In this document: positions 1-64,000 of the stretch, one piece after another
Layout: the number at the start of each line of letters is the position of its first letter
How positions within the stretch are numbered: position 1 is the first letter of the stretch
Assembly (NCBI GenBank): GCA_003598975.1
Contig: QZIJ01000020.1
Coordinates: 1-64,000, forward strand
Origin: Anaerolineaceae bacterium
GTDB taxonomy: Bacteria; Chloroflexota; Anaerolineae; Anaerolineales; Villigracilaceae
Direction of reading: 5' to 3'
DNA length: 64,000 bases
Notes under the pieces: generated by a model
Databases searched by the model: none
The model's input: only the letters and a program-made list of their open reading frames with translations
What the model was told of the DNA's origin: nothing
Made by a program: the position numbers and the translations under genes

Positions 1-822
1 CGGGGCATTGACACTCCCGGATCGGATGACGGATACCCGTTCAGCATAGTTCCCTGCCTGAACGAACACAGTGCTCCCTGCTGTTACAGTATTCGCGGCT
101 TTCTGGATCGTCCGCCAGGGTTGCGCCTGGGTACCGGGATTGCTATCATTGCCAGATGTGCTGACATAGAATGATGCTGTTGATACAGGTGACGGGGTGG
201 CTGTCGCGGACGGGATGGGAGTGGGCAGGATACTCGTCGGCGTTGCTGTGGGAGAAGAGGTGGTGAAGAGAAGTACTTCATAATCCACCTTGGCATTATA
301 AGTGGCATTGCTGGAACGCAGAGATACTCGAATGGCTCCATTTTTATTGATGAATTGCCTCGGAGTCGGAATGGAAAAACTGAGGAGAGTCCATGTATTG
401 GGTCGGGAAACTCCGCCGTTGGTACCCACCTTTATCCAGGTTTGCGTTGTGAAATTATACAGAGACCATGTCCACCCTTGGGTGGCCTTCAACGGCCCGC
501 TGAAATTTACCACCAACTTCAACGTGCTGATGGTTGATTTCGGAACTCCAACTGGCAGTTGAAACGTCTGCACGCCGCGATAGACGCTCGCAGGTGTGTT
601 GAACGAAACGTATGTTGATGGATCGTTGTCGAGACCGGACTGTTCTTTGAGTCCGAGCACGCCCACAGATCGTATGGTTGAACTGCCTCGTTGAGTAGTG
701 TAAGCAATGGGGGCAATAACCCGACCTACCGCAGGTTCGGTTTGCGCACTTGCGATGTGCGTGCCTATAAGACTGAACACGATTGCGCCAATAAGCACCA
801 AAGACTTGATAGTTGTTTGCAT
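1..822 (-). CDS. Secreted beta-helix-like protein, 5' part only
   Basis: The minus-strand frame stays open from an ATG at 822 to the window edge (274 codons), so the C-terminal part is missing. Residues 1-26 form a signal peptide ending near ASA-QT. A beta-rich domain of about 180 residues follows, then a Thr/Pro/Ser linker. The last visible residues (FYVSTSGNDSNPGT..PWRTIQKA) match the opening of DUF1565/right-handed beta-helix repeat proteins. The protein is therefore probably exported and may bind or cleave surface polysaccharide, but the catalytic part lies outside the window. Only a weak ribosome site (AGAAAGG) precedes the ATG. I am confident of the coding frame and export, and moderately confident of the fold. 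Confidence 0.75.
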   Translation of the reverse strand, partial: MQTTIKSLVLIGAIVFSLIGTHIASAQTEPAVGRVIAPIAYTTQRGSSTIRSVGVLGLKEQSGLDNDPSTYVSFNTPASVYRGVQTFQLPVGVPKSTISTLKLVVNFSGPLKATQGWTWSLYNFTTQTWIKVGTNGGVSRPNTWTLLSFSIPTPRQFINKNGAIRVSLRSSNATYNAKVDYEVLLFTTSSPTATPTSILPTPIPSATATPSPVSTASFYVSTSGNDSNPGTQAQPWRTIQKAANTVTAGSTVFVQAGNYAERVSVIRSGSVNAP

Positions 823-1118
823 GATTTATTTTTTGCCTTTCTTGGCCACATCTTACCCGCTGAAATAGGGTGAACTGCATTACCAAAAGTCCTGTTTGCA
901 GAACTGTTGATTTTTGTTAATCCGTAATTCATATCGGAATACCTCGTCAAGCGGGTGAATTTCAGCTTCGATAATGCGGTGGTGACGGTCAACTCGTCAG
1001 CAGACGGTGGGAATTGGCAATGGAACGGCAACAAGTCAGACCACTGAACAAAGCGGGATATTGAGCGGGCATCCGGAATAAACTGGGTAAAACAGTACCC
1101 ATGTACTAGTTTTTCCTA
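823..1118. other. Intergenic region, divergent spacer
   Basis: This spacer lies between two divergently transcribed genes. I see no convincing gene in it. The only element of note is AAGTCAGACCA at 1033-1043, which matches 9 of 11 positions of the operator-like palindrome at 1157-1167 and could be a secondary regulator site. Confidence 0.5.
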
Positions 1119-1147
1119 TTGACTTGAAGGGAAAAAGTCCCTATACT
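1119..1147 (+). promoter_or_regulatory. Promoter of the ubiquitin-like operon
   Basis: The -35 box TTGACT (1119-1124) and -10 box TATACT (1142-1147) are separated by exactly 17 bases, a near-consensus sigma-70 promoter. Transcription would start near 1153-1155, about 30 bases before the E1 start codon. Confidence 0.85.
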
Positions 1148-1156
1148 GGCATTGTC

Positions 1157-1167
1157 TGGTCTGACCA
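1157..1167. promoter_or_regulatory. FadR/GntR-like operator TGGTCTGACCA
   Basis: This is a perfect palindrome (TGGTC-T-GACCA) just downstream of the predicted transcription start. FadR-subfamily GntR regulators recognise TGGT-N3-ACCA sites. The first gene of the operon carries a GntR-type winged helix, so autoregulation is the natural inference. Confidence 0.65.
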
Positions 1168-1182
1168 CCATACCACAAGCCT

Positions 1183-2823
1183 ATGATAAAAATTCAGCCT
1201 GTATCCCACCGAACTTTGGCAGAGTCTGCTGCCGCCAAGCTGACCGCATCCCTTTTGGATGGCAGTTTGCAACCCGGCGTGCAATTGCCCCCGGAGCGTG
1301 AGCTGATGACCCAGTTGGGCATCAGTCGCGCTACCCTGCGCGAGGCACTTAAATCGCTGGAAAAGAATCACCTGATCGAGTCGCGGCCGGGTGTTGGTTG
1401 GTTCGCTCGCGCCATAGACGAGTTGAACATGACCCAGGCGAAGGAAATGGCTGGGGGCGCGGCGACACAAGCCTCCCGTCCCGCGACGAGCGAGCCGCCG
1501 ACCGGCCCATTGCGAGTCCCCATCGCGCCGGAGAAGCCGATCCACATTCCCAATCTTAAAAAGGATCGCCTCGGTACGTTCGAATTTATTTCGTGGTGGG
1601 AGCGTGAAAAAGTGGCACAGGCGAAAGTAATGGTGATCGGCGCGGGCGCGCTGGGCAACGAGGTGATCAAGAATTTGTCGTTGATGGGTGTCGGCAACCT
1701 GTTTATTGTGGATTTCGACAAGATCGAGGCCGCCAACCTGAGCCGCTCGGTGTTGTTCCGCGAAACAGATAATAATCGCAGCAAGGCCGAGGTGGCCGCG
1801 GCGCGCGCAAAGTCTGTCAACCCGCAGGTGCATGTGCAATATTTGAACGGCGACGTGACCACGCAACTCGGGCTGGGAATTTTTCGCCGCATGGACGCGG
1901 TAATCGGTTGTCTCGATAATCGCGAGGCGCGGCTGGCGGTGAATCGTTTTTGTTATTGGGTGAACAAACCTTGGGTGGACGGTGCAATTCAGGAACTGCT
2001 TGGGCTGGTGCGCGTGTTCACGCCAGGGCAGGGTGCCTGTTACGAATGCACTCTCACCGAACAGGCACTGCGCGATCTGTCCATGCGATATTCCTGCCCG
2101 TTGCTGGCTCGTCAGAATATTTTGCTCGGCAAGGTGCCGACCACTCCGACCATTGCCTCGATCATCGGCGCGATGCAATCGCAGGAGGCGCTCAAACTGA
2201 TTCATGGCCTGCCTGTCGGGGCGGGCAAGGTGACGCATTTCAACGGCATGGTCAACGAGATGCACACTACGGCCTACTCGCCGCGTGATGATTGCGAGAG
2301 TCACTGGACTTACGGCGAGATCACGGAATTGCCCGCCCGCGCTGAGCGCACGACTCTGGCCGATCTGCTTCGCATCGCCCGCGCGGACCTGGGACCGGAC
2401 GCGATCATCGAACTCGACCAGGAACTGATCGTTTCTCTCGAATGCCCGAATTGCCACACCTTCGAAGAGACCCTCAAACCCTTGAGCGAAGTCAGTTTCG
2501 AGGCGGGGCATTGTCCCACCTGTGGCGTCCTGCGTGAATCTACGTTGACTCATGCCGTCAGCGGCGATGAGAAATTTTTGCATCGCACGCTGGCAAGTGT
2601 GGGGGTGCCTGCCCTGCACATCCTGCGCGCTCACAACGGAATCCAATATCGCTTCTACGAATTGACCGGCGATCTGCCCGAAGCGTTGCATTTCCGCCAC
2701 TTCGATCGGACGGGCGACGGGAATGGTTCGCCTGCGCGTGGACGCGTCCGTTTGAAGGGCGAAATCAAGTTGAAGGACGCGCCAAAGAGTCCCGCGCGCG
2801 GACGCGTGAAATTGCGCGGTTGA
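1183..2823 (+). CDS. GntR winged helix fused to E1-like UBL-activating enzyme
   Basis: This 546-residue protein should adenylate the C-terminal Gly of the operon's UBL and pass it to E2. Residues 1-78 are a GntR/FadR-type winged helix (LPPERELMTQLGISRATLREAL). A linker leads to a ThiF/E1 Rossmann domain at about 130-370 with GAGALGNE (153-160), VDFD (176-179), NLSRSVLFR (185-193), K201 and CLDN (243-246). Cys286 and Cys289 form CYEC. Cys305 in RYSCP is my candidate for the catalytic cysteine. A zinc-ribbon-like segment follows (CPNC 421-424, CPTC 444-447). The tail contains SPARGRV twice. The ATG at 1183 fits the promoter. A DNA-binding domain on an E1 is unusual. Confidence 0.9.
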   Translation: MIKIQPVSHRTLAESAAAKLTASLLDGSLQPGVQLPPERELMTQLGISRATLREALKSLEKNHLIESRPGVGWFARAIDELNMTQAKEMAGGAATQASRPATSEPPTGPLRVPIAPEKPIHIPNLKKDRLGTFEFISWWEREKVAQAKVMVIGAGALGNEVIKNLSLMGVGNLFIVDFDKIEAANLSRSVLFRETDNNRSKAEVAAARAKSVNPQVHVQYLNGDVTTQLGLGIFRRMDAVIGCLDNREARLAVNRFCYWVNKPWVDGAIQELLGLVRVFTPGQGACYECTLTEQALRDLSMRYSCPLLARQNILLGKVPTTPTIASIIGAMQSQEALKLIHGLPVGAGKVTHFNGMVNEMHTTAYSPRDDCESHWTYGEITELPARAERTTLADLLRIARADLGPDAIIELDQELIVSLECPNCHTFEETLKPLSEVSFEAGHCPTCGVLRESTLTHAVSGDEKFLHRTLASVGVPALHILRAHNGIQYRFYELTGDLPEALHFRHFDRTGDGNGSPARGRVRLKGEIKLKDAPKSPARGRVKLRG

Positions 2824-2837
2824 ATCCGCGAGTTGCC

Positions 2838-3698
2838 ATGTTTTCCCAAACTGCCACGATGAGCCAAATCCGTTCCTCCCACACTGCAACGCGGTCCGTT
2901 TTCTTTTTCAAATTGCTGTCGCTGTTCCTGTTGGTGATGGCCTTCGCGTCCGGGTTGATCCAACTCTTCCGTACCAAGCCCGATTATCCACTCTGGCTTC
3001 AGAATTGGTTTGCAGTGACAACGCTGGCGGTGGTCGCGGGATTTGGTTCGCGCTGGGTTTTGAATCGGCGCAGTGGTTTTATTCGTTTCGTTGTTGCGAT
3101 GGCAACTTATCTGAGCGGATTGCTATTACTGGGGTTTCTTTCCGAGTGGAAATACGGGATCGGCCCCCTTGAATTTTGGCCGAAGCAGATGGATGTGGAA
3201 GGACTGGCACAGGTTGGCGTTGGTCTCGTTGTTTTTCTGCTGGTCTTTCGAGCCTGGAAACGGCGCTCCCCAGCGGTTACCCAGGTAGTTGCTTCACCAC
3301 GCTCGATTCCAACGCCTGCTCCGAAAGTGGAAAGAACTCCAGCACGAAAGCCGACTCCTGCACCATCCAAAGTCTCGAATCGAAAACCGGTCCTTGGCTT
3401 TTTGAGATCCGCGCAGAAACCTGCCAAAAAGGCCCAGGCGGGAGGCATCCGCTCAAAGAAAACAGTCAAGCCCGGGCGCGCTGCGACTCCTGTCAGCCAG
3501 AAAAAAAGCAGGGGGTGGCGCGGCAGGCCCAAGGTCCAATTGGCGATCGTGGAGGAGCATCGCTGTCCGTTTTGTCTCGAACCAGTCAGCAGAGTCGATC
3601 CGCGCGGCGTGGTCGAATGTGACGTCTGCCATACCCTGCACCATAAGGACTGCTGGGAAATCACCGGCGTCTGCCAGGTGCCGCATTACAACTCTTGA
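2838..3698 (+). CDS. Membrane-anchored RING-like protein, E3 candidate
   Basis: The protein has several hydrophobic segments (about residues 20-145, probably four membrane spans). A Pro/Lys/Ala-rich linker follows, and then a C-terminal zinc domain. Counting from a TTG at 2820, the possible ligands are C249, C252, C267, C270, H275, C278, C285 and H289. This gives C-x2-C-x14-C-x2-C-x4-H-x2-C-x6-C-x3-H, which resembles the prokaryotic RING family 1. RING proteins act as E3 ligases by holding charged E2 near a target. Position between E1 and E2 supports that role. The start is uncertain: TTG 2820 overlaps the E1 stop, while ATG 2838 and ATG 2859 are alternatives. Confidence 0.82.
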   Translation: MFSQTATMSQIRSSHTATRSVFFFKLLSLFLLVMAFASGLIQLFRTKPDYPLWLQNWFAVTTLAVVAGFGSRWVLNRRSGFIRFVVAMATYLSGLLLLGFLSEWKYGIGPLEFWPKQMDVEGLAQVGVGLVVFLLVFRAWKRRSPAVTQVVASPRSIPTPAPKVERTPARKPTPAPSKVSNRKPVLGFLRSAQKPAKKAQAGGIRSKKTVKPGRAATPVSQKKSRGWRGRPKVQLAIVEEHRCPFCLEPVSRVDPRGVVECDVCHTLHHKDCWEITGVCQVPHYNS

Positions 3699-3708
3699 TG
3701 GAGGTAGC

Positions 3709-4596
3709 ATGCCTGATTTGAATGTGACGATCGTTTTGCCGAGCGGCGGGGCGCGGACTGCAGAAGTGCCCGATGACGTTTCGGTGCGGGACTTGTTGGC
3801 GGAGTTCGCTTCGCTGTTGCAACTTCCAACGGTCGGCCCAGACGGACGCCCGATGTCGTATCGACTCGACAGCAAGGCTCTTGGCCGCGAACTGAAGGAA
3901 GATGAAACCCTATCCGCCGCGGGCATCCCTAACGATGACCGCCTGATGCTGACCGCAGACATTACCGCGGGCGCAGGGCCATCTGTCGTAGCCGATAGCC
4001 CGCGCATGCGCCGCATGAAAGCGGACTATGAGTTGATGCAGGAACTCGCGGCGCGCAGTGACCTGATCTCGTTCAAGGCGATCTCGCCGCGCCCAAGCGT
4101 TCCGCCCGAGCGGTACATCGTGACGTTCAAGTGCAAGAGCATTATTGATGTGGATCGACAAGGCAACCCGAAATATGGACATACGCATCAAGTAGAGATT
4201 TACCTGCACAACCAGTATCCGCAACGCTGGCCGGGTATGAAGTGGATGACGCCCATCTGGCATCCGAACATCAATCACCTGAACGGTAGTGTCTGCATCG
4301 ACGCGGCCTGGTGGACAGCCAGTCGTTCGCTCGACCGACTCGTCATCATGCTGGGCGAGATGCTCCAGTGGAAGAACTTCCACGACGACCCGACCAAGCC
4401 GCCTTTTCCCTGGGATCCCGAGGCGGCGCGCTGGAGCCGCGAGTATCGCAAGAAGAACCCAAATGTCTTTCCACTCGATCAGCGCGAATTGATGCGCCCC
4501 GAGCGTGTAAAGTTGAGCACGTCTGCTTCGAAGCCTGCCGAGAAACCGAAGATCAGTTTCTTTAACAAACCAAAAACGAAGATTAAGTTGAAATAG
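3709..4596 (+). CDS. UBL-E2 fusion conjugating enzyme
   Basis: This is a 295-residue protein preceded by GGAGG. Residues 1-88 are a ubiquitin-like domain, 66 of 88 positions identical to the free UBL encoded next. Residues about 100-265 are an E2/UBC fold with the hallmark HPN (185-187) and the catalytic Cys196 in GSVCID, as in eukaryotic E2s. The C-terminal 30 residues are Lys-rich and end KTKIKLK. E2 accepts activated UBL from E1 as a thioester and transfers it to lysine. The built-in UBL continues past its TAG motif (residues 86-88), so it is not a free donor. It may bind E1 or E3, or be released by the JAMM protease. Confidence 0.93.
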   Translation: MPDLNVTIVLPSGGARTAEVPDDVSVRDLLAEFASLLQLPTVGPDGRPMSYRLDSKALGRELKEDETLSAAGIPNDDRLMLTADITAGAGPSVVADSPRMRRMKADYELMQELAARSDLISFKAISPRPSVPPERYIVTFKCKSIIDVDRQGNPKYGHTHQVEIYLHNQYPQRWPGMKWMTPIWHPNINHLNGSVCIDAAWWTASRSLDRLVIMLGEMLQWKNFHDDPTKPPFPWDPEAARWSREYRKKNPNVFPLDQRELMRPERVKLSTSASKPAEKPKISFFNKPKTKIKLK

Positions 4597-4661
4597 ATAA
4601 TTCCCCGCGGTGCACCGGTTTAGAAAGATTGAATCCAACCCATGAACAAAAGGAGTAAACC

Positions 4662-4928
4662 ATGTCTGACATCCCTGTTACCATCGTGCTTCCCTCTGGA
4701 GGCAGTCGCACGGCAGAAGTGCCTGACGATGTGCCGGTGAAGGAACTCATCCCCGAACTGACCACTTCGCTGGAATTGCCAACCACGGGTCCCGATGGAC
4801 GCCCGATGTCCTACCGTTTGGACAGCAAGGCGCTTGGCCGCGAACTGAAGGAAGAAGAGACCCTCAGCCAGGCCGCCATCCCGCAGAATGATCGTCTAAT
4901 GATGACGGCTGATGTGACCGCCGGCTAA
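4662..4928 (+). CDS. Free ubiquitin-like protein with exposed C-terminal Gly
   Basis: The 88-residue protein is only a beta-grasp UBL domain and ends ADVTAG, so a terminal glycine is available without processing. It resembles YukD/EsaB-type UBLs (my inference). The ribosome site AAAGGAG seven bases before the ATG is the strongest in the operon, which suits the modifier that must be most abundant. It is 75 percent identical to the N-terminal domain of the preceding E2, which points to a tandem duplication. The natural reading is that this is the conjugated modifier. Confidence 0.9.
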   Translation: MSDIPVTIVLPSGGSRTAEVPDDVPVKELIPELTTSLELPTTGPDGRPMSYRLDSKALGRELKEEETLSQAAIPQNDRLMMTADVTAG

Positions 4929-4945
4929 CCATGAACTGTCCCATT

Positions 4946-4976
4946 CCTCACCCGGTCTGTTTTTGACCGGGTGAGG
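4946..4976 (+). terminator. Intra-operon hairpin after the UBL gene
   Basis: CCTCACCCGGTC (4946-4957) and GACCGGGTGAGG (4965-4976) form a perfect 12-bp stem with a TGTTTTT loop. No T-run follows, so it is probably an mRNA-stabilising or processing structure or a partial attenuator rather than a full terminator. It overlaps the GTG at 4971, which argues against that codon as the JAMM start. Confidence 0.7.
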
Positions 4977-4991
4977 AAATCGGGAGCATCC

Positions 4992-5654
4992 ATGCCAACC
5001 AACTTCAAATTGGAACTCGAGCCGCCTGAGACGATGGAACCGTTTACCACCCCTCTGCCTGCAAAAAAAGCGCGTCGCTGGGACTCTCCTTATGACGCTC
5101 TCGGTCTGGAGCCTATCGTTTCGGTTTTCATGACCCAGCCTGCCTACAGTCGAATCTGCGTTCACTCTGTCAGCGACATGGACAATGAGGTGGGCGGCAT
5201 CATGGTGGGTGAGTGGTGTGCGGACGAGAATAGCGGTCGACATTTCATCGTTGTCGAACATGCCATCCCCGCGCAACATACGCGGCAGAGTAGTGTGCAT
5301 CTCACATTCACGCAGGACAGCCTGGTGGAGATCCACAATGAGATCGACACCCACTTCAAAGGCAAGAAGATCGTTGGCTGGTATCACACGCATCCACGTA
5401 TGGGAATTTTTCTGTCACATTACGACACCTGGCTTCATCAGCATTTTTTTCCCGAACCCTGGCAGGTGGCACTCGTGGTGGAACCACATTCTGCCAGCGG
5501 CGGGATTTTTATCCGCCAGCAGAATGGTCTTTTCGACCCGTCTCGTTATTTCGGCTTCCACGAACTGGATGGTAATTACGGAAGAACGATGGTCTTTTGG
5601 AAAAATCTATCCCTCCATGAAGAAAGCGAGGAAGGAGTGAATCACAATGAGTAG
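4992..5654 (+). CDS. JAMM/MPN+ metalloprotease, deconjugase candidate
   Basis: This 220-residue protein carries a complete JAMM zinc site: Glu66 (NEVGGIMVGE), His132 and His134 (YHTHP), Ser142 and Asp145, matching H-x-H-x7-S-x2-D. Enzymes of this class (Rpn11, AMSH, CBASS Cap3) cut isopeptide or UBL-tail bonds. Because the free UBL already ends in Gly, the main job is likely removal of UBL from targets, or release of the UBL from the E2 fusion. The start at ATG 4992 is chosen because GGGAG lies just upstream and the GTG at 4971 is inside a hairpin. The 3' end overlaps the FHA gene by 8 bases. Confidence 0.92.
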   Translation: MPTNFKLELEPPETMEPFTTPLPAKKARRWDSPYDALGLEPIVSVFMTQPAYSRICVHSVSDMDNEVGGIMVGEWCADENSGRHFIVVEHAIPAQHTRQSSVHLTFTQDSLVEIHNEIDTHFKGKKIVGWYHTHPRMGIFLSHYDTWLHQHFFPEPWQVALVVEPHSASGGIFIRQQNGLFDPSRYFGFHELDGNYGRTMVFWKNLSLHEESEEGVNHNE

Positions 5655-6504
5655 ACGAATGCGCACGTACTTTTATGCAGTCCTCGGCGCCATAGGTGGA
5701 CTCTTCGGCTGGCAGGTCAGTGACCGCCTTGGCCTTTCCTTTGCATCCAACCTGTATCTTAGCGAGGCCATCGTCGGCGCGTTGGTTGGTCTTTGCATTG
5801 GTCTCTTTATCGGAATCACCGAAGGCTTGCTCACGCGCAATCTGGTGCAGGCCGCGAGATCGGGATTGTTCAGCGGGATGCTTGGTCTCATCGCAGGCGC
5901 CATCGGGCTTCCGCTTGGTGAGTTTCTCTTCCAATTTGTGGGCGCGGGAATCCCTGGACGTGCGCTCGGTTGGGGTGTATTCGGCCTGCTGATCGGCCTG
6001 GCTGAAGGCGTGGTCGGCAAGAGTCAAATGTGGAAGGGCATGCTCGGCGGGTTGATTGGCGGCGCGCTGGGTGGCGCATTGCTTGAATATGTTCACACCC
6101 TGCTCAAAGATCCGCTGGTGGGCAAGGCCACTGGCCTCGTCCTGTTGGGAGCATCGGTTGGTGCGTTCATCTCGCTCATCGTTGTCCTGCTCTCGCGCGC
6201 CTGGCTCGAGGTCACCTCGGGCAAACTCAAAGGCGCGGAATTCATCCTCGACAAGTTTATGCGCGCGGGCGGTCCCGCCATCGCCATCGGCAGTTCGGCC
6301 CTCAAATCTGAGATCGTCTTTCCCGATCCCGACATCTCGCCGCAACATGCCATGCTCACGGGCGACGGAAAATCCTTCACTCTCAAAGACATGAGCATGT
6401 CTGGGACATTCATCAACGGGAAGAAGATCGAACGAACCCAACTTTCCAACGGACAGAAAATCCGCATGGGCAACACCGAGATGGTGTACCACGAGAAGAG
6501 GTAA
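5647..6504 (+). CDS. Polytopic membrane protein with C-terminal FHA domain
   Basis: This is a 285-residue protein. Residues 1-190 are a run of Gly-rich hydrophobic helices (about six spans, several glycine-zipper-like). Residues about 210-285 form an FHA domain with IGSS, DISPQHAML and MSGTFING, the usual phospho-threonine-binding loops. The FHA would face the cytoplasm and recruit phosphorylated partners. It overlaps the JAMM gene by 8 bases and is 2 bases from the VWA gene, so it belongs to the same operon. No Ser/Thr kinase is present in the window. Confidence 0.85.
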   Translation: MSRRMRTYFYAVLGAIGGLFGWQVSDRLGLSFASNLYLSEAIVGALVGLCIGLFIGITEGLLTRNLVQAARSGLFSGMLGLIAGAIGLPLGEFLFQFVGAGIPGRALGWGVFGLLIGLAEGVVGKSQMWKGMLGGLIGGALGGALLEYVHTLLKDPLVGKATGLVLLGASVGAFISLIVVLLSRAWLEVTSGKLKGAEFILDKFMRAGGPAIAIGSSALKSEIVFPDPDISPQHAMLTGDGKSFTLKDMSMSGTFINGKKIERTQLSNGQKIRMGNTEMVYHEKR

Positions 6505-6506
6505 CC

Positions 6507-7586
6507 ATGAACAAGACTCTCCGCCTCATTTTGACTTTCGGTCTGCTTCTGTCTCTGACGCTTTTGCCCCTTGCAAACGTTTGCGCGCAGGGTGAGCCAA
6601 CCGTCACTATTACACAGGTGGACACCTCCAAATTCCCCCAAGTCACTGTTTACATTTCTGTCACCGACGCGGCGGGTGAACCTGTCAACATATCGGCTTC
6701 CAGTTTGCAGGTCTATGAGAACGGCGTGTTGATGACGCCCACGGAAATTACCAACCAGGGCGAGATCGGCCCGCTAACGACACTCCTGGTGATTGATATT
6801 TCTGGAAGTATGTTCAATTCCAAAAAGATCGTCGGCGCGCAGAACGCCGCCAAAGCCTACGTGGAGCAGATGCGTCCCCAGGATCAGGCCGGGGTGATCA
6901 GTTTCAATACCGAAGTCAAAGTTGTTCAATCCGTGACAAGTGACCGCGCCGCGTTGATCGCGGCCATCGACTCGCTTGTGCCCGACCTCGACACGGCCAT
7001 GTTCGACGCTTTGTCGCAGGGCGTGAACACACTTGCTCCCATCGAAGGACGCAAGACCATCGTCCTCCTCAGTGATGGTCTTGATAACGTCAGCCAGAGC
7101 GGATTGGAGAATGTGATCAGCGCCATCGGCCCTGCAGGGTTGTCCATTTCAGCGATTGGCCTCGGCGATCCGAATCTGATGGGAACCAACAGCGGCCTCG
7201 ATGAACCTGCCTTGCAGGAACTTACAGATCGTGCGGGAGGCGTTTACCGCTTTGCCAGCGGACCCGACGCGCTGGTGGCTCTTTACGAGCAACTCGGACG
7301 AGCTCTTCAAGGTGAGTTCAGTTTCACCTACATTTCCCCATCCACGTTGCGGGATGGGGTGAACCGCGGCTTGACGGTCTCCATCAGCGACTCCTCGGTC
7401 AACAGCCAGTACAATCCAGGTGGCGTACTTCCTGAGGTTTCCAATAGTTCCCTGCCTCTCTTTGGCGGAATTCTCGCTGGCTTACTTCTCCTGCTTGGAT
7501 TGCCCTTTCTGTTCAGGCGCGGCAAAGGCGGTGACAAAGCAAAGGCGAAGAGTTCCTCTGCCAAGGGAAGAGTCAAACTCAAATAG
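6507..7586 (+). CDS. Secreted, membrane-anchored VWA-domain protein
   Basis: The 359-residue protein begins with a signal peptide (about 1-28). A beta domain follows, then a von Willebrand A domain with a MIDAS motif D97-I-S99-G-S101 and a later SDG segment. A single membrane helix lies near residues 313-335, and a short basic cytoplasmic tail ends AKGRVKLK. The VWA part should sit outside the cell and bind a ligand through a divalent metal. The tail matches the C-terminus of the operon's E1 (ARGRVKLRG), which suggests contact with the conjugation enzymes. It is the last gene before a terminator. Confidence 0.87.
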   Translation: MNKTLRLILTFGLLLSLTLLPLANVCAQGEPTVTITQVDTSKFPQVTVYISVTDAAGEPVNISASSLQVYENGVLMTPTEITNQGEIGPLTTLLVIDISGSMFNSKKIVGAQNAAKAYVEQMRPQDQAGVISFNTEVKVVQSVTSDRAALIAAIDSLVPDLDTAMFDALSQGVNTLAPIEGRKTIVLLSDGLDNVSQSGLENVISAIGPAGLSISAIGLGDPNLMGTNSGLDEPALQELTDRAGGVYRFASGPDALVALYEQLGRALQGEFSFTYISPSTLRDGVNRGLTVSISDSSVNSQYNPGGVLPEVSNSSLPLFGGILAGLLLLLGLPFLFRRGKGGDKAKAKSSSAKGRVKLK

Positions 7587-7594
7587 TGTGAATC

Positions 7595-7629
7595 AAAAAC
7601 TCCGAATTCAACTTGAACTCGGAGTTTTT
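7595..7629. terminator. Bidirectional terminator, UBL operon and lexA
   Basis: AAAAACTCCGA (7595-7605) pairs with TCGGAGTTTTT (7619-7629), leaving T-runs on both strands. It lies between the convergent VWA gene and lexA. Confidence 0.85.
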
Positions 7630-7643
7630 TCATTTGGCGAATA

Positions 7644-8345
7644 TTACAGTTTCATCGTATCCATCTTGCGGATAACCATGACCACCTTGCCTTTGATTTC
7701 CAACTGGCGGTTTTTCGCGATGTGAATGGGTTTCATGGACGGGTTGGCGGGTCTGAGAGTGTAACCATCCTTTTCCTTATAGAAATACTTCAGGGTGGCC
7801 TCGTTCTTATCGGGGAGCCAGACGGCCACCATTTCGCCGTTTCGCGCTTCCACTGCGGGTTTCATGACTACGATATCGCCATCGTTGATCATGGCATCTA
7901 TCATGGAATCTCCCTTGACTTCGAGGGCATACAGGTCGTTGCCTTTTTCCTTGGCAGGCAGGAGGCTGCGAGCAATATCCACTGCATGAGCCTCGTTTTC
8001 GGTAATGTAAGCAACGCCAGGCTGGAGGTCGGGGAGCGGGAGACCAGCTGCGATCTGACCCACGATGGGGATGTGCAACAGGTCGCCGACCACCTGCACC
8101 ACTTCCTTGATTTTTTCAGTCAGTCGCAAGCCGCGCGAGACGCGGTCGTCGCGGATGATAAAGCCGCGTCGCTCCAACTGGTCGAGATCGTAGTTGACTA
8201 CCGAGGTGGAGGAGATGCCCACTTTTGCACATATTTCGCGGATGGAGGGGGGACGGTCGTATTCTTCCTGGTATTTTGCCAGGAACTCCAGGATACGGAT
8301 GTGCTTTGGGCTTAGATCTTCGCTGCGTTTGCGTACCATCATCAT
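7644..8345 (-). CDS. lexA: LexA SOS repressor
   Basis: The protein represses DNA-damage genes and cleaves itself when RecA is activated. The N-terminal winged helix (SPKHIRILEFLAKYQEEYDRPPSIREI) is followed by a peptidase S24 domain. An Ala-Gly cleavage site lies in QIAAGLPLPD, the nucleophile Ser in GDSMID, and the general-base Lys in MKPAVEARNGE. The start at ATG 8345 (protein begins MMMVRKRSED, 233 residues) is chosen because GGAGG lies five bases upstream. A longer frame extends further but would cross the promoter. The SOS box at 8394-8405 indicates autoregulation. Confidence 0.95.
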   Translation of the reverse strand: MMMVRKRSEDLSPKHIRILEFLAKYQEEYDRPPSIREICAKVGISSTSVVNYDLDQLERRGFIIRDDRVSRGLRLTEKIKEVVQVVGDLLHIPIVGQIAAGLPLPDLQPGVAYITENEAHAVDIARSLLPAKEKGNDLYALEVKGDSMIDAMINDGDIVVMKPAVEARNGEMVAVWLPDKNEATLKYFYKEKDGYTLRPANPSMKPIHIAKNRQLEIKGKVVMVIRKMDTMKL

Positions 8346-8384
8346 AGCAACCTCCTGGGCCATAACTAGCCCATTTGTTCTTGA

Positions 8385-8413
8385 TTTATACTCGAACAGG
8401 CGTTCTGTGTCAA
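8385..8413 (-). promoter_or_regulatory. lexA promoter with SOS box between -35 and -10
   Basis: Read on the minus strand, TTGACA (8413-8408) and TATAAA (8390-8385) are 17 bases apart. The spacer contains GAACGCCTGTTC (8394-8405), the GAAC-N4-GTTC LexA box known from Gram-positive and related bacteria. Confidence 0.92.
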
Positions 8414-8430
8414 GCGTTTGACGTAACAAA

Positions 8431-8456
8431 AAACGGACGGCAAATGCCGTCCGTTT
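8431..8456 (-). terminator. Terminator downstream of corA
   Basis: ACGGACGGCA and TGCCGTCCGT form a tight hairpin with a 2-base loop. On the minus strand it is followed by a T-run, just after the corA stop. Confidence 0.85.
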
Positions 8457-8461
8457 AGGGT

Positions 8462-9457
8462 TCAAACCCAGGTGCGTTTCCGCATCCATTGATACATCAG
8501 AATGGGAGTGACGATCATTGCCAGTATGACCGCGTAGAAGACGGGCCTTTGCATCAGTTCCCAGATGGCGTCATCGGGACGGGGCAGGAAAAAATTCATG
8601 CCAAATACGCCTGCAATGAAAGAAAGCGGCATGAAGAGGGTGGTGATGATCGCCAGCGTTTTCATCGCTTCGTTCATGCGGTTGTTGATGACCGAGAGAT
8701 ACGTGTCCAGCGCGCCGCCCACGAGGTCGCGCATGGTTTCGTTCAGGTCATGCAGGCGGACGAGGTGATCGTAGATGTCGCGAAAGAAGATGCGGTCTTT
8801 TTGGTCAATTACGGCGTAATCATCACGGGCCAGTTTGTTGAGCACTTCGCGCTGGGGGAGCAGGATGCGCCGCATCGCCAGCAGGACGCGTTTGAGGGCA
8901 AAGAGCCGCTCCAGGGTCCGCGGGGTGGGGCGGTCGAAGACCTGGTCTTCGATCTCGTCAATCTCCTCGTCAATCCGCTCCACGATGGGCATGTAATTGG
9001 TCACCACGTTGTCCATGATCTTGTAGAGCAGGTGGTCGGCACCATCGTGGAGGACGCGCTGGTCGCGTTGGATGGAGGTCAGCACTGTGTCAATGGCAGG
9101 GACGGGCAGGTCGTGATGGGTGACCACATAATTCGGGCCGAGGAAAATGTCCAGTTCGTCAATTTCGGTTTCCCAGTGGTCTTTTTCGCGGCCATTCAGG
9201 TGCATGTAATTCAAGACGAGGTAGATGTAATTGCCCCAATCGTCAATTTTTGGGCTGTGTGTTTCCTGCAAGGCATCATCTATTGCCAGGGGATGAAAGC
9301 CGAAAGACTCGAAGATTGGCTGGCAGGTTTCGGGCGGCTCGCCGACAAAATCCACCCAGAGCACGCCGCGTCGGGAGCGGAGCGCCTTTTGGAGAGAAGC
9401 CGGCTCGAGGTCGGTTTGAAGCGGCTTGCCAGTCTGGTAGTAAATGGAACGGATCAC
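8462..9457 (-). CDS. corA: CorA-type divalent cation transporter
   Basis: This 331-residue protein has the CorA layout: a large cytoplasmic N-terminal domain with long helices, and two C-terminal membrane helices. The signature GMN is present (VFGMNFF) after the first helix. The family moves Mg2+ or Co2+ through a pentameric channel. It is a single gene divergent from the DUF2089 cluster and closed by a hairpin terminator. The exact ion cannot be read from the sequence. Confidence 0.93.
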   Translation of the reverse strand: MIRSIYYQTGKPLQTDLEPASLQKALRSRRGVLWVDFVGEPPETCQPIFESFGFHPLAIDDALQETHSPKIDDWGNYIYLVLNYMHLNGREKDHWETEIDELDIFLGPNYVVTHHDLPVPAIDTVLTSIQRDQRVLHDGADHLLYKIMDNVVTNYMPIVERIDEEIDEIEDQVFDRPTPRTLERLFALKRVLLAMRRILLPQREVLNKLARDDYAVIDQKDRIFFRDIYDHLVRLHDLNETMRDLVGGALDTYLSVINNRMNEAMKTLAIITTLFMPLSFIAGVFGMNFFLPRPDDAIWELMQRPVFYAVILAMIVTPILMYQWMRKRTWV

Positions 9458-9505
9458 AAATCCTCCAAAGAGTGAAAAGAATTATCCAGATTATCTCTCT
9501 AGACC

Positions 9506-9533
9506 TTGACAAATTTAAATAAAATACTATAAT
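9506..9533 (+). promoter_or_regulatory. Consensus promoter of the DUF2089/DUF4097 cluster
   Basis: TTGACA (9506-9511) and TATAAT (9528-9533) are both perfect consensus boxes with a 16-base spacer, 50 bases before the first gene. Confidence 0.92.
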
Positions 9534-9583
9534 GCCTTCAGATTTCAAAAACAAAGTTCAGGAATATTGAATTCGGAGGTAAT

Positions 9584-9967
9584 ATGCACCCAGCACTCAC
9601 TCGCTGTCCCGTCTGCCGCAATGAACTGACCGTCACGCGCCTGCACTGTTCCTCGTGCGAAACCGTGGTGGAAGGCCGTTTCACGGCTGGGCATTTTGCC
9701 AATCTCACATCCGAACAACTCGATTTTATCCTCACTTTCGTGCGTGTGGAGGGGCGACTTAACCGCATGGAAACCGAACTTGGCCTTTCCTATCCCACCA
9801 TCCGCAACCGCCTGCACGAAATCATCCGCGCCCTCGGGTACGAGCCCGGCAAGGACGAAGCGCCCGATGTGACCGACGAAAAGCGGCGCGCGGTGCTCGA
9901 GGAATTGGACGCAGGCAAAATCAGCGCCGACGATGCCATGCGTTTTCTGCGCGGAGAGGAGAGTTAG
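9584..9967 (+). CDS. DUF2089-family zinc-ribbon/HTH protein
   Basis: This 127-residue protein starts after GGAGG. Cys8, Cys11, Cys22 and Cys25 form a zinc ribbon. A helix-turn-helix follows at about 45-85 (SEQLDFILTFVRVEGRLNRME..LSYPTIRNRL). The tail at about 100-125 is a short SHOCT-like helix pair (RRAVLEELDAGKISADDAMRFL). The family is thought to be regulatory, and its place at the head of the cluster suggests it controls the genes below. Function is inferred from family and context only. Confidence 0.85.
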   Translation: MHPALTRCPVCRNELTVTRLHCSSCETVVEGRFTAGHFANLTSEQLDFILTFVRVEGRLNRMETELGLSYPTIRNRLHEIIRALGYEPGKDEAPDVTDEKRRAVLEELDAGKISADDAMRFLRGEES

Positions 9968-9969
9968 CC

Positions 9970-11070
9970 ATGTTGAAAAAGACGCTGGCGGTTCGCTCGC
10001 ATTTCAAGATCGTCCTGCCCTCGGCGGCGGGGGATCTGCGCCTGATTGGCTGGGAGCGGGAGGAGGTCTCCGCGAAGACAGACGGCGACTCTCTCGATCT
10101 TGTGCTGGACGGGGAAACGGTCACGGTTTCCTGCGACGATGACCTCATCCTGAATGTCCCGCATGCCGCGTCGGTGCAGGTGAACGTCGCCCACGGCGAC
10201 GTGGAAGTCCGCACGCTTGCGGGCGCGCTTTCCTTCGGGTCTGTGGCGGGCGATCTTTCGCTTCGCGAAATAGGCGCGTTGCAAGTGGATACCGTGGAAG
10301 GCGACGTGTCTGTACGTTCCTGCGCCGGCGATGTGAGTATTATGCGCGCAGAGTGTGACGTATCATTGCGTGATGTCCAGGGCAGTGTAAACCTGGATGC
10401 GGTTGCCGATGATCTGTTCGTGCGCGGCGTGAAGGGAAGCCTGCACGCCCGCGTGGAGGAGGATGCCGTGATGTACCTCGAGCCTCTTGAAGGCAATTCC
10501 ATTGATGTGTTTGCGGAGGGAGACATCCTCCTGCATGTCCCTGCCAAAGCGAATGCCAACCTTTCCCTCGAGGCCGACGAGCCAGAGAATATCACTGTCC
10601 AGGTCCCCGCGTCGACGAGTACGGGGGACAATCCACTCTCGGTGATGCTGGGCACTGGAGACGGGGCCGCGATCCACTTGAAGGCCGAAGGCGATATTCT
10701 GGTGACCAGTGAATCGAAGGAATGGGAGTCGGCGATGGAATTCGATTTTGGTGCGGGTTGGCCCCTGCCTGAGGATTTTTCGGAGCGCATCAACCACCGC
10801 GTGCAGGAGGCTACAAGCCGCGCCCAGCGACACGCGGAGGCCGCCACGCGCCGCGCAGAAGCCAACATGCGCCGCGTTGAGGAGAATATCCGCCGCCAGC
10901 ATGGACGACGTTTCTCCTTCAATTGGTCGGGTGGACGCGCCCCGTTTGCGCCGCCGGTGGAACCCGTCTCGGACGCAGAACGCATGGCAATTCTGAAAAT
11001 GTTGCATGATAAAAAGATCACTGCTGAAGACGCGGAGAAACTACTCTCTGCGCTGGAAGGAGGCAAATAA
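9970..11070 (+). CDS. DUF4097-like beta-repeat protein with SHOCT-like tail
   Basis: The 366 residues begin with repeated short beta strands (GDVEVRTLAGALSFGSVAGDLSLREI) typical of DUF4097/bactofilin-like beta-solenoid proteins. A basic, Ala/Arg-rich helical stretch follows (about 275-315). A C-terminal SHOCT-like module ends the protein (RMAILKMLHDKKITAEDAEKLLSALEG). There is no signal peptide, so it is probably cytoplasmic or peripheral. It starts 2 bases after the previous gene and its stop overlaps the next start. DUF4097 proteins often accompany envelope-stress genes, so a structural or signalling role is plausible but unproven. Confidence 0.8.
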   Translation: MLKKTLAVRSHFKIVLPSAAGDLRLIGWEREEVSAKTDGDSLDLVLDGETVTVSCDDDLILNVPHAASVQVNVAHGDVEVRTLAGALSFGSVAGDLSLREIGALQVDTVEGDVSVRSCAGDVSIMRAECDVSLRDVQGSVNLDAVADDLFVRGVKGSLHARVEEDAVMYLEPLEGNSIDVFAEGDILLHVPAKANANLSLEADEPENITVQVPASTSTGDNPLSVMLGTGDGAAIHLKAEGDILVTSESKEWESAMEFDFGAGWPLPEDFSERINHRVQEATSRAQRHAEAATRRAEANMRRVEENIRRQHGRRFSFNWSGGRAPFAPPVEPVSDAERMAILKMLHDKKITAEDAEKLLSALEGGK

Positions 11071-11714
11071 TGTCTTCTGAGGAACAACGCCGCATTTTGA
11101 AGATGGTGGAGGATGGCAAGATCTCTGCCGATGAGGCGATGACTCTCATCCGCGCGCTTGAACAGGATTCGCCCGAGGCGGAGGTGGAGATTTATGAGGC
11201 CGCGCCCGGCGAAGGGCGTCGCGCTGAGCGTGCTGAAGCGTCCGAAACGACCGATGCGCCCGAGTTCGAGGAAGTCAAGGCGCGCGCCCGCCGCTTTGCG
11301 TCCATTCCCCTGTGGATCGGCGTCGGCATTACGGTGCTGTTTGCGGGCCTGATGTATTGGGCCATGCAGACTTCGGGGTTTGGGTTCTGGTTCTATTGCC
11401 TGACGTTCCCGTTCCTGTTCGGCGTTCTGTTGATCGCGCTTTCCTCGGGCGGGCTGTCTTCGCGCTGGCTGTTTGTGGATGTGCATCAAAAGCCGGGTGA
11501 AAAGCCCGGCCGCATCACGCTGGGCTTTCCCGTCCCGCTCGGATTGGTGGGTTGGGCTTTCAGGAATTTTGGCCATCACATTCACGGTATGGACCGCGAG
11601 AAGGCTGACCAGATCGCGGAGATGATCCAAGCGACAGCCTCTTCGAAATCGCCGTTGATCGTGAACGCGCAGGATGATGAAGATGGTGAGCGCGTGATGG
11701 TTTACATTGGATGA
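11070..11714 (+). CDS. SHOCT-like membrane protein
   Basis: The 214-residue protein opens with the SHOCT-like module (EEQRRILKMVEDGKISADEAMTLIRAL). Two membrane helices lie at about 80-130. A cytoplasmic domain ends in QDDEDGERVMVYIG. That last domain resembles the C-terminus of the next gene (MDDEDGEHVEIYVE). The two proteins therefore share both ends, and this one has a membrane hairpin inserted between them. Its start overlaps the previous stop by one base, so translation is coupled. Precise function is unknown. Confidence 0.8.
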   Translation: MSSEEQRRILKMVEDGKISADEAMTLIRALEQDSPEAEVEIYEAAPGEGRRAERAEASETTDAPEFEEVKARARRFASIPLWIGVGITVLFAGLMYWAMQTSGFGFWFYCLTFPFLFGVLLIALSSGGLSSRWLFVDVHQKPGEKPGRITLGFPVPLGLVGWAFRNFGHHIHGMDREKADQIAEMIQATASSKSPLIVNAQDDEDGERVMVYIG

Positions 11715-11722
11715 GGTGACAC

Positions 11723-12106
11723 ATGACAACCACAGAAGAACGTCTCAAGATTTTGAAGATGATCGAGGATGGCAAGATCAGTGCCGAGGAGGGCGCCAAA
11801 CTACTGGCGGCGTTGAGTGAGGGACGCCGCGGGCCGGGCATGCCCGTGCCGCCGCGCCCGCCCGGGGGTCCGCGCTGGTTGCGGGTTCGCGTCACAGATG
11901 TTCATTCGGGACGCTCGAAGGCCTCTGTCCAAATTCCGCTCGATTTGGTGGACGCGGGTATGAAGATCGGCGCGCACTTCGCCCCCGAGGTGAATGGTGT
12001 GGATATGAACAACGTCATGCAAGCCATCCGCACTGGCATGACAGGCAAGATCATTGACGTGATGGATGATGAGGATGGCGAGCACGTGGAAATTTACGTG
12101 GAGTAA
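11723..12106 (+). CDS. Small SHOCT-like protein
   Basis: The 127 residues contain an N-terminal SHOCT-like module (EERLKILKMIEDGKISAEEGAKLLAAL), a Gly/Pro-rich linker and a C-terminal domain shared with the preceding membrane protein. It has no membrane helix and looks like the soluble partner of the preceding gene. It lies 8 bases from its upstream neighbour. The function is unknown. Proteins with this N-terminal module (YvlB/LiaX-like) are linked to envelope stress in Firmicutes. Confidence 0.78.
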   Translation: MTTTEERLKILKMIEDGKISAEEGAKLLAALSEGRRGPGMPVPPRPPGGPRWLRVRVTDVHSGRSKASVQIPLDLVDAGMKIGAHFAPEVNGVDMNNVMQAIRTGMTGKIIDVMDDEDGEHVEIYVE

Positions 12107-12112
12107 GCCGCC

Positions 12113-12955
12113 ATGCCCAACGATATTCTGGAAAAAACCTTTTCGGTTTCAGGTTCGCCGCGCCTGGCGCTGGGAAATATTCGCGGCTCGGTGGATATCC
12201 GCCCCGGGACGGATGGCGTCATTACGGTGAAGGCGGAAAAATTCGTCAACACTGGTGATGCGAAAGCGACCGAGATCGAGGTGACACAGGAGCCCGATGG
12301 CACGGTCAATGTCAAGACCCGTTTTTGGGAATTCTGGCTTGGCTGGCTCTTTGGCTCGAAGCCCTGCAAGGTGAACTACACCGTCACGGTTCCGCGTAAC
12401 TGTGCGCTCGAAGTCAACGGTGTGAGCAACGAGCTGTTTGTCGAGGGCTTCGAAGCCGACGGTACATTCAAGACTGTCAGCGGCGAGATGACCGTGCGCG
12501 CCTCGAATGGCTCACTCAATTTTGAATCTGTGAGTGGGGATATGAAGTTGTCTGACTTGACGGGCGATTTGCGCCTGAACACTGTCAGCGGCGACGTCAA
12601 AGGTACGCATCTTTCTGGGACCTTGAGCCTGAAGACTGTTTCTGGCGAGGTGGATTTTGACCAGTCCACTCTTCAGTCTGTAAGAGCCACCACCGTCAGC
12701 GGCGGGATGGAACTCGAAACCGACCTCGGTGACGGCCCCTACAAATTTGATTCAGTCTCTGGCGGCCTCACTATGAAGTTGCCCGCGGATGTGCATTGCA
12801 CGGCTGAATTGCAAACCGTAAGCGGAGACCTTTCCATCAATCTTCCCGCCACTTCTGTTTCGCGTCATGGCGGCCGGCAGGTGACCGAGGTTCAGGGCGG
12901 CGGCGTGAAGGTGATGCTGAAAAGCATCTCTGGCAATATGGAAATCACTTCGTAA
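12113..12955 (+). CDS. DUF4097-family beta-solenoid protein
   Basis: The 280-residue protein contains at least eight copies of a TVSGD/SVSGD-type turn (for example KTVSGEM, ESVSGDM, NTVSGDV, QTVSGDL), the mark of DUF4097 putative adhesin-like repeats forming a right-handed solenoid. It lacks both a signal peptide and the SHOCT-like module of the other cluster members. It is the last gene of the cluster, 6 bases after its neighbour, and is followed by a strong terminator. Confidence 0.85.
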   Translation: MPNDILEKTFSVSGSPRLALGNIRGSVDIRPGTDGVITVKAEKFVNTGDAKATEIEVTQEPDGTVNVKTRFWEFWLGWLFGSKPCKVNYTVTVPRNCALEVNGVSNELFVEGFEADGTFKTVSGEMTVRASNGSLNFESVSGDMKLSDLTGDLRLNTVSGDVKGTHLSGTLSLKTVSGEVDFDQSTLQSVRATTVSGGMELETDLGDGPYKFDSVSGGLTMKLPADVHCTAELQTVSGDLSINLPATSVSRHGGRQVTEVQGGGVKVMLKSISGNMEITS

Positions 12956-12976
12956 AGTTTAAAAACTTGCACTATG

Positions 12977-13007
12977 AAAAAGACCTGGTTCTGCGCCAGG
13001 TCTTTTT
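12977..13007. terminator. Bidirectional terminator
   Basis: AAAAAGACCTGG (12977-12988) pairs with CCAGGTCTTTTT (12996-13007). It separates the DUF4097 gene from the convergent ATPase gene. Confidence 0.9.
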
Positions 13008-13009
13008 GC

Positions 13010-14296
13010 TTACACCACTGTCTTGAGCAGCAGGTCGAAGACCGTCGCTCCGATCACTTCGAAGGAGACTTCGGTGAGGATGTTGCTGACGATGGGCCAG
13101 TATTTCTTCTTGAATTTCGGCAGATTTCCCTTGACCGGGGCCACTTTGTCGCGGCCGCCCTTGTGAAGCCACTCATCCACACTGGCGGGGGATTCCTCCT
13201 CGCCGGGGGCGGTCATGATCTCGCGCAGGACCCAGCGTTCGAGACTGGGGGAGAAGAGCGCGTATTTCCCATCGGTTTCCACAACCAGTCCGCGCTTGCC
13301 GAGCGGAACAACATCAAGTTGAGCGCGCGGATTCATTTTTTGCAGGCGCTCCGCGTGGCTTGCGCTCTTTTTGGCTTTTTCCCGGTTGAGCGCCAGGATG
13401 CCCAACAGGGTGATCTTTTCGCTTTCGGTGCAGTGACTCCAAAGATAGGTATAGTGCGGGTCGGCCTGCTGATCGAAGTCCGCGATGACGCGCTCGAAGA
13501 GCGGACGGGCGCGCAGTCCCTGGGACTTGGCTTCCACGAGGTAGTGTCCCGCGATCTGGAGGAAGAACGGCTGTCCGCCGCCGAGTCGCAGGATAAAGGC
13601 CCGTTCTTCGGCGGAAAACGTCTCGTCGAGGCTGGTCTCGTATCCGTCCACAAGTGCAATGGCCTCCGTCAATGGGAAGGGGCGCAGGACAACGTTTGCG
13701 AAAATGTTGAAAAACGGCGACCCCTTGATTTCGTCAGAATGACACAAATCCACCAGTTCGCGGCGGGTGGCTGGGAGCAGCGCTACGCCGTGATGGATAG
13801 CGAGGGCGCGCAGTCCGCCGAAGAAATCGCCTTTGAAGTTCGGGTTCTGGGTGACGTACTCGAACTCATCCATCATAAGCACCACGGTCAGTCCCTTCTT
13901 CTGTGTCATCTCGAACAGGTCTTCGAGATCGAACAGGTCGAACGACTCCTGTCCGCTCAGAGTTTCGATGGCTGGTTTCAGGCTCTCGTCACAGACCGAA
14001 CGGGACATTTTCTTGAGGATGCGTTGCCAAAAACGCGTGGGTGTAATGTCGGTGAGACCCTGGAAATCGGCATAGACGAGACAGAATTTGTCAGGTGTGA
14101 GTCCGAGTCGCGCGCTGACCTCGGGATGGGAGAGGTGATAAAGGAGCGACGTCTTCCCGATGCGCCTCTCCCCGATGATGGAGGTCGACTCGTGCGCCGA
14201 GGAGAGCAGGCGGTTTGTGATCTGACGGATCTCCGCTTCGCGTCCGTAGAAATGAGTGGGGTCTTTGATGGGGTTGCCGAAGGTGAAGGGGTTCAT
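13010..14296 (-). CDS. STAND/AAA-like ATPase
   Basis: The roughly 428-residue protein has the start NPFTFGNPIKDPTHFYGREAEI, a P-loop GERRIGKTSLL and a Walker B VVLMMDEFEYV, as in archaeal-type ATPase/STAND families. A C-terminal winged-helix-like region follows (LTLLGILALNREKA..RAQLDVVPLGKRGLVV). It is a paralogue of the ATPase part of the next upstream gene (NPFIAGAPVTEQRMFFGRNDI). I chose ATG 14296. A start at 14335 would overlap the upstream gene by 19 bases. STAND ATPases act as signal switches, but the partner is unknown. Confidence 0.85.
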   Translation of the reverse strand: MNPFTFGNPIKDPTHFYGREAEIRQITNRLLSSAHESTSIIGERRIGKTSLLYHLSHPEVSARLGLTPDKFCLVYADFQGLTDITPTRFWQRILKKMSRSVCDESLKPAIETLSGQESFDLFDLEDLFEMTQKKGLTVVLMMDEFEYVTQNPNFKGDFFGGLRALAIHHGVALLPATRRELVDLCHSDEIKGSPFFNIFANVVLRPFPLTEAIALVDGYETSLDETFSAEERAFILRLGGGQPFFLQIAGHYLVEAKSQGLRARPLFERVIADFDQQADPHYTYLWSHCTESEKITLLGILALNREKAKKSASHAERLQKMNPRAQLDVVPLGKRGLVVETDGKYALFSPSLERWVLREIMTAPGEEESPASVDEWLHKGGRDKVAPVKGNLPKFKKKYWPIVSNILTEVSFEVIGATVFDLLLKTVV

Positions 14297-14316
14297 GGGG
14301 TATCCAGTTTGAACTG

Positions 14317-17300
14317 CTAAGGAATAGGCTCCCATTCGCAGACAAAATATCTGTCTCCATTAGGCATATCACTCCATCCCGATTCAAATCTCTGACCATC
14401 ATTGACGTGCGCAAAAGACAGATAATCTTCTCCCGACCCGTAATTGTCAGGTTGAACATAACCATCCCAATTCCTATATTCCCAGGGTTCGCCACTGACC
14501 CAAACCCAGGTTCCCTCTTCCTCCTTATCTGTAGCACCCAGCCAGGTTTTACCCAGTGTCATCATAAATATATATATATTCTCCGCCTCATCCTGTATCG
14601 TTACCAAATAACCGCCCCGCGCCGCGCAATAGTCTTGGGCTTCCTCCCATCTTTTATTCAACTTTACGTATAAATATGAATGCTGGTTTGCCGGATTCAA
14701 TATCCTCGCGTCGGGTGTGGCGGAGGCTTTTGGGGTTGGGTTAGGTGTAGAGATGATAGTGTTGGTATCAGATGTTTCTCCGAGTGCGCAACGGAAGCCG
14801 ATCACGTAAAAGTTTGTCATGTCGGGATTGAGCCCGAACCGATACGAGGAGCGAATGCTGTTTTCATTGCTTTTCCACGAACCGCCTCGAAGCACATGTG
14901 TCGAACCTGACGAAGGCCCTGCAGGATTCTCACGAGGCGAACTCGCGTAGTAGGTGGCGCTGTACCAATCTGCCACCCATTCCATCACGTTGCCTGCCAG
15001 ATCCAAAGCGCCGAATGGACTTTTTCCCAGTGTATATTGTCCTACTGGAGTTGTTTCTCCTATACAACTCATCCCATTGGCTTTGTCGCAATTCATTTCG
15101 TCTCCCCACGGAAAATTATAGCCCGTTGTGCCGCGCGCGGCCTTTTCCCATTCCGCCTCGGTGGGGAGACGGCGTCCCGCCCAGGTGCAGTAGGTGTTAG
15201 CCATTTCCCAGTCCACGTAAATGACGGGGTAATTCTCGAAATCGCTGTTGTCGTAATAACTGGTGCGGGAGTAGGAATTGACGGCTTTTGGCGGCTGACA
15301 GATGCCCGCGGACACGCACAGGGAATACATCTTGTTGGTGACTTCGGTCTGATCAATCCAAAACGTGTCGAGATACACGGTGTGGACGGGTTCCTCGTTG
15401 CTGCTGCTGATGTCACTGCCCATTTCGAATTCACCCGCGGGGATATAGACCATCGTCATGCCGTCCTTGGGTGAAATCTGGGTCTGTGCGGTGAGACCAG
15501 GCTCCCATTCGCAGACGAAATAATTTTTTTCTTCCCCAGGCTTATCATTCCAATCTGATGGTCTATGTGACCCCCTTCTCATCTCAAATTCCAGATAATG
15601 CTCCTGGCCTTGATCATTATCGGGTTGATTTGAATCCTTGTTCCAATTTGTATACCCCCAAGGTTCGCCGCTGACCCAAACCCAGGTTCCCTCTTCGACC
15701 TCATCTGTTGCGCCCAGCCAGGCATTACCGGCTAATAAGTTGGCAACCATTTCATTCTCCGCGGCATCCTGAAGCGTTGCCAGATATCCACCCTGCGCAG
15801 CACAATAATCCCTGGCATCGTGCCAGGTTTTTTCTGACTTTACGAATAGATATAAATGCTGATTCCTGACACTTTTTACCCTTGGATCAGGAGTGGTCGT
15901 TGAAGTTGGGCCTGGGATGTGCGTTGGTGTGATTGTGGCTGAATTTTTTGTAAAGAAACTGGGCATGGCTGGCCAGCCATTCTTCCCAAACCAAAATACT
16001 CCACCGCCGATTCCAAGGATCAGGATTGCCAACAAACCGCCGATCACCCAGATCCTTCGATTGCCAGTTTTCGGTTCCCCTTGGGCGCGAATTTTCGCGG
16101 GCTTCTTGTGGGGTTTGCCCAGTTTCTGCGTGGTGCCCGTCCGTCGGGATTCGATGGCATTTGTCAATAATCGCGATGCGTCTTTATAATCTTCATCGCG
16201 GATGATGATTTCTTTCAGCAGGGGAATGGCTTTGTCGAAATCCCTTTCGGCAATTGCCCCTTCCGCATTCCCATAAAGTTCGAAAAGTTCGCTTTCCTGC
16301 GTGATGGGTTTGGTTTCCCCATCCACCCGCTCGCGGTCATCGGGATAAAGCGCCAGGTACGACTGCCAAACCTGGAGCGCCTCTTCGAATCGTTCCGCCT
16401 CTCGCAGGCTTTCCGCCTCGCTCCGCGCCGCCTCCCAGCGGCTCTGGTGTTCCTGGGCGCGCACCTCAGCCAGTTTCCGCTGGAACTCGGTGTTGTCGGG
16501 CTCGTTGGCGAGCACCTCGTTCAGCGACGCGACCGCCGCCTCCCACTTGCCTGCCTGCGCGGCGCTGTCCGCCAAACGCAACGCGGCCTGCAAGTGTGCT
16601 TCGCGCTTGGCCTTGCGCGCCTCCGCCAGTTTGGTTTTCAAAGTTTCGTTATCGGGGTCCGAAGCCAGCCCGTCGTTCAGGATATTGATGGCCTCGTCCC
16701 AGCGCTCCGCGGCCACGGCCTGATCGGCGCGCTTGAGCATGGCGTTCAATTCCGCAATGCGGCGCGCCTCGCGCACCTTTTTGGCTTTGGCCTGCATCTC
16801 TGCATTTTCAGGTTCGAGCCGCAGGGCTTCATTCAAGGCGGTCAGGGCTTCGTCCCAGTTTTGGGCGGCCACGGCCTGATCCACGCGCGCCATCACACCC
16901 TTCAGCCAGGCCGCGTGCTTGGCCTCCACCAGGTTCGCGATCCGTTTTTGGATGGCCGCGTCCTCGGGTTTCAACTGGAGATACTCGTTCAACGTGGAAA
17001 TGGCCGTATCCCAGCGCCCCGCCTTCTCTGCCGCCTCGACTTTTGCCAGCAGGCCGTCAAGCCGCTCCCGCAGTTGTTTCTCCTGGATGGTCTGTATCTT
17101 CTTCAGGATGGACTCATCCCCGGGCGCGATCTCCAACGCGTCGTTCAACGCGGTGATGGCTTTGTCCCAGTTCCGCGCGGCCGCTTCTTTCTCGGACCTG
17201 GCGAGCTGTTCGGCCAATACCTTGGCATTTTTCTCCGCCCGAACTTTTTCCGAGCGCATGATCAGCGACTGGTCTTCGGGCGTGAACTTGAGCGCCTCCG

Positions 17301-18855
17301 CGAATGCCGACAGGGCTTCCTCATCTTTGCCATCGGTCAGCGCCTTCTCCGCGCGTTGACGACTCAACTCTGCCATGCGTCCACGGGCTTCGAGGTGCTC
17401 GGCATTGATCGCCAGCACGCGCTGATAGGAGAGCACTGCGTCCTTTGTGCGTCCTTTCTTCATAGCCGCGTCACCGAGGGCCAGGTGCGCGTCACACAGA
17501 CCTGACCGCGATGCCACATCCTCATCGTCAATGGTCAGGGCTTTTTCGAATTCGGCGATGGCCTGTTCCAATTGTCCCTGCGCCGCATAAGTCAGGGCGA
17601 TGTTGACCTGTGCCTGAATGTTATCCGCTGAAACGGACAGAGCCTGACGGAAGAATTCGATGGCCTTCTCGTGTTGACCGCCGTCTCGGAATTCCAACCC
17701 GATCTCGATGAAACGATTGGCAATGGGATTCGCCTCGGTCAACTCTTCGCGCGTCTGCTCAATGGGACGATTCTTCTGCAGCCAGATCCGCAACAGGTGG
17801 ATGACGAAGCGGTTCTGGGAGGTGATCACATCCTTCTCACGTAGGTGAAGCAGGCCCGAGTTCAGGTCTGATTCGCTGAAGCGGACGCGGTTCTTGCGCA
17901 GGTAGTCGGCCAGCGCGCGGTTATCGGCTTTATCCAGTTGCGCCAGCGCGGTCAGGCTCCACTTCTCGATGTCCGAGGCCTCATCCCAGACGAATTTCAA
18001 ATTGACGGTGCCGCGCTCCACCACATCGTCGAGGACGGATTCAACATCTGAAACGGAAATTTTCCGTTGTTCGGTGCGCTGACAACGGGCGAATAGTTCG
18101 TGACAGGTGAGCTGTGTGAAGTAGGGATGCCCCGACGTGATGCGATAGATGCGGTCCACGGCGGCGCGCTCGTAATCGATGATTCCCTCCACGGGGCGCG
18201 TGACCAAATTGTGAGTCTGTTCTTCGTTGAGGAAACTGATTTTCTTGTAAAGCGCGGTCTTGAAAAAATCGGTGTAGGCCGCCTGCATGTTCTCGAGTTT
18301 GCGGCCGGAAGAGCCGATGGAGAAGATGAAGTTCAGATTGGGCTGTCCCATCAACCGTCGCAGATGATCGACCAGCGGACGCGCCAATTCCTCTTTGACT
18401 TCGCTTTCCTCGAGATTGTCGAATTCATCGAAGGTCAGCAGGAGTGTATTCTTCCCAAGCGATGAACGCACGCTCGTCAGGAATTGGTTTTCAAAATATT
18501 CTGGATCACTTGCGAACGCTTCTTTTTGAGGCGGCGGGATTTCGATGTCACGGTCTTGTTTGAGCACGCGCACGGTCTCGCGCGCCAGCCACCACAGGAA
18601 GTGATCGAGCGTGGTGTGCGTGCGGCCTTGGAGATCGAAAAAGACGGGGATGTATCGTTTGGGGAGGCGGTTGCCCAACTGCTTGAGCACGGATGTTTTC
18701 CCCACGCGCCTCTGTCCGTGAACAACCAGGATGTGGTCGGCAAACTGGCCCGCGAGGCTGTTCTCGATCCACTGGAAAATGTCATTACGACCGAAAAACA
18801 TGCGTTGTTCGGTGACTGGAGCCCCCGCGATGAACGGATTGACAATTTTGCCCAT
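14317..18855 (-). CDS. STAND ATPase-repeat-TM-lectin-FGE-lectin fusion
   Basis: This 1512-residue protein joins cytoplasmic and extracellular parts. Residues 1-375 are a STAND-like ATPase (P-loop GQRRVGKTS 47-55, Walker B LLLTFDEFD 138-146). TPR-like repeats start near 385. An exact 52-residue period runs from about 511 to 823 (W563, W615, W667, W719, W771, F823). A single membrane helix lies at about 934-956. Then come a C-type-lectin-like domain (about 1000-1125), an FGE-sulfatase-type domain (about 1130-1370, ending RGGSW..GFRCAL) and a second lectin-like domain (to 1512). The two lectin domains are close copies. The architecture suggests a surface sensor signalling to an internal ATPase. 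Confidence 0.9.
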   Translation of the reverse strand: MGKIVNPFIAGAPVTEQRMFFGRNDIFQWIENSLAGQFADHILVVHGQRRVGKTSVLKQLGNRLPKRYIPVFFDLQGRTHTTLDHFLWWLARETVRVLKQDRDIEIPPPQKEAFASDPEYFENQFLTSVRSSLGKNTLLLTFDEFDNLEESEVKEELARPLVDHLRRLMGQPNLNFIFSIGSSGRKLENMQAAYTDFFKTALYKKISFLNEEQTHNLVTRPVEGIIDYERAAVDRIYRITSGHPYFTQLTCHELFARCQRTEQRKISVSDVESVLDDVVERGTVNLKFVWDEASDIEKWSLTALAQLDKADNRALADYLRKNRVRFSESDLNSGLLHLREKDVITSQNRFVIHLLRIWLQKNRPIEQTREELTEANPIANRFIEIGLEFRDGGQHEKAIEFFRQALSVSADNIQAQVNIALTYAAQGQLEQAIAEFEKALTIDDEDVASRSGLCDAHLALGDAAMKKGRTKDAVLSYQRVLAINAEHLEARGRMAELSRQRAEKALTDGKDEEALSAFAEALKFTPEDQSLIMRSEKVRAEKNAKVLAEQLARSEKEAAARNWDKAITALNDALEIAPGDESILKKIQTIQEKQLRERLDGLLAKVEAAEKAGRWDTAISTLNEYLQLKPEDAAIQKRIANLVEAKHAAWLKGVMARVDQAVAAQNWDEALTALNEALRLEPENAEMQAKAKKVREARRIAELNAMLKRADQAVAAERWDEAINILNDGLASDPDNETLKTKLAEARKAKREAHLQAALRLADSAAQAGKWEAAVASLNEVLANEPDNTEFQRKLAEVRAQEHQSRWEAARSEAESLREAERFEEALQVWQSYLALYPDDRERVDGETKPITQESELFELYGNAEGAIAERDFDKAIPLLKEIIIRDEDYKDASRLLTNAIESRRTGTTQKLGKPHKKPAKIRAQGEPKTGNRRIWVIGGLLAILILGIGGGVFWFGKNGWPAMPSFFTKNSATITPTHIPGPTSTTTPDPRVKSVRNQHLYLFVKSEKTWHDARDYCAAQGGYLATLQDAAENEMVANLLAGNAWLGATDEVEEGTWVWVSGEPWGYTNWNKDSNQPDNDQGQEHYLEFEMRRGSHRPSDWNDKPGEEKNYFVCEWEPGLTAQTQISPKDGMTMVYIPAGEFEMGSDISSSNEEPVHTVYLDTFWIDQTEVTNKMYSLCVSAGICQPPKAVNSYSRTSYYDNSDFENYPVIYVDWEMANTYCTWAGRRLPTEAEWEKAARGTTGYNFPWGDEMNCDKANGMSCIGETTPVGQYTLGKSPFGALDLAGNVMEWVADWYSATYYASSPRENPAGPSSGSTHVLRGGSWKSNENSIRSSYRFGLNPDMTNFYVIGFRCALGETSDTNTIISTPNPTPKASATPDARILNPANQHSYLYVKLNKRWEEAQDYCAARGGYLVTIQDEAENIYIFMMTLGKTWLGATDKEEEGTWVWVSGEPWEYRNWDGYVQPDNYGSGEDYLSFAHVNDGQRFESGWSDMPNGDRYFVCEWEPIP

Positions 18856-18928
18856 TGTCCCTCCCGGAGACGGACGATAATGTTACCGTATTCATTCTCG
18901 CATAATTTCCCGCTGAGTGCAAGTGCTT

Positions 18929-19723
18929 TTAAGCCTGTTTCCCCGTTCTTCGTTTCAACAATAATGGCCCAATGCAGTCAATGACCCATCCAAAACTCAA
19001 CTCCGCCCATGGGACGATTCCTAACCAGCGCGGCACATAGACCACGCGGCGCGGGCGCAGGAGCAGTTTCCAGATTTCCCGCGCCACGCGTTCGGACGTC
19101 ACGCCAACCTTCTCAGTGGGGACGTGCCTGCCGTTTTCCATGCCCAGCGCAGTCTCGCCGAACTCCGTTCGCACAGGACCTGCCCGCACCACGCTTGCGC
19201 GGACGCGCGTCCCGCGTAACTCACGCACCAGCGCGGTCGTGAAGTTATCGAGAAAAGCCTTCGTCGCGCCGTACAGCGCGATCCCCTGACTCGGAATGCT
19301 TCCTGAGATCGAACCGACGTTGATGATGTGTCCGCGATTCCGTTCGCGCATTCCAGGCAAAAATAAAGATGTGAGATGGGCAGTTGCGGCGACGTTTGTA
19401 TCCAGCATTTCGCGGACGGTCATCCACGGCATATCGCTGTAGTAACCGTACCAGCCGAAGCCCGCGTTGTTGACGAGGACATCTGCCGTGCCAATCTGCT
19501 CGAAGACGTGCTCCCGCTCCGTTTCGGACCTCAGGTCGGTCACGATAACCTCGGCCTTCCCGCCTGCTGACATGATCTCTGCCTGCAGTCCAAGCAGACG
19601 CTCCATCCGCCGCGCTACCAGCACCACGCGCATCCCCATCTTCGCGAGACGACGCGCCGTCGCTTCCCCGATTCCCGACGACGCGCCTGTCACGACTGCG
19701 ACTTTATCCTGCCAGTTCATCAT
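18929..19723 (-). CDS. Short-chain dehydrogenase/reductase
   Basis: This is a 264-residue classical SDR with the cofactor motif TGASSGIG (about 14-21), NNAG, a Ser in the SISGS segment, and the catalytic YGATK. ARR after the second strand suggests NADP(H) preference. The C-terminal 40 residues are hydrophobic and may associate with the membrane. The substrate cannot be read from sequence. It stands alone, downstream of an interspersed repeat at 19741-19825. Confidence 0.92.
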   Translation of the reverse strand: MMNWQDKVAVVTGASSGIGEATARRLAKMGMRVVLVARRMERLLGLQAEIMSAGGKAEVIVTDLRSETEREHVFEQIGTADVLVNNAGFGWYGYYSDMPWMTVREMLDTNVAATAHLTSLFLPGMRERNRGHIINVGSISGSIPSQGIALYGATKAFLDNFTTALVRELRGTRVRASVVRAGPVRTEFGETALGMENGRHVPTEKVGVTSERVAREIWKLLLRPRRVVYVPRWLGIVPWAELSFGWVIDCIGPLLLKRRTGKQA

Positions 19724-19740
19724 TTCTCGGACTTCGTACG

Positions 19741-19825
19741 CGGATAAACACGGATTGCACGGAGTCTCACGGATTTTTTAAAATTCCGTGTTCATCCGCG
19801 TAATCTGTGAAATCCGTGTACAAAA
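19741..19825. repeat. Interspersed CACGGATT-type repeat, copy 1
   Basis: The stretch consists of alternating CACGGATT and AATCCGTG units that can fold back on themselves. Related copies lie at 35186-35280 and 54834-54894. Confidence 0.75.
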
Positions 19826-19826
19826 G

Positions 19827-20687
19827 TCACCCCAAATCGCCCATCAACTCCATCGGGACAACTGCCGCGCCGACGATGCCTGGTCCTGTGTGGACTCCCA
19901 GCACGGGCGAGATGCGCATCACTTCGAGTTTGGCGATGTTGAGTTTTTGCTTGAGTTCGATGGTGAGAGCGTCTGCTTTGTCGGCAAAGCGTCCGTGCAA
20001 TACAGTGACCCACACAGGCGTGTGCGCGTACTTCTCGTAGAGATGTTCCGCAATCGCGGTCATGGATTTGCCGAGAGTGCGCTCGGTTTTCACGGTGCTG
20101 TACTTGCCATCCGTGTCCACGCGGATGACGGGTTTGAGATTCAGTAATGCTCCCGCCAGCGCTTTCACGCGTCCGATGCGACCGCCGCGGGCGAGGTATT
20201 CCAGCGTGTCGAGGGTGTAGATGACCTCGGTCTTCTCGCGAATTTTCTCCATCCGTTCTTTGATCGCGTCGTAAGCCCAGCCCGCCTTGTTTGCAAGCGC
20301 CGCGGCCAGCACCTGAAAGCGCTCCCCGCCAGAGAGAGTGAGCGTGTCCCAGAACGAGACGTCCGCTTCGGGCTTGGCCTGTTCACCGCCTTCGCGCGCG
20401 GCGTTGATCGTCCCGCTCAGCCCCGACGAAATGTGGATGGACAATACTTTCTCCCCTGCATGTGCGACCTTGCGATACAACTCCGCGAACAATCCCGTGG
20501 ACGGCATGGCCGTGGTGGGAATTTGCGGACGCATCGCTTCGAGTCGATCATAGAACGCGTCGGCGGTGATATCGGCGGAGTTGACTTCGCCTTCGGGAAA
20601 CTGGATGAACAGCGGGGCCTGGACGATGCCCAGTTGTTCCAGTTCTTCGGCGGGCATGTCTGCCGCGCAATCGGTAACAATTTTCAT
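19827..20687 (-). CDS. DegV-family fatty-acid-binding protein
   Basis: The 286-residue protein starts after AAAGGAG. It shows DegV features: an N-terminal KIVTDCAADMP, the conserved TTAMPSTG segment, and HISSGLSGTINAA. The C-terminal half has the two-domain DegV fold. Family members bind a long-chain fatty acid and feed it to fatty-acid kinase (FakB role). No FakA is visible in the window. Spacing suggests it is transcribed alone. Confidence 0.9.
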   Translation of the reverse strand: MKIVTDCAADMPAEELEQLGIVQAPLFIQFPEGEVNSADITADAFYDRLEAMRPQIPTTAMPSTGLFAELYRKVAHAGEKVLSIHISSGLSGTINAAREGGEQAKPEADVSFWDTLTLSGGERFQVLAAALANKAGWAYDAIKERMEKIREKTEVIYTLDTLEYLARGGRIGRVKALAGALLNLKPVIRVDTDGKYSTVKTERTLGKSMTAIAEHLYEKYAHTPVWVTVLHGRFADKADALTIELKQKLNIAKLEVMRISPVLGVHTGPGIVGAAVVPMELMGDLG

Positions 20688-20720
20688 TTTGAGTCTCCTT
20701 TGATCGAGTGTGAATTTTTT

Positions 20721-20870
20721 TTACACAAAGAACACAAAGGCAACGAAGGTGGGTTGGGTGATCATTGTGATGATTTGCTTTTGATCATCACGATCAATGG
20801 ACAGGAATAACTCACCATGTTGTGCCGCTCACCAAATCTTTGTATCCTTTGTGCCCCTTTGTTTTTAAGA
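20721..20870. repeat. ACAAAGG-type intergenic repeat region, copy 1
   Basis: ACACAAAGAACACAAAGG (from 20722) is mirrored by CTTTGTATCCTTTGTGCC (near 20840), with a GATCATCACGATC core. A related element lies at 33983-34047. Confidence 0.6.
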
Positions 20871-21842
20871 AGATTTTCTTTCCAAAAACCACTTCACCGT
20901 ATCCGAAATGGTCTCGTAAATCGAACGCGGCTTGTAACCCAGTTCGCGCGTCGCTTTGGCATGACTGATGTTGGAATTGCTCTGCAATACCTCCAGTGAA
21001 TACGGCGTGAAGCGCGGGGTGGCGTGCGCGAGTCGGTAATACATGGGTGTAAACAACGCCGCGAACTTCGCCAGGTCGAAGGGAATCTTCATCTGGAAGA
21101 ATCCGCGTCCCGTGATTTCACGAATGGTTTCGAGTAGGTAGCGTACCGAGATTTTATTTCCTGAAAAGATGTAACTCTCGCCGCGTTTGCCTGTCTCTGC
21201 TGCGGCAATCAGACCGTCAGTCACATCGCGCACATCCACGAAATCGTACGCACCGTCCACGTAGAGCGAGGGTTTGGCCGCGGCCGCGTCGTGGATGACC
21301 GCGCCCATCATCGAGCCGCGGTAATCGTATGGGCCGATCACGCCCGTCGGGCAGGCCACCACCGCCTCCAGTCCCGCGCGGGCCGCATTCAGCACTTCGA
21401 GCGTGGCCTCAGCCTTCGAACGATCATACGCACCGTAAGGGTTGTCCGAATCGTAGGGGAGAGTCTCGTCAATCACACCGTTCTCCACACGTTGTATCGC
21501 GTGGATCGAACTGGTGTACACCACTTTGTCCACGCCCGATTCTTTCGCGGCTTTCAAAATATTTTTCGTCCCATCCACATTCACTTTGCGGACGAACGGA
21601 TTTGGCCCAGGCATGATCGAGATGACGCCCGCCAGGTGGAAGACGCCGCGCACGCCGCGCATGGACTCGAAAACTGAATCCAGATCGAGGACATCGCCCG
21701 TCACCGCTTCCACCTCCAGACCTTTGAGCGGGTCGCGGCTTTCTCCGCGCGGAATCAACGCCCGTACCTTTTCCCCGCGTTCCAAAAGTTTTCGCACGAG
21801 GACGTTACCGATGTGCCCCGTTGCGCCTGTTACCAGCCACAT
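20865..21842 (-). CDS. NAD-dependent epimerase/reductase
   Basis: This 325-residue extended SDR begins directly with the cofactor loop VTGATGHIG and has YTSS and YDRSK at the catalytic positions. It resembles dihydroflavonol-reductase-like and hopanoid-associated sugar epimerase proteins. It follows tetR by 3 bases, so the repressor and this enzyme form one operon, and the enzyme is likely induced by the TetR ligand. The substrate is unknown. Confidence 0.88.
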   Translation of the reverse strand: MWLVTGATGHIGNVLVRKLLERGEKVRALIPRGESRDPLKGLEVEAVTGDVLDLDSVFESMRGVRGVFHLAGVISIMPGPNPFVRKVNVDGTKNILKAAKESGVDKVVYTSSIHAIQRVENGVIDETLPYDSDNPYGAYDRSKAEATLEVLNAARAGLEAVVACPTGVIGPYDYRGSMMGAVIHDAAAAKPSLYVDGAYDFVDVRDVTDGLIAAAETGKRGESYIFSGNKISVRYLLETIREITGRGFFQMKIPFDLAKFAALFTPMYYRLAHATPRFTPYSLEVLQSNSNISHAKATRELGYKPRSIYETISDTVKWFLERKSS

Positions 21843-21845
21843 ACA

Positions 21846-22430
21846 TTATTCCTTCACCAAACTCTTCATCATCAACTGCACCGTTTCGCGCGCCACCTTG
21901 TCCCATTTCGCGCCTTCGGGATCGAGCAGACTTTGCAACAGCAATCCCATCGCCGCAGAGACGATCAGCCGCGCCGCCAGATTGGGATCCACATCCACGA
22001 ATGAGCCCTCCGCGATTCCCTTTTTGATAAGCGCGGCGAAATGTTTGTGATAGCGGCGATAGGGAGCAATGCTGGCCTGCCAGATCGTCTCGTCGCGGCT
22101 GGCCTGCTGTAGAAATTCCAGGAACATGGGCAGGTTGTCGCTTGCAGACTCGAAAATGTATGGGAAATATTCCGTCATCATTTGGAATGTTTCAGGGACG
22201 GGACGATCCTTCGAGGCCCGAATGGCCTGGTCGAAAGTCTGGAGCCAGCCATCCAGCAGGGCCAGGAACACATCCTGTTTGGTCCTGAAATGATGATAGA
22301 ACGCGCCTTTGCTGACCCCCGCCTGTTCGCAAATACTGTCCACGCTGGCTTTGTTGAAGCCATGGACCGAAAATTGTTTGACGGCGGCTTCAAGAATGTG
22401 CGATCTTGTCTCTTCACTGCGTTGTTGCAT
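21846..22430 (-). CDS. TetR-family repressor
   Basis: This 194-residue protein starts at ATG 22430 after AAGGAGC. An upstream in-frame extension would read through the operator. The N-terminal HTH (RSHILEAAVKQFSVHGFNKASVDSICEQAGVSKGAFYHHF) is classical, and the C-terminal domain is all helical with ligand-binding character. The perfect palindrome upstream overlaps its promoter and indicates autoregulation of the tetR-epimerase operon. Confidence 0.93.
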   Translation of the reverse strand: MQQRSEETRSHILEAAVKQFSVHGFNKASVDSICEQAGVSKGAFYHHFRTKQDVFLALLDGWLQTFDQAIRASKDRPVPETFQMMTEYFPYIFESASDNLPMFLEFLQQASRDETIWQASIAPYRRYHKHFAALIKKGIAEGSFVDVDPNLAARLIVSAAMGLLLQSLLDPEGAKWDKVARETVQLMMKSLVKE

Positions 22431-22446
22431 GATGCTCCTTGACAGA

Positions 22447-22496
22447 ACAAACCGACTAGTCGGTTTGTTTTTACCCGCGAACGATTGCACTGTCAA
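22447..22496 (-). promoter_or_regulatory. tetR promoter with 22-bp operator
   Basis: On the minus strand TTGACA (22496-22491) and TAAAAA (22473-22468) are 17 bases apart. A perfect palindrome occupies 22447-22468 with core AAACCGACTAGTCGGTTT, directly at the -10 and start site. Confidence 0.9.
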
Positions 22497-22611
22497 GATT
22501 GGCAAGATTACAACAAGTTAAGAAAAAAGTGACGATGGAATTCCATCGTCACTCATGCGAACGAGCAATCTCATCGCAGGGTGGAAAACAAAGCCCTTCG
22601 ACAAAAGGAAG

Positions 22612-22683
22612 TACCCCCGGACAGACTCGAACTGTCCTTTTCGGCTCCGGAGGCCGACGCTCTGTCCACTGAGCTACGGGGGC
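22612..22683 (-). tRNA. tRNA-Arg (anticodon CCG)
   Basis: The 72-base cloverleaf on the minus strand has a D arm (GCTC...GAGC), an anticodon stem TCGGC/GCCGA around loop CTCCGGA (anticodon CCG), and a T arm GACAG-TTCGAGT-CTGTC. The acceptor stem is GCCCCCG/CGGGGGT, giving a G1:U72 first pair. No CCA is encoded. Confidence 0.92.
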
Positions 22684-22705
22684 AATGACAGGGATTTTAC
22701 CGCCG

Positions 22706-22732
22706 GTAGCGCAAATTGGCAATTTGCGCTAC
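22706..22732 (-). terminator. Hairpin at the PrsW stop
   Basis: GTAGCGCAAATT and AATTTGCGCTAC form a 12-bp stem with a 3-base loop. The PrsW stop codon lies inside it. A similar GTAGCG...CGCTAC element lies at 61161-61188. Confidence 0.6.
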
Positions 22733-23718
22733 GCGCCAACCTGCGGACTGAGTGTGGTCATCTCGTTTTGCAGTTTCTCGATGATGGCGGCATTGCCACT
22801 CTCGTCTCCGTGCAGGGAGAATTGTTCTTTTTTATGAGCCAGTTCTCCCAACACCTGATAGAAACGCGAGGTTGTCTTGAATTTTCCACGCGTGAGCGCG
22901 TTCAGGCTTGCCAGGCTCGCGCCAAAAGGCGAAGCGGCCACCCGCAATTGACCGTTGGTGATGCGCCCTGCCGCCACTTCATCCTGAAGGTATCTGGGGA
23001 GCATTTTCCCCTCCCGACGAATGGCCCAAACGGCAAAGAAAAACATGAACACCCAGCCTGTCCAATCAAGGAATGTGCCGAAAGCCAGTCCACCCAATCC
23101 CTGCACGAAGGATGCCAGTGTGTTGTGAAAGGAATGGGTGAGGATCGCCATGGTCAACCCTGCGAGCGGCGCAAGGAACTTCGCAAGGGTATTTTTACTC
23201 ATGCGCGCGATCGCAAACCCGATGCCGGTGAAAGCCGTGTAGAACGGATGTTGCCAGCCCACTAAAATGATGCGCACAAACACGAGAAACCAAAACCCAT
23301 CCCAGCCCGATTGGGCAAAACCGCGGTCATAGATGTAAAAGGCGTTTTCTGTCGCCGCGAAACCGAGTGCGACGATGCCCGCATAGACCATGCCGTCCAG
23401 GATGGAATCGAATTCCTTGCGGAAGAACAGGAACACAATGAAAACCGCCAGTCCCTTCAGCGTCTCCTCTACGATCGGGGCAATGAGCGAGCCGGTTGTC
23501 AGGTCGGTGGTTACCTCAGAGCCGGTGAACATGTAAACGCCGACCCCCAGCACGGTATTGATAATAAACGCGCCGCCCGCGGCCACGATAAAACCCCATC
23601 CGAATACTGCGCCCAATAGCGGAAGCGGCTCCTTCTCGTACCGATCCAGCCAGTACAGGAAACAGGCGAACAAAAACGCAGGGACAAAACCGAAGAAAAT
23701 TGCGCCTATGAGTGCCAT
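22729..23718 (-). CDS. PrsW-family intramembrane protease
   Basis: The 329-residue polytopic membrane protein has about eight hydrophobic segments and the PrsW hallmarks: an EE pair in PIVEETLKGLAVF, an E-N-A-F motif (ATENAFYIYDRG), and later conserved His residues (GWQHPFYTAFTGIG and HSFHNT). PrsW enzymes are glutamic-type intramembrane proteases that cut anti-sigma factors. The substrate here is unknown. A cytoplasmic C-terminal tail of about 85 residues follows the last helix. Confidence 0.87.
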   Translation of the reverse strand: MALIGAIFFGFVPAFLFACFLYWLDRYEKEPLPLLGAVFGWGFIVAAGGAFIINTVLGVGVYMFTGSEVTTDLTTGSLIAPIVEETLKGLAVFIVFLFFRKEFDSILDGMVYAGIVALGFAATENAFYIYDRGFAQSGWDGFWFLVFVRIILVGWQHPFYTAFTGIGFAIARMSKNTLAKFLAPLAGLTMAILTHSFHNTLASFVQGLGGLAFGTFLDWTGWVFMFFFAVWAIRREGKMLPRYLQDEVAAGRITNGQLRVAASPFGASLASLNALTRGKFKTTSRFYQVLGELAHKKEQFSLHGDESGNAAIIEKLQNEMTTLSPQVGA

Positions 23719-23767
23719 GAAAATCTCCTCAAAAATGGGTTGACTGTGTTATAGGGCATTGTACTGT

Positions 23768-24397
23768 TTAACCCCGAAAAATCAAGCGGGTTCTTTCCAC
23801 GCGGACAGAGTCTGGCGGGATTTCCAACGCAGACAGGACCTCTTCGGGGCGACCGGTCGCGCCCTCGCGGGCGGTGAGGCGCATGAGCAGGCGCGTCTTT
23901 TCGGACCCGTCAGCGGGCGCGGCCTCGAGAGACTCGATCAACGGCCTCAGTTCGTAGGTCTTCCCGCGGCGGACGCGGAGGATGGATTTGGCTTCTGAAA
24001 GCGCGGCCAGCCGCGAGGTCAGGTTGGATGCGTATTCGTCGGGGATGTCCGCTTCGTATTCAGCCGCGATCAGTTGGGTTTGGAGTGCGGGGGCGCGGTC
24101 GTCCACTTTTTCCACATTTAAGATTTGGATGTCATGAGGAAGCGTGGCCTGCAAATCAATGCGAAGTCTGGAGACTTCGATGTCCGACGTTAACCAGATG
24201 TCCATCACTTCGGCGCGGGAGGAGAACCCGAGCGGCAGGGCGGAGGCGAGTTGAATTTTTGGCGTGGGGTGAAAGCCCTGCGAGTAGGCAAGGGGAAGGG
24301 AGGCGCGGCGGGCGGCGCGTTCGAGGAGCGTGTGCAGATCGAGATGACCAGTGTAACGAAGCGCGCCTTGTTTGGAGAAGGTGATGCGGATGCGCAT
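23768..24397 (-). CDS. DUF2344 radical-SAM-linked protein
   Basis: This 209-residue protein begins MRIRITFSKQGALRYTGHLDLHTLLERAARRASLPLAYSQGF, the signature of the DUF2344 family (TIGR03936), which is found fused or adjacent to a particular radical SAM protein. Here that partner (24914-26923) is one gene upstream. The start overlaps the DinB stop (TAATG), so translation is coupled. The biochemical role is not established. The genetic link is well known. Confidence 0.9.
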   Translation of the reverse strand: MRIRITFSKQGALRYTGHLDLHTLLERAARRASLPLAYSQGFHPTPKIQLASALPLGFSSRAEVMDIWLTSDIEVSRLRIDLQATLPHDIQILNVEKVDDRAPALQTQLIAAEYEADIPDEYASNLTSRLAALSEAKSILRVRRGKTYELRPLIESLEAAPADGSEKTRLLMRLTAREGATGRPEEVLSALEIPPDSVRVERTRLIFRG

Positions 24398-24912
24398 TAG
24401 CGAATGACAGGAAGGTTGAATCGTTTTCGGATGTCGGTCGCGTGGTGGCGATAGTGTTCGGCGGTGTAACGCGCGATGCGTTTGAAGAGATTGTTTTCGT
24501 TGAGTTGTTCTTCGCTGAGAGTCTTTACTGATTCATAAATGGAATCATAGACGCGCAGTTCGAGTTCGATGAGTTCCATAAACGGCGTGTGCTTCAATTT
24601 GCGAACTGCCCATTCGTTGGCATCGGCTTCAGTGAGCAGGGGCGATTCGTAATCGGGATAGCCAAAGTCTGTGTAATAGGTTTCGAGTTCCTCCTGCGTC
24701 TGACAGGGCGGCAGGGATTCCCCCTGCGCGATCTCGTGCAGGCGGTCGGCGATGTATTGTTCTCGCGAAAGGATGTGTGCGAGAACGTCTCGCGCCGACC
24801 AGTGCCCCGAGACGCCGCCGATGCCGAGGCGGATGGAGCCGACGTAGTTGAGGGCGTGTTCCCAATCTTCACGCGCGTTTGCCAAACGGACGAGGAATTG
24901 CGATTTTCTCAT
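24397..24912 (-). CDS. DinB-superfamily protein
   Basis: The 171-residue all-helical protein has DinB/DUF664-like motifs: HWSARDVLAHILSREQYI and a final TAEHYRHHATDIRKRF. These hold the usual three metal-binding His positions. Start at ATG 24912 is inferred. Family members are metal-dependent thiol or maleylpyruvate-type transferases, often with unknown substrate. It sits between the radical SAM gene and its usual partner. Confidence 0.85.
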   Translation of the reverse strand: MRKSQFLVRLANAREDWEHALNYVGSIRLGIGGVSGHWSARDVLAHILSREQYIADRLHEIAQGESLPPCQTQEELETYYTDFGYPDYESPLLTEADANEWAVRKLKHTPFMELIELELRVYDSIYESVKTLSEEQLNENNLFKRIARYTAEHYRHHATDIRKRFNLPVIR

Positions 24913-24913
24913 G

Positions 24914-26923
24914 TCATTCTCTACCCACTGGCAACTGGTCAATGATCACTGATGACTGTTCACTGATCACTGACACCTGCCTGCTGTGCACTACCCTCTC
25001 CCTCCTCGGCGTTTTCACATCGGGACATTTCCAACCCTCGCCAGGGTGGTCGCGGCGCAAGTCAATGAAGGTGGGCAGGATGCCGCAGGCGTAGCAGTTG
25101 AGTCGGCAGTCCACGCGGATCTGACCTTCGAGACTCTGGCGGAAATCCTGGAAGAGGAAATTTTTTCGCACCGCGGCGGTGATGTGATCCCAGGCGAATA
25201 TTTCGTCGGTGCGGCGTGGACGATGCGTGTAAAAGACAGGATCGAGGCCGTGTTCGGCGAAGGCGGACATCCACGTTTCGAATTTTCGATGCTCGCCCCA
25301 GGCGTCGAATTTGGCGCCGCTTTTCCAGGCGGTGAAAATCACTTCAGCAAGTTTTCTATCGCCACGAGATAAAAAAGCTTCGAGCAGGGTGTCTTCAGGT
25401 TTCGTCCACGAGAGTTTGATGTTGCGATCTCGCAATTCACGGCGGAGCAAATCCTGCTTGGCGAGAATATTCTCGCGTGTGTCGCAGGCCACCCACTGGA
25501 ACGGCGTCTGTGGTTTCGGCACAAAGGTGCTCACGCCCGCGTGCAGTTTCACTTTCATCCCTGCCACTTTGCGTCCCTCGGCGATGACGCGCCTGCACAG
25601 GTCGGCGATGGCTTGCACATCTTCGAGTGTTTCGCTCGGATGTCCGATCATGAAATAGAGTTTGATGGTCGTCCAGCCCCGCCGATAAATTTCGCGCGTG
25701 GTGTTGAGGATGTCTTCGTCGGGGATGAACTTGTTAATGATGCGACGCATGCGTTCGGTGGCGGCTTCGGGCGCAAGTGTGAATCCCGAACCGCGCCTAT
25801 CGCGCAGTTTGTCCATCAAATCCACCGAGACGGATTCGATCCGCAACGATGGCAATGAGACGACCAATTTCTCGTCCTTAAATTCTTCCCCGATAGCCGT
25901 GACCAACTCCATGATGTGAGTGTAATCTGATGAAGACAGTGACATCAACGCGAGTTCCTCGAAGCCTGTAGATCGGATGGCTTCCCGCGCCGCGGCCACT
26001 ACCTCATCCACGCTTCGTTCGCGGACGGGACGCGTGATCATGCCTGCGTGACAGAATCTGCATCCCCGCGTGCATCCCCGCATAATTTCCACTGACGCGC
26101 GGTTGTGGACGACTTCGATGTTCGGCACGATGAACTTTGTCGGCGGCGGAGGCAACTTGGCGACGATACGCTTGACGATGGGATTGGCGATCCCCTCGGC
26201 GAGAGATTCCATGCGCGCAATGGTGCCATCGTCCATGTAGTGAGGCTGGTAGAAGCGCGGGACGTAGACGCCGGGGATGTGTGCGAGTTCCAGTAACAGG
26301 TTTTCACGTTTGAAGGTTGGAAGGTTTGAAGGTTCAAACTTGTCAACTTTCAAATCTTTAAACTTTTTAACGATGTTGATAATATCGTGAATCACTTCTT
26401 CTCCCTCGCCGATGACGAACGCGTCGATGAAGGCGTGCATCGGTTCGGGATTCGTGGTGGAATGTCCACCCGCGATGACGATGGGATGGGACGAATCGCG
26501 TTCGTCCGCGCGGAGGGGGATGCCAGTCAGGTCGAGGATGTTGAGAGCGTTGGTGTAGAGCGTCTCGTAGGGGAGGGAAAAGCCGATGATGTCGAACCCG
26601 CTCAGGGGTCGTTTTGATTCGAGTGCGTAGAGCGGAATCCCTTCGGCGCGCATCAGTGCTTCCATGTCTGTCCAGGGCGCGTAGGCACGTTCGGCCAGTG
26701 CGTCGTCGCGTTGATTGATCTGGTCGTAGAGGATTTTGAGTCCCACGTTGGAGACGCCGATGTCGTAGATGTCGGGGAAGATGAGCGCGGCGCGGATGGA
26801 GACGGAGTCCCAATCTTTGATGACGCTGTTGAGTTCACCCCCAACGTAGCGACCGGGTTTTTGTACCTTTAAGAGAATGCGATCGAGTTTGTTTTCAATT
26901 TGCGCGTGGCGGGGAGTATGCAT
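24914..26923 (-). CDS. Radical SAM/B12-type protein of the TIGR03960 family
   Basis: The 669-residue enzyme has an N-terminal cobalamin-binding-like domain and the iron-sulfur motif CTRGCRFC. This is the family whose partner is DUF2344 (encoded two genes downstream). Two pieces look derived from intergenic repeats. One is a Lys/Phe-rich stretch (VKKFKDLKVDKFEPSNLPTF) encoded near 26317-26370. The other is the C-terminal tail HSRQVSVISEQSSVIIDQL encoded near 24930-24990. The substrate is unknown. Confidence 0.9.
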   Translation of the reverse strand: MHTPRHAQIENKLDRILLKVQKPGRYVGGELNSVIKDWDSVSIRAALIFPDIYDIGVSNVGLKILYDQINQRDDALAERAYAPWTDMEALMRAEGIPLYALESKRPLSGFDIIGFSLPYETLYTNALNILDLTGIPLRADERDSSHPIVIAGGHSTTNPEPMHAFIDAFVIGEGEEVIHDIINIVKKFKDLKVDKFEPSNLPTFKRENLLLELAHIPGVYVPRFYQPHYMDDGTIARMESLAEGIANPIVKRIVAKLPPPPTKFIVPNIEVVHNRASVEIMRGCTRGCRFCHAGMITRPVRERSVDEVVAAAREAIRSTGFEELALMSLSSSDYTHIMELVTAIGEEFKDEKLVVSLPSLRIESVSVDLMDKLRDRRGSGFTLAPEAATERMRRIINKFIPDEDILNTTREIYRRGWTTIKLYFMIGHPSETLEDVQAIADLCRRVIAEGRKVAGMKVKLHAGVSTFVPKPQTPFQWVACDTRENILAKQDLLRRELRDRNIKLSWTKPEDTLLEAFLSRGDRKLAEVIFTAWKSGAKFDAWGEHRKFETWMSAFAEHGLDPVFYTHRPRRTDEIFAWDHITAAVRKNFLFQDFRQSLEGQIRVDCRLNCYACGILPTFIDLRRDHPGEGWKCPDVKTPRRERVVHSRQVSVISEQSSVIIDQLPVGRE

Positions 26924-26956
26924 GGCGAAATTATAACTGAGTTTATCGAATTAAAA

Positions 26957-26984
26957 TCGGGAGCGGAGATTTCTCCGCTCCCGA
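26957..26984 (-). terminator. Terminator of the metzincin gene
   Basis: TCGGGAGCGGAGA (26957-26969) and TCTCCGCTCCCGA (26972-26984) form a 13-bp stem. It is followed on the minus strand by a short T-rich run. Confidence 0.75.
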
Positions 26985-27011
26985 AGATGGAACAGTCAGG
27001 TCGAAGTACGA

Positions 27012-28892
27012 TTAATTATCCGGGAAGCGGATTGGGTCGCCTTCATGCGGGACATCGGGGTTGATGTCGCCAAGGTCAGCGGGCTGGGCCGCATCGGGGG
27101 TGGGAACGCCGAGAATCTTGGCGGCCAGGGCCAAGCGCCAGTAGGCATTCTTTGCGTAGGCGGCGGAAAAGTTGTAATTCCAGTTGTTGAAGGCCGTGAC
27201 TGCCATGCCTGCATTCTTTTGCGCTTGAGCGACATACGATGTCACGGAAGCGTAATTTGGATGGGCCTTCAGGTCGGCCAGCAGTTGATTGGACCAGTTA
27301 AGATAGCCGGCGGTTTCCCAGCGATATAAATTGTCCTTATCGAAGCGGCTGAAGCCGAGAGAAAGGTCCATGTAGTGCATGACCGTGTTGCTTTCATCGC
27401 CGGACCAGGCAAAGTACAGCTGGCCGCTGGGGCCATAATCCCAATCGTATTCGTAGTCATACCCATCGTGCGGATGCGACATGCCGAAATGGTGGCCGCC
27501 TTCGTGGATAGTGGTGACTGTGAAGCCATACCCCATGGCGCGATAGCCGGGCGAGTCAAACTCGAAAACGTAGCTGGGTGTGCCGTCAACCCAGTTATCG
27601 TCCGCGAAGCCGAGCAGGCCGTAGTTCCAGCCCATGTTGGCATCGGTGGTGTTGAAGGCGTGGAAACCGGCTACGTAATCGGCGCGTTTGTAGTAGGCGG
27701 GGATATAGGTGGCGCGATTGGCATCGAAGTAGCAGAACAACTCCGCAAACGGTGTGCCGTAGGCGTTCCAGCAGTCACTGGCTCCGCTCAGGCCATTGAA
27801 GATTCGGAAGGCGACCTGGGCATTGGGATCAATGGGATTCCCATCCACCACCTTTGTCACCCAGTTGTAGTAGGGTTGGAAGTTCTTGTACTGGGCCAGA
27901 ACCTTATTCATTTTGATCCAGTCCATGCCCGAACTGGTCGGGTCATCCTCCATCATGTTGACGTGGATGATCTTTCGTCCGCCATAAGCTGGCGCGGAAG
28001 CCATCGGATCATACAGCGGCGAGGTGGTGAAGAGCAGGTTGATGCCCACGAAACGTGTCACCATGCCAAGGTCGCTGCTCAACAAGGCAGGGTTGCGGTA
28101 ACCACCTGCGGCGTATTCCCAAATGGGAGGCATGCGATAATCCGGGAAGGCGTCTCCATCCAGGTCGGCATCATCCACATTGTAACTGCCAGCCCACGAT
28201 TCCGGGCCAGCCGAAAGGTCATAGAACCAGAGGCGGCTGGTCGTTCCGCCCCAGGCGATCATCTTGCGGGAGGAGCGGTTGAATCCGAAGTTGTAGCCAG
28301 TGTCGGGATCAACTGTATCAGTCTTTGTGTAGACGTGGAATTGGAAATCAGGACGGTCGTACCAGTTGATGAACACAATCGTGTAGCTCTTGGCCGGCAT
28401 CTTTAGACTCTGAGCCAGAAAACCCTCCACCGTGGGTGCATCAATGTACAGCACGTTCTTGCCTACGTTGCGAATGTTGTTGGCCTGTGCGTTATACATA
28501 TCCTGGAAAAGGGTCCTGCCTTGCACATGGCCGATCGATTTTAAGTAGCCGAAGAAACTTTTGGTAAACAGCGCGTCCTTGAAGACGTACTTGTAACTAA
28601 AGTTGTATTGCAGACCCATGTCCCGCCCGGGCTGGCCGTAGAATTGCGGATAGCGCACCAGCGGCTTGTATGTGGACGGCAGCCAGGAATTGAGATCTGT
28701 TTTGTTAATGTCCGCCGCGTCATAACCAATGAAAACGAGGTTGATCGGTATGTTCTGGGTGAGCGTTGTGGTCTGGCCTGGTTTAATAACCCCGTACGCG
28801 GCCTTGTCTTCTCCTGTGGCAGAGACGGTGCCCGTCATGAACATGGAAAGAACAATCAAGATACTGAGTAATGCAAATAGTCTTTTTTTCAT
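27012..28892 (-). CDS. Secreted metzincin-type metalloprotease
   Basis: The mature start is ATG 28892 after GGAG (626 residues). A signal peptide ends near VSA-TG. The zinc site HEGGHHFGMSH matches HExxHxxGxxH of metzincins, and a Met-turn-like SNTVMHYMD follows about 35-40 residues later. The N-terminal 400 residues are a large domain of unknown type. The protein is probably exported and degrades extracellular protein. Its closest metzincin family is not clear to me. Confidence 0.85.
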   Translation of the reverse strand: MKKRLFALLSILIVLSMFMTGTVSATGEDKAAYGVIKPGQTTTLTQNIPINLVFIGYDAADINKTDLNSWLPSTYKPLVRYPQFYGQPGRDMGLQYNFSYKYVFKDALFTKSFFGYLKSIGHVQGRTLFQDMYNAQANNIRNVGKNVLYIDAPTVEGFLAQSLKMPAKSYTIVFINWYDRPDFQFHVYTKTDTVDPDTGYNFGFNRSSRKMIAWGGTTSRLWFYDLSAGPESWAGSYNVDDADLDGDAFPDYRMPPIWEYAAGGYRNPALLSSDLGMVTRFVGINLLFTTSPLYDPMASAPAYGGRKIIHVNMMEDDPTSSGMDWIKMNKVLAQYKNFQPYYNWVTKVVDGNPIDPNAQVAFRIFNGLSGASDCWNAYGTPFAELFCYFDANRATYIPAYYKRADYVAGFHAFNTTDANMGWNYGLLGFADDNWVDGTPSYVFEFDSPGYRAMGYGFTVTTIHEGGHHFGMSHPHDGYDYEYDWDYGPSGQLYFAWSGDESNTVMHYMDLSLGFSRFDKDNLYRWETAGYLNWSNQLLADLKAHPNYASVTSYVAQAQKNAGMAVTAFNNWNYNFSAAYAKNAYWRLALAAKILGVPTPDAAQPADLGDINPDVPHEGDPIRFPDN

Positions 28893-29073
28893 TTTCGTAT
28901 CTCCTGTTGTGGCATTATCAATCTGGCGGCAAACCAATATGCGGTCTGCCCATGGTTCGAACTACCCGCCGATCATTTGATTGTTTTTGTTTTTTGTTTC
29001 GAAATTCACCTCCGTGGTTGTGGCCTTCTAAAACTACTTGATTTTCTTAATTGTAGAGCAGAATATGGGTTTG

Positions 29074-29754
29074 TCAAGTGGAGGATGAGACGCGAAACCG
29101 TTTCGTGATCTCGCGCTTGAGGATCTCCACCGCGCGATGATGACCCTTTTCCTCTGCCAGGTCGACTGGGCGTTTCCCGTCGTCAGAACGGATGTGAAGG
29201 TCCGCGCCTGCCAGGATGAGCAGTTGGATGGATTCTGTATCGCCGTTGGCGGCCGCGGCGTGGAGGGGCGTCCCCCCGCCTCTTTCGCGGACGTTGGGCT
29301 GGGCCCCGTTCTTCAGCAGCATCCTCACAATGGGCGCATGTCCGCCTGCCACCGCGGACTGCAGGGGAGCGGCGTGTAATTCATTGTTCGACGGGGTGTT
29401 GATCGAGGCGCCCGCCCGCACGAGGTATTCCGCCGCTTCGAGATATCCGAAAAAGCAGGCCAGCCCGAGCGGCTGGAATCCATCGTCGGCAAACGCGTTC
29501 ACCAGTTCAGGATTGCGCGCCAGTAGGCGCACAAGGTGAGTCGTCCGTCCAATGGCCGCGGCTTCGAAGATGTTTAGCGTCACGGTCTTGTCGGCCAGGA
29601 AATCGGCCAGTTGAGGTTCGAGGCGATAGGCGGCAATCAGCACCGGGCTGAGTCCCTTCTCTTTTGCGTGTATCAGGCTTGTGTCCAACAGGAGGATGCG
29701 TTCCACTTCGTCGCGGTCCCCCGCGCGGATGGCGTCAAAGAAATCTTTTTTCAT
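29074..29754 (-). CDS. Ankyrin-repeat protein
   Basis: The 226-residue protein is composed of about six ankyrin repeats with the usual GxTPLHxAA pattern (GGGTPLHAAAANGDTESIQLLILAGADLHIRSDDGKRPVDLAEEKG). It has no signal peptide. Ankyrin proteins bind other proteins. The partner is unknown and no operon neighbour is evident. It is divergent from the phosphate transport genes. Confidence 0.92.
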   Translation of the reverse strand: MKKDFFDAIRAGDRDEVERILLLDTSLIHAKEKGLSPVLIAAYRLEPQLADFLADKTVTLNIFEAAAIGRTTHLVRLLARNPELVNAFADDGFQPLGLACFFGYLEAAEYLVRAGASINTPSNNELHAAPLQSAVAGGHAPIVRMLLKNGAQPNVRERGGGTPLHAAAANGDTESIQLLILAGADLHIRSDDGKRPVDLAEEKGHHRAVEILKREITKRFRVSSST

Positions 29755-29820
29755 GAGTTTGATTATACTGCCATGCAGAGTCGTTTGGGGTAAAATTCAA
29801 CTGATAACCAAGGAGTTACC

Positions 29821-30441
29821 ATGCGGAGTTTATTCAAAAAACGACAGAATATTTTTATCAAGTTGATCCATGATCAGGCTTCTCTCACCCTGGAGGGGAT
29901 GGACGCGCTATGCAAATATCTGGCTACCCGCGACCCTGCCGCTTCCACCCTGCTGACCAGCAAGGAAAAAGAGGCGGATGAGGTGCGCCGCATTTTCATT
30001 GACGAGTTGAACCGCACCTTCGTCACGCCCTTCGACCGCGAAGATTTGTTCGCGCTCTCGCGCGCCATTGATGATGTGGTGGACTACGCCTACAGCACCG
30101 TGAGCGAGATGGAAATCCTCAAAGTGGAGCCGACCACCTACATGCAACGCATCGCCACACTCCTGCGCGACGCGGCGTATGAACTGTTGCTGGCTGTGGA
30201 TCGGCTGGAGGAGCATCCCGGCGTTTCGAGCGAACACGCCCAGCGCGCCAAGGCGCTCGAAAACCGTGTGGAGGGAGTGTATCGCGAGGCGCTGGCCGAC
30301 CTCTTCAGTGATGTGGAGGATGTGGAACACGTGGTCAACATGTTGAAAATGCGCGAGGTCTACCGCCACCTGAGCAACGCCGCCGACCGCGGCGACGAGG
30401 CCGCCAACGTGATCGCGGACATCGTCGTGAAGATCACTTAG
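29821..30441 (+). CDS. DUF47/PhoU-like phosphate regulator
   Basis: The 206-residue all-helical protein of the DUF47 (PhoU-like) family is typically encoded just before a PiT transporter. Family motifs include RxFIDELNRTFVTPFDREDLFALSRAIDDVVDY. It is 2 bases from the downstream PiT gene, so it probably controls PiT activity. The start follows AAGGAG. Confidence 0.92.
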   Translation: MRSLFKKRQNIFIKLIHDQASLTLEGMDALCKYLATRDPAASTLLTSKEKEADEVRRIFIDELNRTFVTPFDREDLFALSRAIDDVVDYAYSTVSEMEILKVEPTTYMQRIATLLRDAAYELLLAVDRLEEHPGVSSEHAQRAKALENRVEGVYREALADLFSDVEDVEHVVNMLKMREVYRHLSNAADRGDEAANVIADIVVKIT

Positions 30442-30443
30442 CT

Positions 30444-31439
30444 ATGGACAGCATCAGTACCATCACCATCCTGGTCATCTTGCTGGCGTTGTTGTTCGAT
30501 TTCCTGAACGGCATTCACGATTCCAGCAATGTGGTGGCTACGATGATCTCTTCGCGGGCATTTCCGCCGCGCATGGCATTGGGGATGACGGCGCTGGCTA
30601 ACTTTGCCGGCCCGTTCATTTTTGGCGTGGCGGTGGCGAAGACCATTGGTGATGAGATTGTGGTCGGCGGCAGTATCAACGAGGCGGTTTTGCTGGCGGC
30701 GCTTGCCAGCGCGATTGTGTGGAACCTGTTGACATGGTATCTCGGTTTTCCGAGCAGTTCGTCCCATGCGTTGATCGGCGGTTTCATCGGCGCGGTCATG
30801 ATGGGCGCTGGCTGGCAGTCCATCCAACTTGGGGGACTGGAAAAAGTGCTGATCGCCTTGTTCGCCTCTCCCGTGGTTGGCTTTCTGGTCGGGTTCATTA
30901 TTTTGCGCGTCACCATTTTATTGTCGTGGAACGCCTCGCCGCGCATCAATGGCTTTTTTCGCCGAAGCCAGATGCTCACCGCCCTGGCGCTTTCACTCAG
31001 CCACGGCACCAACGACGCCCAAAAGACAATGGGCATCATCACCCTGGCCCTGGTGACCGATGGTTACCTGAATACCTTTGAAGTTCCCACCTGGGTAATC
31101 CTTGCCTGCGCGACCATGATCGCTCTTGGCACGGCCCTCGGCGGCTGGAAGTTGATCCGTACTCTCGGCGGCAAGATCTTCAAAATTCGCCCCGTGGACG
31201 GTTTTGCCTCGCAACTGGCCTCGGCCGCAGTGATTTTGGTGGCTTCGCTGGTGGGAGGGCCCGTCAGCACCACGCAGGTGGTCAGTTCCGCCATCCTGGG
31301 TGTAGGGACAGGGGAACGTGCCAACAAGGTGCGCTGGGGCGTGGCGCAGGAGATTGTGGTCGCCTGGTTCCTGACCATCCCTGCCACCGCGTTGGTGGCC
31401 GCGGGATTCTACTGGCTCCTTGGGCAATTCCTTCCTTGA
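30444..31439 (+). CDS. PiT-family phosphate transporter
   Basis: This is a 331-residue inorganic phosphate transporter with about ten membrane helices. Both duplicated PiT signatures are present: FLNGIHDSSNVVATMISSRA near the N-terminus and LSHGTNDAQKTMGI in the second half. PiT proteins take up metal-phosphate using the proton or sodium gradient. It forms an operon with the PhoU-like gene and is followed by a hairpin terminator. Confidence 0.95.
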   Translation: MDSISTITILVILLALLFDFLNGIHDSSNVVATMISSRAFPPRMALGMTALANFAGPFIFGVAVAKTIGDEIVVGGSINEAVLLAALASAIVWNLLTWYLGFPSSSSHALIGGFIGAVMMGAGWQSIQLGGLEKVLIALFASPVVGFLVGFIILRVTILLSWNASPRINGFFRRSQMLTALALSLSHGTNDAQKTMGIITLALVTDGYLNTFEVPTWVILACATMIALGTALGGWKLIRTLGGKIFKIRPVDGFASQLASAAVILVASLVGGPVSTTQVVSSAILGVGTGERANKVRWGVAQEIVVAWFLTIPATALVAAGFYWLLGQFLP

Positions 31440-31469
31440 AATTTCCCTCGTCTGTATTGGGTTGATTTC

Positions 31470-31500
31470 TGCCAGGAATGGAATCCTGGCATTTGTTTTT
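31470..31500 (+). terminator. Terminator between the two PiT genes
   Basis: TGCCAGGA (31470-31477) and TCCTGGCA (31484-31491) form a stem followed by TTTGTTTTT. The second PiT gene may need its own promoter. Confidence 0.75.
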
Positions 31501-31561
31501 ACATCACCAGACGTGCCTTACGATGGGTTTGTGTGCATGAACTAATTGCATGAGAAGGTGA

Positions 31562-32551
31562 ATGTCCCTCATAATTGTAATCATCATCGGGCTGGCCCTT
31601 TCCTTCAGTTTCATGAACGGCGTTCACGATTCTAGAAACGTGGTCGCCACCATGATCTCCTCACGTGCCTATCCGCCCCGCATCGCGCTGGGAATTACTG
31701 CGCTGGCGGAGTTCTGTGGGCCCTTTATCTTTGGCGTGGCCGTTGCACAGACCATCGGACGCGACATCGTGCAGTCCTCGGCGGTCACGGAACAGGTGCT
31801 GGTAGTGGCCTTGAGCAGTGCCCTCGCCTGGAACCTCCTCACGTGGATCGCCAAACTGCCCAGCAGTTCCTCCCACGCCCTGATCGGTGGCCTGTTGGGC
31901 GCGGCCTCCATGCGGGCGGGTCCACGGGTCATCCAAACCGACGGATTGCTCAATATCCTCATCTCTCTCTTTGCTTCTCCCATCATCGGTTTCTTCATTG
32001 GTTTCCTTCTTCTGCGTCTTGTCATGCAACTCAGCCAGGACGCCACGCCCCGCATCAACGAGTTCTTCAAACGTTCGCAACTCCTCACGGCCTTGATCCT
32101 GGGACTGAGCCACGGCAGTAACGATGGGCAGAAGAGCATGGGCATCATCACGCTCGCACTCGTCACCGCGGGAACCCTCTCCACCTTCGTTGTGCCGCTT
32201 TGGGTGGTCGCCTTGTGCGCCCTCGCCCTCGCATTGGGAACTGCCGTGGGGGGCTGGCGGCTGATACACACTGTCGGCGGTGTCTCCTTTTACAAAATCC
32301 GCCCCGTGGATGGTTTTTCCTCCCAGGTCGCCTCCGCGCTGGTGATTCTGATCGCGTCACTGGCTGGCGGACCAGTCAGCGCCACGCAGGTCATCAACTC
32401 CTCGATCATGGGCATCGGCGTAGCGGAACGCGCCAACAAAGTCCGCTGGGGTTTGGTGCAGGATATCGTCATCGCCTGGGTTTTGACCATTCCCGCCACG
32501 ACGTTTCTCTCCGCGGGAATTTACCTCCTGACCAGTCGCTTTCTCTTCTGA
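31562..32551 (+). CDS. Second PiT-family phosphate transporter
   Basis: This 329-residue paralogue of the previous gene has the same signatures (FMNGVHDSRNVVATMISSRA and LSHGSNDGQKSMGI). It has no PhoU-like partner of its own and lies beyond the terminator, so it may be expressed differently. The two share most of their length in alignable sequence. Confidence 0.94.
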   Translation: MSLIIVIIIGLALSFSFMNGVHDSRNVVATMISSRAYPPRIALGITALAEFCGPFIFGVAVAQTIGRDIVQSSAVTEQVLVVALSSALAWNLLTWIAKLPSSSSHALIGGLLGAASMRAGPRVIQTDGLLNILISLFASPIIGFFIGFLLLRLVMQLSQDATPRINEFFKRSQLLTALILGLSHGSNDGQKSMGIITLALVTAGTLSTFVVPLWVVALCALALALGTAVGGWRLIHTVGGVSFYKIRPVDGFSSQVASALVILIASLAGGPVSATQVINSSIMGIGVAERANKVRWGLVQDIVIAWVLTIPATTFLSAGIYLLTSRFLF

Positions 32552-32594
32552 TGACTTCGCATCGCGCGTGACGGGGAGGCGGCCCCCGTCCGAA

Positions 32595-33131
32595 TTAGCG
32601 AAAATCTGTCTGCAGGGGAATCAAGTCCGATTCGTCGCCCGTGTACCATTTTAATAATTGGATGAACCAGTAACACAAATTCGCGTCATCACTCCCTGCC
32701 CGATCCAGCAACTCAGTCATGGACAGGGTATCCACCCGCGCGATCTCGACGGGATCGAATCGGATACGGGCGGGATCCGCTGTCCCTGTGAAGAGGAGGC
32801 TGATCTCATTGTCGTTCGGCCCATAGTTCAGGCGGAAGCGGAGGCGCGGGGTCAGAGTCACGTCTCGAAGACCGAGTTCTTCCCAAAGTCCGCGCTGAGC
32901 CGCAGTGACGTAGTCCTCTCCCGCTTTGACGTGTTCCGAGACGGAGCAGTCCCACAGTGACGCGTACTGTTTGCGGTCCGCGCTCCGCTGTTGGACGAGC
33001 ATCCTTCCGTTCAACGTGAATAGAAAAATGTGTACCCCGCGATGCCACAATCCCTGCGCGTGGACTTCGGAACGCGCGGCCTGCCCGATCACTTCATCCT
33101 GTTCGTTGATCACGTCGAATTGCTCTTCCAT
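32595..33131 (-). CDS. NUDIX hydrolase, IPP-isomerase-like
   Basis: The 178-residue protein starts at ATG 33131 after AGGAC. The opening (EEQFDVINEQDEVIG..SEVHAQGLWHRGVHIFLF) is that of NUDIX proteins related to isopentenyl-diphosphate isomerase. The NUDIX box is degenerate (GEDYVTAAQRGLWEELGL, with Gly in place of the first Glu of REU). Substrate is undefined. Confidence 0.85.
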   Translation of the reverse strand: MEEQFDVINEQDEVIGQAARSEVHAQGLWHRGVHIFLFTLNGRMLVQQRSADRKQYASLWDCSVSEHVKAGEDYVTAAQRGLWEELGLRDVTLTPRLRFRLNYGPNDNEISLLFTGTADPARIRFDPVEIARVDTLSMTELLDRAGSDDANLCYWFIQLLKWYTGDESDLIPLQTDFR

Positions 33132-33208
33132 GATTTGTCCTGTCAAAAGTCAAAGGTCAAAAGTCAGACGTTCGACCTTTGACCTTCGACAAGTGGTTGA
33201 CGTTTCGC

Positions 33209-33970
33209 TTACTTGCTGAACAGCGCGACCACATCCTTCACATGGACGATGCCGTCGAAGTTCGGGATGCCGCCTTTGCGCATCTTCGCCTTTTCACCAT
33301 CGGGATCGCCGAGGCAGGATACGATCACGTCGCCCGCCTCGATGTCTTCGTTCTCGGTGTACCCGTTGTAAGTGACGATGGTCTGGATGCCCGCAGCCTT
33401 CGATGCTTTCAGGCCGTTCTTGGAATCCTCGACGACCATGACCTCCTCGGGTTTCAATCCGAGTTTCGAGAGCGCCAGGTTGTAGATTTCGGGATCAGGC
33501 TTTTTGTTCTTGACCACGTCGCCCGCCAGCACCAGCTCGAACTTGATGTCCGAAAGGATTTTCTCGGTGATGGCCTTGGCCGCCTGCTCGTTGGATGTGG
33601 TGCAGACCGCGACCTTCAGCCCCGCCTCCATCGCCTCTTTCATGAACCTGTGAATGCCCGGGCGGAGGGGGAGTTTGCCCGTCTCGATCAACTCCACGAA
33701 CAGCGCGGTCTTGCGCTTGTGCATGTCCTTGACAAGTTGGTCCAGTTCCTCGGCGGCAATGGGCTTGGAGAATCCCTTCGTCTGGGCGTGGTGCTTCATT
33801 CGTTCCTTGCCGCCCGCGATCTGGAGCAGTTCGTGGTAGTATTCGATGCTCCATTCGTCGGTGAAGCCGAATTCCTTGAAGGTCATGTTGAACGAGACGC
33901 GATGCCCATCGCGTTCAGTATCAATGATGACCCCGTCCTGGTCGAAGAACACTGCTTTGATTTGTGCCAT
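33209..33970 (-). CDS. HAD-superfamily phosphatase/phosphomutase
   Basis: The 253-residue protein starts at ATG 33970 after AAAGGAG. HAD motif I is FFDQDGVIIDTE, motif II is TTSNEQ, and motif IV is VVEDSKNG, as in the beta-phosphoglucomutase/CbbY group. It would dephosphorylate or isomerise a small phosphorylated metabolite. It is near aldolase and aminotransferase genes, each separated by intergenic repeats. Confidence 0.9.
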   Translation of the reverse strand: MAQIKAVFFDQDGVIIDTERDGHRVSFNMTFKEFGFTDEWSIEYYHELLQIAGGKERMKHHAQTKGFSKPIAAEELDQLVKDMHKRKTALFVELIETGKLPLRPGIHRFMKEAMEAGLKVAVCTTSNEQAAKAITEKILSDIKFELVLAGDVVKNKKPDPEIYNLALSKLGLKPEEVMVVEDSKNGLKASKAAGIQTIVTYNGYTENEDIEAGDVIVSCLGDPDGEKAKMRKGGIPNFDGIVHVKDVVALFSK

Positions 33971-33982
33971 CTTAACTCCTTT

Positions 33983-34047
33983 TACCACGAAGAACACAAA
34001 GGGGCACAAAGGTTTTCCTTAGTGACCTTCGTGTCCCTTGTGGTTAA
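33983..34047. repeat. ACAAAGG-type intergenic repeat, copy 2
   Basis: CACGAAGAACACAAAGGG and GACCTTCGTGTCCCTTGTGG form a fold-back element, matching the family seen at 20721-20870. Confidence 0.65.
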
Positions 34048-34050
34048 TTG

Positions 34051-35160
34051 TTACTTCTTCATCCCAAAGAACTCGCGGACGAGACTCACGAACAAGCGGT
34101 TCTCTTCTTTCGTGCCGATGGTGACACGGAACCAGCCACTGCTGCCGTACATATCGGCATTCGGGCGCAGGATGACTCCCTTGCTTTCAGCAAACGCAAC
34201 CATATCCTTGCCAGTCTTGCCCGCCGGGCCGCCGTCAAACAGGATGTAATTGGCCTTGGACGGGAAGGTGACCAGACCGGGCACGTCGCTCAACGACTCG
34301 GTGATGAAATCCACTTCACTGTTGTTGAATTTGACGCGCTCCGCCAGTGCCTCTGTATCCTCGAAGGCCGCCATGGCGCCCCACATCGGGATGATGCCCA
34401 CGTTCCAAGGCAGAAGCGAGCCGGAGATCTGGTCAATGACCTCTTTCGCTCCCAGCGCGTAGCCGAAGCGCATCCCTGCCAGACCGTAGGCCTTCGACAT
34501 CGTGCGCGTGATCAGCACGTTTGGATATTTCCTGGTCAATTGCACCTGCGACATCTGCAAGCCGGAGTACTCCAGGTAGGCTTCATCTACTACAAACGGG
34601 ATGCCCGTCTCCGCGATGGTGACAAAATGTTTGGCTTCCATGAAATTGCCGGTCGGATTGTTCGGATTGGCAACCACGATAACCTTGGTTTTGTCGGTGA
34701 CAGCCTTGAGAATGGCGTCAGGGTCAAAGTGCAGGTAATTGTCTTTGTAGATCATCGGCACGTTGACCATCTTTGCGCCCAGCAAAACACCGCGTAGCTT
34801 GTAGATGCCGAAGCAGGGTGTGTGCTGAATGATCTCTTCGCCCGGGTCGATGAACATGCGGAAGATGTTGTCGTAGACCTCGCTGGAGCCATTGCCGATC
34901 ATTACGTTCTGGGGACCGTCCAGCCCGTTGATCTCGGCGATTTTCGAGCGGACGATGAGCCCTTGATCGGGATAGCGGTTTGCCATCTTGGCATACTTGA
35001 CCATCGCTTCCAGAACCTTCGGGGAAGGCGGATTCGGATTCTCGTTGGACATCATGCGATGCAGGGATGGGTCCCTCCACGCCAGTTCAATGTGATTCGA
35101 AATGTACATGGGAATGCCCTTCACCCACGGGACATAATACTCGTCAATTTTCTTTGCCAT
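34051..35160 (-). CDS. HisC-like PLP aminotransferase
   Basis: The 369-residue class I/II aminotransferase starts at ATG 35160 after CAGGAG. The PLP lysine lies in RTMSKAYGLAGMR, and NPNNPTG is the substrate-binding loop. It resembles histidinol-phosphate aminotransferases, but no other histidine gene is present, so it may act on another amino acid or amine in this metabolic region. Confidence 0.88.
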   Translation of the reverse strand: MAKKIDEYYVPWVKGIPMYISNHIELAWRDPSLHRMMSNENPNPPSPKVLEAMVKYAKMANRYPDQGLIVRSKIAEINGLDGPQNVMIGNGSSEVYDNIFRMFIDPGEEIIQHTPCFGIYKLRGVLLGAKMVNVPMIYKDNYLHFDPDAILKAVTDKTKVIVVANPNNPTGNFMEAKHFVTIAETGIPFVVDEAYLEYSGLQMSQVQLTRKYPNVLITRTMSKAYGLAGMRFGYALGAKEVIDQISGSLLPWNVGIIPMWGAMAAFEDTEALAERVKFNNSEVDFITESLSDVPGLVTFPSKANYILFDGGPAGKTGKDMVAFAESKGVILRPNADMYGSSGWFRVTIGTKEENRLFVSLVREFFGMKK

Positions 35161-35185
35161 TTGTTGTCTCCTGAAAGATTTAATT

Positions 35186-35280
35186 CGGTACACGGATTGC
35201 GCGGATTCCTCGGCGGAGTCTCACGGATTTATTTTACAAACATCCGTGTTAGTCCGTGTAATCCGTCAAATCCGTGTACG
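35186..35280. repeat. Interspersed CACGGATT-type repeat, copy 2
   Basis: ACACGGATTGCGCGGATT is mirrored by AATCCGTCAAATCCGTG. It belongs to the family seen at 19741 and 54834. Confidence 0.75.
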
Positions 35281-35287
35281 AGGGAAT

Positions 35288-36163
35288 TTATGCCTTACCT
35301 ACCGATTCGATCATCTCCATCCAGTGGATGACGGCTTTCTTGGTCGCTTCGCGAACGAACTTGTCCACTTTGCCTGGATCGTACTCGTCGCGGTGGGCGG
35401 TGATGTACTCGTACTTGGCGTCGATCAGCGTGTGCTTCAACTCGGTCGAGACGTTGAACTTCGCGCCGCCCGCGGCCAACAATTTCTTGATCGTCTCCTC
35501 GGGCAGGCCAGTCCCACCGTGGACGACCAGCGGGGTCTTGATGCCGTTACCGTTCAGCATCTTGTGGATGGTGGCCATGCGCTCGGTGTCGATCTTCGGA
35601 TTCTTGGTCTTGTACACGCCGTGGGCGGTACCGATGGCGGGCGCGAAGATGTCCACGCCCGTGCGCTCGACGAACTCCACGGACTGCTGGGGATTCGCCA
35701 ACTGCGCTTCGTCTTCCGCGACCTTGACTTGGTCTTCCACACCCGAGACGGTTCCCAACTCGCCCTCGACGGAGATGTCCCCGACGCTGTGACAGTAATC
35801 CACCACTTCCTTTGTCTGGCGGATATTCTCCTCGTAGGCTTGCTTGGATGCGTCGATCATGATGTTGGTGTAGCCTGCGTCGGCGCACTTCTTGCAGTAG
35901 TCAATGTCGGTGCAGTGGTCGAGGTGCAGGCAGACGGGCACGGGCGCCTTTTCGGCGAGGGTGCGGTAGATTGCCACCATCATGTTCGTCCCCAAAAACT
36001 GCGATGGCTTGACCGAAGTCTGCACGATCACAGGCGACTTCGTCTCGATGGCCGCGTCAATGACCGCTTCGAACTGAAGCAAGTCGGTAATGTTGAACGC
36101 CCCGACAGCATATCCCTTCTTGGCAGCTTCGATCATGATCTCTTTTGCATTTACGATGGACAT
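35288..36163 (-). CDS. Class II fructose-bisphosphate aldolase-like protein
   Basis: The 291-residue zinc aldolase shows VCLHLDHC (zinc and catalytic Asp region), the VEGELGTVSG loop, GTAHGVYK and VVHGGTGLP. It cleaves or condenses ketose-1-phosphates or bisphosphates. Fructose, tagatose and related substrates cannot be told apart from sequence. The neighbouring HAD and kinase-like genes suggest sugar-phosphate turnover. Confidence 0.93.
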   Translation of the reverse strand: MSIVNAKEIMIEAAKKGYAVGAFNITDLLQFEAVIDAAIETKSPVIVQTSVKPSQFLGTNMMVAIYRTLAEKAPVPVCLHLDHCTDIDYCKKCADAGYTNIMIDASKQAYEENIRQTKEVVDYCHSVGDISVEGELGTVSGVEDQVKVAEDEAQLANPQQSVEFVERTGVDIFAPAIGTAHGVYKTKNPKIDTERMATIHKMLNGNGIKTPLVVHGGTGLPEETIKKLLAAGGAKFNVSTELKHTLIDAKYEYITAHRDEYDPGKVDKFVREATKKAVIHWMEMIESVGKA

Positions 36164-36255
36164 GGTTACTCCTTTTCTTTAGTTTCTTGATGGAATTTGG
36201 ATACTTTTTCCAAAATTGATTCCAAAATCTCTATCTTCTTTATTCTAACTCATCC

Positions 36256-37185
36256 TTATTTTTTAGCCACTTCCTCCAGCCACTGCTCCCACCGATAATC
36301 GGTCATGCGCTCGCGCAACCGTCCAAACCACAAATCCGCGTAGCCCTGGAAATCCTCCTCCAGTTTGGAGAGACCCGTCTGCGTCGTGCCCCACATCGCC
36401 TCATGCAGTTCGGACATCGGCCACATCAGGTTGAGACGGGCAAAGTGCTTCGGCGTCACCTCTCCAAAATATTCCTGCAAGAGCAGGCGCACTTGATCAT
36501 CGTTGAGGCCGTGGTGATGCGAAAAATTCGCCAGGTCGTAAAGAATATCGCCCATCCCCGCGTATTCCCAATCCAGCAGGCGGATTTCGCCGAGTTCGCC
36601 CGCGACTTCTTCATCCATCCAGTTCAGGTTGAGCAGGTCATCGTGACAGGGCCTGGGGATGTACGGGTCTTTCAACAGCGCCTTTTCGACTTCGGTCTTC
36701 TTTTGCATGATCCAGTCCCAGTCGCGCGGGAACTGGCAGTTGTATTGCTTCGAGACTTCCGTCAGCATTTCGACGCGGCGGAAGACGTTGAACTCGCCTT
36801 TCAACTCTGGCCCGCGCCTGTGGAAGAGACGCAACTTCCGCACCACGCGGCGGATGTTGTCGTGCTTGGTGATCTCGGCGGGCGGGATGTGTTTGCCGTT
36901 GATGAAGCGCGTCACGATGTAGCCCTCGGGTTCGATGAAGAAGACAACTTCGGGCGCGATGCCCAGCTCGCCCGCGGCCTTGTTGGCGGCGTATTCAACG
37001 TCGCGGCGGATGCCTAACTTATCAGTGTCGTCTCCCGCCAAACGGATGACGTACGACTTCCCGTCCGCGTCAATGCGGAAATTCAGGTTGGTGATCCCGC
37101 CGCTGAGCGGAGTCTTTTTGATGTTCTTCGACTCGGCGAGGAACGGGACTTTGGCAATGGCTTTGTCAATGGCGAGGGCGGTCAT
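36256..37185 (-). CDS. Choline-kinase/APH-like phosphotransferase, first copy
   Basis: The 309-residue kinase-fold protein has the choline/ethanolamine kinase-like opening (LSGGITNLNFRIDADGKSYVIRLAG). The Brenner catalytic motif is intact (CHDDLLNLNW), and IRLLDWEYAG is the DFG equivalent. A paralogue lies at 46329-47231 next to a second DMGDH-like gene. Phosphorylation of choline or another small alcohol is inferred. Confidence 0.9.
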   Translation of the reverse strand: MTALAIDKAIAKVPFLAESKNIKKTPLSGGITNLNFRIDADGKSYVIRLAGDDTDKLGIRRDVEYAANKAAGELGIAPEVVFFIEPEGYIVTRFINGKHIPPAEITKHDNIRRVVRKLRLFHRRGPELKGEFNVFRRVEMLTEVSKQYNCQFPRDWDWIMQKKTEVEKALLKDPYIPRPCHDDLLNLNWMDEEVAGELGEIRLLDWEYAGMGDILYDLANFSHHHGLNDDQVRLLLQEYFGEVTPKHFARLNLMWPMSELHEAMWGTTQTGLSKLEEDFQGYADLWFGRLRERMTDYRWEQWLEEVAKK

Positions 37186-37272
37186 GGGGTTTTTCCGAAA
37201 ATTTGATTTGGGTTCATATAATTTACTCAGACATCCAACTATTCGCTACTCGCTTTGTTTGGCGGCTTTTAC

Positions 37273-38118
37273 TTATGGAATTTTACATCCTGGAGCATAA
37301 TCATGAGGTTCGGGAATGCAATCTTCATCACTATTAGCAAAGTCTCGATATGGTGTATCCGCATTACAAAGCCAATTTTCTTGAGTACCATTAAGCATAG
37401 GTTTCAATATTGTTCCATCTGCTAATATGTTTGGGAATAATGTTGGGGTGAAAACATATTCTTGACCTTCGTATGTCAACGAAACTTTATATCCTATCTT
37501 TGAATGACAGTCAGTGCCGCTACAGAAAGGTACTACATCACCTATCACTTGCCCTTTTTCTACTTTACCTTCTACCAAGTCAGCATGACCGATGTCTAGC
37601 CACATGCTTGCGATATTTCTCAAATTGGGGCTTTCAATGCCAGAAAACTTTAATGCTTCTTCTATTCCGTCAATCAGAACACCATCTGGCAAGAATAAAT
37701 GGTAGCCCCATCCACCATCAAATGTGTATTTTTGAATAAAACCGCTAACTGGAGCAATTACTTCACCGTCATAATTGTTTACATTACAACCAATTGGCAC
37801 AAATATATCTACATGACCATGATCTGCGTCATTACATTTTGGATACCAACGATCATTATAACTATCATTACTCCATACCACTGGCACTCCATCTCCACAA
37901 TTTGAAGCAAACGGTGAAAGCAAAGTGACAAAGACCAGAGTTGGTGTGGGTACTAGCGTTTTTGTCGGTTTCGGCTTCTCAGTTGGTGTTATAGTCCGTG
38001 TCTGCGTCGGTAAGGGAGTATAGGTTAGGATTGGAACTTCAGTTGCTCTGTTTGTAACACAACCGAAAACCATGAGAAGAAAGACAAAACCTAATAAAAA
38101 ACTAAATTCTTTTTTCAT
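37273..38118 (-). CDS. AT-rich lipoprotein with M23-like domain
   Basis: The 281-residue protein starts at ATG 38118. A signal peptide ends in the lipobox VFGC, so it is a lipoprotein. A Thr/Pro-rich linker precedes a domain with HVDIFVP and IAPVSGFIQKYTFDGGWGYHLFL. That pattern recalls LytM/M23 beta-barrels, though the full zinc set is not obvious. The gene is visibly more AT-rich than its neighbours, hinting at recent acquisition. Confidence 0.75.
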   Translation of the reverse strand: MKKEFSFLLGFVFLLMVFGCVTNRATEVPILTYTPLPTQTRTITPTEKPKPTKTLVPTPTLVFVTLLSPFASNCGDGVPVVWSNDSYNDRWYPKCNDADHGHVDIFVPIGCNVNNYDGEVIAPVSGFIQKYTFDGGWGYHLFLPDGVLIDGIEEALKFSGIESPNLRNIASMWLDIGHADLVEGKVEKGQVIGDVVPFCSGTDCHSKIGYKVSLTYEGQEYVFTPTLFPNILADGTILKPMLNGTQENWLCNADTPYRDFANSDEDCIPEPHDYAPGCKIP

Positions 38119-38173
38119 TTTGTCATTTTGCACGAAGCCAGCCAACTCTGAATTCAACAGACAGACACCTCGC

Positions 38174-38206
38174 TCAGACTTCGGAAGTCTCCCAGACTTC
38201 CGAAGT
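38174..38206. repeat. Double palindrome AGACTTCNGAAGTCT
   Basis: AGACTTCGGAAGTCT (38174-38188) and AGACTTCCGAAGTCT (38192-38206) are each near-palindromic and mutually complementary, forming a large hairpin. Confidence 0.8.
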
Positions 38207-38215
38207 CTTTCATTC

Positions 38216-38291
38216 GTCATTGCGAGGAGCGGAGCGACGAAGCAATCCCCACGGGAAAGAGGAGATTGCTTCGCTTCGCTCGCAATGACGA
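38216..38291. repeat. Interspersed CATTGCGAG-type repeat, copy 1
   Basis: CATTGCGAGGAGCGGAG and GAAGCAATCCCC are followed by GGAGATTGCTTCG and CTCGCAATGACG. Two more copies lie at 53638-53722 and 53778-53862. Confidence 0.85.
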
Positions 38292-40724
38292 TTACGCCCG
38301 AATCCTCTCACCCTTCGGATCCCACACAGGCGACGCGATCACATCCGCCGCCATGCGTTCGCCGAAGAATTCAATCGTCAGTTTCGTGCCGACTTTGCTG
38401 TACGCCATCGGCACATAGGCGTAGACGAGGCTCTTCATCACCGAGTAGCCGAATCCGCCCGCAGCCACCCAGCCAATGATCTCCTCACCTGCGCGGATGG
38501 GTTCCTTGCCGAGCGCGATGGTGCGGTCATCGGCTAGCGTCATGCAGACCAGTTTACGCGTCAGGCCTTTCTTCTTGGCCTCCACCAGCGCGTCCTTGCC
38601 GATGAAGTCGGGCTTGTCCAGTTTCACCGCGAAGCCGAGTCCCGCCTCGTACGGGTTGTAGTCGGGGCTGATCTCACTGCTCCAGTAGCGGTAGCCCTTC
38701 TCGAGCCTCAGCGTGTCAATGGCTTTGTAACCCGCGGCCACCATCCCTTCGGGGACGCCCGCTTCCCAGAGCGTGTCCCAGAGACGGACGCCGTACTCCA
38801 TCGGGCAGTAGAACTCCCAACCGAGTTCGCCGACGTAGGTCACGCGTGAAGCGAGCGCTGGGACGTCGCCCACGTTGATGGATTTCGCGGTCATGTACGG
38901 GAATCCCGCGTTCGACACATCGTCCGTCGTCACCTTCTCCAGGATCTTGCGCGCCTTCGGTCCCCACAGGCCGATGCAGGCGTACTGCGAACCGACATCC
39001 TCGATGACGACTGACCCGTCCTCGGGCATGTTGAGGGACAACCACGACGCATCATGCTGACCGAAGGCTGTTCCCGTTATGATGAGGAATTTTTCCTCCC
39101 CGAGGCGGGTGACCGTGAAATCGCACTCGATGCCGCCGCGTTTGTTGAGCGCCTGAGTGTAGACCACGGTGCCGACGGGCACGTCGATCTCGTTGGCGCA
39201 GACGTAATTGAGGAACTTGAGCGCGCCCGCGCCGCGTACTTCGAATTTGTTAAAGGATGTCTCGTCGAAGAGACCCGCGTTCTCGCGCGTCATCAAATGC
39301 TCGTGGCCGATGGCGCGGCTCCAGGCGTGACGTGCCCAGCCGCGCGGTTCGTGTCCGTGTTCCGCTTTCTCCTCGTAGATGCTGAACCAGTTCGGGCGCT
39401 CCCAGCCGAACTTCTCGCCGAATGAACAGCGCAAGTCGCGCAGGCGGAAGTAGGTGGGGGAGAGGCGCTGTCCGCGCCGCGAGATGCGCTCCTCGCCAGG
39501 ATAATGAATATCGTAATATTGCGTGTACGTTTCGATGGTGCGCGCGGCAGTGTAATCGAGGTTATTGTAGTTCGGGCCGAAGCGGCGCACATCCAGCCGC
39601 CACATATCCCATTCAGGATGACCGTCAATGATCCACTCGGCCATGGCTTTGCCGATGCCGCCCGCGCCAGCCAGTCCGTGCGCGCAGAAGGCGCAGGCCA
39701 CCCAGAATCCCTTGACCGAAGTCGGCCCTAGCAGGAACTCGCCATCCGGCGTGAAGCCTTCGGGACCGTTGAGCAGTTTCACCACTTCCGCGTTTTCCAC
39801 GGCAGGCACGCGGCGGATGGAGTTTTCCATCAGCGGCGCGAAGCGATCCCAATCGGGCGCGAGCAGTTGATATTTAAAATCGCGCGGGATGCCGTTCATG
39901 CCATAGGTCGCGGGCTGGCGTTCGTATCCGCCCGTGACGAGTCCGCCGACTTCCTCGCGCCAGTAAACGAGTAAGTCGGGGTCGCGCAGGTTTGGGAACG
40001 AGTGTGTGACGCCCTCGATGGGTTTGGTCAAAATGTACAAGTGTGCCATCGGGATGACGGGCAATTCCAGCCCGACCATTTTTCCGACTTCGCGTCCCCA
40101 CATGCCTGAGGCGTTGACGACCACCTCGGTCTGGATCGTACCCTTATCGGTCACCACCTCGTGGACGCGGCCATTTTTGACATTGATCGCTTCCACGTTG
40201 GTGTTGATGAAGATCTTCGCGCCGAATTTCTTCGCGCCCGCGGCGAGGGCGTTGGTGAGTCCCGTCGGGTCAATCGAACCGTCGTTGGGAGTGTACGCCG
40301 CCGCGACTACGCCCGTGATGTCCATCAGCGGGAACATGTCCTGTGCTTCCTTGGCTGAGATCAATTCCATCGGGACGCCGAACGAGCGCGCCATGCCGAC
40401 GAGTCGCTTCGTCTCTTCCAATCGCTCGTGCGAGGAAGCCAGCCGCAGTCCGCCGACTTCGCGCCAGGAGGTATCCACGCCTGTTTCCTCTTTTAACTTG
40501 CGATACAGGTCGGTGCTGTAGTGCATCATGCGCGTCAGGTTCGCGTCCGAGCGCATCTGCCCAACGAGTCCCGCCGAATGCCAGGTGGAGCCCGCCGTCA
40601 GTTCGTGGCGCTCGAGAATGACGACATCTTTCCAGCCCATTTTCGCCATGTGATAGGCAATACTCGCTCCGCCGACGCCTCCGCCGATGATGACTGCCTG
40701 CGCGTGCTTTGGTAATTCAGCCAT
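38292..40724 (-). CDS. DMGDH/sarcosine dehydrogenase-like flavoprotein, first copy
   Basis: The 810-residue protein has an N-terminal FAD-binding DAO domain (IIGGGVGGASIAYHMAKMG) and a C-terminal GcvT/aminomethyl-transferase-like half (about 430-810). Enzymes with this layout oxidatively demethylate dimethylglycine or sarcosine and pass the one-carbon unit to folate. A paralogue of the same length lies on the plus strand at 47247-49676. It is transcribed alone, in the opposite direction to the main cluster. Confidence 0.92.
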   Translation of the reverse strand: MAELPKHAQAVIIGGGVGGASIAYHMAKMGWKDVVILERHELTAGSTWHSAGLVGQMRSDANLTRMMHYSTDLYRKLKEETGVDTSWREVGGLRLASSHERLEETKRLVGMARSFGVPMELISAKEAQDMFPLMDITGVVAAAYTPNDGSIDPTGLTNALAAGAKKFGAKIFINTNVEAINVKNGRVHEVVTDKGTIQTEVVVNASGMWGREVGKMVGLELPVIPMAHLYILTKPIEGVTHSFPNLRDPDLLVYWREEVGGLVTGGYERQPATYGMNGIPRDFKYQLLAPDWDRFAPLMENSIRRVPAVENAEVVKLLNGPEGFTPDGEFLLGPTSVKGFWVACAFCAHGLAGAGGIGKAMAEWIIDGHPEWDMWRLDVRRFGPNYNNLDYTAARTIETYTQYYDIHYPGEERISRRGQRLSPTYFRLRDLRCSFGEKFGWERPNWFSIYEEKAEHGHEPRGWARHAWSRAIGHEHLMTRENAGLFDETSFNKFEVRGAGALKFLNYVCANEIDVPVGTVVYTQALNKRGGIECDFTVTRLGEEKFLIITGTAFGQHDASWLSLNMPEDGSVVIEDVGSQYACIGLWGPKARKILEKVTTDDVSNAGFPYMTAKSINVGDVPALASRVTYVGELGWEFYCPMEYGVRLWDTLWEAGVPEGMVAAGYKAIDTLRLEKGYRYWSSEISPDYNPYEAGLGFAVKLDKPDFIGKDALVEAKKKGLTRKLVCMTLADDRTIALGKEPIRAGEEIIGWVAAGGFGYSVMKSLVYAYVPMAYSKVGTKLTIEFFGERMAADVIASPVWDPKGERIRA

Positions 40725-40763
40725 GTGAATAGTCTCCTAATTGGATAGTCTTAAGTCTTTAGG

Positions 40764-40858
40764 AGACCTGACATGTCTCCGTGGAAGTCCGATGATTGAA
40801 CTCTTTGTCCGCGCAATGATTCTGGTTTGCGGTGGCGCGGATGAGACATGTCAGGTCT
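40764..40858. repeat. 95-bp element with 16-bp inverted ends
   Basis: AGACCTGACATGTCTC (40764-40779) and its exact complement GAGACATGTCAGGTCT (40843-40858) flank 63 bases with no gene. Each arm also contains the internal palindrome GACATGTC. Confidence 0.75.
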
Positions 40859-40910
40859 TGCTTTTGAAATTAGAAAGGTATTACCTTTCGGCAATACCTT
40901 TGAAGTCAAA

Positions 40911-41720
40911 TCATTTCTGCCAGATTGAATCTGGATGTGCCATCGCCGCAACGATATCGAATGATGAGATGATTCCCAGCGGGAAAGCCTCGGGGTCAGA
41001 GTCGTCCACTACGACCAGACGATGATGGTGGTTCTGGATCATTTTGTCAGCGGCTTCGCGCAGGCTGGCGTGGATGTCAATCGTCAATGGCGCGTGCATC
41101 ACATCGCGAACCGTCAGTTTTTCGTCCACACCATCCTTGACGAATGGCAGGAGACTTCGTCCGCTGACAACGCCGAGGACTTTGCCTTTCGCGTCCACGA
41201 CCAGCACGGACCTCCAGCCTGCCTGCGTCATCGTACGCGCGGCAGACACGATGGGCGTCTTGCCGCGGCAGACGAGGATCGCGTCGGACATCACATCGCC
41301 GACAATTTCGCGTTTCGGTTCTTCCTTCGACGCGATGCTGGCAACAAAATCCGAGAGCGAGATCACGCCGACGGGTTTGCCCTTCTCGGTAACGAGGAGG
41401 CGACTAATCTCCTTATCAATTAGGATGTTCACCGCATCACACAAAGGCATATCAGATTCAACTGAGTCCACGGGCTGGGACATTAAATCCGCTGCGGTCA
41501 ACTTGCGCATGACGGTCATGCTTTCGGGATCCGAGGAAAGCCATTCGCCCGCCAGCAGGTCATAGTCCGAGATGACGCCGAGTGCGCGTCCGCCGCGGTC
41601 GGTGACAATCAACGCGTGGACGTGGTTCTGGTTCAGTAAAACGGCGACCTGCCCAAGGGTCGCGTTGGGGCGGCAGGTCAGCAGGCCGCGGTGCATGAGG
41701 TCACGGACAAGTTTTGTCAT
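40911..41720 (-). CDS. Protein of four CBS domains
   Basis: The 269-residue protein is made of two CBS pairs (about 1-130 and 140-269), with repeated DLM/DVM starts and GVIS/GIIS ends. CBS pairs bind adenosine nucleotides or SAM and regulate partners. There is no fused enzyme. It lies 11 bases downstream of the nucleotidyltransferase gene, so the two are likely co-transcribed. Confidence 0.9.
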   Translation of the reverse strand: MTKLVRDLMHRGLLTCRPNATLGQVAVLLNQNHVHALIVTDRGGRALGVISDYDLLAGEWLSSDPESMTVMRKLTAADLMSQPVDSVESDMPLCDAVNILIDKEISRLLVTEKGKPVGVISLSDFVASIASKEEPKREIVGDVMSDAILVCRGKTPIVSAARTMTQAGWRSVLVVDAKGKVLGVVSGRSLLPFVKDGVDEKLTVRDVMHAPLTIDIHASLREAADKMIQNHHHRLVVVDDSDPEAFPLGIISSFDIVAAMAHPDSIWQK

Positions 41721-41731
41721 CTCAAACTCCT

Positions 41732-42523
41732 TTATCCAACTTCATCCACATCTTTGTACCATTTGACTCGGTCGCCGACGCGGGCGCGCAGTTTCCAGCC
41801 CATGGATTTGGGTTCGGCTTCCAGACGTGCCATTGCATCCTTCACTTGCGATTCCACTTTGGCTTTTTGCTCGTCGGTCAGTTGCGGATAATGATGTGCC
41901 AGCGCGCGAACTTTTTCGAGGTTCATCGTGACGGTGCGCCAAAATCCCCAGTCTGCGGCGCAAATGACAGCCACGCGTTTGATGTTGATGGTCTCTTTGT
42001 CAATGTCGCCGAGCGGATGTTCGAGCAGGAGCATGATGGTGTCGATGATGTCCTTCTCATTGATTTGAACGATCTGCATTTTTTCGAGCAGGAGTTCGGC
42101 CAGCGGGATGGTGGGGGAGTCGGTTTCGAGGCGGTCCTTCCAATAGATGGCGTGACAGAAATCCAATTTTTCGTAGAAGACATCCACATGCAGGCCTGCT
42201 TCGGGCTTGTCAAAGATAGAGCGTTCGCCTTCAGAGACAATAAAGACCTCGCGGTTTTCCTTGTAACCCAGCGAGGCCATTAACTCCTTAATTTGTTTGG
42301 TTTGTTTGCCGTAAGCGCCGAAATCAATATCAGTGTACGCGCGTCCCATGGCGGCTTGCAAATGCCCAAATTGCGGGCAGTGCATTTGAAAGGCCAGCGA
42401 ACCGATCACCCGCAGGAGGATACCCTTTTCCTCACTGGCTTTGAGAATCCGTTTGAGTTCGTTCTCGAATTTATCACGTTCGGCCTGGCCTTGCTCGCCC
42501 ATCCCGATGGCATTGTTCGTCAT
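41732..42523 (-). CDS. Nucleotidyltransferase-fold protein
   Basis: The 263-residue protein has LRVIGSLAFQMHCP and AYTDIDFGAYGKQ, a nucleotidyltransferase core with its paired Asp (TDIDFG) and a third acidic residue in LHVDVFY. It resembles AbiEii/MNT-type family members but is not next to an antitoxin. It is probably co-transcribed with the CBS protein. Start follows GGAG. Confidence 0.82.
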   Translation of the reverse strand: MTNNAIGMGEQGQAERDKFENELKRILKASEEKGILLRVIGSLAFQMHCPQFGHLQAAMGRAYTDIDFGAYGKQTKQIKELMASLGYKENREVFIVSEGERSIFDKPEAGLHVDVFYEKLDFCHAIYWKDRLETDSPTIPLAELLLEKMQIVQINEKDIIDTIMLLLEHPLGDIDKETINIKRVAVICAADWGFWRTVTMNLEKVRALAHHYPQLTDEQKAKVESQVKDAMARLEAEPKSMGWKLRARVGDRVKWYKDVDEVG

Positions 42524-42586
42524 GGCATTCTCCTACTTTGCGCTTTTGTCAGGAAGTAATGCTATTATAATGAAAAAGTCAAAAAC

Positions 42587-42615
42587 TTGCAAATTTTCTC
42601 ACATTCGCCTATAAT
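42587..42615 (+). promoter_or_regulatory. Promoter of the DeoR gene
   Basis: TTGCAA (42587-42592) and TATAAT (42610-42615) are 17 bases apart, 48 bases before the DeoR start codon. Confidence 0.8.
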
Positions 42616-42662
42616 GCTGAGCAAAAGTTTTCAATTTCCGTCACCCAAACTGAGATTTTCTT

Positions 42663-43454
42663 ATGGGCAAACCCCTTATCCCAGCACAAAGGCGAGAACG
42701 GATTCAAGACTATCTGGCGGTGCATCAGATCGCGCGGATTACCGATTTATGCACGTTGCTGGACACTTCTGAAGCGACGATTCGCCGCGACCTGGAATGG
42801 CTCGAAGCAGATGGGATTTTGGAGCGGACTCACGGGGGGGCGATCATCAACCAGCGCCTGACAGCGGAACCCGAATACTTGCAACGCGTACAAAAGAATC
42901 CAGAAGAGAAACGAGACATCGGCGCGCTAGCCGCTTCTTTGATAGAAGACGGCAACATTGTTTTTATCAACAGTGGGACAACGACTACGCAGGTGATTCA
43001 TCACATCCGCGCGGACGCGGGCATCACCGTGTTTACCAATAATCTGAACGCGGCACTCGAATTGGGCGAAGCGGGTTTCCAACATTACATCCTTGGCGGT
43101 GAGTACCAGCCGCGCTCCAAATCCTCGGCGGGACGATTTGCCATCGAAAGCCTGCGCCAGATTTATGCTGACGTTGCTATCATCGGCGTGGACGGGATCA
43201 GCCTGAAGCACGGATGCACGGTCCCTGTCAACGCGGAGGCGGAAGTGGTGCGCCAGATGATCGAACGCACGAAGGGCAAGGTCATCATTGTGGCGGACCA
43301 CAGCAAATGGGGTGTGGTCTCCAATTTCCAGATCGCATCGATTGACGAGATTGACCTGCTTGTCACCGATGGGCGGTTCGATCCCTCAGCCATCGAGGAA
43401 CTCGCAGAGCATGACGTTGAGACGGTAATTGCGCGTGCGGAAGTACATACGTAG
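42663..43454 (+). CDS. DeoR-family transcriptional regulator
   Basis: The 263-residue regulator has the DeoR HTH (RRERIQDYLAVHQIARITDLCTLLDTSEATIRRDLEWLE) and an effector domain of the ribose-phosphate-isomerase-like fold (FINSGTTTTQVIHHI). DeoR proteins usually sense sugar phosphates. It is the first gene of the plus-strand block, so it may control the methylamine genes downstream or the opposing genes. Confidence 0.93.
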   Translation: MGKPLIPAQRRERIQDYLAVHQIARITDLCTLLDTSEATIRRDLEWLEADGILERTHGGAIINQRLTAEPEYLQRVQKNPEEKRDIGALAASLIEDGNIVFINSGTTTTQVIHHIRADAGITVFTNNLNAALELGEAGFQHYILGGEYQPRSKSSAGRFAIESLRQIYADVAIIGVDGISLKHGCTVPVNAEAEVVRQMIERTKGKVIIVADHSKWGVVSNFQIASIDEIDLLVTDGRFDPSAIEELAEHDVETVIARAEVHT

Positions 43455-43520
43455 ACAGATGCACAGGTAAACAGGTTTGCACGTCACTTGTTTACCTGTG
43501 TACTTGTATACCTGCCTACT
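43451..43520. repeat. ACAGGTAAACAGGT-type repeat, copy 1
   Basis: CACAGGTAAACAGG is mirrored by TTGTTTACCTGTGTACTTG. A second copy lies at 49678-49757. Confidence 0.8.
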
Positions 43521-43532
43521 CACGGAGTACAG

Positions 43533-44528
43533 ATGAAATTCTTTTCCAAAAAATCCAGCAAGAAACCCACCCGTCTCTTTTTCGCCACCGACCTGCATGG
43601 ATCGGAGAGGACGTTTCGCAAATTCATCAATGCGGGCAAATTCTACGAGGCGAATGTCATTGTGATGGGTGGGGACATTCAAGGCAAGTTGTTGATTCCG
43701 ATCATCAAGGAAGCAAACGGACATTATCGCGCCACTCTTCAGGGACGTGTGGAGCACCTGGCTTCGCAGGAGGAATTGACGGGACTTACCACGCGGCTGG
43801 ATACGCTTGGCTTTTATTACAAAGTGATGGAAGAGGATGAGTTCCGCGCGCTGTCCGCCGACCAGAAGGCCGTGGATGTGTTGTTCCATGAAGAAGCACG
43901 CAAGAAACTTGGCCGCTGGGTTGATTTGGCCGAGGAGAGACTCAATGGCACGGGCATCAAGTGCTTCGTCACGGGCGGGAACGACGACGAGTGGGACGTG
44001 TTGTCCGCATTGAAGCGCGAGGGTGTGCAATCGCTCATCGCCTGTGAGAATGAAATGGTGATGGTGGATGACGACCACTCGATGATTTCCGTCGGCATCA
44101 GCACGCCGACTCCGTGGAAGACGCCGCGCGAGACGACCGAGGAGGAACTCGGAAAAATGATCGAAGAGATGGCTGCGAAAGTGCCAGACATGCAGAAAGC
44201 CATCTTCAACTTCCACGACCCGCCGAAAGACTCGACGCTCGACACCTGTCCGATGCTGGATTGGACGAAGGACCCGCCGACGCAGATCGTTCAGGGCGGG
44301 CAGGCCGTCATGCATGGCGCGGGCAGTTCCTCGGTCCGCGCGGCGATCGAGAAGTACAGTCCGATGCTCGGGTTGCACGGACACATCCACGAATCACAGT
44401 CTGTTGCGAAGATTGGTCGAACCACGTGTATCAATCCAGGCAGCGAGTATGGAGAGGGAATCTTACGCGGCTGTCTGGTGAATTTTGTGGACGGCGAGAT
44501 TCAGGGGTATCAGATGACAAGCGGATAA
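43533..44528 (+). CDS. Calcineurin-like metallophosphoesterase, first copy
   Basis: The 331-residue protein has RLFFATDLHGSERTFRKFINAGKFYEANVIVMGGDIQGK (dimetal motif D-x-H...G-D) and later GLHGHIHES and INPGSEY. I chose ATG 43533. The longer frame reads through an intergenic repeat. A paralogue lies at 53892-54830. Both are directly upstream of an APC permease. Confidence 0.9.
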   Translation: MKFFSKKSSKKPTRLFFATDLHGSERTFRKFINAGKFYEANVIVMGGDIQGKLLIPIIKEANGHYRATLQGRVEHLASQEELTGLTTRLDTLGFYYKVMEEDEFRALSADQKAVDVLFHEEARKKLGRWVDLAEERLNGTGIKCFVTGGNDDEWDVLSALKREGVQSLIACENEMVMVDDDHSMISVGISTPTPWKTPRETTEEELGKMIEEMAAKVPDMQKAIFNFHDPPKDSTLDTCPMLDWTKDPPTQIVQGGQAVMHGAGSSSVRAAIEKYSPMLGLHGHIHESQSVAKIGRTTCINPGSEYGEGILRGCLVNFVDGEIQGYQMTSG

Positions 44529-44629
44529 TTTTTGAAAGCCAATCGAGGAGGCAGTTATGTCGTGATGCAAGGTCAGTAGAAAGTTTTCAATCGCAATGTT
44601 TGAAATTTTCGACCCAAAGGAGAACAGCA

Positions 44630-46258
44630 ATGGCTACTGCTACGGCAAAACCTGAAGTTTTCACCCGAAAAGCCTCGGGCTTGGTACGTGTCATGTCTCC
44701 GTTCTCGGCCTTCGTTTACAACATCCTGACGATGGGCTTGATCTTCCCTTGGACGTACCTGTGGGCACCTGGCGCGCTCCCTGGCGGCAAACTGGTATGG
44801 GGCATTTTGCTGGCGATGGTGATCGAAATTCCGATTGCCCTTGTGTACGTCTGGCTGTCCACCGCGCTCCCGCGCTCGGGCGGCGACTATGTGTTCCAAA
44901 GCCGCGTGTTCGGTGGCGGCGTGGCGTTTACGGTTGTGATGTCTGGGTACGTGATCTGGATCCTGCAATGGGTGGCGCTTTCGGGCTGGCTGCTTTCGTA
45001 CCTCGGATTCGCCCCGCTCTTCCTCGGGCTGGGCGCGACTACGGGAAGCGCGGCCATGTCTGGACTCGGAATCTGGTTCACCACCTCGACGGGTATCATC
45101 ATCACGAGCATTTTGAACGCCTTCGTGGCGGCGCTCATTCTCGTCAGCGGATTCAAGAACTACGTCCGCTTCCAGACCGTGATGATCGTCGGCACCCTCC
45201 TCGCCTTCCTGACCATGCTGGTTGTGCTGTTCACTGCCAACCCAGCCACCTCGATGGCCAGCATTGACGCCTTCGCGTTGAAGATCGCGGGCGCGCAGAA
45301 TTTTGTGCAGACCGCGATTGACGCCTCAGTGGCCGCGGGCGTTGAACTGAACCCGCCCTTCAGTCTGATCGCCACCCTGCTCGTCGCACCCATCGCGTGG
45401 ACATCCCTGCAATGGGCGACCTACTCTGCCCAGCAGAACGGCGAGATCAAGAACGCGCGCTCGTTCAACAGCCAGTTGTTCATCATCGTTGGCTCGCTGA
45501 TCTTCACCGGCGTGCTGCTGGCCATCCTGGCTGCCGCGCTGGAAAAGGCGGTTGGCACTGAATTCCTGTATGTTGCCGGAGCAGGCTACTGGCTTGGCCT
45601 TGACGAGGCATTAATCTCCGGTTTCTATCTATGGCCCAATATGATTGCGGTCGCGCTCGCAGCCAGTCCTCTCATTGTTCTGTTGATTGGCGTTGGGTAC
45701 ATCTTGAACTCTCATCAGATTGTTCACAACTGCTACATTGGCATGACGCGCGTCATGGTGGCCATGTCGCTCGACCGCCTGCTTCCTGAATGGGTCAGCA
45801 AAGTGGATGAGAAACGTCACACCCCCGCCAACGCGCACTGGGCTTATTTCATCGCCAGCATTCCCGTCATCCTGCTCTACAACCTGTATCCGGGCTGGGT
45901 CGGGCTGACCCTCGGCGTGACCTTTGCCTGCGGCTACGTGTTCGTCATCACCTGCCTGGCTGGGTCGCTCCTGCCCTATCGCGCCAAGGATGTGTACGAG
46001 GCTTCCCCGGGCGCCAAATACAAGATCGGAAACGTTCCGTTGGTCACCATTCTCGGCGCCATCGGTTTCGTTCTCGGCAGCGTAATGGTGATGATGTTTA
46101 TGCTGTATCCGCAACTTGGCCTCACCAGCACACTCGCGTACATCGTGGTGTTTGGCGTGTTGGTATTCTCGGCCATCTGGTATTTCATCGTCAAGAACGC
46201 GCAGAAGTCCAAGGGCATCAATGTGGATTACGCGTTCAAGGAGATTCCGCCCGAGTAA
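44630..46258 (+). CDS. APC-superfamily amino-acid/amine permease, first copy
   Basis: The 542-residue protein follows AAGGAGA and has about twelve membrane helices. The opening FTRKASGLVRVMSPFSAF is shared with the second APC gene (RKASGLVRAWSVFDAF). Location beside demethylation genes suggests uptake of a quaternary amine or amino acid. Confidence 0.92.
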   Translation: MATATAKPEVFTRKASGLVRVMSPFSAFVYNILTMGLIFPWTYLWAPGALPGGKLVWGILLAMVIEIPIALVYVWLSTALPRSGGDYVFQSRVFGGGVAFTVVMSGYVIWILQWVALSGWLLSYLGFAPLFLGLGATTGSAAMSGLGIWFTTSTGIIITSILNAFVAALILVSGFKNYVRFQTVMIVGTLLAFLTMLVVLFTANPATSMASIDAFALKIAGAQNFVQTAIDASVAAGVELNPPFSLIATLLVAPIAWTSLQWATYSAQQNGEIKNARSFNSQLFIIVGSLIFTGVLLAILAAALEKAVGTEFLYVAGAGYWLGLDEALISGFYLWPNMIAVALAASPLIVLLIGVGYILNSHQIVHNCYIGMTRVMVAMSLDRLLPEWVSKVDEKRHTPANAHWAYFIASIPVILLYNLYPGWVGLTLGVTFACGYVFVITCLAGSLLPYRAKDVYEASPGAKYKIGNVPLVTILGAIGFVLGSVMVMMFMLYPQLGLTSTLAYIVVFGVLVFSAIWYFIVKNAQKSKGINVDYAFKEIPPE

Positions 46259-46273
46259 GTTGATTTGTATTTT

Positions 46274-46310
46274 GTAGACCCTAAAGGTTTTTAAAACCTT
46301 TAGGGTCTAC
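46274..46310. repeat. Perfect 18-bp palindrome
   Basis: GTAGACCCTAAAGGTTTT and AAAACCTTTAGGGTCTAC flank a single T, giving an 18-bp stem. It lies between the permease and the kinase-like gene. Confidence 0.9.
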
Positions 46311-46328
46311 AATTGACTGGAGCGCACT

Positions 46329-47231
46329 ATGGCAATCATTGACGAGGTCGTTGCGAAAATCGAAGATTGGAAAGACAAGACCATTTCTGTCCAGCAGATC
46401 TCAGGCGGGTTGACCAACACCAACTTCAAAGTTGAAGTGGATGGGATGCCGTACTTTGTCCGTGTGCCAGGCGAAAGCACGGAATTGTTGGCGGTGGATC
46501 GCAACAACGAATATCACAACTCAAAAGCCGCGGCGGAGGCGGGTGTCGGACCGAAGGTCTTATATCATTTGCCCGAATACAACGTGATGGTGCTGGATTT
46601 TTTGACGGGGATAACGATGTCAAAGGAATCATTGAACGTGCCAGGCATGCCGACGCGCATGGCGAAAGTGATCAAGAAATTGCACGCTGGCCCTCGCTTC
46701 TTTTTGGACTTCAACATGTTCCGCCTGACCGAATATTATTTGAATATCTGCGCCGAACGCGACATCCGCATCCCCGATGGTTATCACGACCGAATGCCAA
46801 CCGTCGCGAGAATCGAACAGGCGATGAACGTCAAGCCGCTGGCGACTGTCCCGTGCAACAATGACCTGCTTGCCGAAAATTACATTGACGACGGCAAGCA
46901 TCTCTGGCTGATCGATTACGAATACAGCGGCAACAACGACCCGACTTTCGAGTTGGGCAACACCTGTCAGGAAATGCAATTTGACGAGGCGCGCATCCAT
47001 GAAGTGTGCACCGCGTATTTTGGAACGGATTCGCCTGCGATGATTGCTCGGATGAAATTGAACATGATCATGTCCGATGTGGGCTGGGGATTATGGGCGG
47101 CAATCCAAGTGAATATTTCAAAGATCGAATTCGATTTCTGGGGCTGGGCTATCGAACGGTGGGGACGTGCTGTCGAAAAAATGGATTCGACGGAGTTTCC
47201 CACCTGGCTGAAAGAAGTTCAAACATCGTAG
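46329..47231 (+). CDS. Choline-kinase/APH-like phosphotransferase, second copy
   Basis: The 300-residue kinase-fold protein has SGGLTNTNFKVEVDGMPYFVRVPG, a catalytic loop NNDLLAENY, and LIDYEYSG. In the catalytic loop the usual His is Asn, while the key Asp and Asn remain. It is 15 bases before the second DMGDH-like gene. Confidence 0.9.
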   Translation: MAIIDEVVAKIEDWKDKTISVQQISGGLTNTNFKVEVDGMPYFVRVPGESTELLAVDRNNEYHNSKAAAEAGVGPKVLYHLPEYNVMVLDFLTGITMSKESLNVPGMPTRMAKVIKKLHAGPRFFLDFNMFRLTEYYLNICAERDIRIPDGYHDRMPTVARIEQAMNVKPLATVPCNNDLLAENYIDDGKHLWLIDYEYSGNNDPTFELGNTCQEMQFDEARIHEVCTAYFGTDSPAMIARMKLNMIMSDVGWGLWAAIQVNISKIEFDFWGWAIERWGRAVEKMDSTEFPTWLKEVQTS

Positions 47232-47246
47232 AAACGCGGAGGAACC

Positions 47247-49676
47247 ATGAAAGACCAGGCACAAATTGTAATCATCGGCGGAGGGATTGTCGGCGCGCAG
47301 GTTGCCTATCACCTTGCCAAAATGGGGCGGAAGGACATTGTCCTGTTGGAAAAAGGCGAGATTGCCAGCGGCGAGTCGTCACATGCGGCGGGACTGGTGA
47401 CGCAGTTCGCCACGTCACAGACCATGCTCAAGTTCCGCATGTACAGTATCGAACTGTACAGTGAGTTGGGTTTGTTCGATCACTGCGGAAGTCTGCGCGT
47501 CGCGTCCACGAAGGAGTCGCTCCTCGATTTGGAGCGAAGCGTTAGCCGCGCCAAGGCTTTGGGGTTGGAGTGCGAAGTCATCGGGCGGGACGAGGCGGTC
47601 AAGCACATGCCGCAGATTACGGACAAGGAACTCTACGGCGCGATCTATTTGCCGCGCGATGGCCAACTTGATCCGTACACGGCCACGACTAGCATGGTCA
47701 AGTTTGCCAAAGATCTCGGCGTGACAGTCTACACCAACACGCGCGTGACGGGTATTAAAGTTTCAGCGAAGGGGGAGATCAGCGAGGTGGTGACAGACAA
47801 AGGTTCGATTCGATGCGAGTTGGTCGTCAATGCCGCGGGAATGTGGGCGCCGCGCATCGCCGCAATGGCGGGACTGTATTTCCCAACCACGCCCGTTGAT
47901 CATCAGCACATCGCACTGAAAGCCGTCCCAGGTCACGAATTTAATTCCAAGACGCCGTGTTTGCGCGACCCCGAAAATTTGGTTTACATGCGGCAGGAAC
48001 AGGGCGGACTTGTCATCGGCGGCTACGAGCCGAATCCGCTGGCGCGTTGGGTGGACGGCGCGCCGTGGGAGCATGGCGGGACGACTCTCCCGTCCGATAT
48101 GGATCGCTTCGAGCAACTGCTCGAGGGCGCGATCCGCCGTTTGCCGTTCCTCGATCAGGCGGGCATCATCACGTTAGTCTGTCACCCTGGCGCTTACACC
48201 CCCGATTGTCAGCCTGTGCTAGGACCGATGGCGGGCGTGCGCGGCATGTGGATGGCGGCGGGCTTCTCGCTTAATGGCTACGGCGGCGCGGGCGGCGTGG
48301 GCAAAGTGCTGGCCGAGTGGATTATCGGCGGCGAGCCGACCATGGATGTGTACCAATATAAGGCGACGCGTTTCAGCAACTACTACAACGATCCGCTTTA
48401 CGCCGCGGAGCGGACGCGCGAGAGCGTGAAGTATTACTACCGCCTGCGCTTCCCGAACGACGAGTTCGAGTGGGCGCGTCCGCATCGGATGAGTCCTGTC
48501 TATCATCGCCAGTTGGAGATGGGCGCGGTATTCGGCGAAAAATTTGGCTGGGAGCGCGTCAACTACTACAACCCAGGCAAACCCTCGCGCCGCATGGGCG
48601 AGGACCAGCGCAATTGGGGCGGATGGGTCAAGCCACCGTACTTTGACCGCATCGAAAAGGAACACGTCGCCACGCGAGAACGCGTCTGCCTCTATGACCT
48701 GACGCCGTTCAGCAAGATCGAAGTGACGGGTGCGGGCGCGTTGGCTTTGTTGAACCGCGTCGCCGTCAGCGAAATGGACAAACCCATCGGCAGCGCAACC
48801 TACACCCAATTCTGCAACACGAACGGCGGCGTCGAAGCAGATGTGACGGTGACGCGTCTCGGTGCGAACCGTTTCTGGGTCATCACGGGCGCGGCCTTTA
48901 TCGGCAACGATCGCTCGTGGCTGGAGATGCATGTGGACGAGGCCGATGGCGAAGTGAACATCCGCGACGTCTCTGAAGAGTGGGCGTGTCTCCCGCTTTG
49001 GGGTCCGAAGGCGCGCGAGGTCTTGAAGAAAGTCACCAACGACGATGTCTCGAATGAAGCACATCCGTATCTGATGACGAAGCCAATTTCGATCAACGGC
49101 GCGAAGATTTACGCCCAGCGCGTCAGTTACGCGGGCGAACTCGGCTGGGAGTTGTATGTCCCCTACAATCGTGCCACAATGGTCTGGGATATGCTGCTCG
49201 AAGCAGGCAAGGAATTCGGCATCGAAGTCGGCGGCTACAAAGTGCTGGACGCGTTGCGGCTCGAAAAGGGCTATCGCTATTACACCGCCGATGTGACCCA
49301 ACTCGAAACGCCCTACGAAGGCGGCCTCGGTTTTTGCGTGGACTTGAACAAAAAAGACTTCATCGGCAAGGCCGCACTTGCCAAACAGAAAGCCGAAGGC
49401 GTGAAGCGCAAACTCTGCACGCTGGTTGTGGATGGGAACGCATTCACGCAAATCTACGGCGGCGAGGCCATCTACCACGAAGGCAAAGTTTTGACCCGTG
49501 TCCGCAGCGGCGGATGGGGCTATACTGTGAAGAAAAACATTCTCTACGCCTACCTGCCCATCGAACTTGCCAAAGTTGGCAACCGTTTTGAAGCGGAGTT
49601 GATCGAAGGCCGCAAGATGGTGGAAGTGACCGCCACGGTGTTGTTCGATGCGAAGGGCGAGCGCTTGCGCGCGTAA
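47247..49676 (+). CDS. DMGDH/sarcosine dehydrogenase-like flavoprotein, second copy
   Basis: The 809-residue protein has the same two-part layout as the first copy: FAD motif IIGGGIVGAQVAYHLAKMG and a GcvT-like half. It starts 15 bases after the kinase-like gene. Its neighbours (Rieske oxygenase, MttB) suggest successive demethylation steps from betaine-like compounds to glycine. Confidence 0.92.
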   Translation: MKDQAQIVIIGGGIVGAQVAYHLAKMGRKDIVLLEKGEIASGESSHAAGLVTQFATSQTMLKFRMYSIELYSELGLFDHCGSLRVASTKESLLDLERSVSRAKALGLECEVIGRDEAVKHMPQITDKELYGAIYLPRDGQLDPYTATTSMVKFAKDLGVTVYTNTRVTGIKVSAKGEISEVVTDKGSIRCELVVNAAGMWAPRIAAMAGLYFPTTPVDHQHIALKAVPGHEFNSKTPCLRDPENLVYMRQEQGGLVIGGYEPNPLARWVDGAPWEHGGTTLPSDMDRFEQLLEGAIRRLPFLDQAGIITLVCHPGAYTPDCQPVLGPMAGVRGMWMAAGFSLNGYGGAGGVGKVLAEWIIGGEPTMDVYQYKATRFSNYYNDPLYAAERTRESVKYYYRLRFPNDEFEWARPHRMSPVYHRQLEMGAVFGEKFGWERVNYYNPGKPSRRMGEDQRNWGGWVKPPYFDRIEKEHVATRERVCLYDLTPFSKIEVTGAGALALLNRVAVSEMDKPIGSATYTQFCNTNGGVEADVTVTRLGANRFWVITGAAFIGNDRSWLEMHVDEADGEVNIRDVSEEWACLPLWGPKAREVLKKVTNDDVSNEAHPYLMTKPISINGAKIYAQRVSYAGELGWELYVPYNRATMVWDMLLEAGKEFGIEVGGYKVLDALRLEKGYRYYTADVTQLETPYEGGLGFCVDLNKKDFIGKAALAKQKAEGVKRKLCTLVVDGNAFTQIYGGEAIYHEGKVLTRVRSGGWGYTVKKNILYAYLPIELAKVGNRFEAELIEGRKMVEVTATVLFDAKGERLRA

Positions 49677-49677
49677 G

Positions 49678-49757
49678 GAAGTACACAAGTACACAGGTAT
49701 ACACGTAAACACGTTCACCCACCTGTGTACTTGTTTACCTGTGTACGTGTCTACGAA
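49678..49757. repeat. ACAGGTAAACAGGT-type repeat, copy 2
   Basis: GTACACAAGTACACAGGT is mirrored by ACCTGTGTACTTGTTTACC. It matches the element at 43451. Confidence 0.8.
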
Positions 49758-49784
49758 CTTTATCGGTTTGAAAGGAAATCACGA

Positions 49785-51041
49785 ATGTTATCTCTCACTA
49801 CAAATGAAATCGCCACTCTCAAAAGTATCATCGCCTCCCGCCAGCCCAATTTTGGATTGACGCGGCCGTTCTATCACGATGATCTGCTCTACCGTGCCGA
49901 GATGGAATTTGTCTGGCGCGCGGGTTGGCTCTTCGCGGGCCACTCGTGCCAGATTCCCAGCGCGGGCGATTACTTCCTTTACGAGGTGGATGGCGATTCG
50001 CTCATCATTGTCCGCGATGACAATGGACAGGTGAACGCGTTCTACAATGTCTGCCGACACCGCGGATCAGTGATTTGTCAGGAGGCGGAGGGACACGTCA
50101 AGCGTTTCATCTGTCCCTACCACCAGTGGACGTATGGCCGCGATGGCCGTCTCATGCTGGTGCGCGGGATGCAGGAAGAGTTGGACAAGTCGCAGTATGG
50201 CTTGCATCGCGCCCATGCCCGCGAAGTGGAAGGCATGATCTGGGTCAGTCTCGCCAAAGAACCGATGGACTTTGACGCCGCGTACGAGACCATCGCGCCC
50301 GTCGCGCGTCCGCAGGGACTGACGCGTGCCAAAGTTGCGAAGATCATGGATTTCGATGTCCACGCCAATTGGAAACTCGTCTGGGAGAACAACCGCGAGT
50401 GTTATCACTGCAACGTCAACCACCCGCAGTACACCAAGGCCAATTTCGATCACTACAACACAGATGACACCATCCCGCGTATCGCCGAGGAACTGGATCG
50501 GGTGACGGAACGGCTCGAAGTCAAGTTGGCCGCGCAGGGAATGACGATCCGCTCCGAGACGGGCATGACTCCGTTCCCCGATCCCGATAACGGAATTTGG
50601 TGGGGTGCGAATCGCACCCCGCTGGTGGAAGGTTTCGTCAGCGAGACGATGGACGGTCAGCAGGTCGCGCCGCTGATGGGCGATTACACCGACCCCGAGG
50701 TCGGCACGATGCGAGTCCGCACCCTGCCCAATTTCTGGATCCATGCCAGTTGCGACCATGCCGTGTCCGTGCGATTGACTCCCACGAGTCTCGATCACAC
50801 CGCAATCCGCATGATCTGGCTGGTAGATGAAAAAGCCGAAGAAGGCAAAGATTACGATCTCGACAAACTACTTCCCTTCTGGCTCATGACTGCCGAGCAG
50901 GACTGGGGCATTTGCGTGAACCAGCAGAAAGGTGTGAACTCCAGCGTATATACGCCAGGCCCGCTTTCAGTGTATAAAGAATACAACCTTGACCGCTTCC
51001 TGCGTTGGTATTTGCAGGAGATGAATGAAGCGATTGGATAG
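49785..51041 (+). CDS. Rieske non-haem iron oxygenase
   Basis: The 418-residue oxygenase alpha subunit has the Rieske motif C-R-H...C-P-Y-H (YNVCRHRGSV..RFICPYHQWTYG) and the iron site ENNRECYHCNVNHPQY. It resembles glycine-betaine/carnitine/stachydrine demethylating enzymes such as GbcA. No reductase partner is in the window. The ATG at 49785 is used because the longer frame starts inside a repeat. Confidence 0.9.
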   Translation: MLSLTTNEIATLKSIIASRQPNFGLTRPFYHDDLLYRAEMEFVWRAGWLFAGHSCQIPSAGDYFLYEVDGDSLIIVRDDNGQVNAFYNVCRHRGSVICQEAEGHVKRFICPYHQWTYGRDGRLMLVRGMQEELDKSQYGLHRAHAREVEGMIWVSLAKEPMDFDAAYETIAPVARPQGLTRAKVAKIMDFDVHANWKLVWENNRECYHCNVNHPQYTKANFDHYNTDDTIPRIAEELDRVTERLEVKLAAQGMTIRSETGMTPFPDPDNGIWWGANRTPLVEGFVSETMDGQQVAPLMGDYTDPEVGTMRVRTLPNFWIHASCDHAVSVRLTPTSLDHTAIRMIWLVDEKAEEGKDYDLDKLLPFWLMTAEQDWGICVNQQKGVNSSVYTPGPLSVYKEYNLDRFLRWYLQEMNEAIG

Positions 51042-51043
51042 GA

Positions 51044-52120
51044 TTGAATTTGAATAAACTTGATTACGTTGGATTTGGAATGCTCACCCCCGTCGCCATC
51101 ATGACCGTGGATCGCTTCCCGCGTCACAACACGGGCGCGATGGTGAAGGAGATCAAGGAATTCGTGTTTGACGACGCCGCCATCATTGCGGGCTGTCTCA
51201 GCCAGTGGGGAGTTTCCACAGGCATGATTGGCACCGCCGTTGGCGATGACCCGCGTGGACATGCTCTGGCGCGTCAACTGGAGGATCTGGGCGTGCAGGC
51301 GGACGTCCGCTTCACGAAGGCGTACGCGACCCCGCTCGAAGTGGATGTCTCCGACCGACGCGGGGCGCGTACCTACTTCTGGCAGCGGACTCCCGAAATG
51401 CTTGCCACTCTTGACGAGGCCGATCTCTCGCTGATGGAGGGGGCGCGTCTGATGTACGTGGACTGGTACGATGGCGAGGAGCATATCACGCGTGCCATGG
51501 AAGAAGCGAAGCGTTTGGACGTGCCAGTGTTTCTTAATTTGGAGTTTGGTCACAAGGATGTCAATCTCCTCAAGCGATACGCGAAGTACACCACCATCTG
51601 CCAGGCCGTCACCGACGCCGCGCAACTTGGCAAGAACAAGTCCCTGATGCAGACAGCCCGTAAACTGCTCAACGCAGGCATCAAAACCGCGCTGATCACC
51701 ATGGCAAAGGAGGGCTGTCTCGTGGCGCAGGGAAGTGAGATCGTGCGCGTCTTTGCCCCGAAGGTCAAGGCCGTGGATGCGTGCGGCGCGGGCGCGACCT
51801 TCTCTGCTGGATTCGCGTACGGCACGTTGCAGGGCTGGGGCATCGAACATTCGGCGCGTTTCGCCACCGCCGCGGCCTCGCTCAAGGTCACGCGCGCGGG
51901 TTTGGAGATGTTCCCTATTGATGAAATTCATGCGGTGGCCGAGCGTCTCAAAGTGGAATATCTGACCTTCCGCGACAACCAGTTCCACCGACTTGGAAAA
52001 TTGATCTCTGTCCAGCAAAAAGTGATTGTCCATGAAAGCCGCAAACTGGTCAGGCACGCCGCGGATAGTCTGAATTCCAAAAAGCGCGCTTCCCAAAAAT
52101 CCGCCGCCAAACGCAAGTGA
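51044..52120 (+). CDS. PfkB-fold protein with altered GAGD motif
   Basis: The 358-residue protein has the ribokinase/PfkB fold with a late motif DACGAGATFSAGFAYG. The usual GAGD, whose Asp is the catalytic base, reads GAGA here. It may be inactive as a kinase or may use another residue. Start is TTG 51044 or the in-frame TTG at 51050, which has AGGAT ahead of it. It abuts the Rieske and MttB genes. Confidence 0.85.
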   Translation: MNLNKLDYVGFGMLTPVAIMTVDRFPRHNTGAMVKEIKEFVFDDAAIIAGCLSQWGVSTGMIGTAVGDDPRGHALARQLEDLGVQADVRFTKAYATPLEVDVSDRRGARTYFWQRTPEMLATLDEADLSLMEGARLMYVDWYDGEEHITRAMEEAKRLDVPVFLNLEFGHKDVNLLKRYAKYTTICQAVTDAAQLGKNKSLMQTARKLLNAGIKTALITMAKEGCLVAQGSEIVRVFAPKVKAVDACGAGATFSAGFAYGTLQGWGIEHSARFATAAASLKVTRAGLEMFPIDEIHAVAERLKVEYLTFRDNQFHRLGKLISVQQKVIVHESRKLVRHAADSLNSKKRASQKSAAKRK

Positions 52121-52185
52121 TGCGTGAGGAGAAACCCATTCTCTCCCAGAAAACGGGTTTCTCAAAAATTCATAAGGATAAACAA

Positions 52186-53628
52186 ATGGAATTTGCAACT
52201 TTACTGACCCCTGAGCAAGTCCAACGCGTTCACGATGCCTCGCTGGAGATTCTCGCCAATGTCGGTTTACTGGTGCGGAGCGAGAAAGCGCGCGCCCTCT
52301 TTGCAAAGCATGGATGCAACGTGGACGCGGAGACGCAGATCGTCAAGTTTCCGCCTGCGCTAGTGGAAAAGTATCGCAAGATGCTCCCACCGACGTTTAC
52401 TTTCCGTGGACGCGATCCCAAATTTGACCGCACCATCCCGACCGATGGGCCGATACTCGTCACGGGCAGTTCCGCTCCCGATCTGATTGACCCGCTCACA
52501 GGTCGCGAACGACGCGCCCGCTCGGACGATATCGCACGTATCGCGCACCTCGTCAATGAGTTGCCCGCCTACGATGTCTTTTCCGTCTCCACGCTCGCGG
52601 ACGACGCGCCCGACGGCCAGTTCACGCTGGCGCGCTTGTATCCCGCACTGAAACATTGCGTCAAACCCATCCGCTCGACAACGAAGGATCAGGAAGACAC
52701 CGACGCGGTCATGCGGATGCTGTTTACCATGGCGGGAAGCGAAGCCGCCTACATGGAGCGTCCATTCGTGACGCATCATTACTGCCCCGTGGTTTCCCCG
52801 CTGACGATGGATCATCTCTCTACTGACGCGGTCATTTATTTCAGCGAGAAGGGACTGCCCGTTTACCCGACTATTGTCCCCAACGCGGGGTTGACCTCGC
52901 CTATGTCCATGGCGGGGACGCTGGCGCAGGGCAACGCGGAATTCCTCGCGGCCGCGGTGCTGATGCAAATGGCGCGCGAAGGCACGCCGACGATCTACGC
53001 CACGCTCCCCACCGTCGCGGACATGCGGACAGGCGCGTACGCCTCGGGCGGAATCGAGTGTGGGATGCTGGTGATGGCCTTTGCTCAGATGGCGCATTTT
53101 TACAATGTGCCCAGCGGCGGCTACATCGGCTTGACCAATTCCAAGATCAACGACGCCCAATCGGGTTACGAGACGGGCATGTCGGTCGTAGCCAGTTTCC
53201 TCGGCGGCGCGGACATGTTCAACACGGGTGGCCTGCTCGACGCGCTCAAGGCGTTTGATTTTGCCAAGGCCGTCATTGACGATGAAGTCTTCCAGATGCT
53301 CAAGCGGATGAAGCGCGGCATCGCGTTCAATGAGGAGGAACTCGCGCTGGATGTGATCGCCAAGGCCGGACCAGGGGGCGCGTTCATGATGCAACCCCAC
53401 ACTGCCAAGCGCATGAAGACCGAGGCCCTGCTCACCAAACTCTCCGACCGCGAGGCGCGCACTATCTGGGAGAAGAAAGGCGCATCGGATACACACTCAC
53501 GCGCCATGGCACGCGCCAGTGAGATTTTGTCCAAGCCAAGCTCGGTCGTGTTTTCCGACGAGGTCGAGTCACGTATCCGCGCCGAGTTCCCGAATCTGGT
53601 CGCGGGAAATCTGGAAATGCCGAAATAA
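52186..53628 (+). CDS. MttB-family methyltransferase, non-pyrrolysine
   Basis: This 480-residue COG5598/MttB-family protein starts at ATG 52186 after AAGGA. GTG 52117 is a longer alternative. It has no in-frame amber codon, so it is not a pyrrolysine enzyme. Non-Pyl members such as MtgB demethylate quaternary amines like glycine betaine and pass the methyl to a corrinoid protein. No corrinoid protein or reductive activator is visible in the window. Confidence 0.9.
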   Translation: MEFATLLTPEQVQRVHDASLEILANVGLLVRSEKARALFAKHGCNVDAETQIVKFPPALVEKYRKMLPPTFTFRGRDPKFDRTIPTDGPILVTGSSAPDLIDPLTGRERRARSDDIARIAHLVNELPAYDVFSVSTLADDAPDGQFTLARLYPALKHCVKPIRSTTKDQEDTDAVMRMLFTMAGSEAAYMERPFVTHHYCPVVSPLTMDHLSTDAVIYFSEKGLPVYPTIVPNAGLTSPMSMAGTLAQGNAEFLAAAVLMQMAREGTPTIYATLPTVADMRTGAYASGGIECGMLVMAFAQMAHFYNVPSGGYIGLTNSKINDAQSGYETGMSVVASFLGGADMFNTGGLLDALKAFDFAKAVIDDEVFQMLKRMKRGIAFNEEELALDVIAKAGPGGAFMMQPHTAKRMKTEALLTKLSDREARTIWEKKGASDTHSRAMARASEILSKPSSVVFSDEVESRIRAEFPNLVAGNLEMPK

Positions 53629-53637
53629 CTTTTATCC

Positions 53638-53722
53638 GTCATTGCGAGCGCTCTTTGCGAAGCAATCCAGCCCCCACAACCGCGAGATTGCTTCGTCGGG
53701 AAGAACGCCCTCCTCGCAATGA
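53638..53722. repeat. Interspersed CATTGCGAG-type repeat, copy 2
   Basis: CATTGCGAGCGCTCTTTGCG and CCTCGCAATG bracket GAAGCAATC and GATTGCTTC. It belongs to the family at 38216 and 53778. Confidence 0.85.
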
Positions 53723-53777
53723 TGGGTACTCAGCGTAACAAAAGAAAACGCTGATTCCATATCAACCACCCATCCCG

Positions 53778-53862
53778 TCATTGCGAGCGTTCGTTGCGAA
53801 GCAATCTCCTCCCCATGACCGCGGGATTGCTTCGTCAGGAAGAGCACCCTCCTCGCAATGAC
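53778..53862. repeat. Interspersed CATTGCGAG-type repeat, copy 3
   Basis: CATTGCGAGCGTTCGTTGCG and CCTCGCAATGACG bracket the same inner GAAGCAATC/GATTGCTTC arms as copy 2, which lies 56 bases away in the same orientation. Confidence 0.85.
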
Positions 53863-53891
53863 GAACAACAATAACAACCAAAGGAAACCAC

Positions 53892-54830
53892 ATGAAACTA
53901 TTTTTTGCCACTGATGTGCATGGCTCCGAGATCTGCTGGAAAAAATTCATCAACGCCGCAAAATTTTATGAGACGGACACCCTCATCCTCGGCGGGGACA
54001 TGACGGGCAAGGCCATCATCCCCATCATCGCGCAGGGCGGGGACAAATACAAAGTGACCCTGCTCGAGCAGGAGTCCATTCTCGAGGGCAAAGATGCCGT
54101 GGATAAAATGGTCGCGACGATTCAGAACCGCGGCTATTATCCCTATGTGACAACACCCGACGAAGTGAACGAGATCTCCACAATCCCTGGCCGCTCGGAT
54201 GCGCTCTTCATGGACCAGGTGATGGCTACCGTTGCCCGTTGGATGGATTACGCTGACACGAAACTCGCGGGGACGGGCATCCGCTGTATGGTCTGCCCAG
54301 GCAACGATGACGTCTTCGAGATCGACGCGGCTATCGCGGCGTCCAAATCGGTGCGAAGCGTGGAGGGACAGGTCATCCAACTGGACGAGCATCACGAGAT
54401 GGTCAGTTCGGGCTGGACAAATCCGACTCCGTGGGATACCCACCGCGAGGAGGGGGAGGAGGCGTTGTTGTCCCGTCTCGAAGCGGTCATCTCGCAGGCG
54501 AAAAATCCTGCCAGCGCGGTGTTCAATCTCCACGCGCCTCCCTACGGAAGCGGTCTCGACGAAGCACCCGAACTGACAAAGGATCTGCGCCCCGCCTACG
54601 CGGGCCGTTCGCTCGTGCCAGTCGGAAGCAAGTCGGTACTGAAAGTCATCGAGAAATATGAGCCGATACTCGGCCTGCATGGACACATCCATGAGGGCAA
54701 GGGCACGCGCAAATTCAAGAAGACCCTGTGCATCAATCCTGGAAGCATGTACGAACAGGGAGTTTTGCATGGGGCGGTTGTGGAACTCAAACCGAACAAA
54801 GTTGGCAATTACGTTTTGACAACTGGTTAA
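53892..54830 (+). CDS. Calcineurin-like metallophosphoesterase, second copy
   Basis: The 312-residue paralogue of the gene at 43533 shows FFATDVHGSEICWKKFINAAKFYETDTLILGGDMTGK and GLHGHIHEG..INPGSMYEQG. The dimetal ligands are conserved. It again precedes an APC permease. The substrate is unknown. Confidence 0.9.
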   Translation: MKLFFATDVHGSEICWKKFINAAKFYETDTLILGGDMTGKAIIPIIAQGGDKYKVTLLEQESILEGKDAVDKMVATIQNRGYYPYVTTPDEVNEISTIPGRSDALFMDQVMATVARWMDYADTKLAGTGIRCMVCPGNDDVFEIDAAIAASKSVRSVEGQVIQLDEHHEMVSSGWTNPTPWDTHREEGEEALLSRLEAVISQAKNPASAVFNLHAPPYGSGLDEAPELTKDLRPAYAGRSLVPVGSKSVLKVIEKYEPILGLHGHIHEGKGTRKFKKTLCINPGSMYEQGVLHGAVVELKPNKVGNYVLTTG

Positions 54831-54833
54831 TTT

Positions 54834-54894
54834 CAGCCACAGATTTCACGAATTGGGTTTAACAAATCCGTGAAATCTGTGTAATCCGTGGCAG
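54834..54894. repeat. Interspersed CACGGATT-type repeat, copy 3
   Basis: CCACAGATTTCACGAATT is mirrored by AATCCGTGAAATCTGTG. It matches the family at 19741 and 35186. Confidence 0.7.
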
Positions 54895-54950
54895 AGAAAA
54901 AAATCAATTTTTCAGGAAAGGAGAATGCCTATAAGCAGACACGATAATTT

Positions 54951-55012
54951 GTAGTGCGACATTTATGTCGCCCATCGGTTGAAGCGACATCGATGTCGCG
55001 GTACACCTTGAT
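54951..55012. repeat. GCGACAT-type palindromic repeat
   Basis: TGCGACATTTATGTCGC and GCGACATCGATGTCGC are two palindromes of the same kind, 15 bases apart. Confidence 0.75.
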
Positions 55013-55038
55013 GAATCATTTTTCAAAGGAGAATGCAG

Positions 55039-56889
55039 ATGAGTGAAGTCAATCTCTTCGTCCGCAAGGCAAGCGGACTCGTCCGAGCCTGGTCGGTGTT
55101 CGACGCGTTCATTTACGCCACCTTTTCGATCAACCTGATCACGCTCGGTCTTTTCATTTTCTCGTACTGCTGGTACTTCGAAGGCAGTCTTGGCACGGCA
55201 GTGGTGGTGGGCGGCGCGTTTACCATCTTCGAGGTCATCGTTTATGCCAGCCTGATCTCGGCCATGCCGCGCGCGGGCGGTGACTACGTCTGGCAGAGCC
55301 GCATCCTCGGACGCGGCATCGGCTTCCTGCTCAGCGTTACTGGCTGGTGGTTTATCCTGTGGCTGTGGGTTCCGCTCTACGGCCAGATGCTGACCTATGA
55401 ATTCCTCACGCCCATGGCCGCCCTGCTTGGCGCGCCCGATTTGGCGCTGTGGTTTACCACCTATCCGTGGGGGCCGCTGGTGGGCATGTTGCTGGTCTGT
55501 CTCATCGTGTTCATCTACATTGCCATCGGCATGAAGTGGTATGCGCGCGTCCAGAAGGCCAGTTTCTACATGGGCATGCTCGGTCTTCTGATCGTCTTTG
55601 CCCTCCTGCTCTTCAATGACAAGGAGACCTTCATCGCGGCCCTCAATGCCAATCTGCCCGCGGTTTACGGTCTTCCTGCCATGGACTACTATTCCGCCAC
55701 CATTGCTGCGGGCGAGGCAGCTGGCACCACCTTTGGATCGCTTGGCGTCATCGCCCTCGGCGCTTCGATGGCGATGGTCCCGATGATGACGTTCTTCAAC
55801 CTGTGGCCGAACTGGGGCTCCACACTCTACGGTGAAGTGCGCGGCGCGACGGACTACAAACGCAACTTCTGGGGCATGGCCGCGGCCATCATTGTGACGG
55901 CTGGCCTCGCGCTCATCTTCTTCTTCCTGATAGATAAGACGATGGGCTGGGACTTCTACATCAACGCCAACGGCGCGTTCTGGAGCAGTATCTTCTACGG
56001 GACGGAAGTTCCGATTCCCGTCTGGCCGTATCCCGTCCAGTTCGCATCCTTCCTGACGGGGAGCCGCGCTCTGCAACTGATCATCATCTTCCTCGTGGGG
56101 ATGTGGTGGTTCGGCTGGAGCGGCACGGTCTTCCTCTCCTCGACGCGCGTCATCTTCGCTGCCGCCCTCGACCGCATGTTGCCCGAATGGGTCTCCAAGA
56201 TCGAGCCGCGCACGCGCACCCCGATCAACGCGCTCCTGCTGATGGTGATTCCCTCGGTGATCATTTCCATTCTCTACGCCTGGAACATTGTTGAATTCCA
56301 GACCATTGTGCTGGATGCCACCCTCGTCATCGCGGTGACTTTCTTTGGGACGACTCTGGCGGGCATCCTGCTCCCGTGGCGGCAGAAGGAGATCTTCGAC
56401 GGCTCACCGATTGCACGTTATATCATGCCCTCCTGGTTGAGTTGGCTCGTGACCGTTCTCTTCGTGGGCGCGGCGGGCTACCTCATCTGGCTGACGGTGA
56501 ACCTCGGTGGACAGGTCTTTGCCGTGTTCGGTGAGCAGACCCTGCTGACGCAGGCCATCATTGCCCTGCTCGCCATTTTGAGCGTGGGCAACGCTGTGTT
56601 GCTGGTCTATGTGGTGGTGTTCGTCGGCCAGAAAGTGCTGGCTGGACAAAGTCTCCCGCTCATCACGGTGGCTGGTCTTGTCTTCTTCGCCTTCCTGGAC
56701 TGGCTGTTGGTGGTCTGGTTCTGGGATCCGTCGTATTACTATGGCATCGGCTGGCAAAACAGCACCTCGATGGTCTTCATGATCATCATGTACGCGCTTG
56801 CCGCGGCCATCTACTTTGGCTTCAGTTCGTATCGCAAGCGCCAGGGTATTGACGTGGACAAGGTGTACAAGGAGATTCCCGTCGAGTGA
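55039..56889 (+). CDS. APC-superfamily amino-acid/amine permease, second copy
   Basis: The 616-residue protein starts at ATG 55039 after AAAGGAG. It has twelve or more membrane helices and shares the RKASGLVR opening with the first APC. It ends the second metallophosphoesterase-permease pair. A hairpin without T-run follows at 56925-56955. Confidence 0.92.
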   Translation: MSEVNLFVRKASGLVRAWSVFDAFIYATFSINLITLGLFIFSYCWYFEGSLGTAVVVGGAFTIFEVIVYASLISAMPRAGGDYVWQSRILGRGIGFLLSVTGWWFILWLWVPLYGQMLTYEFLTPMAALLGAPDLALWFTTYPWGPLVGMLLVCLIVFIYIAIGMKWYARVQKASFYMGMLGLLIVFALLLFNDKETFIAALNANLPAVYGLPAMDYYSATIAAGEAAGTTFGSLGVIALGASMAMVPMMTFFNLWPNWGSTLYGEVRGATDYKRNFWGMAAAIIVTAGLALIFFFLIDKTMGWDFYINANGAFWSSIFYGTEVPIPVWPYPVQFASFLTGSRALQLIIIFLVGMWWFGWSGTVFLSSTRVIFAAALDRMLPEWVSKIEPRTRTPINALLLMVIPSVIISILYAWNIVEFQTIVLDATLVIAVTFFGTTLAGILLPWRQKEIFDGSPIARYIMPSWLSWLVTVLFVGAAGYLIWLTVNLGGQVFAVFGEQTLLTQAIIALLAILSVGNAVLLVYVVVFVGQKVLAGQSLPLITVAGLVFFAFLDWLLVVWFWDPSYYYGIGWQNSTSMVFMIIMYALAAAIYFGFSSYRKRQGIDVDKVYKEIPVE

Positions 56890-56924
56890 CATTCCTCAGT
56901 GCATCGCACCCTCCTGGTTGTCAG

Positions 56925-56955
56925 GGGCGCGGACGTGTGGGGGACGTCTGCGCCC
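56925..56955 (+). terminator. Possible hairpin after the second APC gene
   Basis: GGGCGCGGACGT and ACGTCTGCGCCC pair with one G:U. No T-run follows, so termination is uncertain. Confidence 0.4.
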
Positions 56956-57023
56956 GGCCAAAGGTCGGGTAGGATGCGGGGATGTTATGGTTCGGTTAAG
57001 GCCGTTTTTTCCACCCGTCCAAA

Positions 57024-57052
57024 TTGACTAGCATTGTGTATGATGCTACAAT
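57024..57052 (+). promoter_or_regulatory. Promoter of the ABC transporter operon
   Basis: TTGACT (57024-57029) and TACAAT (57047-57052) are separated by 17 bases, about 100 bases before the binding-protein start. Confidence 0.85.
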
Positions 57053-57152
57053 ACTTTCGATAATGAAAGGAGGCTTCCAAAGAGAATACTTTTAGATGAC
57101 CGTCCGCTCCAAACGCAAAATTTTCAAAACTCGCATTTCAAAGGAGAGAAAG

Positions 57153-58319
57153 ATGTCATCAAGCAATTCCAACAAAATGTCTCGCCGCGATTTCCTCAAA
57201 CTGGCAGGAACCACTGCCGGCGCTATGGCTTATTTGACGGCTTGCGGCCAGAGTGGCGGTGGCGGTGGCGCTGCTGGTCCTGATCTGACAAGTGGCGAAT
57301 CAATTCCCCTGGATGATTTGATTGCGGCCGCCAAGGCGGAAGGCGAATTGACCACCATTGCGTTGCCGCACGACTGGGCCAACTATGGTGAAATGCTCGA
57401 AACCTTCAAGACCAAATATGGCCTGACCGTCAACGAACTGAACCCCGATGCCGGCTCCGCGGACGAACTGGAAGCCATCCGCGCCAATAAGGAAAGCAAG
57501 GGCCCGCAGGCACCGGATGTGATCGACATCGGTGTGGCTCATACCGAGACTGCCATGAAAGACGGCCTGGTGGCCAAGTACAAGAATGCCAACTGGGACA
57601 CCATCGAGATGAAAGACCCCGATGGCTATTGGTGGGCCGAGTATTACGGCGTGTTGGTCTTCGAGGTGGTCAAACCCGACATCGTCGAATCCCCGAAGGA
57701 TTGGGAAGACCTGCTCAGACCGGAATACAAGGGCAAGGTGGCCATGGCTGGCGACGTGCTCAAGTCCAACCAGTCCGTGCAAACGGTGCTGGCGTCCGGA
57801 CTTTCCCGCACCGGCGGCGACATCACCAAGGCGGCTGAAGCCGGCCTGCAGTTCTGGAAGGAAATGAACGAATCGGGCAATTTCATCCCCGTCATTGCCG
57901 ACCAGGGACGCATCGCCCAGCGCGAGACTCTCATCGTTATGGAATGGGACTATCTGGCCCTCGCCAACCGCGATTCTCTGGCGGGCAACCCCGAACTGGA
58001 GATCATTGTGCCTGAGACGGGCGTTCTGGCCGGACCGTATGCCGGCGGCATTAGCGCTTACGCTCCGCATCCGTACGCCGCCCGCCTGTGGTGGGAGTTC
58101 GTCATGTCGGACGAAGGGCAGAACATCTACCTCAAGGGTTATGCCCATCCGATCCGCTTCAACGACATGGCCAAGCGCGGCGTCATCCCGCAGGAAATGC
58201 TGGATAAACTGCCGCCTGCCGCTGCCTACGAGAAGGCCTTCTTCCCGACCATCGCTCAACTGACCGAGACCAAGACTTACATCACTGAGAATTGGCGTCG
58301 AGTCGTGTTCGGCGAGTAA
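57153..58319 (+). CDS. ABC transporter substrate-binding lipoprotein, Tat-type signal
   Basis: The 388-residue protein starts at ATG 57153 after AAAGGAG. A twin-arginine motif (SRRDFLKLAG) precedes a hydrophobic stretch and a lipobox-like LTACGQ, so it is likely a Tat-exported lipoprotein. The mature part is a family-1 extracellular binding protein close to PotD and iron(III) binders. It is followed by a hairpin before the permease genes. The ligand is not defined by sequence. Confidence 0.92.
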   Translation: MSSSNSNKMSRRDFLKLAGTTAGAMAYLTACGQSGGGGGAAGPDLTSGESIPLDDLIAAAKAEGELTTIALPHDWANYGEMLETFKTKYGLTVNELNPDAGSADELEAIRANKESKGPQAPDVIDIGVAHTETAMKDGLVAKYKNANWDTIEMKDPDGYWWAEYYGVLVFEVVKPDIVESPKDWEDLLRPEYKGKVAMAGDVLKSNQSVQTVLASGLSRTGGDITKAAEAGLQFWKEMNESGNFIPVIADQGRIAQRETLIVMEWDYLALANRDSLAGNPELEIIVPETGVLAGPYAGGISAYAPHPYAARLWWEFVMSDEGQNIYLKGYAHPIRFNDMAKRGVIPQEMLDKLPPAAAYEKAFFPTIAQLTETKTYITENWRRVVFGE

Positions 58320-58337
58320 CCTTCCCTCCATATTGCT

Positions 58338-58372
58338 GACCCCAAAGGTCCATCAGGCCTTTGGGGTCTTTT
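58338..58372 (+). terminator. Intra-operon terminator-like hairpin
   Basis: GACCCCAAAGG (58338-58348) and CCTTTGGGGTC (58358-58368) form an 11-bp stem followed by TTTT. It would let more binding protein than permease be made. Confidence 0.75.
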
Positions 58373-58396
58373 CCAAGCAGTTGAAAGGAGTTGATT

Positions 58397-59281
58397 GTGA
58401 ACGTTGCAGACAACCTTTCCAAACCTCCTGTCAAAAAAATGAACTGGGATTGGGTTGGGGTCGCACCTTTTTTCATATTTGCGATCGTCTTCCTCTTCCT
58501 GCCTTCCCTTTCCATTTTCTATCGAAGTTTCCAGGCCAATGATGGCGGTTTTACTTTTGACAATATCATTGCCCTGTTTACCGTGCGTGACATTATCAAT
58601 GCCTATAAGACCAGCCTGCAGATCAGCCTGATCACAGCCGTGGGAGGCGCGGTCTTCGGCTTCCTGCTGGCTTACGCGGTGGTGCTGGGAGGCTTGCCGC
58701 GCGGCATCCGCACGTTCATGTCCACATTTTCGGGTGTGGCTTCGAACTTCGCGGGTGTTCCGCTGGCCTTTGCCTTCATCGCCACCATGGGCAATGCCGG
58801 GCTGGTCACACGCTGGATCGAAGGAATTTTCAACATCAGCACCCGTGAATTGGGCTTCAGCATCTACAACATGTGGGGGCTGAGCATCGTTTACATGTAC
58901 TTCCAGTTCCCGTTGATGGTATTGATCATGGCACCCGCCCTGGACGGTCTGCGCCGTGAATGGCGTGAAGCCGCCGAAAACCTGGGCGGGAACACATATC
59001 ATTATTGGCGCTATGTGGCTTTTCCAATTCTGATGCCTTCCCTGCTGGGGACGATGATCCTGCTTTTTGGCAATGCCTTCGGCGCGTACGCGACCGCTTA
59101 CGCCTTCTCGGGCAGTTTCATCAACCTGGTCACAATTCTCATCGGCGCGCAAATTCAGGGTGATGTGCTTTATAACCCGGGTCTGGGTAACGCCCTGGCG
59201 CTGGGAATGATCTTTATCATGGGCCTTAGCATGGCTGGGTATGTCTGGATGCAGAGGCGTGCCGCGAGGTGGATGCGATGA
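58397..59281 (+). CDS. ABC transporter permease, PotB-like
   Basis: The 294-residue membrane protein has about six helices and the EAA loop (REWREAAENLGGNTYHYWRYVAFPILMPSLLG). GTG 58397 lies six bases after AAGGAG and is preferred over the TTG at 58391. Its stop overlaps the next start (ATGA). Confidence 0.92.
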   Translation: MNVADNLSKPPVKKMNWDWVGVAPFFIFAIVFLFLPSLSIFYRSFQANDGGFTFDNIIALFTVRDIINAYKTSLQISLITAVGGAVFGFLLAYAVVLGGLPRGIRTFMSTFSGVASNFAGVPLAFAFIATMGNAGLVTRWIEGIFNISTRELGFSIYNMWGLSIVYMYFQFPLMVLIMAPALDGLRREWREAAENLGGNTYHYWRYVAFPILMPSLLGTMILLFGNAFGAYATAYAFSGSFINLVTILIGAQIQGDVLYNPGLGNALALGMIFIMGLSMAGYVWMQRRAARWMR

Positions 59282-60057
59282 AAAAGATCAACATCTGGGC
59301 CTGGATCATCCTGTTCATTGGAATGATCTATTTCTTCCTCCCGCTCATTTCCACGCTGGAATTCAGCATGAAAATGATCAAGGACCGCTACACCTTCGAG
59401 GCGTTCCGCGTTGCCTTTACCGATCGCGTTTTCTTCGAACGCTTTGGGTATTCGGTGCTGTGGGCGCTCCTGACCATCACCTTAAGCACATTGCTGGTGG
59501 TGCCGACGGCTTATTGGGTGCATTGGAAACTCCCCAAGGCGCGTCCTTTTGTGGAATTCGTGACGCTCATGCCGTTCGTGGTCCCCGCGGTCGTGTTGAC
59601 CTTTGGCTTCATCCGCCTGTATGCGCGCCCTCCGTTTTTCCTCAATGATCGTCCAATTTTGTTGATTGCCGGTTACATCATTCTCTCGTTACCTTACATG
59701 TTCCGCGCAGTGGATACGGGATTGCGCGCCATAGATGTCCGCACCCTGACGGAAGCGGCTCTCAGCCTTGGGGCCGGGTGGGGGACGATCCTAACGCAAG
59801 TCATTTTCCCAAACCTGCGGGTGGCGATCCTGAGCGGCGTCTTTCTTACCTTCGCCATCGTCATGGGCGAATTCACCTTTGCGTCCCTATTGGCGAAGCC
59901 GGCTTTCGGCCCCTACATGGAGGAGATCGGCTCAATGCGCGCCTACACACCGCAGGCGCTTTCACTGGTCAGTTTCCTGCTGACCTGGGCTTCCATTGGC
60001 CTTTTACAGTGGATCGGACGCGGCCGCGTGCAGGAACAGGTTGCAGGCGCGCACTAA
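59278..60057 (+). CDS. ABC transporter permease, PotC-like
   Basis: The 259-residue second permease has about six helices and the EAA motif TEAALSLGAGWGTILTQVIFPNL. The start at ATG 59278 overlaps the previous stop. It pairs with the PotB-like subunit to form the channel. Confidence 0.92.
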   Translation: MKKINIWAWIILFIGMIYFFLPLISTLEFSMKMIKDRYTFEAFRVAFTDRVFFERFGYSVLWALLTITLSTLLVVPTAYWVHWKLPKARPFVEFVTLMPFVVPAVVLTFGFIRLYARPPFFLNDRPILLIAGYIILSLPYMFRAVDTGLRAIDVRTLTEAALSLGAGWGTILTQVIFPNLRVAILSGVFLTFAIVMGEFTFASLLAKPAFGPYMEEIGSMRAYTPQALSLVSFLLTWASIGLLQWIGRGRVQEQVAGAH

Positions 60058-60072
60058 TCAAGCGAGGATATC

Positions 60073-61134
60073 ATGGCATTCCTGGAAATCAACAACGTCA
60101 GCAAGAAATTTGGCGCTACAGAAGCAGTCAGCGACTTCAATCTCCAAATCGAAAAGGGTGAATTGGTCTCCTTCCTCGGCCCCAGCGGATGTGGAAAAAC
60201 AACCACATTGCGCATGGTGGCAGGGTTCGAGATGCCCACCGATGGGCGGATCGTGATGGATGGCAAGGATATTACGGACATGCCAGCCAACCAGCGTGAT
60301 GTGGGAATGGTCTTCCAATCTTATGCGCTGTTCCCCAACATGACCGTGGCGGGCAACATCGGCTTTGGCCTCAAGATCATGAAAAAATCGGCTGAAGAGA
60401 CCAACCAGCGCACCAAAGAAATGCTGGACTTGATCAACATGCCCGAGTACGCCCACCGCTACCCCTACCAACTTTCGGGCGGACAGCAGCAACGAGTGGC
60501 TTTGGCGCGCGCCCTGGCGCTCCGCCCCGACGTGCTCCTGCTCGATGAACCGCTCTCCGCTCTCGACGCGAAGATCCGCGTCTCCCTGCGCGCCGAGATT
60601 CGCGACATCCAGCGCAAACTTGGCATCACAGCCATCTACGTCACCCACGACCAGGAGGAGGCGCTGTCGCTTTCGGACCGCGTGGTGGTGATGAACGCGG
60701 GCAAGATGGAACAGGTTGGCACGCCCTTCCAGATCTACAATTTCCCTGAGACCAATTTCGTGGCAAGTTTCGTCGGCACGCTGAACACTGCCGAAGCCGA
60801 AGTGGTTGATCCTGCTCGCGGTCTGATCAGCATGGACGGCGTCCAGTTCGTTTCTGCAGATGACCTGAATGGCAGGAAAAAAGGCGACAAGGTACGCATG
60901 TCCGTCCGCCCGGAGCGCTTCAATTTTGCCGATGATCAGAAGAAGGACAATTTGTTGGACTGCACCATTGAAAATATCACTTTCCTCGGCTCGGTCGTTC
61001 GTATTCAGGTGAAGATCGGCAAGACTGTCTTCAACATGGACACCTTTAACAATCCCTTCCTCGAATTGCCGAAGATTGGCGACAATGGACAGGTCACTTG
61101 CTCAAAGGAAGCAGTGCTGGTGATAAGCCACTAA
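60073..61134 (+). CDS. ABC transporter ATP-binding protein, PotA-like
   Basis: The 353-residue ATPase has Walker A GPSGCGKTT, signature LSGGQQQRVALARALALRP, Walker B LLLDEPLSALD and H-loop VTHDQEEAL, and a C-terminal TOBE-type domain. It completes a polyamine/iron(III)-type importer with the preceding three genes. Confidence 0.95.
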   Translation: MAFLEINNVSKKFGATEAVSDFNLQIEKGELVSFLGPSGCGKTTTLRMVAGFEMPTDGRIVMDGKDITDMPANQRDVGMVFQSYALFPNMTVAGNIGFGLKIMKKSAEETNQRTKEMLDLINMPEYAHRYPYQLSGGQQQRVALARALALRPDVLLLDEPLSALDAKIRVSLRAEIRDIQRKLGITAIYVTHDQEEALSLSDRVVVMNAGKMEQVGTPFQIYNFPETNFVASFVGTLNTAEAEVVDPARGLISMDGVQFVSADDLNGRKKGDKVRMSVRPERFNFADDQKKDNLLDCTIENITFLGSVVRIQVKIGKTVFNMDTFNNPFLELPKIGDNGQVTCSKEAVLVISH

Positions 61135-61160
61135 TTTTCCTGTCAAAACGTGACGAATCT

Positions 61161-61193
61161 GTAGCGGACGTTCTCCAACGTCCGCTACTTTTT
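61161..61193 (+). terminator. Terminator of the ABC operon
   Basis: GTAGCGGACGTT (61161-61172) and AACGTCCGCTAC (61177-61188) form a 12-bp stem followed by TTTTT. Confidence 0.9.
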
Positions 61194-61728
61194 ATTGGGA
61201 TTTGACCTGCTTTGTCAACGCATCTACCAATTCCCGACAAAACGCGGGAATATCCGCCACCACGCGCCCCCAAACGTGATTGCCCGAACGAAAGGCTGGT
61301 TCATCCGTCCACAACGCGCCCACGTTGACGAGGTCATCCTTGATGCCCGTGGAGCCTGTGACGCGTTCCTCCTTTTGGATGATTCCCGCAGAAATGGCAA
61401 TCGAACCGCCGTGACAGATGATGCCGATGATTTTGCCCGCCGCATCCATTTCCCTGACGAGATTCTTCACAACGTCATACCTGCGTAATTTATCGGGCGC
61501 CCAGCCGCCGGGCAGGACGAGTCCGTGGAGAGTATCGGGTTGAAGCGAGTCAATGGTCATATTCGGGGAGATGATCAATCCATTCTTGCCTTTGACGGGT
61601 TTCAATTCCAGACCTGCCGATAGGACGTTTGCGCCCTCTTCCTGCAATCGCATGAACGGAACGTAGTATTCCAGGTCTTCCACGCCTTCCGCGATGAGAA
61701 TGGCGATGGTTTTGTTTTGCAGTTTCAT
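61192..61728 (-). CDS. DJ-1/PfpI-family protein
   Basis: The 178-residue protein shows the DJ-1/PfpI nucleophile elbow GIICHGG with Cys, and an upstream Glu position (IAEGVEDLEYY). Such proteins act as deglycases, chaperones or proteases. Which one is unknown. It is 7 bases from the YjbQ gene stop, so the two may be co-transcribed. Confidence 0.9.
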   Translation of the reverse strand: MKLQNKTIAILIAEGVEDLEYYVPFMRLQEEGANVLSAGLELKPVKGKNGLIISPNMTIDSLQPDTLHGLVLPGGWAPDKLRRYDVVKNLVREMDAAGKIIGIICHGGSIAISAGIIQKEERVTGSTGIKDDLVNVGALWTDEPAFRSGNHVWGRVVADIPAFCRELVDALTKQVKSQ

Positions 61729-61735
61729 GTTGCTC

Positions 61736-62155
61736 CTATTCGCCGATAATTTTGATCAACACGCGTTTTCGTCTTCGTCCGTCAAATTCTCCGTAGAAAA
61801 CTTGTTCCCATGGACCGAAATCGAGTTTGCCGCTTGTTACTGCGATAACTACCTCGCGGCCCATGATTTGACGTTTCATATGTGCATCCGCATTGTCTTC
61901 GCCCGTATCGTTGTGGCGGTATTGGCTGATGGGTTCGTGCGGTGCGAGTCTCTCCAGCCATTTTTCGTAATCGTTGTGAAGCCCACCTTCATCATCGTTG
62001 ATAAAAACAGAAGCGGTTATATGCATCGCGGAAACCAGAGTCAGGCCTTCCTTGATTCCACTTTCCTGAAGGCAAGTTTCAACTTGTGGCGTGATATTGG
62101 CAAATCCGCGTCGGGTGGGGATATTGAACCAGAGTTCTTTGCGGTAGGATTTCAT
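61736..62155 (-). CDS. YjbQ/UPF0047 family protein
   Basis: The 139-residue UPF0047 protein has [28 protein letters not shown] and [21 protein letters not shown], holding the conserved His, Asp and Glu residues of the family. Some members have thiamine-phosphate synthase activity in vitro. The physiological role is unsettled. Confidence 0.93.
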
Positions 62156-62191
62156 GGCGGCCTCTTGGTATTACTCTCTCTTGATCAAACC

Positions 62192-62407
62192 TTATTGTAA
62201 AGCAAATTTCACCATCACCCAGCGTCGTTCCGAGGCGAGTTTTTCCAGCGCGCGTTTCAATTCCGCGTTCATACGCACCAGAACATCCTCTTTCGCCAGC
62301 GGGTCGTCGGCGGACAGCGCGGAAATTTCCACGCCCTCCAGCGGAGCCACCAAACCAGCGAACACCTCGGAAGCATACTTTTCGAGCAAAGTTGCTTCGT
62401 TTGACAT
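62192..62407 (-). CDS. Small protein of unknown function
   Basis: The 71-residue protein starts at ATG 62407 after AAGGAGAAG, a clear ribosome site, which supports it as a real gene. It is predicted helical with an acidic N-terminal half and basic C-terminal half. I do not recognise it. It is close upstream of yjbQ on the same strand. Confidence 0.65.
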   Translation of the reverse strand: MSNEATLLEKYASEVFAGLVAPLEGVEISALSADDPLAKEDVLVRMNAELKRALEKLASERRWVMVKFALQ

Positions 62408-62577
62408 TGTGCTTCTCCTTCTTGAAATAGTTTTGGATGGGAATCCGATAATGCCTGCCTCATTTTCCACCCAACGGCAAAAACTTTATAGCGGGGAAAG
62501 TCGGATGGTTTTTCGCAATCTGTCAGGAAAACCCTGACAAAAAAAGACGTTCATCCTTGCAATAAATGACAAATGTT

Positions 62578-62625
62578 ATATTCAAGAACTAGAATATGAC
62601 ATATAATACATTCGGATTTACGAAT
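62578..62625 (+). promoter_or_regulatory. ArsR-type promoter-operator region
   Basis: ATATTC-N8-GAATAT (62578-62597) and ATTCG-N6-CGAAT (62610-62625) are two dyads flanking a TATAAT box at 62602-62607. They are good candidates for operator sites of the regulator encoded next. Confidence 0.6.
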
Positions 62626-63024
62626 ATGAAAAAACCAACCATCACCCAAATCTCCGAACAAATCGCCGCGCCGCTCCAGGCCATCGCCTCGCCGCAACGC
62701 CTTGCCATCCTGCTCGCCATCGGACGCGGCGAAGCCTGCGTTTGTCACCTCGAAGCCGCGCTTGGCTGGCGGCAGGCGTACATCTCCCAGCATCTGATGG
62801 CGCTTCGCAAAGCGGACATCCTCGCAGACCGACGCCAAGGCCGCTACGTTTACTACCGACTAAAAAACGCCTCTTTCCTTGACCTCGTGCTGGCCGCGGC
62901 CAGCCTGAGCGGACTCTCCACTGAATCCGTTTCCGCGTGGATCAACACATCCACTTATCCCGCCTGTGAGTGCCCGCATTGCGCTCCCGCAGTTATTGCT
63001 GTCGAAAGCCTGAAACCTGCATGA
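62626..63024 (+). CDS. ArsR-family metal-responsive repressor
   Basis: The 132-residue winged-helix repressor has the HTH WRQAYISQHLMALRKADILADRRQGRYVYYRL. Cysteines ACVCHLE lie in the helix that forms the ArsR-type metal or arsenite site, and a C-terminal CECPHC adds more thiols. I prefer ATG 62626 because the ATG at 62596 overlaps the -10 box. Its stop overlaps the permease start (ATGA). Confidence 0.88.
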   Translation: MKKPTITQISEQIAAPLQAIASPQRLAILLAIGRGEACVCHLEAALGWRQAYISQHLMALRKADILADRRQGRYVYYRLKNASFLDLVLAAASLSGLSTESVSAWINTSTYPACECPHCAPAVIAVESLKPA

Positions 63025-64000
63025 ACATACTTTCATTCCTCACCGAATTGCTTTACAGCGGACTCGGCAATCTCGCCTCCTATCTCGCCGCGCATGTGCT
63101 TTTATGTTTGCTTCCCGCATTTTATATTGCAGGCGCGATGACCGCGCTTATTCCAAAAGAAACGGTCACGCGGTTTCTCGGGCGGAATACGCCGAAATAC
63201 ATCTCCTATCCTGCGTCTGCACTGGCAGGTTTCTTGTTGGCGGTCTGCTCTTGCACTGTCATCCCGCTCTTTGCGGGAATCTATAAAAAAGGCGCAGGGC
63301 TGGGACCTGCCATCACGTTCCTTTTCGTTGCTCCTGCCATCAATATCCTTGCGTTGGTGTATACGGGCGGAGTCATCGGCATGGACCTGGCTATCGCCCG
63401 TCTCGTACTTTCGCTCGCGTTCGGCATCGGCATCGGCATCATCATGGCTCTGCTCTTCCAACGCGCCGACGCCGAACATGACGCCGCAACCGACGCGATG
63501 TTTGCAGGTCAAGCCGCGATGCGCCGCGTTGCTGTAGTCTTTTTGCTGGTTTTGGTGACCTTGCTTGTGGCGGGCACCTTCCAGTTCGATTTTCTCAAAC
63601 AGACATACGGCGAGTTTACATTGCCCATCCAAGGCATGGATACTTTCCAAGATTCTCTCGTCCGCCTTGTCCCGTTTGACCCAGCCAGAGGAGAAGAAGG
63701 AATCACAGCGCAGGGTGCAATTCTCATTGGCATGCTGGCGCTCATTGGGATCGCATCATGGAAAGGGATCGAAAACATCTTCGATGGCTTCAATGCCTGG
63801 ACATGGATTTCCATGGCTTTGGTCGGTCTGACCCTGCTTGTTGCCGCACTTGGTATGACTCCTCGTGCAAATGGGTTGACCATTGGCTTCACAGGAAAGT
63901 TCTTCGGCGTATTACTCTCAGTCATTGCCCTGGGCTGGTTGCTTAAAACCAAATTGACAGAAGATGAGACCCGCGACTTCCTGTGGGAATCCTGGAAGTT
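63021..64000 (+). CDS. Permease of the DUF318/ArsP-like family, 3' end missing
   Basis: The first 326 residues are in the window. The family signature CSCTVIPLFAGIYKKGAGLGPAITFLFVAPAINILAL is present and several membrane helices are visible. Coupling to an ArsR-type repressor suggests efflux of a metal, arsenical or organoarsenical. Substrate is undetermined and the C-terminus lies past the window edge. Confidence 0.9.
   Translation, partial: MNILSFLTELLYSGLGNLASYLAAHVLLCLLPAFYIAGAMTALIPKETVTRFLGRNTPKYISYPASALAGFLLAVCSCTVIPLFAGIYKKGAGLGPAITFLFVAPAINILALVYTGGVIGMDLAIARLVLSLAFGIGIGIIMALLFQRADAEHDAATDAMFAGQAAMRRVAVVFLLVLVTLLVAGTFQFDFLKQTYGEFTLPIQGMDTFQDSLVRLVPFDPARGEEGITAQGAILIGMLALIGIASWKGIENIFDGFNAWTWISMALVGLTLLVAALGMTPRANGLTIGFTGKFFGVLLSVIALGWLLKTKLTEDETRDFLWESWK

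Follow-up and report, generated by a model that had tools for sequence, protein, structure and literature searches.

Among bacterial ubiquitin-like systems, those characterised experimentally mostly act in defence, use unusual E2 enzymes and contain no RING protein. The locus described here combines a eukaryote-like E2 of the HPN...Cys type, a RING-like partner, a JAMM protein and a ubiquitin-like protein (UBL), and it raises the question of which pathway these genes encode and what that pathway serves. It lies in a window of 64,000 nucleotides, the whole stretch of DNA that was analysed, from a 3.9-Mb draft genome of Anaerolineae (Chloroflexota). Within positions 1119-7586, seven same-strand genes (1183-7586, + strand), spaced by short gaps or overlaps, encode a GntR-ThiF E1, a membrane RING protein, a UBL-E2 fusion, a free UBL, a JAMM protein, a membrane FHA protein and a membrane VWA protein. 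The features are as follows:

1119-1147, + strand: sigma-70-type promoter, TTGACT-17-TATACT, 10/12 consensus
1157-1167, unstranded: putative FadR/GntR-type operator, core palindrome TGGTCTGACCA, a perfect palindrome ten bases past the -10 box
1170-1175, unstranded: outer half-site ATACCA of the operator, 2 bases past the core, kept in 56/63
1183-2823, + strand: E1, with a GntR winged helix-turn-helix (wHTH; ~1216-1404), a ThiF adenylation domain (~1588-2295) and a basic tail (~2704-2820)
2820-3698, + strand: RING membrane protein, with 3-4 transmembrane (TM) helices, a strongly basic linker and a C-terminal RING-like finger
3709-4596, + strand: E2, with a YukD-type UBL domain (~3709-3972), a UBC domain (~3994-4494; HPN185-187, C196) and a basic tail, ending in KTKIKLK
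4662-4928, + strand: free UBL, YukD-type, ending in DVTAG with an exposed C-terminal Gly and no pro-peptide
4992-5654, + strand: predicted JAMM/JAB isopeptidase, with E66, H132, H134, S142 and D145
5647-6504, + strand: FHA protein, multi-pass membrane protein with a C-terminal FHA-fold domain without the canonical phosphothreonine Arg/Ser
6507-7586, + strand: VWA protein, with a signal peptide, an extracytoplasmic VWA domain, one TM helix and a cytosolic tail ending in AKGRVKLK

The initial annotation had described a complete seven-gene UBL operon in this order, and all seven genes are present, each with support from a Pfam profile. The residue numbers given there (C196 in E2; E66, H132, H134, S142 and D145 in the JAMM protein) agree with starts at ATG 3709 for E2, the most likely start and preceded by GGAGGTAGC, and at ATG 4992 for the JAMM protein. 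The RING gene may start at ATG 2838. For comparison we used the 80 best relatives from named public genomes: 69 of the 80 carry the same seven genes in the same order, and the remaining 11 loci run into a contig edge. This identical order, cut only by contig ends, makes the operon more than a product of chance. All 80 loci are recorded under Chloroflexota and most under Anaerolineae. For the divergent locus L084, the class is uncertain, since its genome carries 8% contamination. Position 1119, where the region begins, coincides with the -35 box of the TTGACT-17-TATACT promoter. The promoter scan yielded in total no more than shuffled sequence gives; TTGAC-N15-20-TANNNT lies upstream of the operator in 41/63 relatives.

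A ubiquitin-type pathway made up of E1, E2, RING protein, UBL and JAMM protein is by far the best reading of these genes, with catalysis that we infer from sequence. This pathway had been proposed in the initial annotation, and its domains, active sites and gene order are all conserved. E1 matches the Pfam families ThiF (1e-54) and GntR (PF00392; 3e-19), and its nucleotide site is intact, as described earlier; 17 key residues of the protein are invariant in 72/72 sequences. The structure model of E1 matches UBA5, ThiF and UBA3 (E 1e-17 to 1e-19), and the nearest solved structures by sequence are UBA7/UBA1. Zinc-binding Cys pairs, an invariant C305 and a tail with repeated GRVRLK/GRVKLR motifs complete the protein. 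Selecting C305 among the invariant cysteines as the catalytic Cys is a guess, because the confidence of the model is low at residues 297-321, around C305. E2 matches UQ_con (5e-11) and YukD (2.5e-9), and H185, P186, N187 and C196 of its HPN...C196 site are invariant (80/80). The eukaryotic UBC enzymes UBE2K/UBE2D are the best matches of its structure model (E ~1e-6), with UBE2K also the nearest solved structure by sequence. The free UBL is a single domain of 88 aa (YukD, 2e-11) and is acidic, with 15 acidic against 8 basic residues. Its C-terminal Gly, G88, is invariant in 75/75 sequences, a count that excludes six UBL entries of the 80-locus table, which are E2 proteins matched through their UBL domain. 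The JAMM protein (Pfam JAB, 6e-11) has a complete metal site with all five residues invariant (76/76), and among solved structures Caldiarchaeum Rpn11 (6fjv) is the closest to it. The refuting observations listed in the initial annotation were sought without success: no relative that we examined had lost the Cys, the Gly or the JAMM residues, and E2 does not have another fold.

In the RING-like protein, the zinc ligands C249, C252, C267, C270, H274, H275, C278, C285 and H289 are invariant (79/79). Its match to Pfam Prok-RING_1 (9e-6, 26 bits) falls slightly below the cut-off of 29.1; the RING protein of a sister operon (L081) scores 37.8 bits against the same profile. The assignment of this protein as a ligase rests on its context. 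The FHA and VWA membrane proteins reported earlier are both present (Pfam FHA, 1e-14; VWA, 2e-14), but the former is no canonical phospho-reader: the position of the phosphothreonine-binding Arg is S216 in 73/73 sequences, and in 52/73 the SxxH motif has Ala instead of its Ser. Canonical FHA phospho-signalling is ruled out by this loss of the phosphothreonine-binding residues, so that a phospho-switch should not be assumed. The outer domain of the VWA protein is large and acidic, with a metal site that is invariant (67/67), and its cytosolic tail is basic. The membrane topology of the RING, FHA and VWA proteins was derived solely from hydropathy.

How might such an operon be controlled? The core palindrome TGGTCTGACCA is of a kind that we take to be a FadR/PdhR-type operator. 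The wHTH of E1 matches the PdhR/FadR type, and its recognition residues R39/R49/R53 do not vary in at least 70 of 72 sequences. A GntR-type C-terminal ligand domain (FCD, FadR_C or UTRA) is absent from E1, and the ThiF domain stands in its place. Upstream of 66 of the 71 GntR-E1 genes tested, the divergent L084 included, we found an operator with at least 7/8 half-site bases; the remaining 5/71 upstream regions show no clear operator, and the eight E1 genes that lack a GntR domain have none in front of them (0/8). The exact pattern TGGTN3ACCA occurs in 57/72 E1 upstream regions, a count that still takes in two GntR-less E1 genes, against 89/3550 (2.5%) of random 300-mers from the same loci. 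We found the extended operator in 24/121 relatives; 21 of these 24 belong to the 29 genomes that carry E2 (Fisher p 4e-14). One of the three other genomes, G070, carries a GntR-E1 at the end of a contig; in G066 the site adjoins an ordinary GntR gene, and the site in G003 is unexplained. No second extended operator was seen elsewhere in the carrier genomes. In the carriers checked, the extended operator is located at the E1 promoter, which argues for autoregulation rather than a regulon. Judged from these sequence patterns, E1 is probably the repressor of its own operon.

A second feature shared across the operon is a short basic C-terminal motif, [KR]-[IV]-x-[LI]-K, common to E1, E2 and the VWA protein and, in other orders, to a second JAMM protein. 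It stands at the very end of E2 (for example, KPRIRLK) in 76/80 sequences, and a similar motif ends the VWA protein in 50/67; several other VWA proteins have the motif followed by a further [LM]PWD[DE] tail. In E1, one or more copies lie within the last 30 residues in 56/78 sequences. Among flanking genes the terminal form occurs in 3/577 and the last-30 form in 11/577. The tails of E1 and E2 are disordered in the structure models. The core of the FHA domain holds a similar string inside its fold. When the source genome was searched for tail-bearing clients with the pattern [RS][VI]K[LF]K-stop, the VWA gene and two false matches came up, and thus no client; one of the false matches lies outside any open gene and the other has no stop codon. 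The shared tail is probably a docking or recruitment tag. The best argument for such a role is that the motif has been gained by a newly added operon protein: the second JAMM protein of other orders carries it (PRVRIKL), and the first does not.

The operon is patchily distributed. E2 matches were found in 29/121 close relatives and in 2/8 genomes of the source's own genus, in 50/396 genomes of the class and in 19/400 of the phylum, several of these 19 being weak matches to the YukD domain only. Cultured carriers are Leptolinea tardivitalis YMTK-2, Pelolinea submarina MO-CFX1 and Leptolinea sp. HRD-7. A proteasome was sought in the 121 relatives, and none was found. Across the 22 loci with rplA, the median pairwise identity of E2 is 78%, compared to 79% for ribosomal protein L1, and the two identities correlate (rho 0.51, from non-independent pairs). 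Such a pattern marks a function under constraint, passed on mostly vertically and lost at times, rather than a defence module that moves or changes fast.

Both the operator and the tails allow other explanations. The palindrome upstream of E1 could be bound by another GntR regulator, leaving the wHTH of E1 as a relic or as a dimer contact only. FadR-family operators are similar between regulators, and the core palindrome alone is present twice more in the source genome (C61:7591 and C81:14221), where other proteins could use it. Yet both of these sites lack the outer half-site and were not found with the extended pattern; we take them as chance for that reason and rejected them as regulon sites. 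The operator moreover tracks the wHTH, being present with GntR-E1 and absent without it, and the recognition residues are conserved. Binding by a different regulator thus seems very unlikely, and we retain E1 as the probable repressor. For the tails, rather doubtful but still worth weighing is that they are lysine-rich acceptor sites for self-modification, or plain patches for membrane binding. An archaeal E2 self-modifies on a C-terminal lysine in vitro (PMC5654768), the tails are basic, and both the RING protein and the VWA protein are located in the membrane. However, the tails keep two hydrophobic positions. Arg replaces the terminal Lys of E2 in 6/80 sequences and, like His, is frequent at the middle basic position. 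The first JAMM, FHA and RING proteins of the same membrane system, in turn, have no tail. A docking tag remains our preferred account of the motif.

What the pathway serves is a separate matter. The known bench-studied bacterial E1-E2-JAB systems were found or proposed as immune operons (PMC10097602; PMC13373217), and an anti-phage role of the Bil/Bub/CBASS type, with tagging of phage structural proteins, would be in line with the patchy distribution and with weak PADLOC matches of E1 to Cap2-type E1-E2 proteins and of the JAMM protein to JAB models. We nevertheless consider this role unlikely. The recurrent neighbours are housekeeping genes (rplK/A/J/L and nusG upstream; lexA and corA downstream), with no defence family recognised among them, and the conservation of E2, which equals and tracks that of L1, is unlike fast arms-race change. 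Searches of phage and viral collections yielded no copy of the operon, and the sole match in plasmid collections was a distant E2 from a plasmid of a cyanobacterium. Neither an outward-facing VWA receptor nor GntR control is known from Bil or CBASS. Over phage defence we favour a role in membrane signalling or in quality control of the envelope. Far less probable still is a structural role as in type VII secretion, in which the UBL is not conjugated at all and the YukD-type protein serves as a partner in a membrane complex that carries FHA. Bacillus subtilis YukD was reported as not conjugated (PMC1779556), but the UBL studied here has an invariant exposed Gly and always accompanies E1, a canonical HPN/Cys E2, the RING protein and the JAMM protein, and none of the seven genes encodes a WXG100 protein or an EssC-type ATPase.

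We consider it likely that the locus encodes an Anaerolineae system for ubiquitin-like protein modification, one that is linked to the membrane and regulates itself. E1 would adenylate the C-terminal Gly of the YukD-type UBL and then take the UBL onto a Cys, probably C305, from which it would pass to C196 of E2. The membrane-anchored RING protein may present targets at the inner membrane face, the JAMM enzyme would remove the UBL tag, and the outward-facing VWA domain may sense an envelope or extracellular ligand. The shared tails, basic and beta-strand-like, would gather E1, E2 and the cytosolic end of the VWA protein on one partner, for which the acidic UBL and the FHA domain are candidates. 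The sequence patterns support control by E1 well: at the transcription start, its wHTH would bind TGGTCTGACCA and act as a GntR-type repressor. With E1 as repressor at the start of its own operon, the enzyme that uses the UBL would set the supply of the whole pathway; if this feedback reading is true, modifier supply is set directly through the activating enzyme. Because the adenylation domain replaces the GntR ligand domain, UBL, ATP or thioester load is the natural candidate signal, although sensing of such a ligand by the adenylation domain is the most speculative step. We put forward only tentatively, as quite possible but short of probable, that E1 is a ligand-sensing transcription factor in which charging with UBL/ATP alters the DNA affinity of the GntR domain, together with membrane assembly through the shared C-terminal docking peptide. 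With its L1-like conservation of E2 and its cultured carriers, the operon opens a three-enzyme ubiquitin-like pathway of bacteria, outside defence, to direct tests.

To place the operon among known systems, we compared it to those with similar gene content. Bil (BilABCD) likewise has E1, E2, UBL and JAMM in one operon, but BilA has two UBL domains, BilB a CEHH motif and BilD two adenylation domains, and a RING protein is not listed (PMC11354881). In contrast, the present operon has one UBL domain, an HPN...C E2 (80/80), one ThiF domain and, in addition, the RING protein. CBASS Cap2/Cap3 shares the E1/E2 chemistry via a single C-terminal Gly and its reversal by a JAB protein; Cap2, however, is an E1-E2 fusion that conjugates the CD-NTase (PMC10097602), whereas E1 and E2 are separate here and Pfam profiles revealed no CD-NTase among the seven genes. 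By the features tested (UBL number, E2 motif, E1-E2 fusion and CD-NTase), identity with Bil or CBASS is ruled out. An operon on the Crinalium epipsammum plasmid pCRI9333.03 shares a ThiF E1, an E2 (29% identical) and a JAB protein and has two small UBL-like proteins, with no GntR, FHA, VWA or RING annotated nearby. Similar in logic is the operon of Caldiarchaeum subterraneum, with the same E1, E2, small RING, UBL and Rpn11 set but with no FHA, VWA or GntR reported (PMC5654768, PMC6043591); its ubiquitin homologue has a pro-peptide, unlike the YukD-type UBL here. Bacterial E2/E3 homologues and some complete operons had already been reported by 2017 (PMC5654768).

Within the same class, a sister variant (family f20; L081, L082, L241-L246) shares E1 (50-56% identical), a UBL ending in Gly, E2 (40-48%), JAMM and RING. 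It differs in having no GntR domain, no operator and no detected FHA or VWA genes; it has two JAMM proteins, a UBL separate from E2 and an E2 tail, DDLGINIL, of another kind. In this variant, GntR, FHA, VWA and the basic tail are thus missing all together. As for the core set, Burroughs, Iyer and Aravind reportedly predicted in 2011 prokaryotic E1-E2-JAB systems with a membrane Prok-RING_1 protein and a YukD-type UBL. That kind has in common with the present operon a ThiF-type E1, a UBC-fold E2, JAB, TM-RING and a YukD-type UBL, and its hallmarks are found here: the E1 nucleotide site and Cys, the UBC E2 Cys, Prok-RING_1 (PF14446) with TM helices, the JAB metal site and the UBL Gly. The suspicion of novelty voiced in the initial annotation therefore does not extend to the core set. 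It survives for what goes beyond that kind: the GntR-E1 with its own operator, the constant FHA and VWA partners and the shared C-terminal tails, all of which appear to be unreported, and the UBL-E2 fusion is a further difference. To our knowledge, control by a ubiquitin-activating enzyme that doubles as a DNA-binding repressor with a conserved operator has not been described so far; an E1 of this dual kind would, if true, be a new control principle.

Adjacent genes at 9584-12955 of the window encode near-identical 30-residue helical motifs of the ILKMVEDGKISADEAMTLI type, which are accompanied by DUF4097-like proteins (assigned by eye). Homologues lie downstream of the operon in 13-14 relatives. 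An extended operator site is also present in a genome of the same genus as the window's (L186; G003:C143:3602), where E1 is absent from its vicinity.

In orders whose operon includes a second JAMM (L232-L237), the VWA protein terminates in [LM]PWD[DE], and its gene is often followed by an eighth, encoding a transmembrane segment and a PD40 beta-propeller. The second JAMM of L232 carries an additional FHA-like domain at its N terminus. The E1 of the variant operon L240 (G736) is devoid of the GntR domain, and a transposase-like gene pair (6069-7212) lies within this operon, between the UBL gene on one side and a long ORF after the RING genes on the other.

The E2 proteins of the sister operons of family f20 (L081, L082, L241-L246) have a conserved but different C-terminal tail, of the DDLGINIL type. 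In L081, the RING and CAP-domain proteins have strings in common, among them IRITASDI/LRLTTADI and NGRV. In the Crinalium epipsammum plasmid operon (L088, 6992-11124), the E2 ends in KPKLNWR; the same short string recurs in the adjoining JAB protein, as MPKLQWRD and QLNWRQ, and in an ORF further along, as LTWRDA and LNWRDA. The string common to the three proteins is a parallel example of an operon-wide shared linear motif.

Follow-up and report, generated by a model that had tools for sequence, protein, structure and literature searches.

A conserved, probable PfkB-fold pseudokinase lacking the catalytic Asp in a putative glycine betaine demethylation cluster of Chloroflexota

A conserved protein of the PfkB/ribokinase fold in Chloroflexota has lost the catalytic Asp of the GAGD motif together with further active-site motifs, and we consider it moderately probable that it is a ligand-binding pseudokinase, which would act as an accessory or regulatory protein in the one-carbon metabolism of glycine betaine/dimethylglycine. 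The pseudokinase reading is carried by the motif losses, the grouping in the tree, the selection on the gene, the predicted fold and the gene order. The gene is located in the window, which is the whole stretch of 64,000 nucleotides analysed here (Anaerolineaceae bacterium, contig QZIJ01000020.1), with the following features:

51044..52120, forward strand: PfkB/ribokinase-fold pseudokinase (Pfam PF00294, predicted model, ribokinase-fold structural alignment); start probably TTG 51050
51785..51796, forward strand: GAGA codons, Ala251 replacing the catalytic Asp (codon reading, phmmer and family alignments)
51992..52117, forward strand: basic C-terminal tail, residues 317-358, with a predicted helix 317-355

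The product of the ORF 51044-52120 (+) comprises 358 amino acids, has PF00294 (PfkB) as its sole Pfam match (E 2.3e-28, 99.9 bits against a cut-off of 25.8) and belongs by fold and descent to the PfkB/ribokinase family. Its motif region is VDACGAGATFSAGF, in which Ala251 occupies the position of the Asp of GAGD. The codons GGC GCG GGC GCG at 51785-51796 encode GAGA (residues 248-251), and in phmmer alignments Ala251 lies opposite the catalytic Asp of solved kinases, and in the family alignment opposite D255 of E. coli RbsK. The other three PfkB matches of the same genome all have GAGD. As start codon, TTG 51050 probably fits better than TTG 51044, because the sequence AGGA (51040-51043) is located six bases upstream of it. 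Since TTG 51050 lies just past the stop of the preceding Rieske gene, translational coupling is suggested.

A close orthologue is present in 15 of 61 related genomes, that of the window included, with 59-91% identity to the window protein. GAGA is found in all 15 sequences of one alignment, and the 15 reading frames are intact. A scan covering one genome per species, in which 80 of 87 loci were kept, extends this to further genomes, which we take to be Chloroflexota throughout; some of the scan loci (L handles) belong to the same genomes as those with G handles. The scan patterns were the family's own motifs with the GAGA motif excluded, and they reach close relatives only, so that a distant GAGD sister could be missed. 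Among the 79 loci with a readable motif (the gene of L125 is cut by the contig end before the motif and was left out), 76 have GAGA, two AAGA and one ASGA, and no Asp is present at this position in any of the 79 or in the window. Ala251 therefore stands in 80 of 80 aligned orthologues, i.e., the 79 loci and the window. Family-profile searches identified a second Chloroflexota clade, from another family of the same class (clade II), with GAGA in six of six sequences (L148-L153). A homologue on a plasmid of Nocardia farcinica is 28% identical and has CAGA; a plasmid search with it as query matched only itself. The Rhizobium homologue L130 was rejected as a pseudokinase, being an ordinary GAGD kinase. 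GAGA instead of GAGD, as noted in the initial annotation, is thus borne out by the codons and the alignments. The same annotation had proposed to check whether orthologues next to MttB share the change, which all 79 readable loci and the window do, and had regarded GAGD orthologues as a sign of an error or isolated mutation; none occur among the 80 orthologues, the six clade II sequences and the Nocardia homologue.

The gene is under purifying selection. Its dN/dS is 0.088 against the nearest relative G005 (neighbouring genes 0.055-0.100), 0.160 against G004 (neighbours 0.069-0.160) and 0.142 against G023 (neighbours 0.091-0.188), and dS is saturated against G002. A decaying relic would begin with the loss of several catalytic motifs, as seen here, but the recurrence of this Ala in all 79 readable loci, whose genomes were assembled separately, the intact frames of 15 orthologues and a dN/dS of 0.09-0.16 where dS is unsaturated make a relic or a sequencing or assembly error hardly credible, and conservation in effect refutes it. 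A sequencing error or lone mutation is ruled out by the Ala in 15 of 15 orthologues and 79 of 79 loci.

The fold itself is that of the ribokinase/PfkB sugar kinases, such as RbsK (1rkd) and YihV (7ag6) of E. coli, and matches 1rkd as a whole (residues 3-303, Z 27.9). A first model (pLDDT 76.7) aligns to ribokinase at Z 29.0 over 291 residues, and a second one (AF2, mean pLDDT 88.5, pTM 0.84) matches a putative sugar kinase in Foldseek at E 9.8e-23. In contrast to the ordinary kinases, 64 of 79 readable relatives carry a long basic C-terminal tail beyond the fold. Further differences are located in the active site, at these places:

51092..51094, forward strand: Val17, place of RbsK substrate Asp16 (V 74, A 3, C 1, gap 2 of 80)
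51170..51184, forward strand: Asp43-Asp44-Ala-Ala-Ile47, place of the Gly-Gly hinge and substrate Asn (alignment)
51602..51616, forward strand: Gln187-Ala-Val-Thr-Asp191, region of the lost NxxE motif (alignments)

The residue alignment comprised the 80 orthologues (79 loci and the window), six clade II sequences, the Nocardia homologue and 14 ordinary kinases, from which L155 (SAGE) and L029 (GAGN) were excluded because their base is not Asp. All 14 ordinary kinases have the base Asp, versus none of the 80 orthologues. The window family has also replaced the substrate Asp, the Gly-Gly, the substrate Asn and NxxE. At the position of RbsK Asp16, Asp is found in 13 of the 14 ordinary kinases. 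The N-terminal Gly-Gly hinge, whose Gly42 is present in nine of 14 ordinary kinases, is absent (Phe42/Asp43 in the window), and the substrate Asn46 of RbsK, which is present in just six of 14, is replaced by Ile47; D43, D44 and I47 each occur in 78 of 80 orthologues, the remaining two being gapped. At the aligned places of the NxxE metal/phosphate motif (Asn187 in eight and Glu190 in nine of 14 ordinary kinases), where the alignment shifts by 1-2 residues, neither Asn nor Glu is found in any of the 80. The nucleotide side of the cleft is shared with the ordinary kinases. The GAG anion hole is kept (G248 77/80, A249 79/80, G250 80/80), as are T219 and G224 of the nucleotide loop (each 80/80), the first loop Gly being Ala221 in 79 of 80, and the K+-site Asp is kept in the Chloroflexota members. 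The statement of the initial annotation that the rest of the fold seems whole hence applies to the fold (Z 29.0, pLDDT 88.5) and not to the active site, in which further motifs are changed, whereas its pseudokinase reading gains good support from the fixed loss of the Asp along with those of the substrate Asp, Gly-Gly, Asn and NxxE.

In ketohexokinase-A, Asp258 is described as the catalytic residue (PMC11332825, PMC2651755), and replacing Asp15, Asn42 or Asn45 by Ala inactivates the enzyme (PMC11332825). Judged by motif spacing, these three residues would be equivalent to those replaced here. A weak or substrate-assisted PfkB kinase, which does not need the Asp base, would agree with the kept fold, GAG anion hole and Thr219/Gly224, and choline-kinase-like and phosphatase-like genes are nearby, so that phosphorylated intermediates may occur. 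However, the substrate Asp, Gly-Gly, Asn and NxxE are lost along with the base, and single losses of such residues already inactivate ketohexokinase-A (PMC11332825), which renders a weak kinase improbable. The fixed and selected loss of base, metal motif and substrate residues argues against kinase activity.

Besides these losses, 46 columns are invariant across 36 diverse members, among them Ala251, Ser254, Asp44, Arg109, Thr110, Phe112, Asp140, Trp141, Tyr142, Asn165, Glu167 and Gln187, and many of the near-invariant pocket residues are missing from ordinary kinases. Both the preserved nucleotide side of the cleft and these newly invariant residues point to ligand binding. Strict invariance would suit an enzyme too, and the main rival of the preferred reading is an active enzyme with changed chemistry, which either catalyses another reaction or is a kinase with a different base, via Asp43, Asp44, Asp140, Glu167 or His170; sequence cannot separate it from a ligand-binding pseudokinase. 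The near-invariant new pocket, the stable position among catabolic enzyme genes and the anion hole kept in nearly all orthologues are in line with such an enzyme. However, His170 and Asp43 are conserved in neither clade II nor Nocardia, the metal/phosphate motif NxxE has been lost, and no reaction of betaine demethylation is known to require an extra kinase; an active enzyme of this type is possible, though rather unlikely. It is likewise possible, though rather unlikely, that the PfkB cleft was rebuilt as a dedicated receptor, or as some new type of enzyme, whose ligand would be a quaternary amine or a one-carbon intermediate. The invariant acids and aromatics Asp44, Phe112, Asp140, Trp141, Tyr142 and Glu167, which replace sugar-binding residues, could then form a cation-binding cage, of which Trp113 may also be part in the MttB-linked clade.

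When the motif columns are left out of the tree, the two Chloroflexota clades still group together (support 98/91), and the Nocardia homologue joins this group with modest support (90/70) and on a long branch. L130 and L126b (misaligned fragments), L016 (the same protein as L160) and the long branches L029 and L018 were dropped from the final tree. Since the Asp-less sequences share a common tree group, a single loss of the Asp would be the simplest account, with Nocardia included on modest support. L029 (G052:C54, GAGN) and L155 (G333:C48, SAGE) are other PfkB-fold proteins with an altered base position, and L155 adjoins the Asp-less group on the tree.

In the window, the pseudokinase gene is part of a cluster, in which the MtgB-type MttB, the dimethylglycine dehydrogenase (DMGDH) and the uptake genes of a putative glycine betaine demethylation cluster are all found. 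The order is phosphoesterase-like, APC permease, choline-kinase-like, DMGDH/GcvT fusion, GbcA-like Rieske, pseudokinase, MttB, phosphoesterase-like, APC permease and ABC transporter, and the neighbours of the pseudokinase, all on the forward strand, are:

42663..43454, forward strand: DeoR-family regulator
43488..44528, forward strand: metallophosphoesterase-like protein (Pfam match below cut-off)
44561..46258, forward strand: APC-type permease
46329..47231, forward strand: choline-kinase/APH-like kinase (Pfam)
47247..49676, forward strand: dimethylglycine dehydrogenase-like FAD/GcvT fusion (484 bits to 5l46)
49725..51041, forward strand: Rieske oxygenase like glycine betaine monooxygenase GbcA (371 bits, cut-off 670)
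52186..53628, forward strand: MttB-superfamily methyltransferase (PF06253, 301 bits; ORF from 52117, ATG 52186 likelier)
53892..54830, forward strand: second metallophosphoesterase-like protein (Pfam match below cut-off)
55033..56889, forward strand: second APC-type permease (Pfam)
57096..58319, forward strand: ABC solute-binding protein (Pfam)
58391..59281, forward strand: putative ABC permease (position and synteny alone)
59269..60057, forward strand: putative ABC permease (position and synteny alone)
60073..61134, forward strand: ABC ATPase

The window MttB has no in-frame TAG and scores 240 bits to the glycine betaine methyltransferase (2qne/9yce) versus 171 bits to the trimethylamine MttB 7xcl. 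Each metallophosphoesterase-like gene (43488-44528 and 53892-54830) precedes an APC permease gene. Another DMGDH/GcvT fusion, which shares 44% identity with the first, is encoded at 38292-40724 (-), and a second choline-kinase-like gene at 36256-37185 (-), upstream of the cluster; the pairing of these two is kept in many relatives. Between the two DMGDH genes, near the DeoR regulator, a protein with four CBS-domain stretches is encoded at 40911-41720 (-).

The MttB neighbour named in the initial annotation is real and conserved: it directly follows the pseudokinase gene in 69 of the 75 scan loci that are testable, i.e., whose contig continues for 900 bases or more past the gene. The six exceptions are L062, L065, L088, L113 (MttB about 4 kb further on), L120 and L121. 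In L120, with no MttB on the contig, the gene is surrounded by genes for an aminotransferase, a formate-THF ligase, an MTHFR-like protein and a DMGDH. Directly upstream, a DMGDH (55 loci) or Rieske gene (4 loci) is found in 59 of 69 loci. After MttB, many relatives (L035 12164-13769, L042, L039, L040) have a DUF47 (PhoU-like) gene instead of the phosphoesterase-permease pair of the window, followed by a PHO4 phosphate transporter where the contig reaches. In clade II and Nocardia the homologue is not beside MttB, therefore the link to MttB is not common to the whole group. In all six clade II loci (L126, L127, L128, L161, L162, L163), the gene overlaps or directly adjoins the next one downstream, whose product is a putative membrane protein, and two of these membrane-like proteins that were scanned gave no Pfam match. 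On plasmid 2 of N. farcinica (L129, 7283-8930), a gene for a NUDIX hydrolase lies closely upstream of the homologue, and a radical SAM gene is located in the vicinity.

Among the 61 genomes, an MttB of at least 60% identity is present in 15 of 15 carriers of the pseudokinase versus three of 46 non-carriers (Fisher p 1.2e-11, a value that ignores relatedness, the genome counts not being independent). Two of these three, G040 and G053, have the same MttB, DMGDH and transport genes with linked genes for a corrinoid protein and RACo and are without the pseudokinase: their best PfkB matches reach at most 39% identity, and the profile found none in the stretches fetched. G056 likewise has MttB without the pseudokinase. 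These three genomes rule out a strictly necessary partner of MttB, and the pseudokinase is therefore regarded as accessory. Because of the linked corrinoid protein and RACo genes in G040 and G053, a replacement of the corrinoid protein or of the activase RACo by the pseudokinase was also considered. It is ruled out, as carriers have RACo in 15 of 15 and a B12-binding domain in 14 of 15 cases; the domain, which also occurs in larger proteins, is missing in carrier G005, whose genome is 88% complete. In L044 and L122 corrinoid and/or RACo genes are added at the locus, and in G010 (L044) pseudokinase, corrinoid protein and RACo genes are all linked.

The nearest precedents are the plant proteins FLN1 and FLN2, PfkB-fold parts of the plastid RNA polymerase complex, which are described as being without fructokinase activity (PMC9698557, PMC3409070). 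FLNs retain the Asp, as GSGD or A/QSGD, along with the GG motif (PMC9698557), whereas the window family has lost both, with GAGA in place of GSGD or A/QSGD, and its setting is bacterial one-carbon metabolism. The principle of a dead sugar kinase as ligand sensor is known from Gal3p, which binds ATP and its ligand and controls a partner (PMC3409070). Sensing by the pseudokinase would follow the same principle; Gal3p belongs to another kinase family (galactokinase), and the partner is a presumed one here. With the glycine betaine methyltransferase MtgB systems, the cluster shares the adjoining MttB, which is nearest to 2qne/9yce, and in some loci the corrinoid protein and/or RACo. The pseudokinase is an added gene in comparison, as the word kinase does not occur in the text on marine mtgBCD (PMC12478193).

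We infer ligand binding, the partner and the regulation of the pseudokinase as follows. An ancestral sugar or nucleoside kinase would have lost its phosphotransfer chemistry (base Asp, Mg/phosphate NxxE, substrate Asp, Gly-Gly and substrate Asn) and retained the fold, the GAG anion hole and the Thr/Gly positions of the nucleotide loop, and it would have gained a new invariant pocket (Asp44, Asn29-x-Gly31, Arg109-Thr110-x-Phe112, Asp140-Trp141-Tyr142, Asn165-x-Glu167 and Gln187). The most likely ligands of the cleft are a nucleotide and/or an amine or a one-carbon metabolite, and opening and closing of the lid may then regulate or assemble the adjacent MtgB-like methyltransferase and the dimethylglycine dehydrogenase.

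In the open-access literature available to us, most subscription journals lying outside the search, we found no description of a comparable bacterial PfkB pseudokinase and no paper that brings pfkB, mttB and glycine betaine together. The fixed loss of sugar-kinase chemistry, selected inside a betaine demethylation cluster, is a clean case of a metabolic fold that became a non-kinase component. Annotation pipelines tend toward "sugar kinase", a label that is probably incorrect for all genomes carrying the pseudokinase. If the cleft was indeed rebuilt for an amine or one-carbon intermediate, Chloroflexota and at least one actinomycete would harbor a bacterial PfkB family without any kinase function. 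If the protein is a ligand sensor, it would reveal a control of corrinoid- or folate-dependent demethylation in Chloroflexota.
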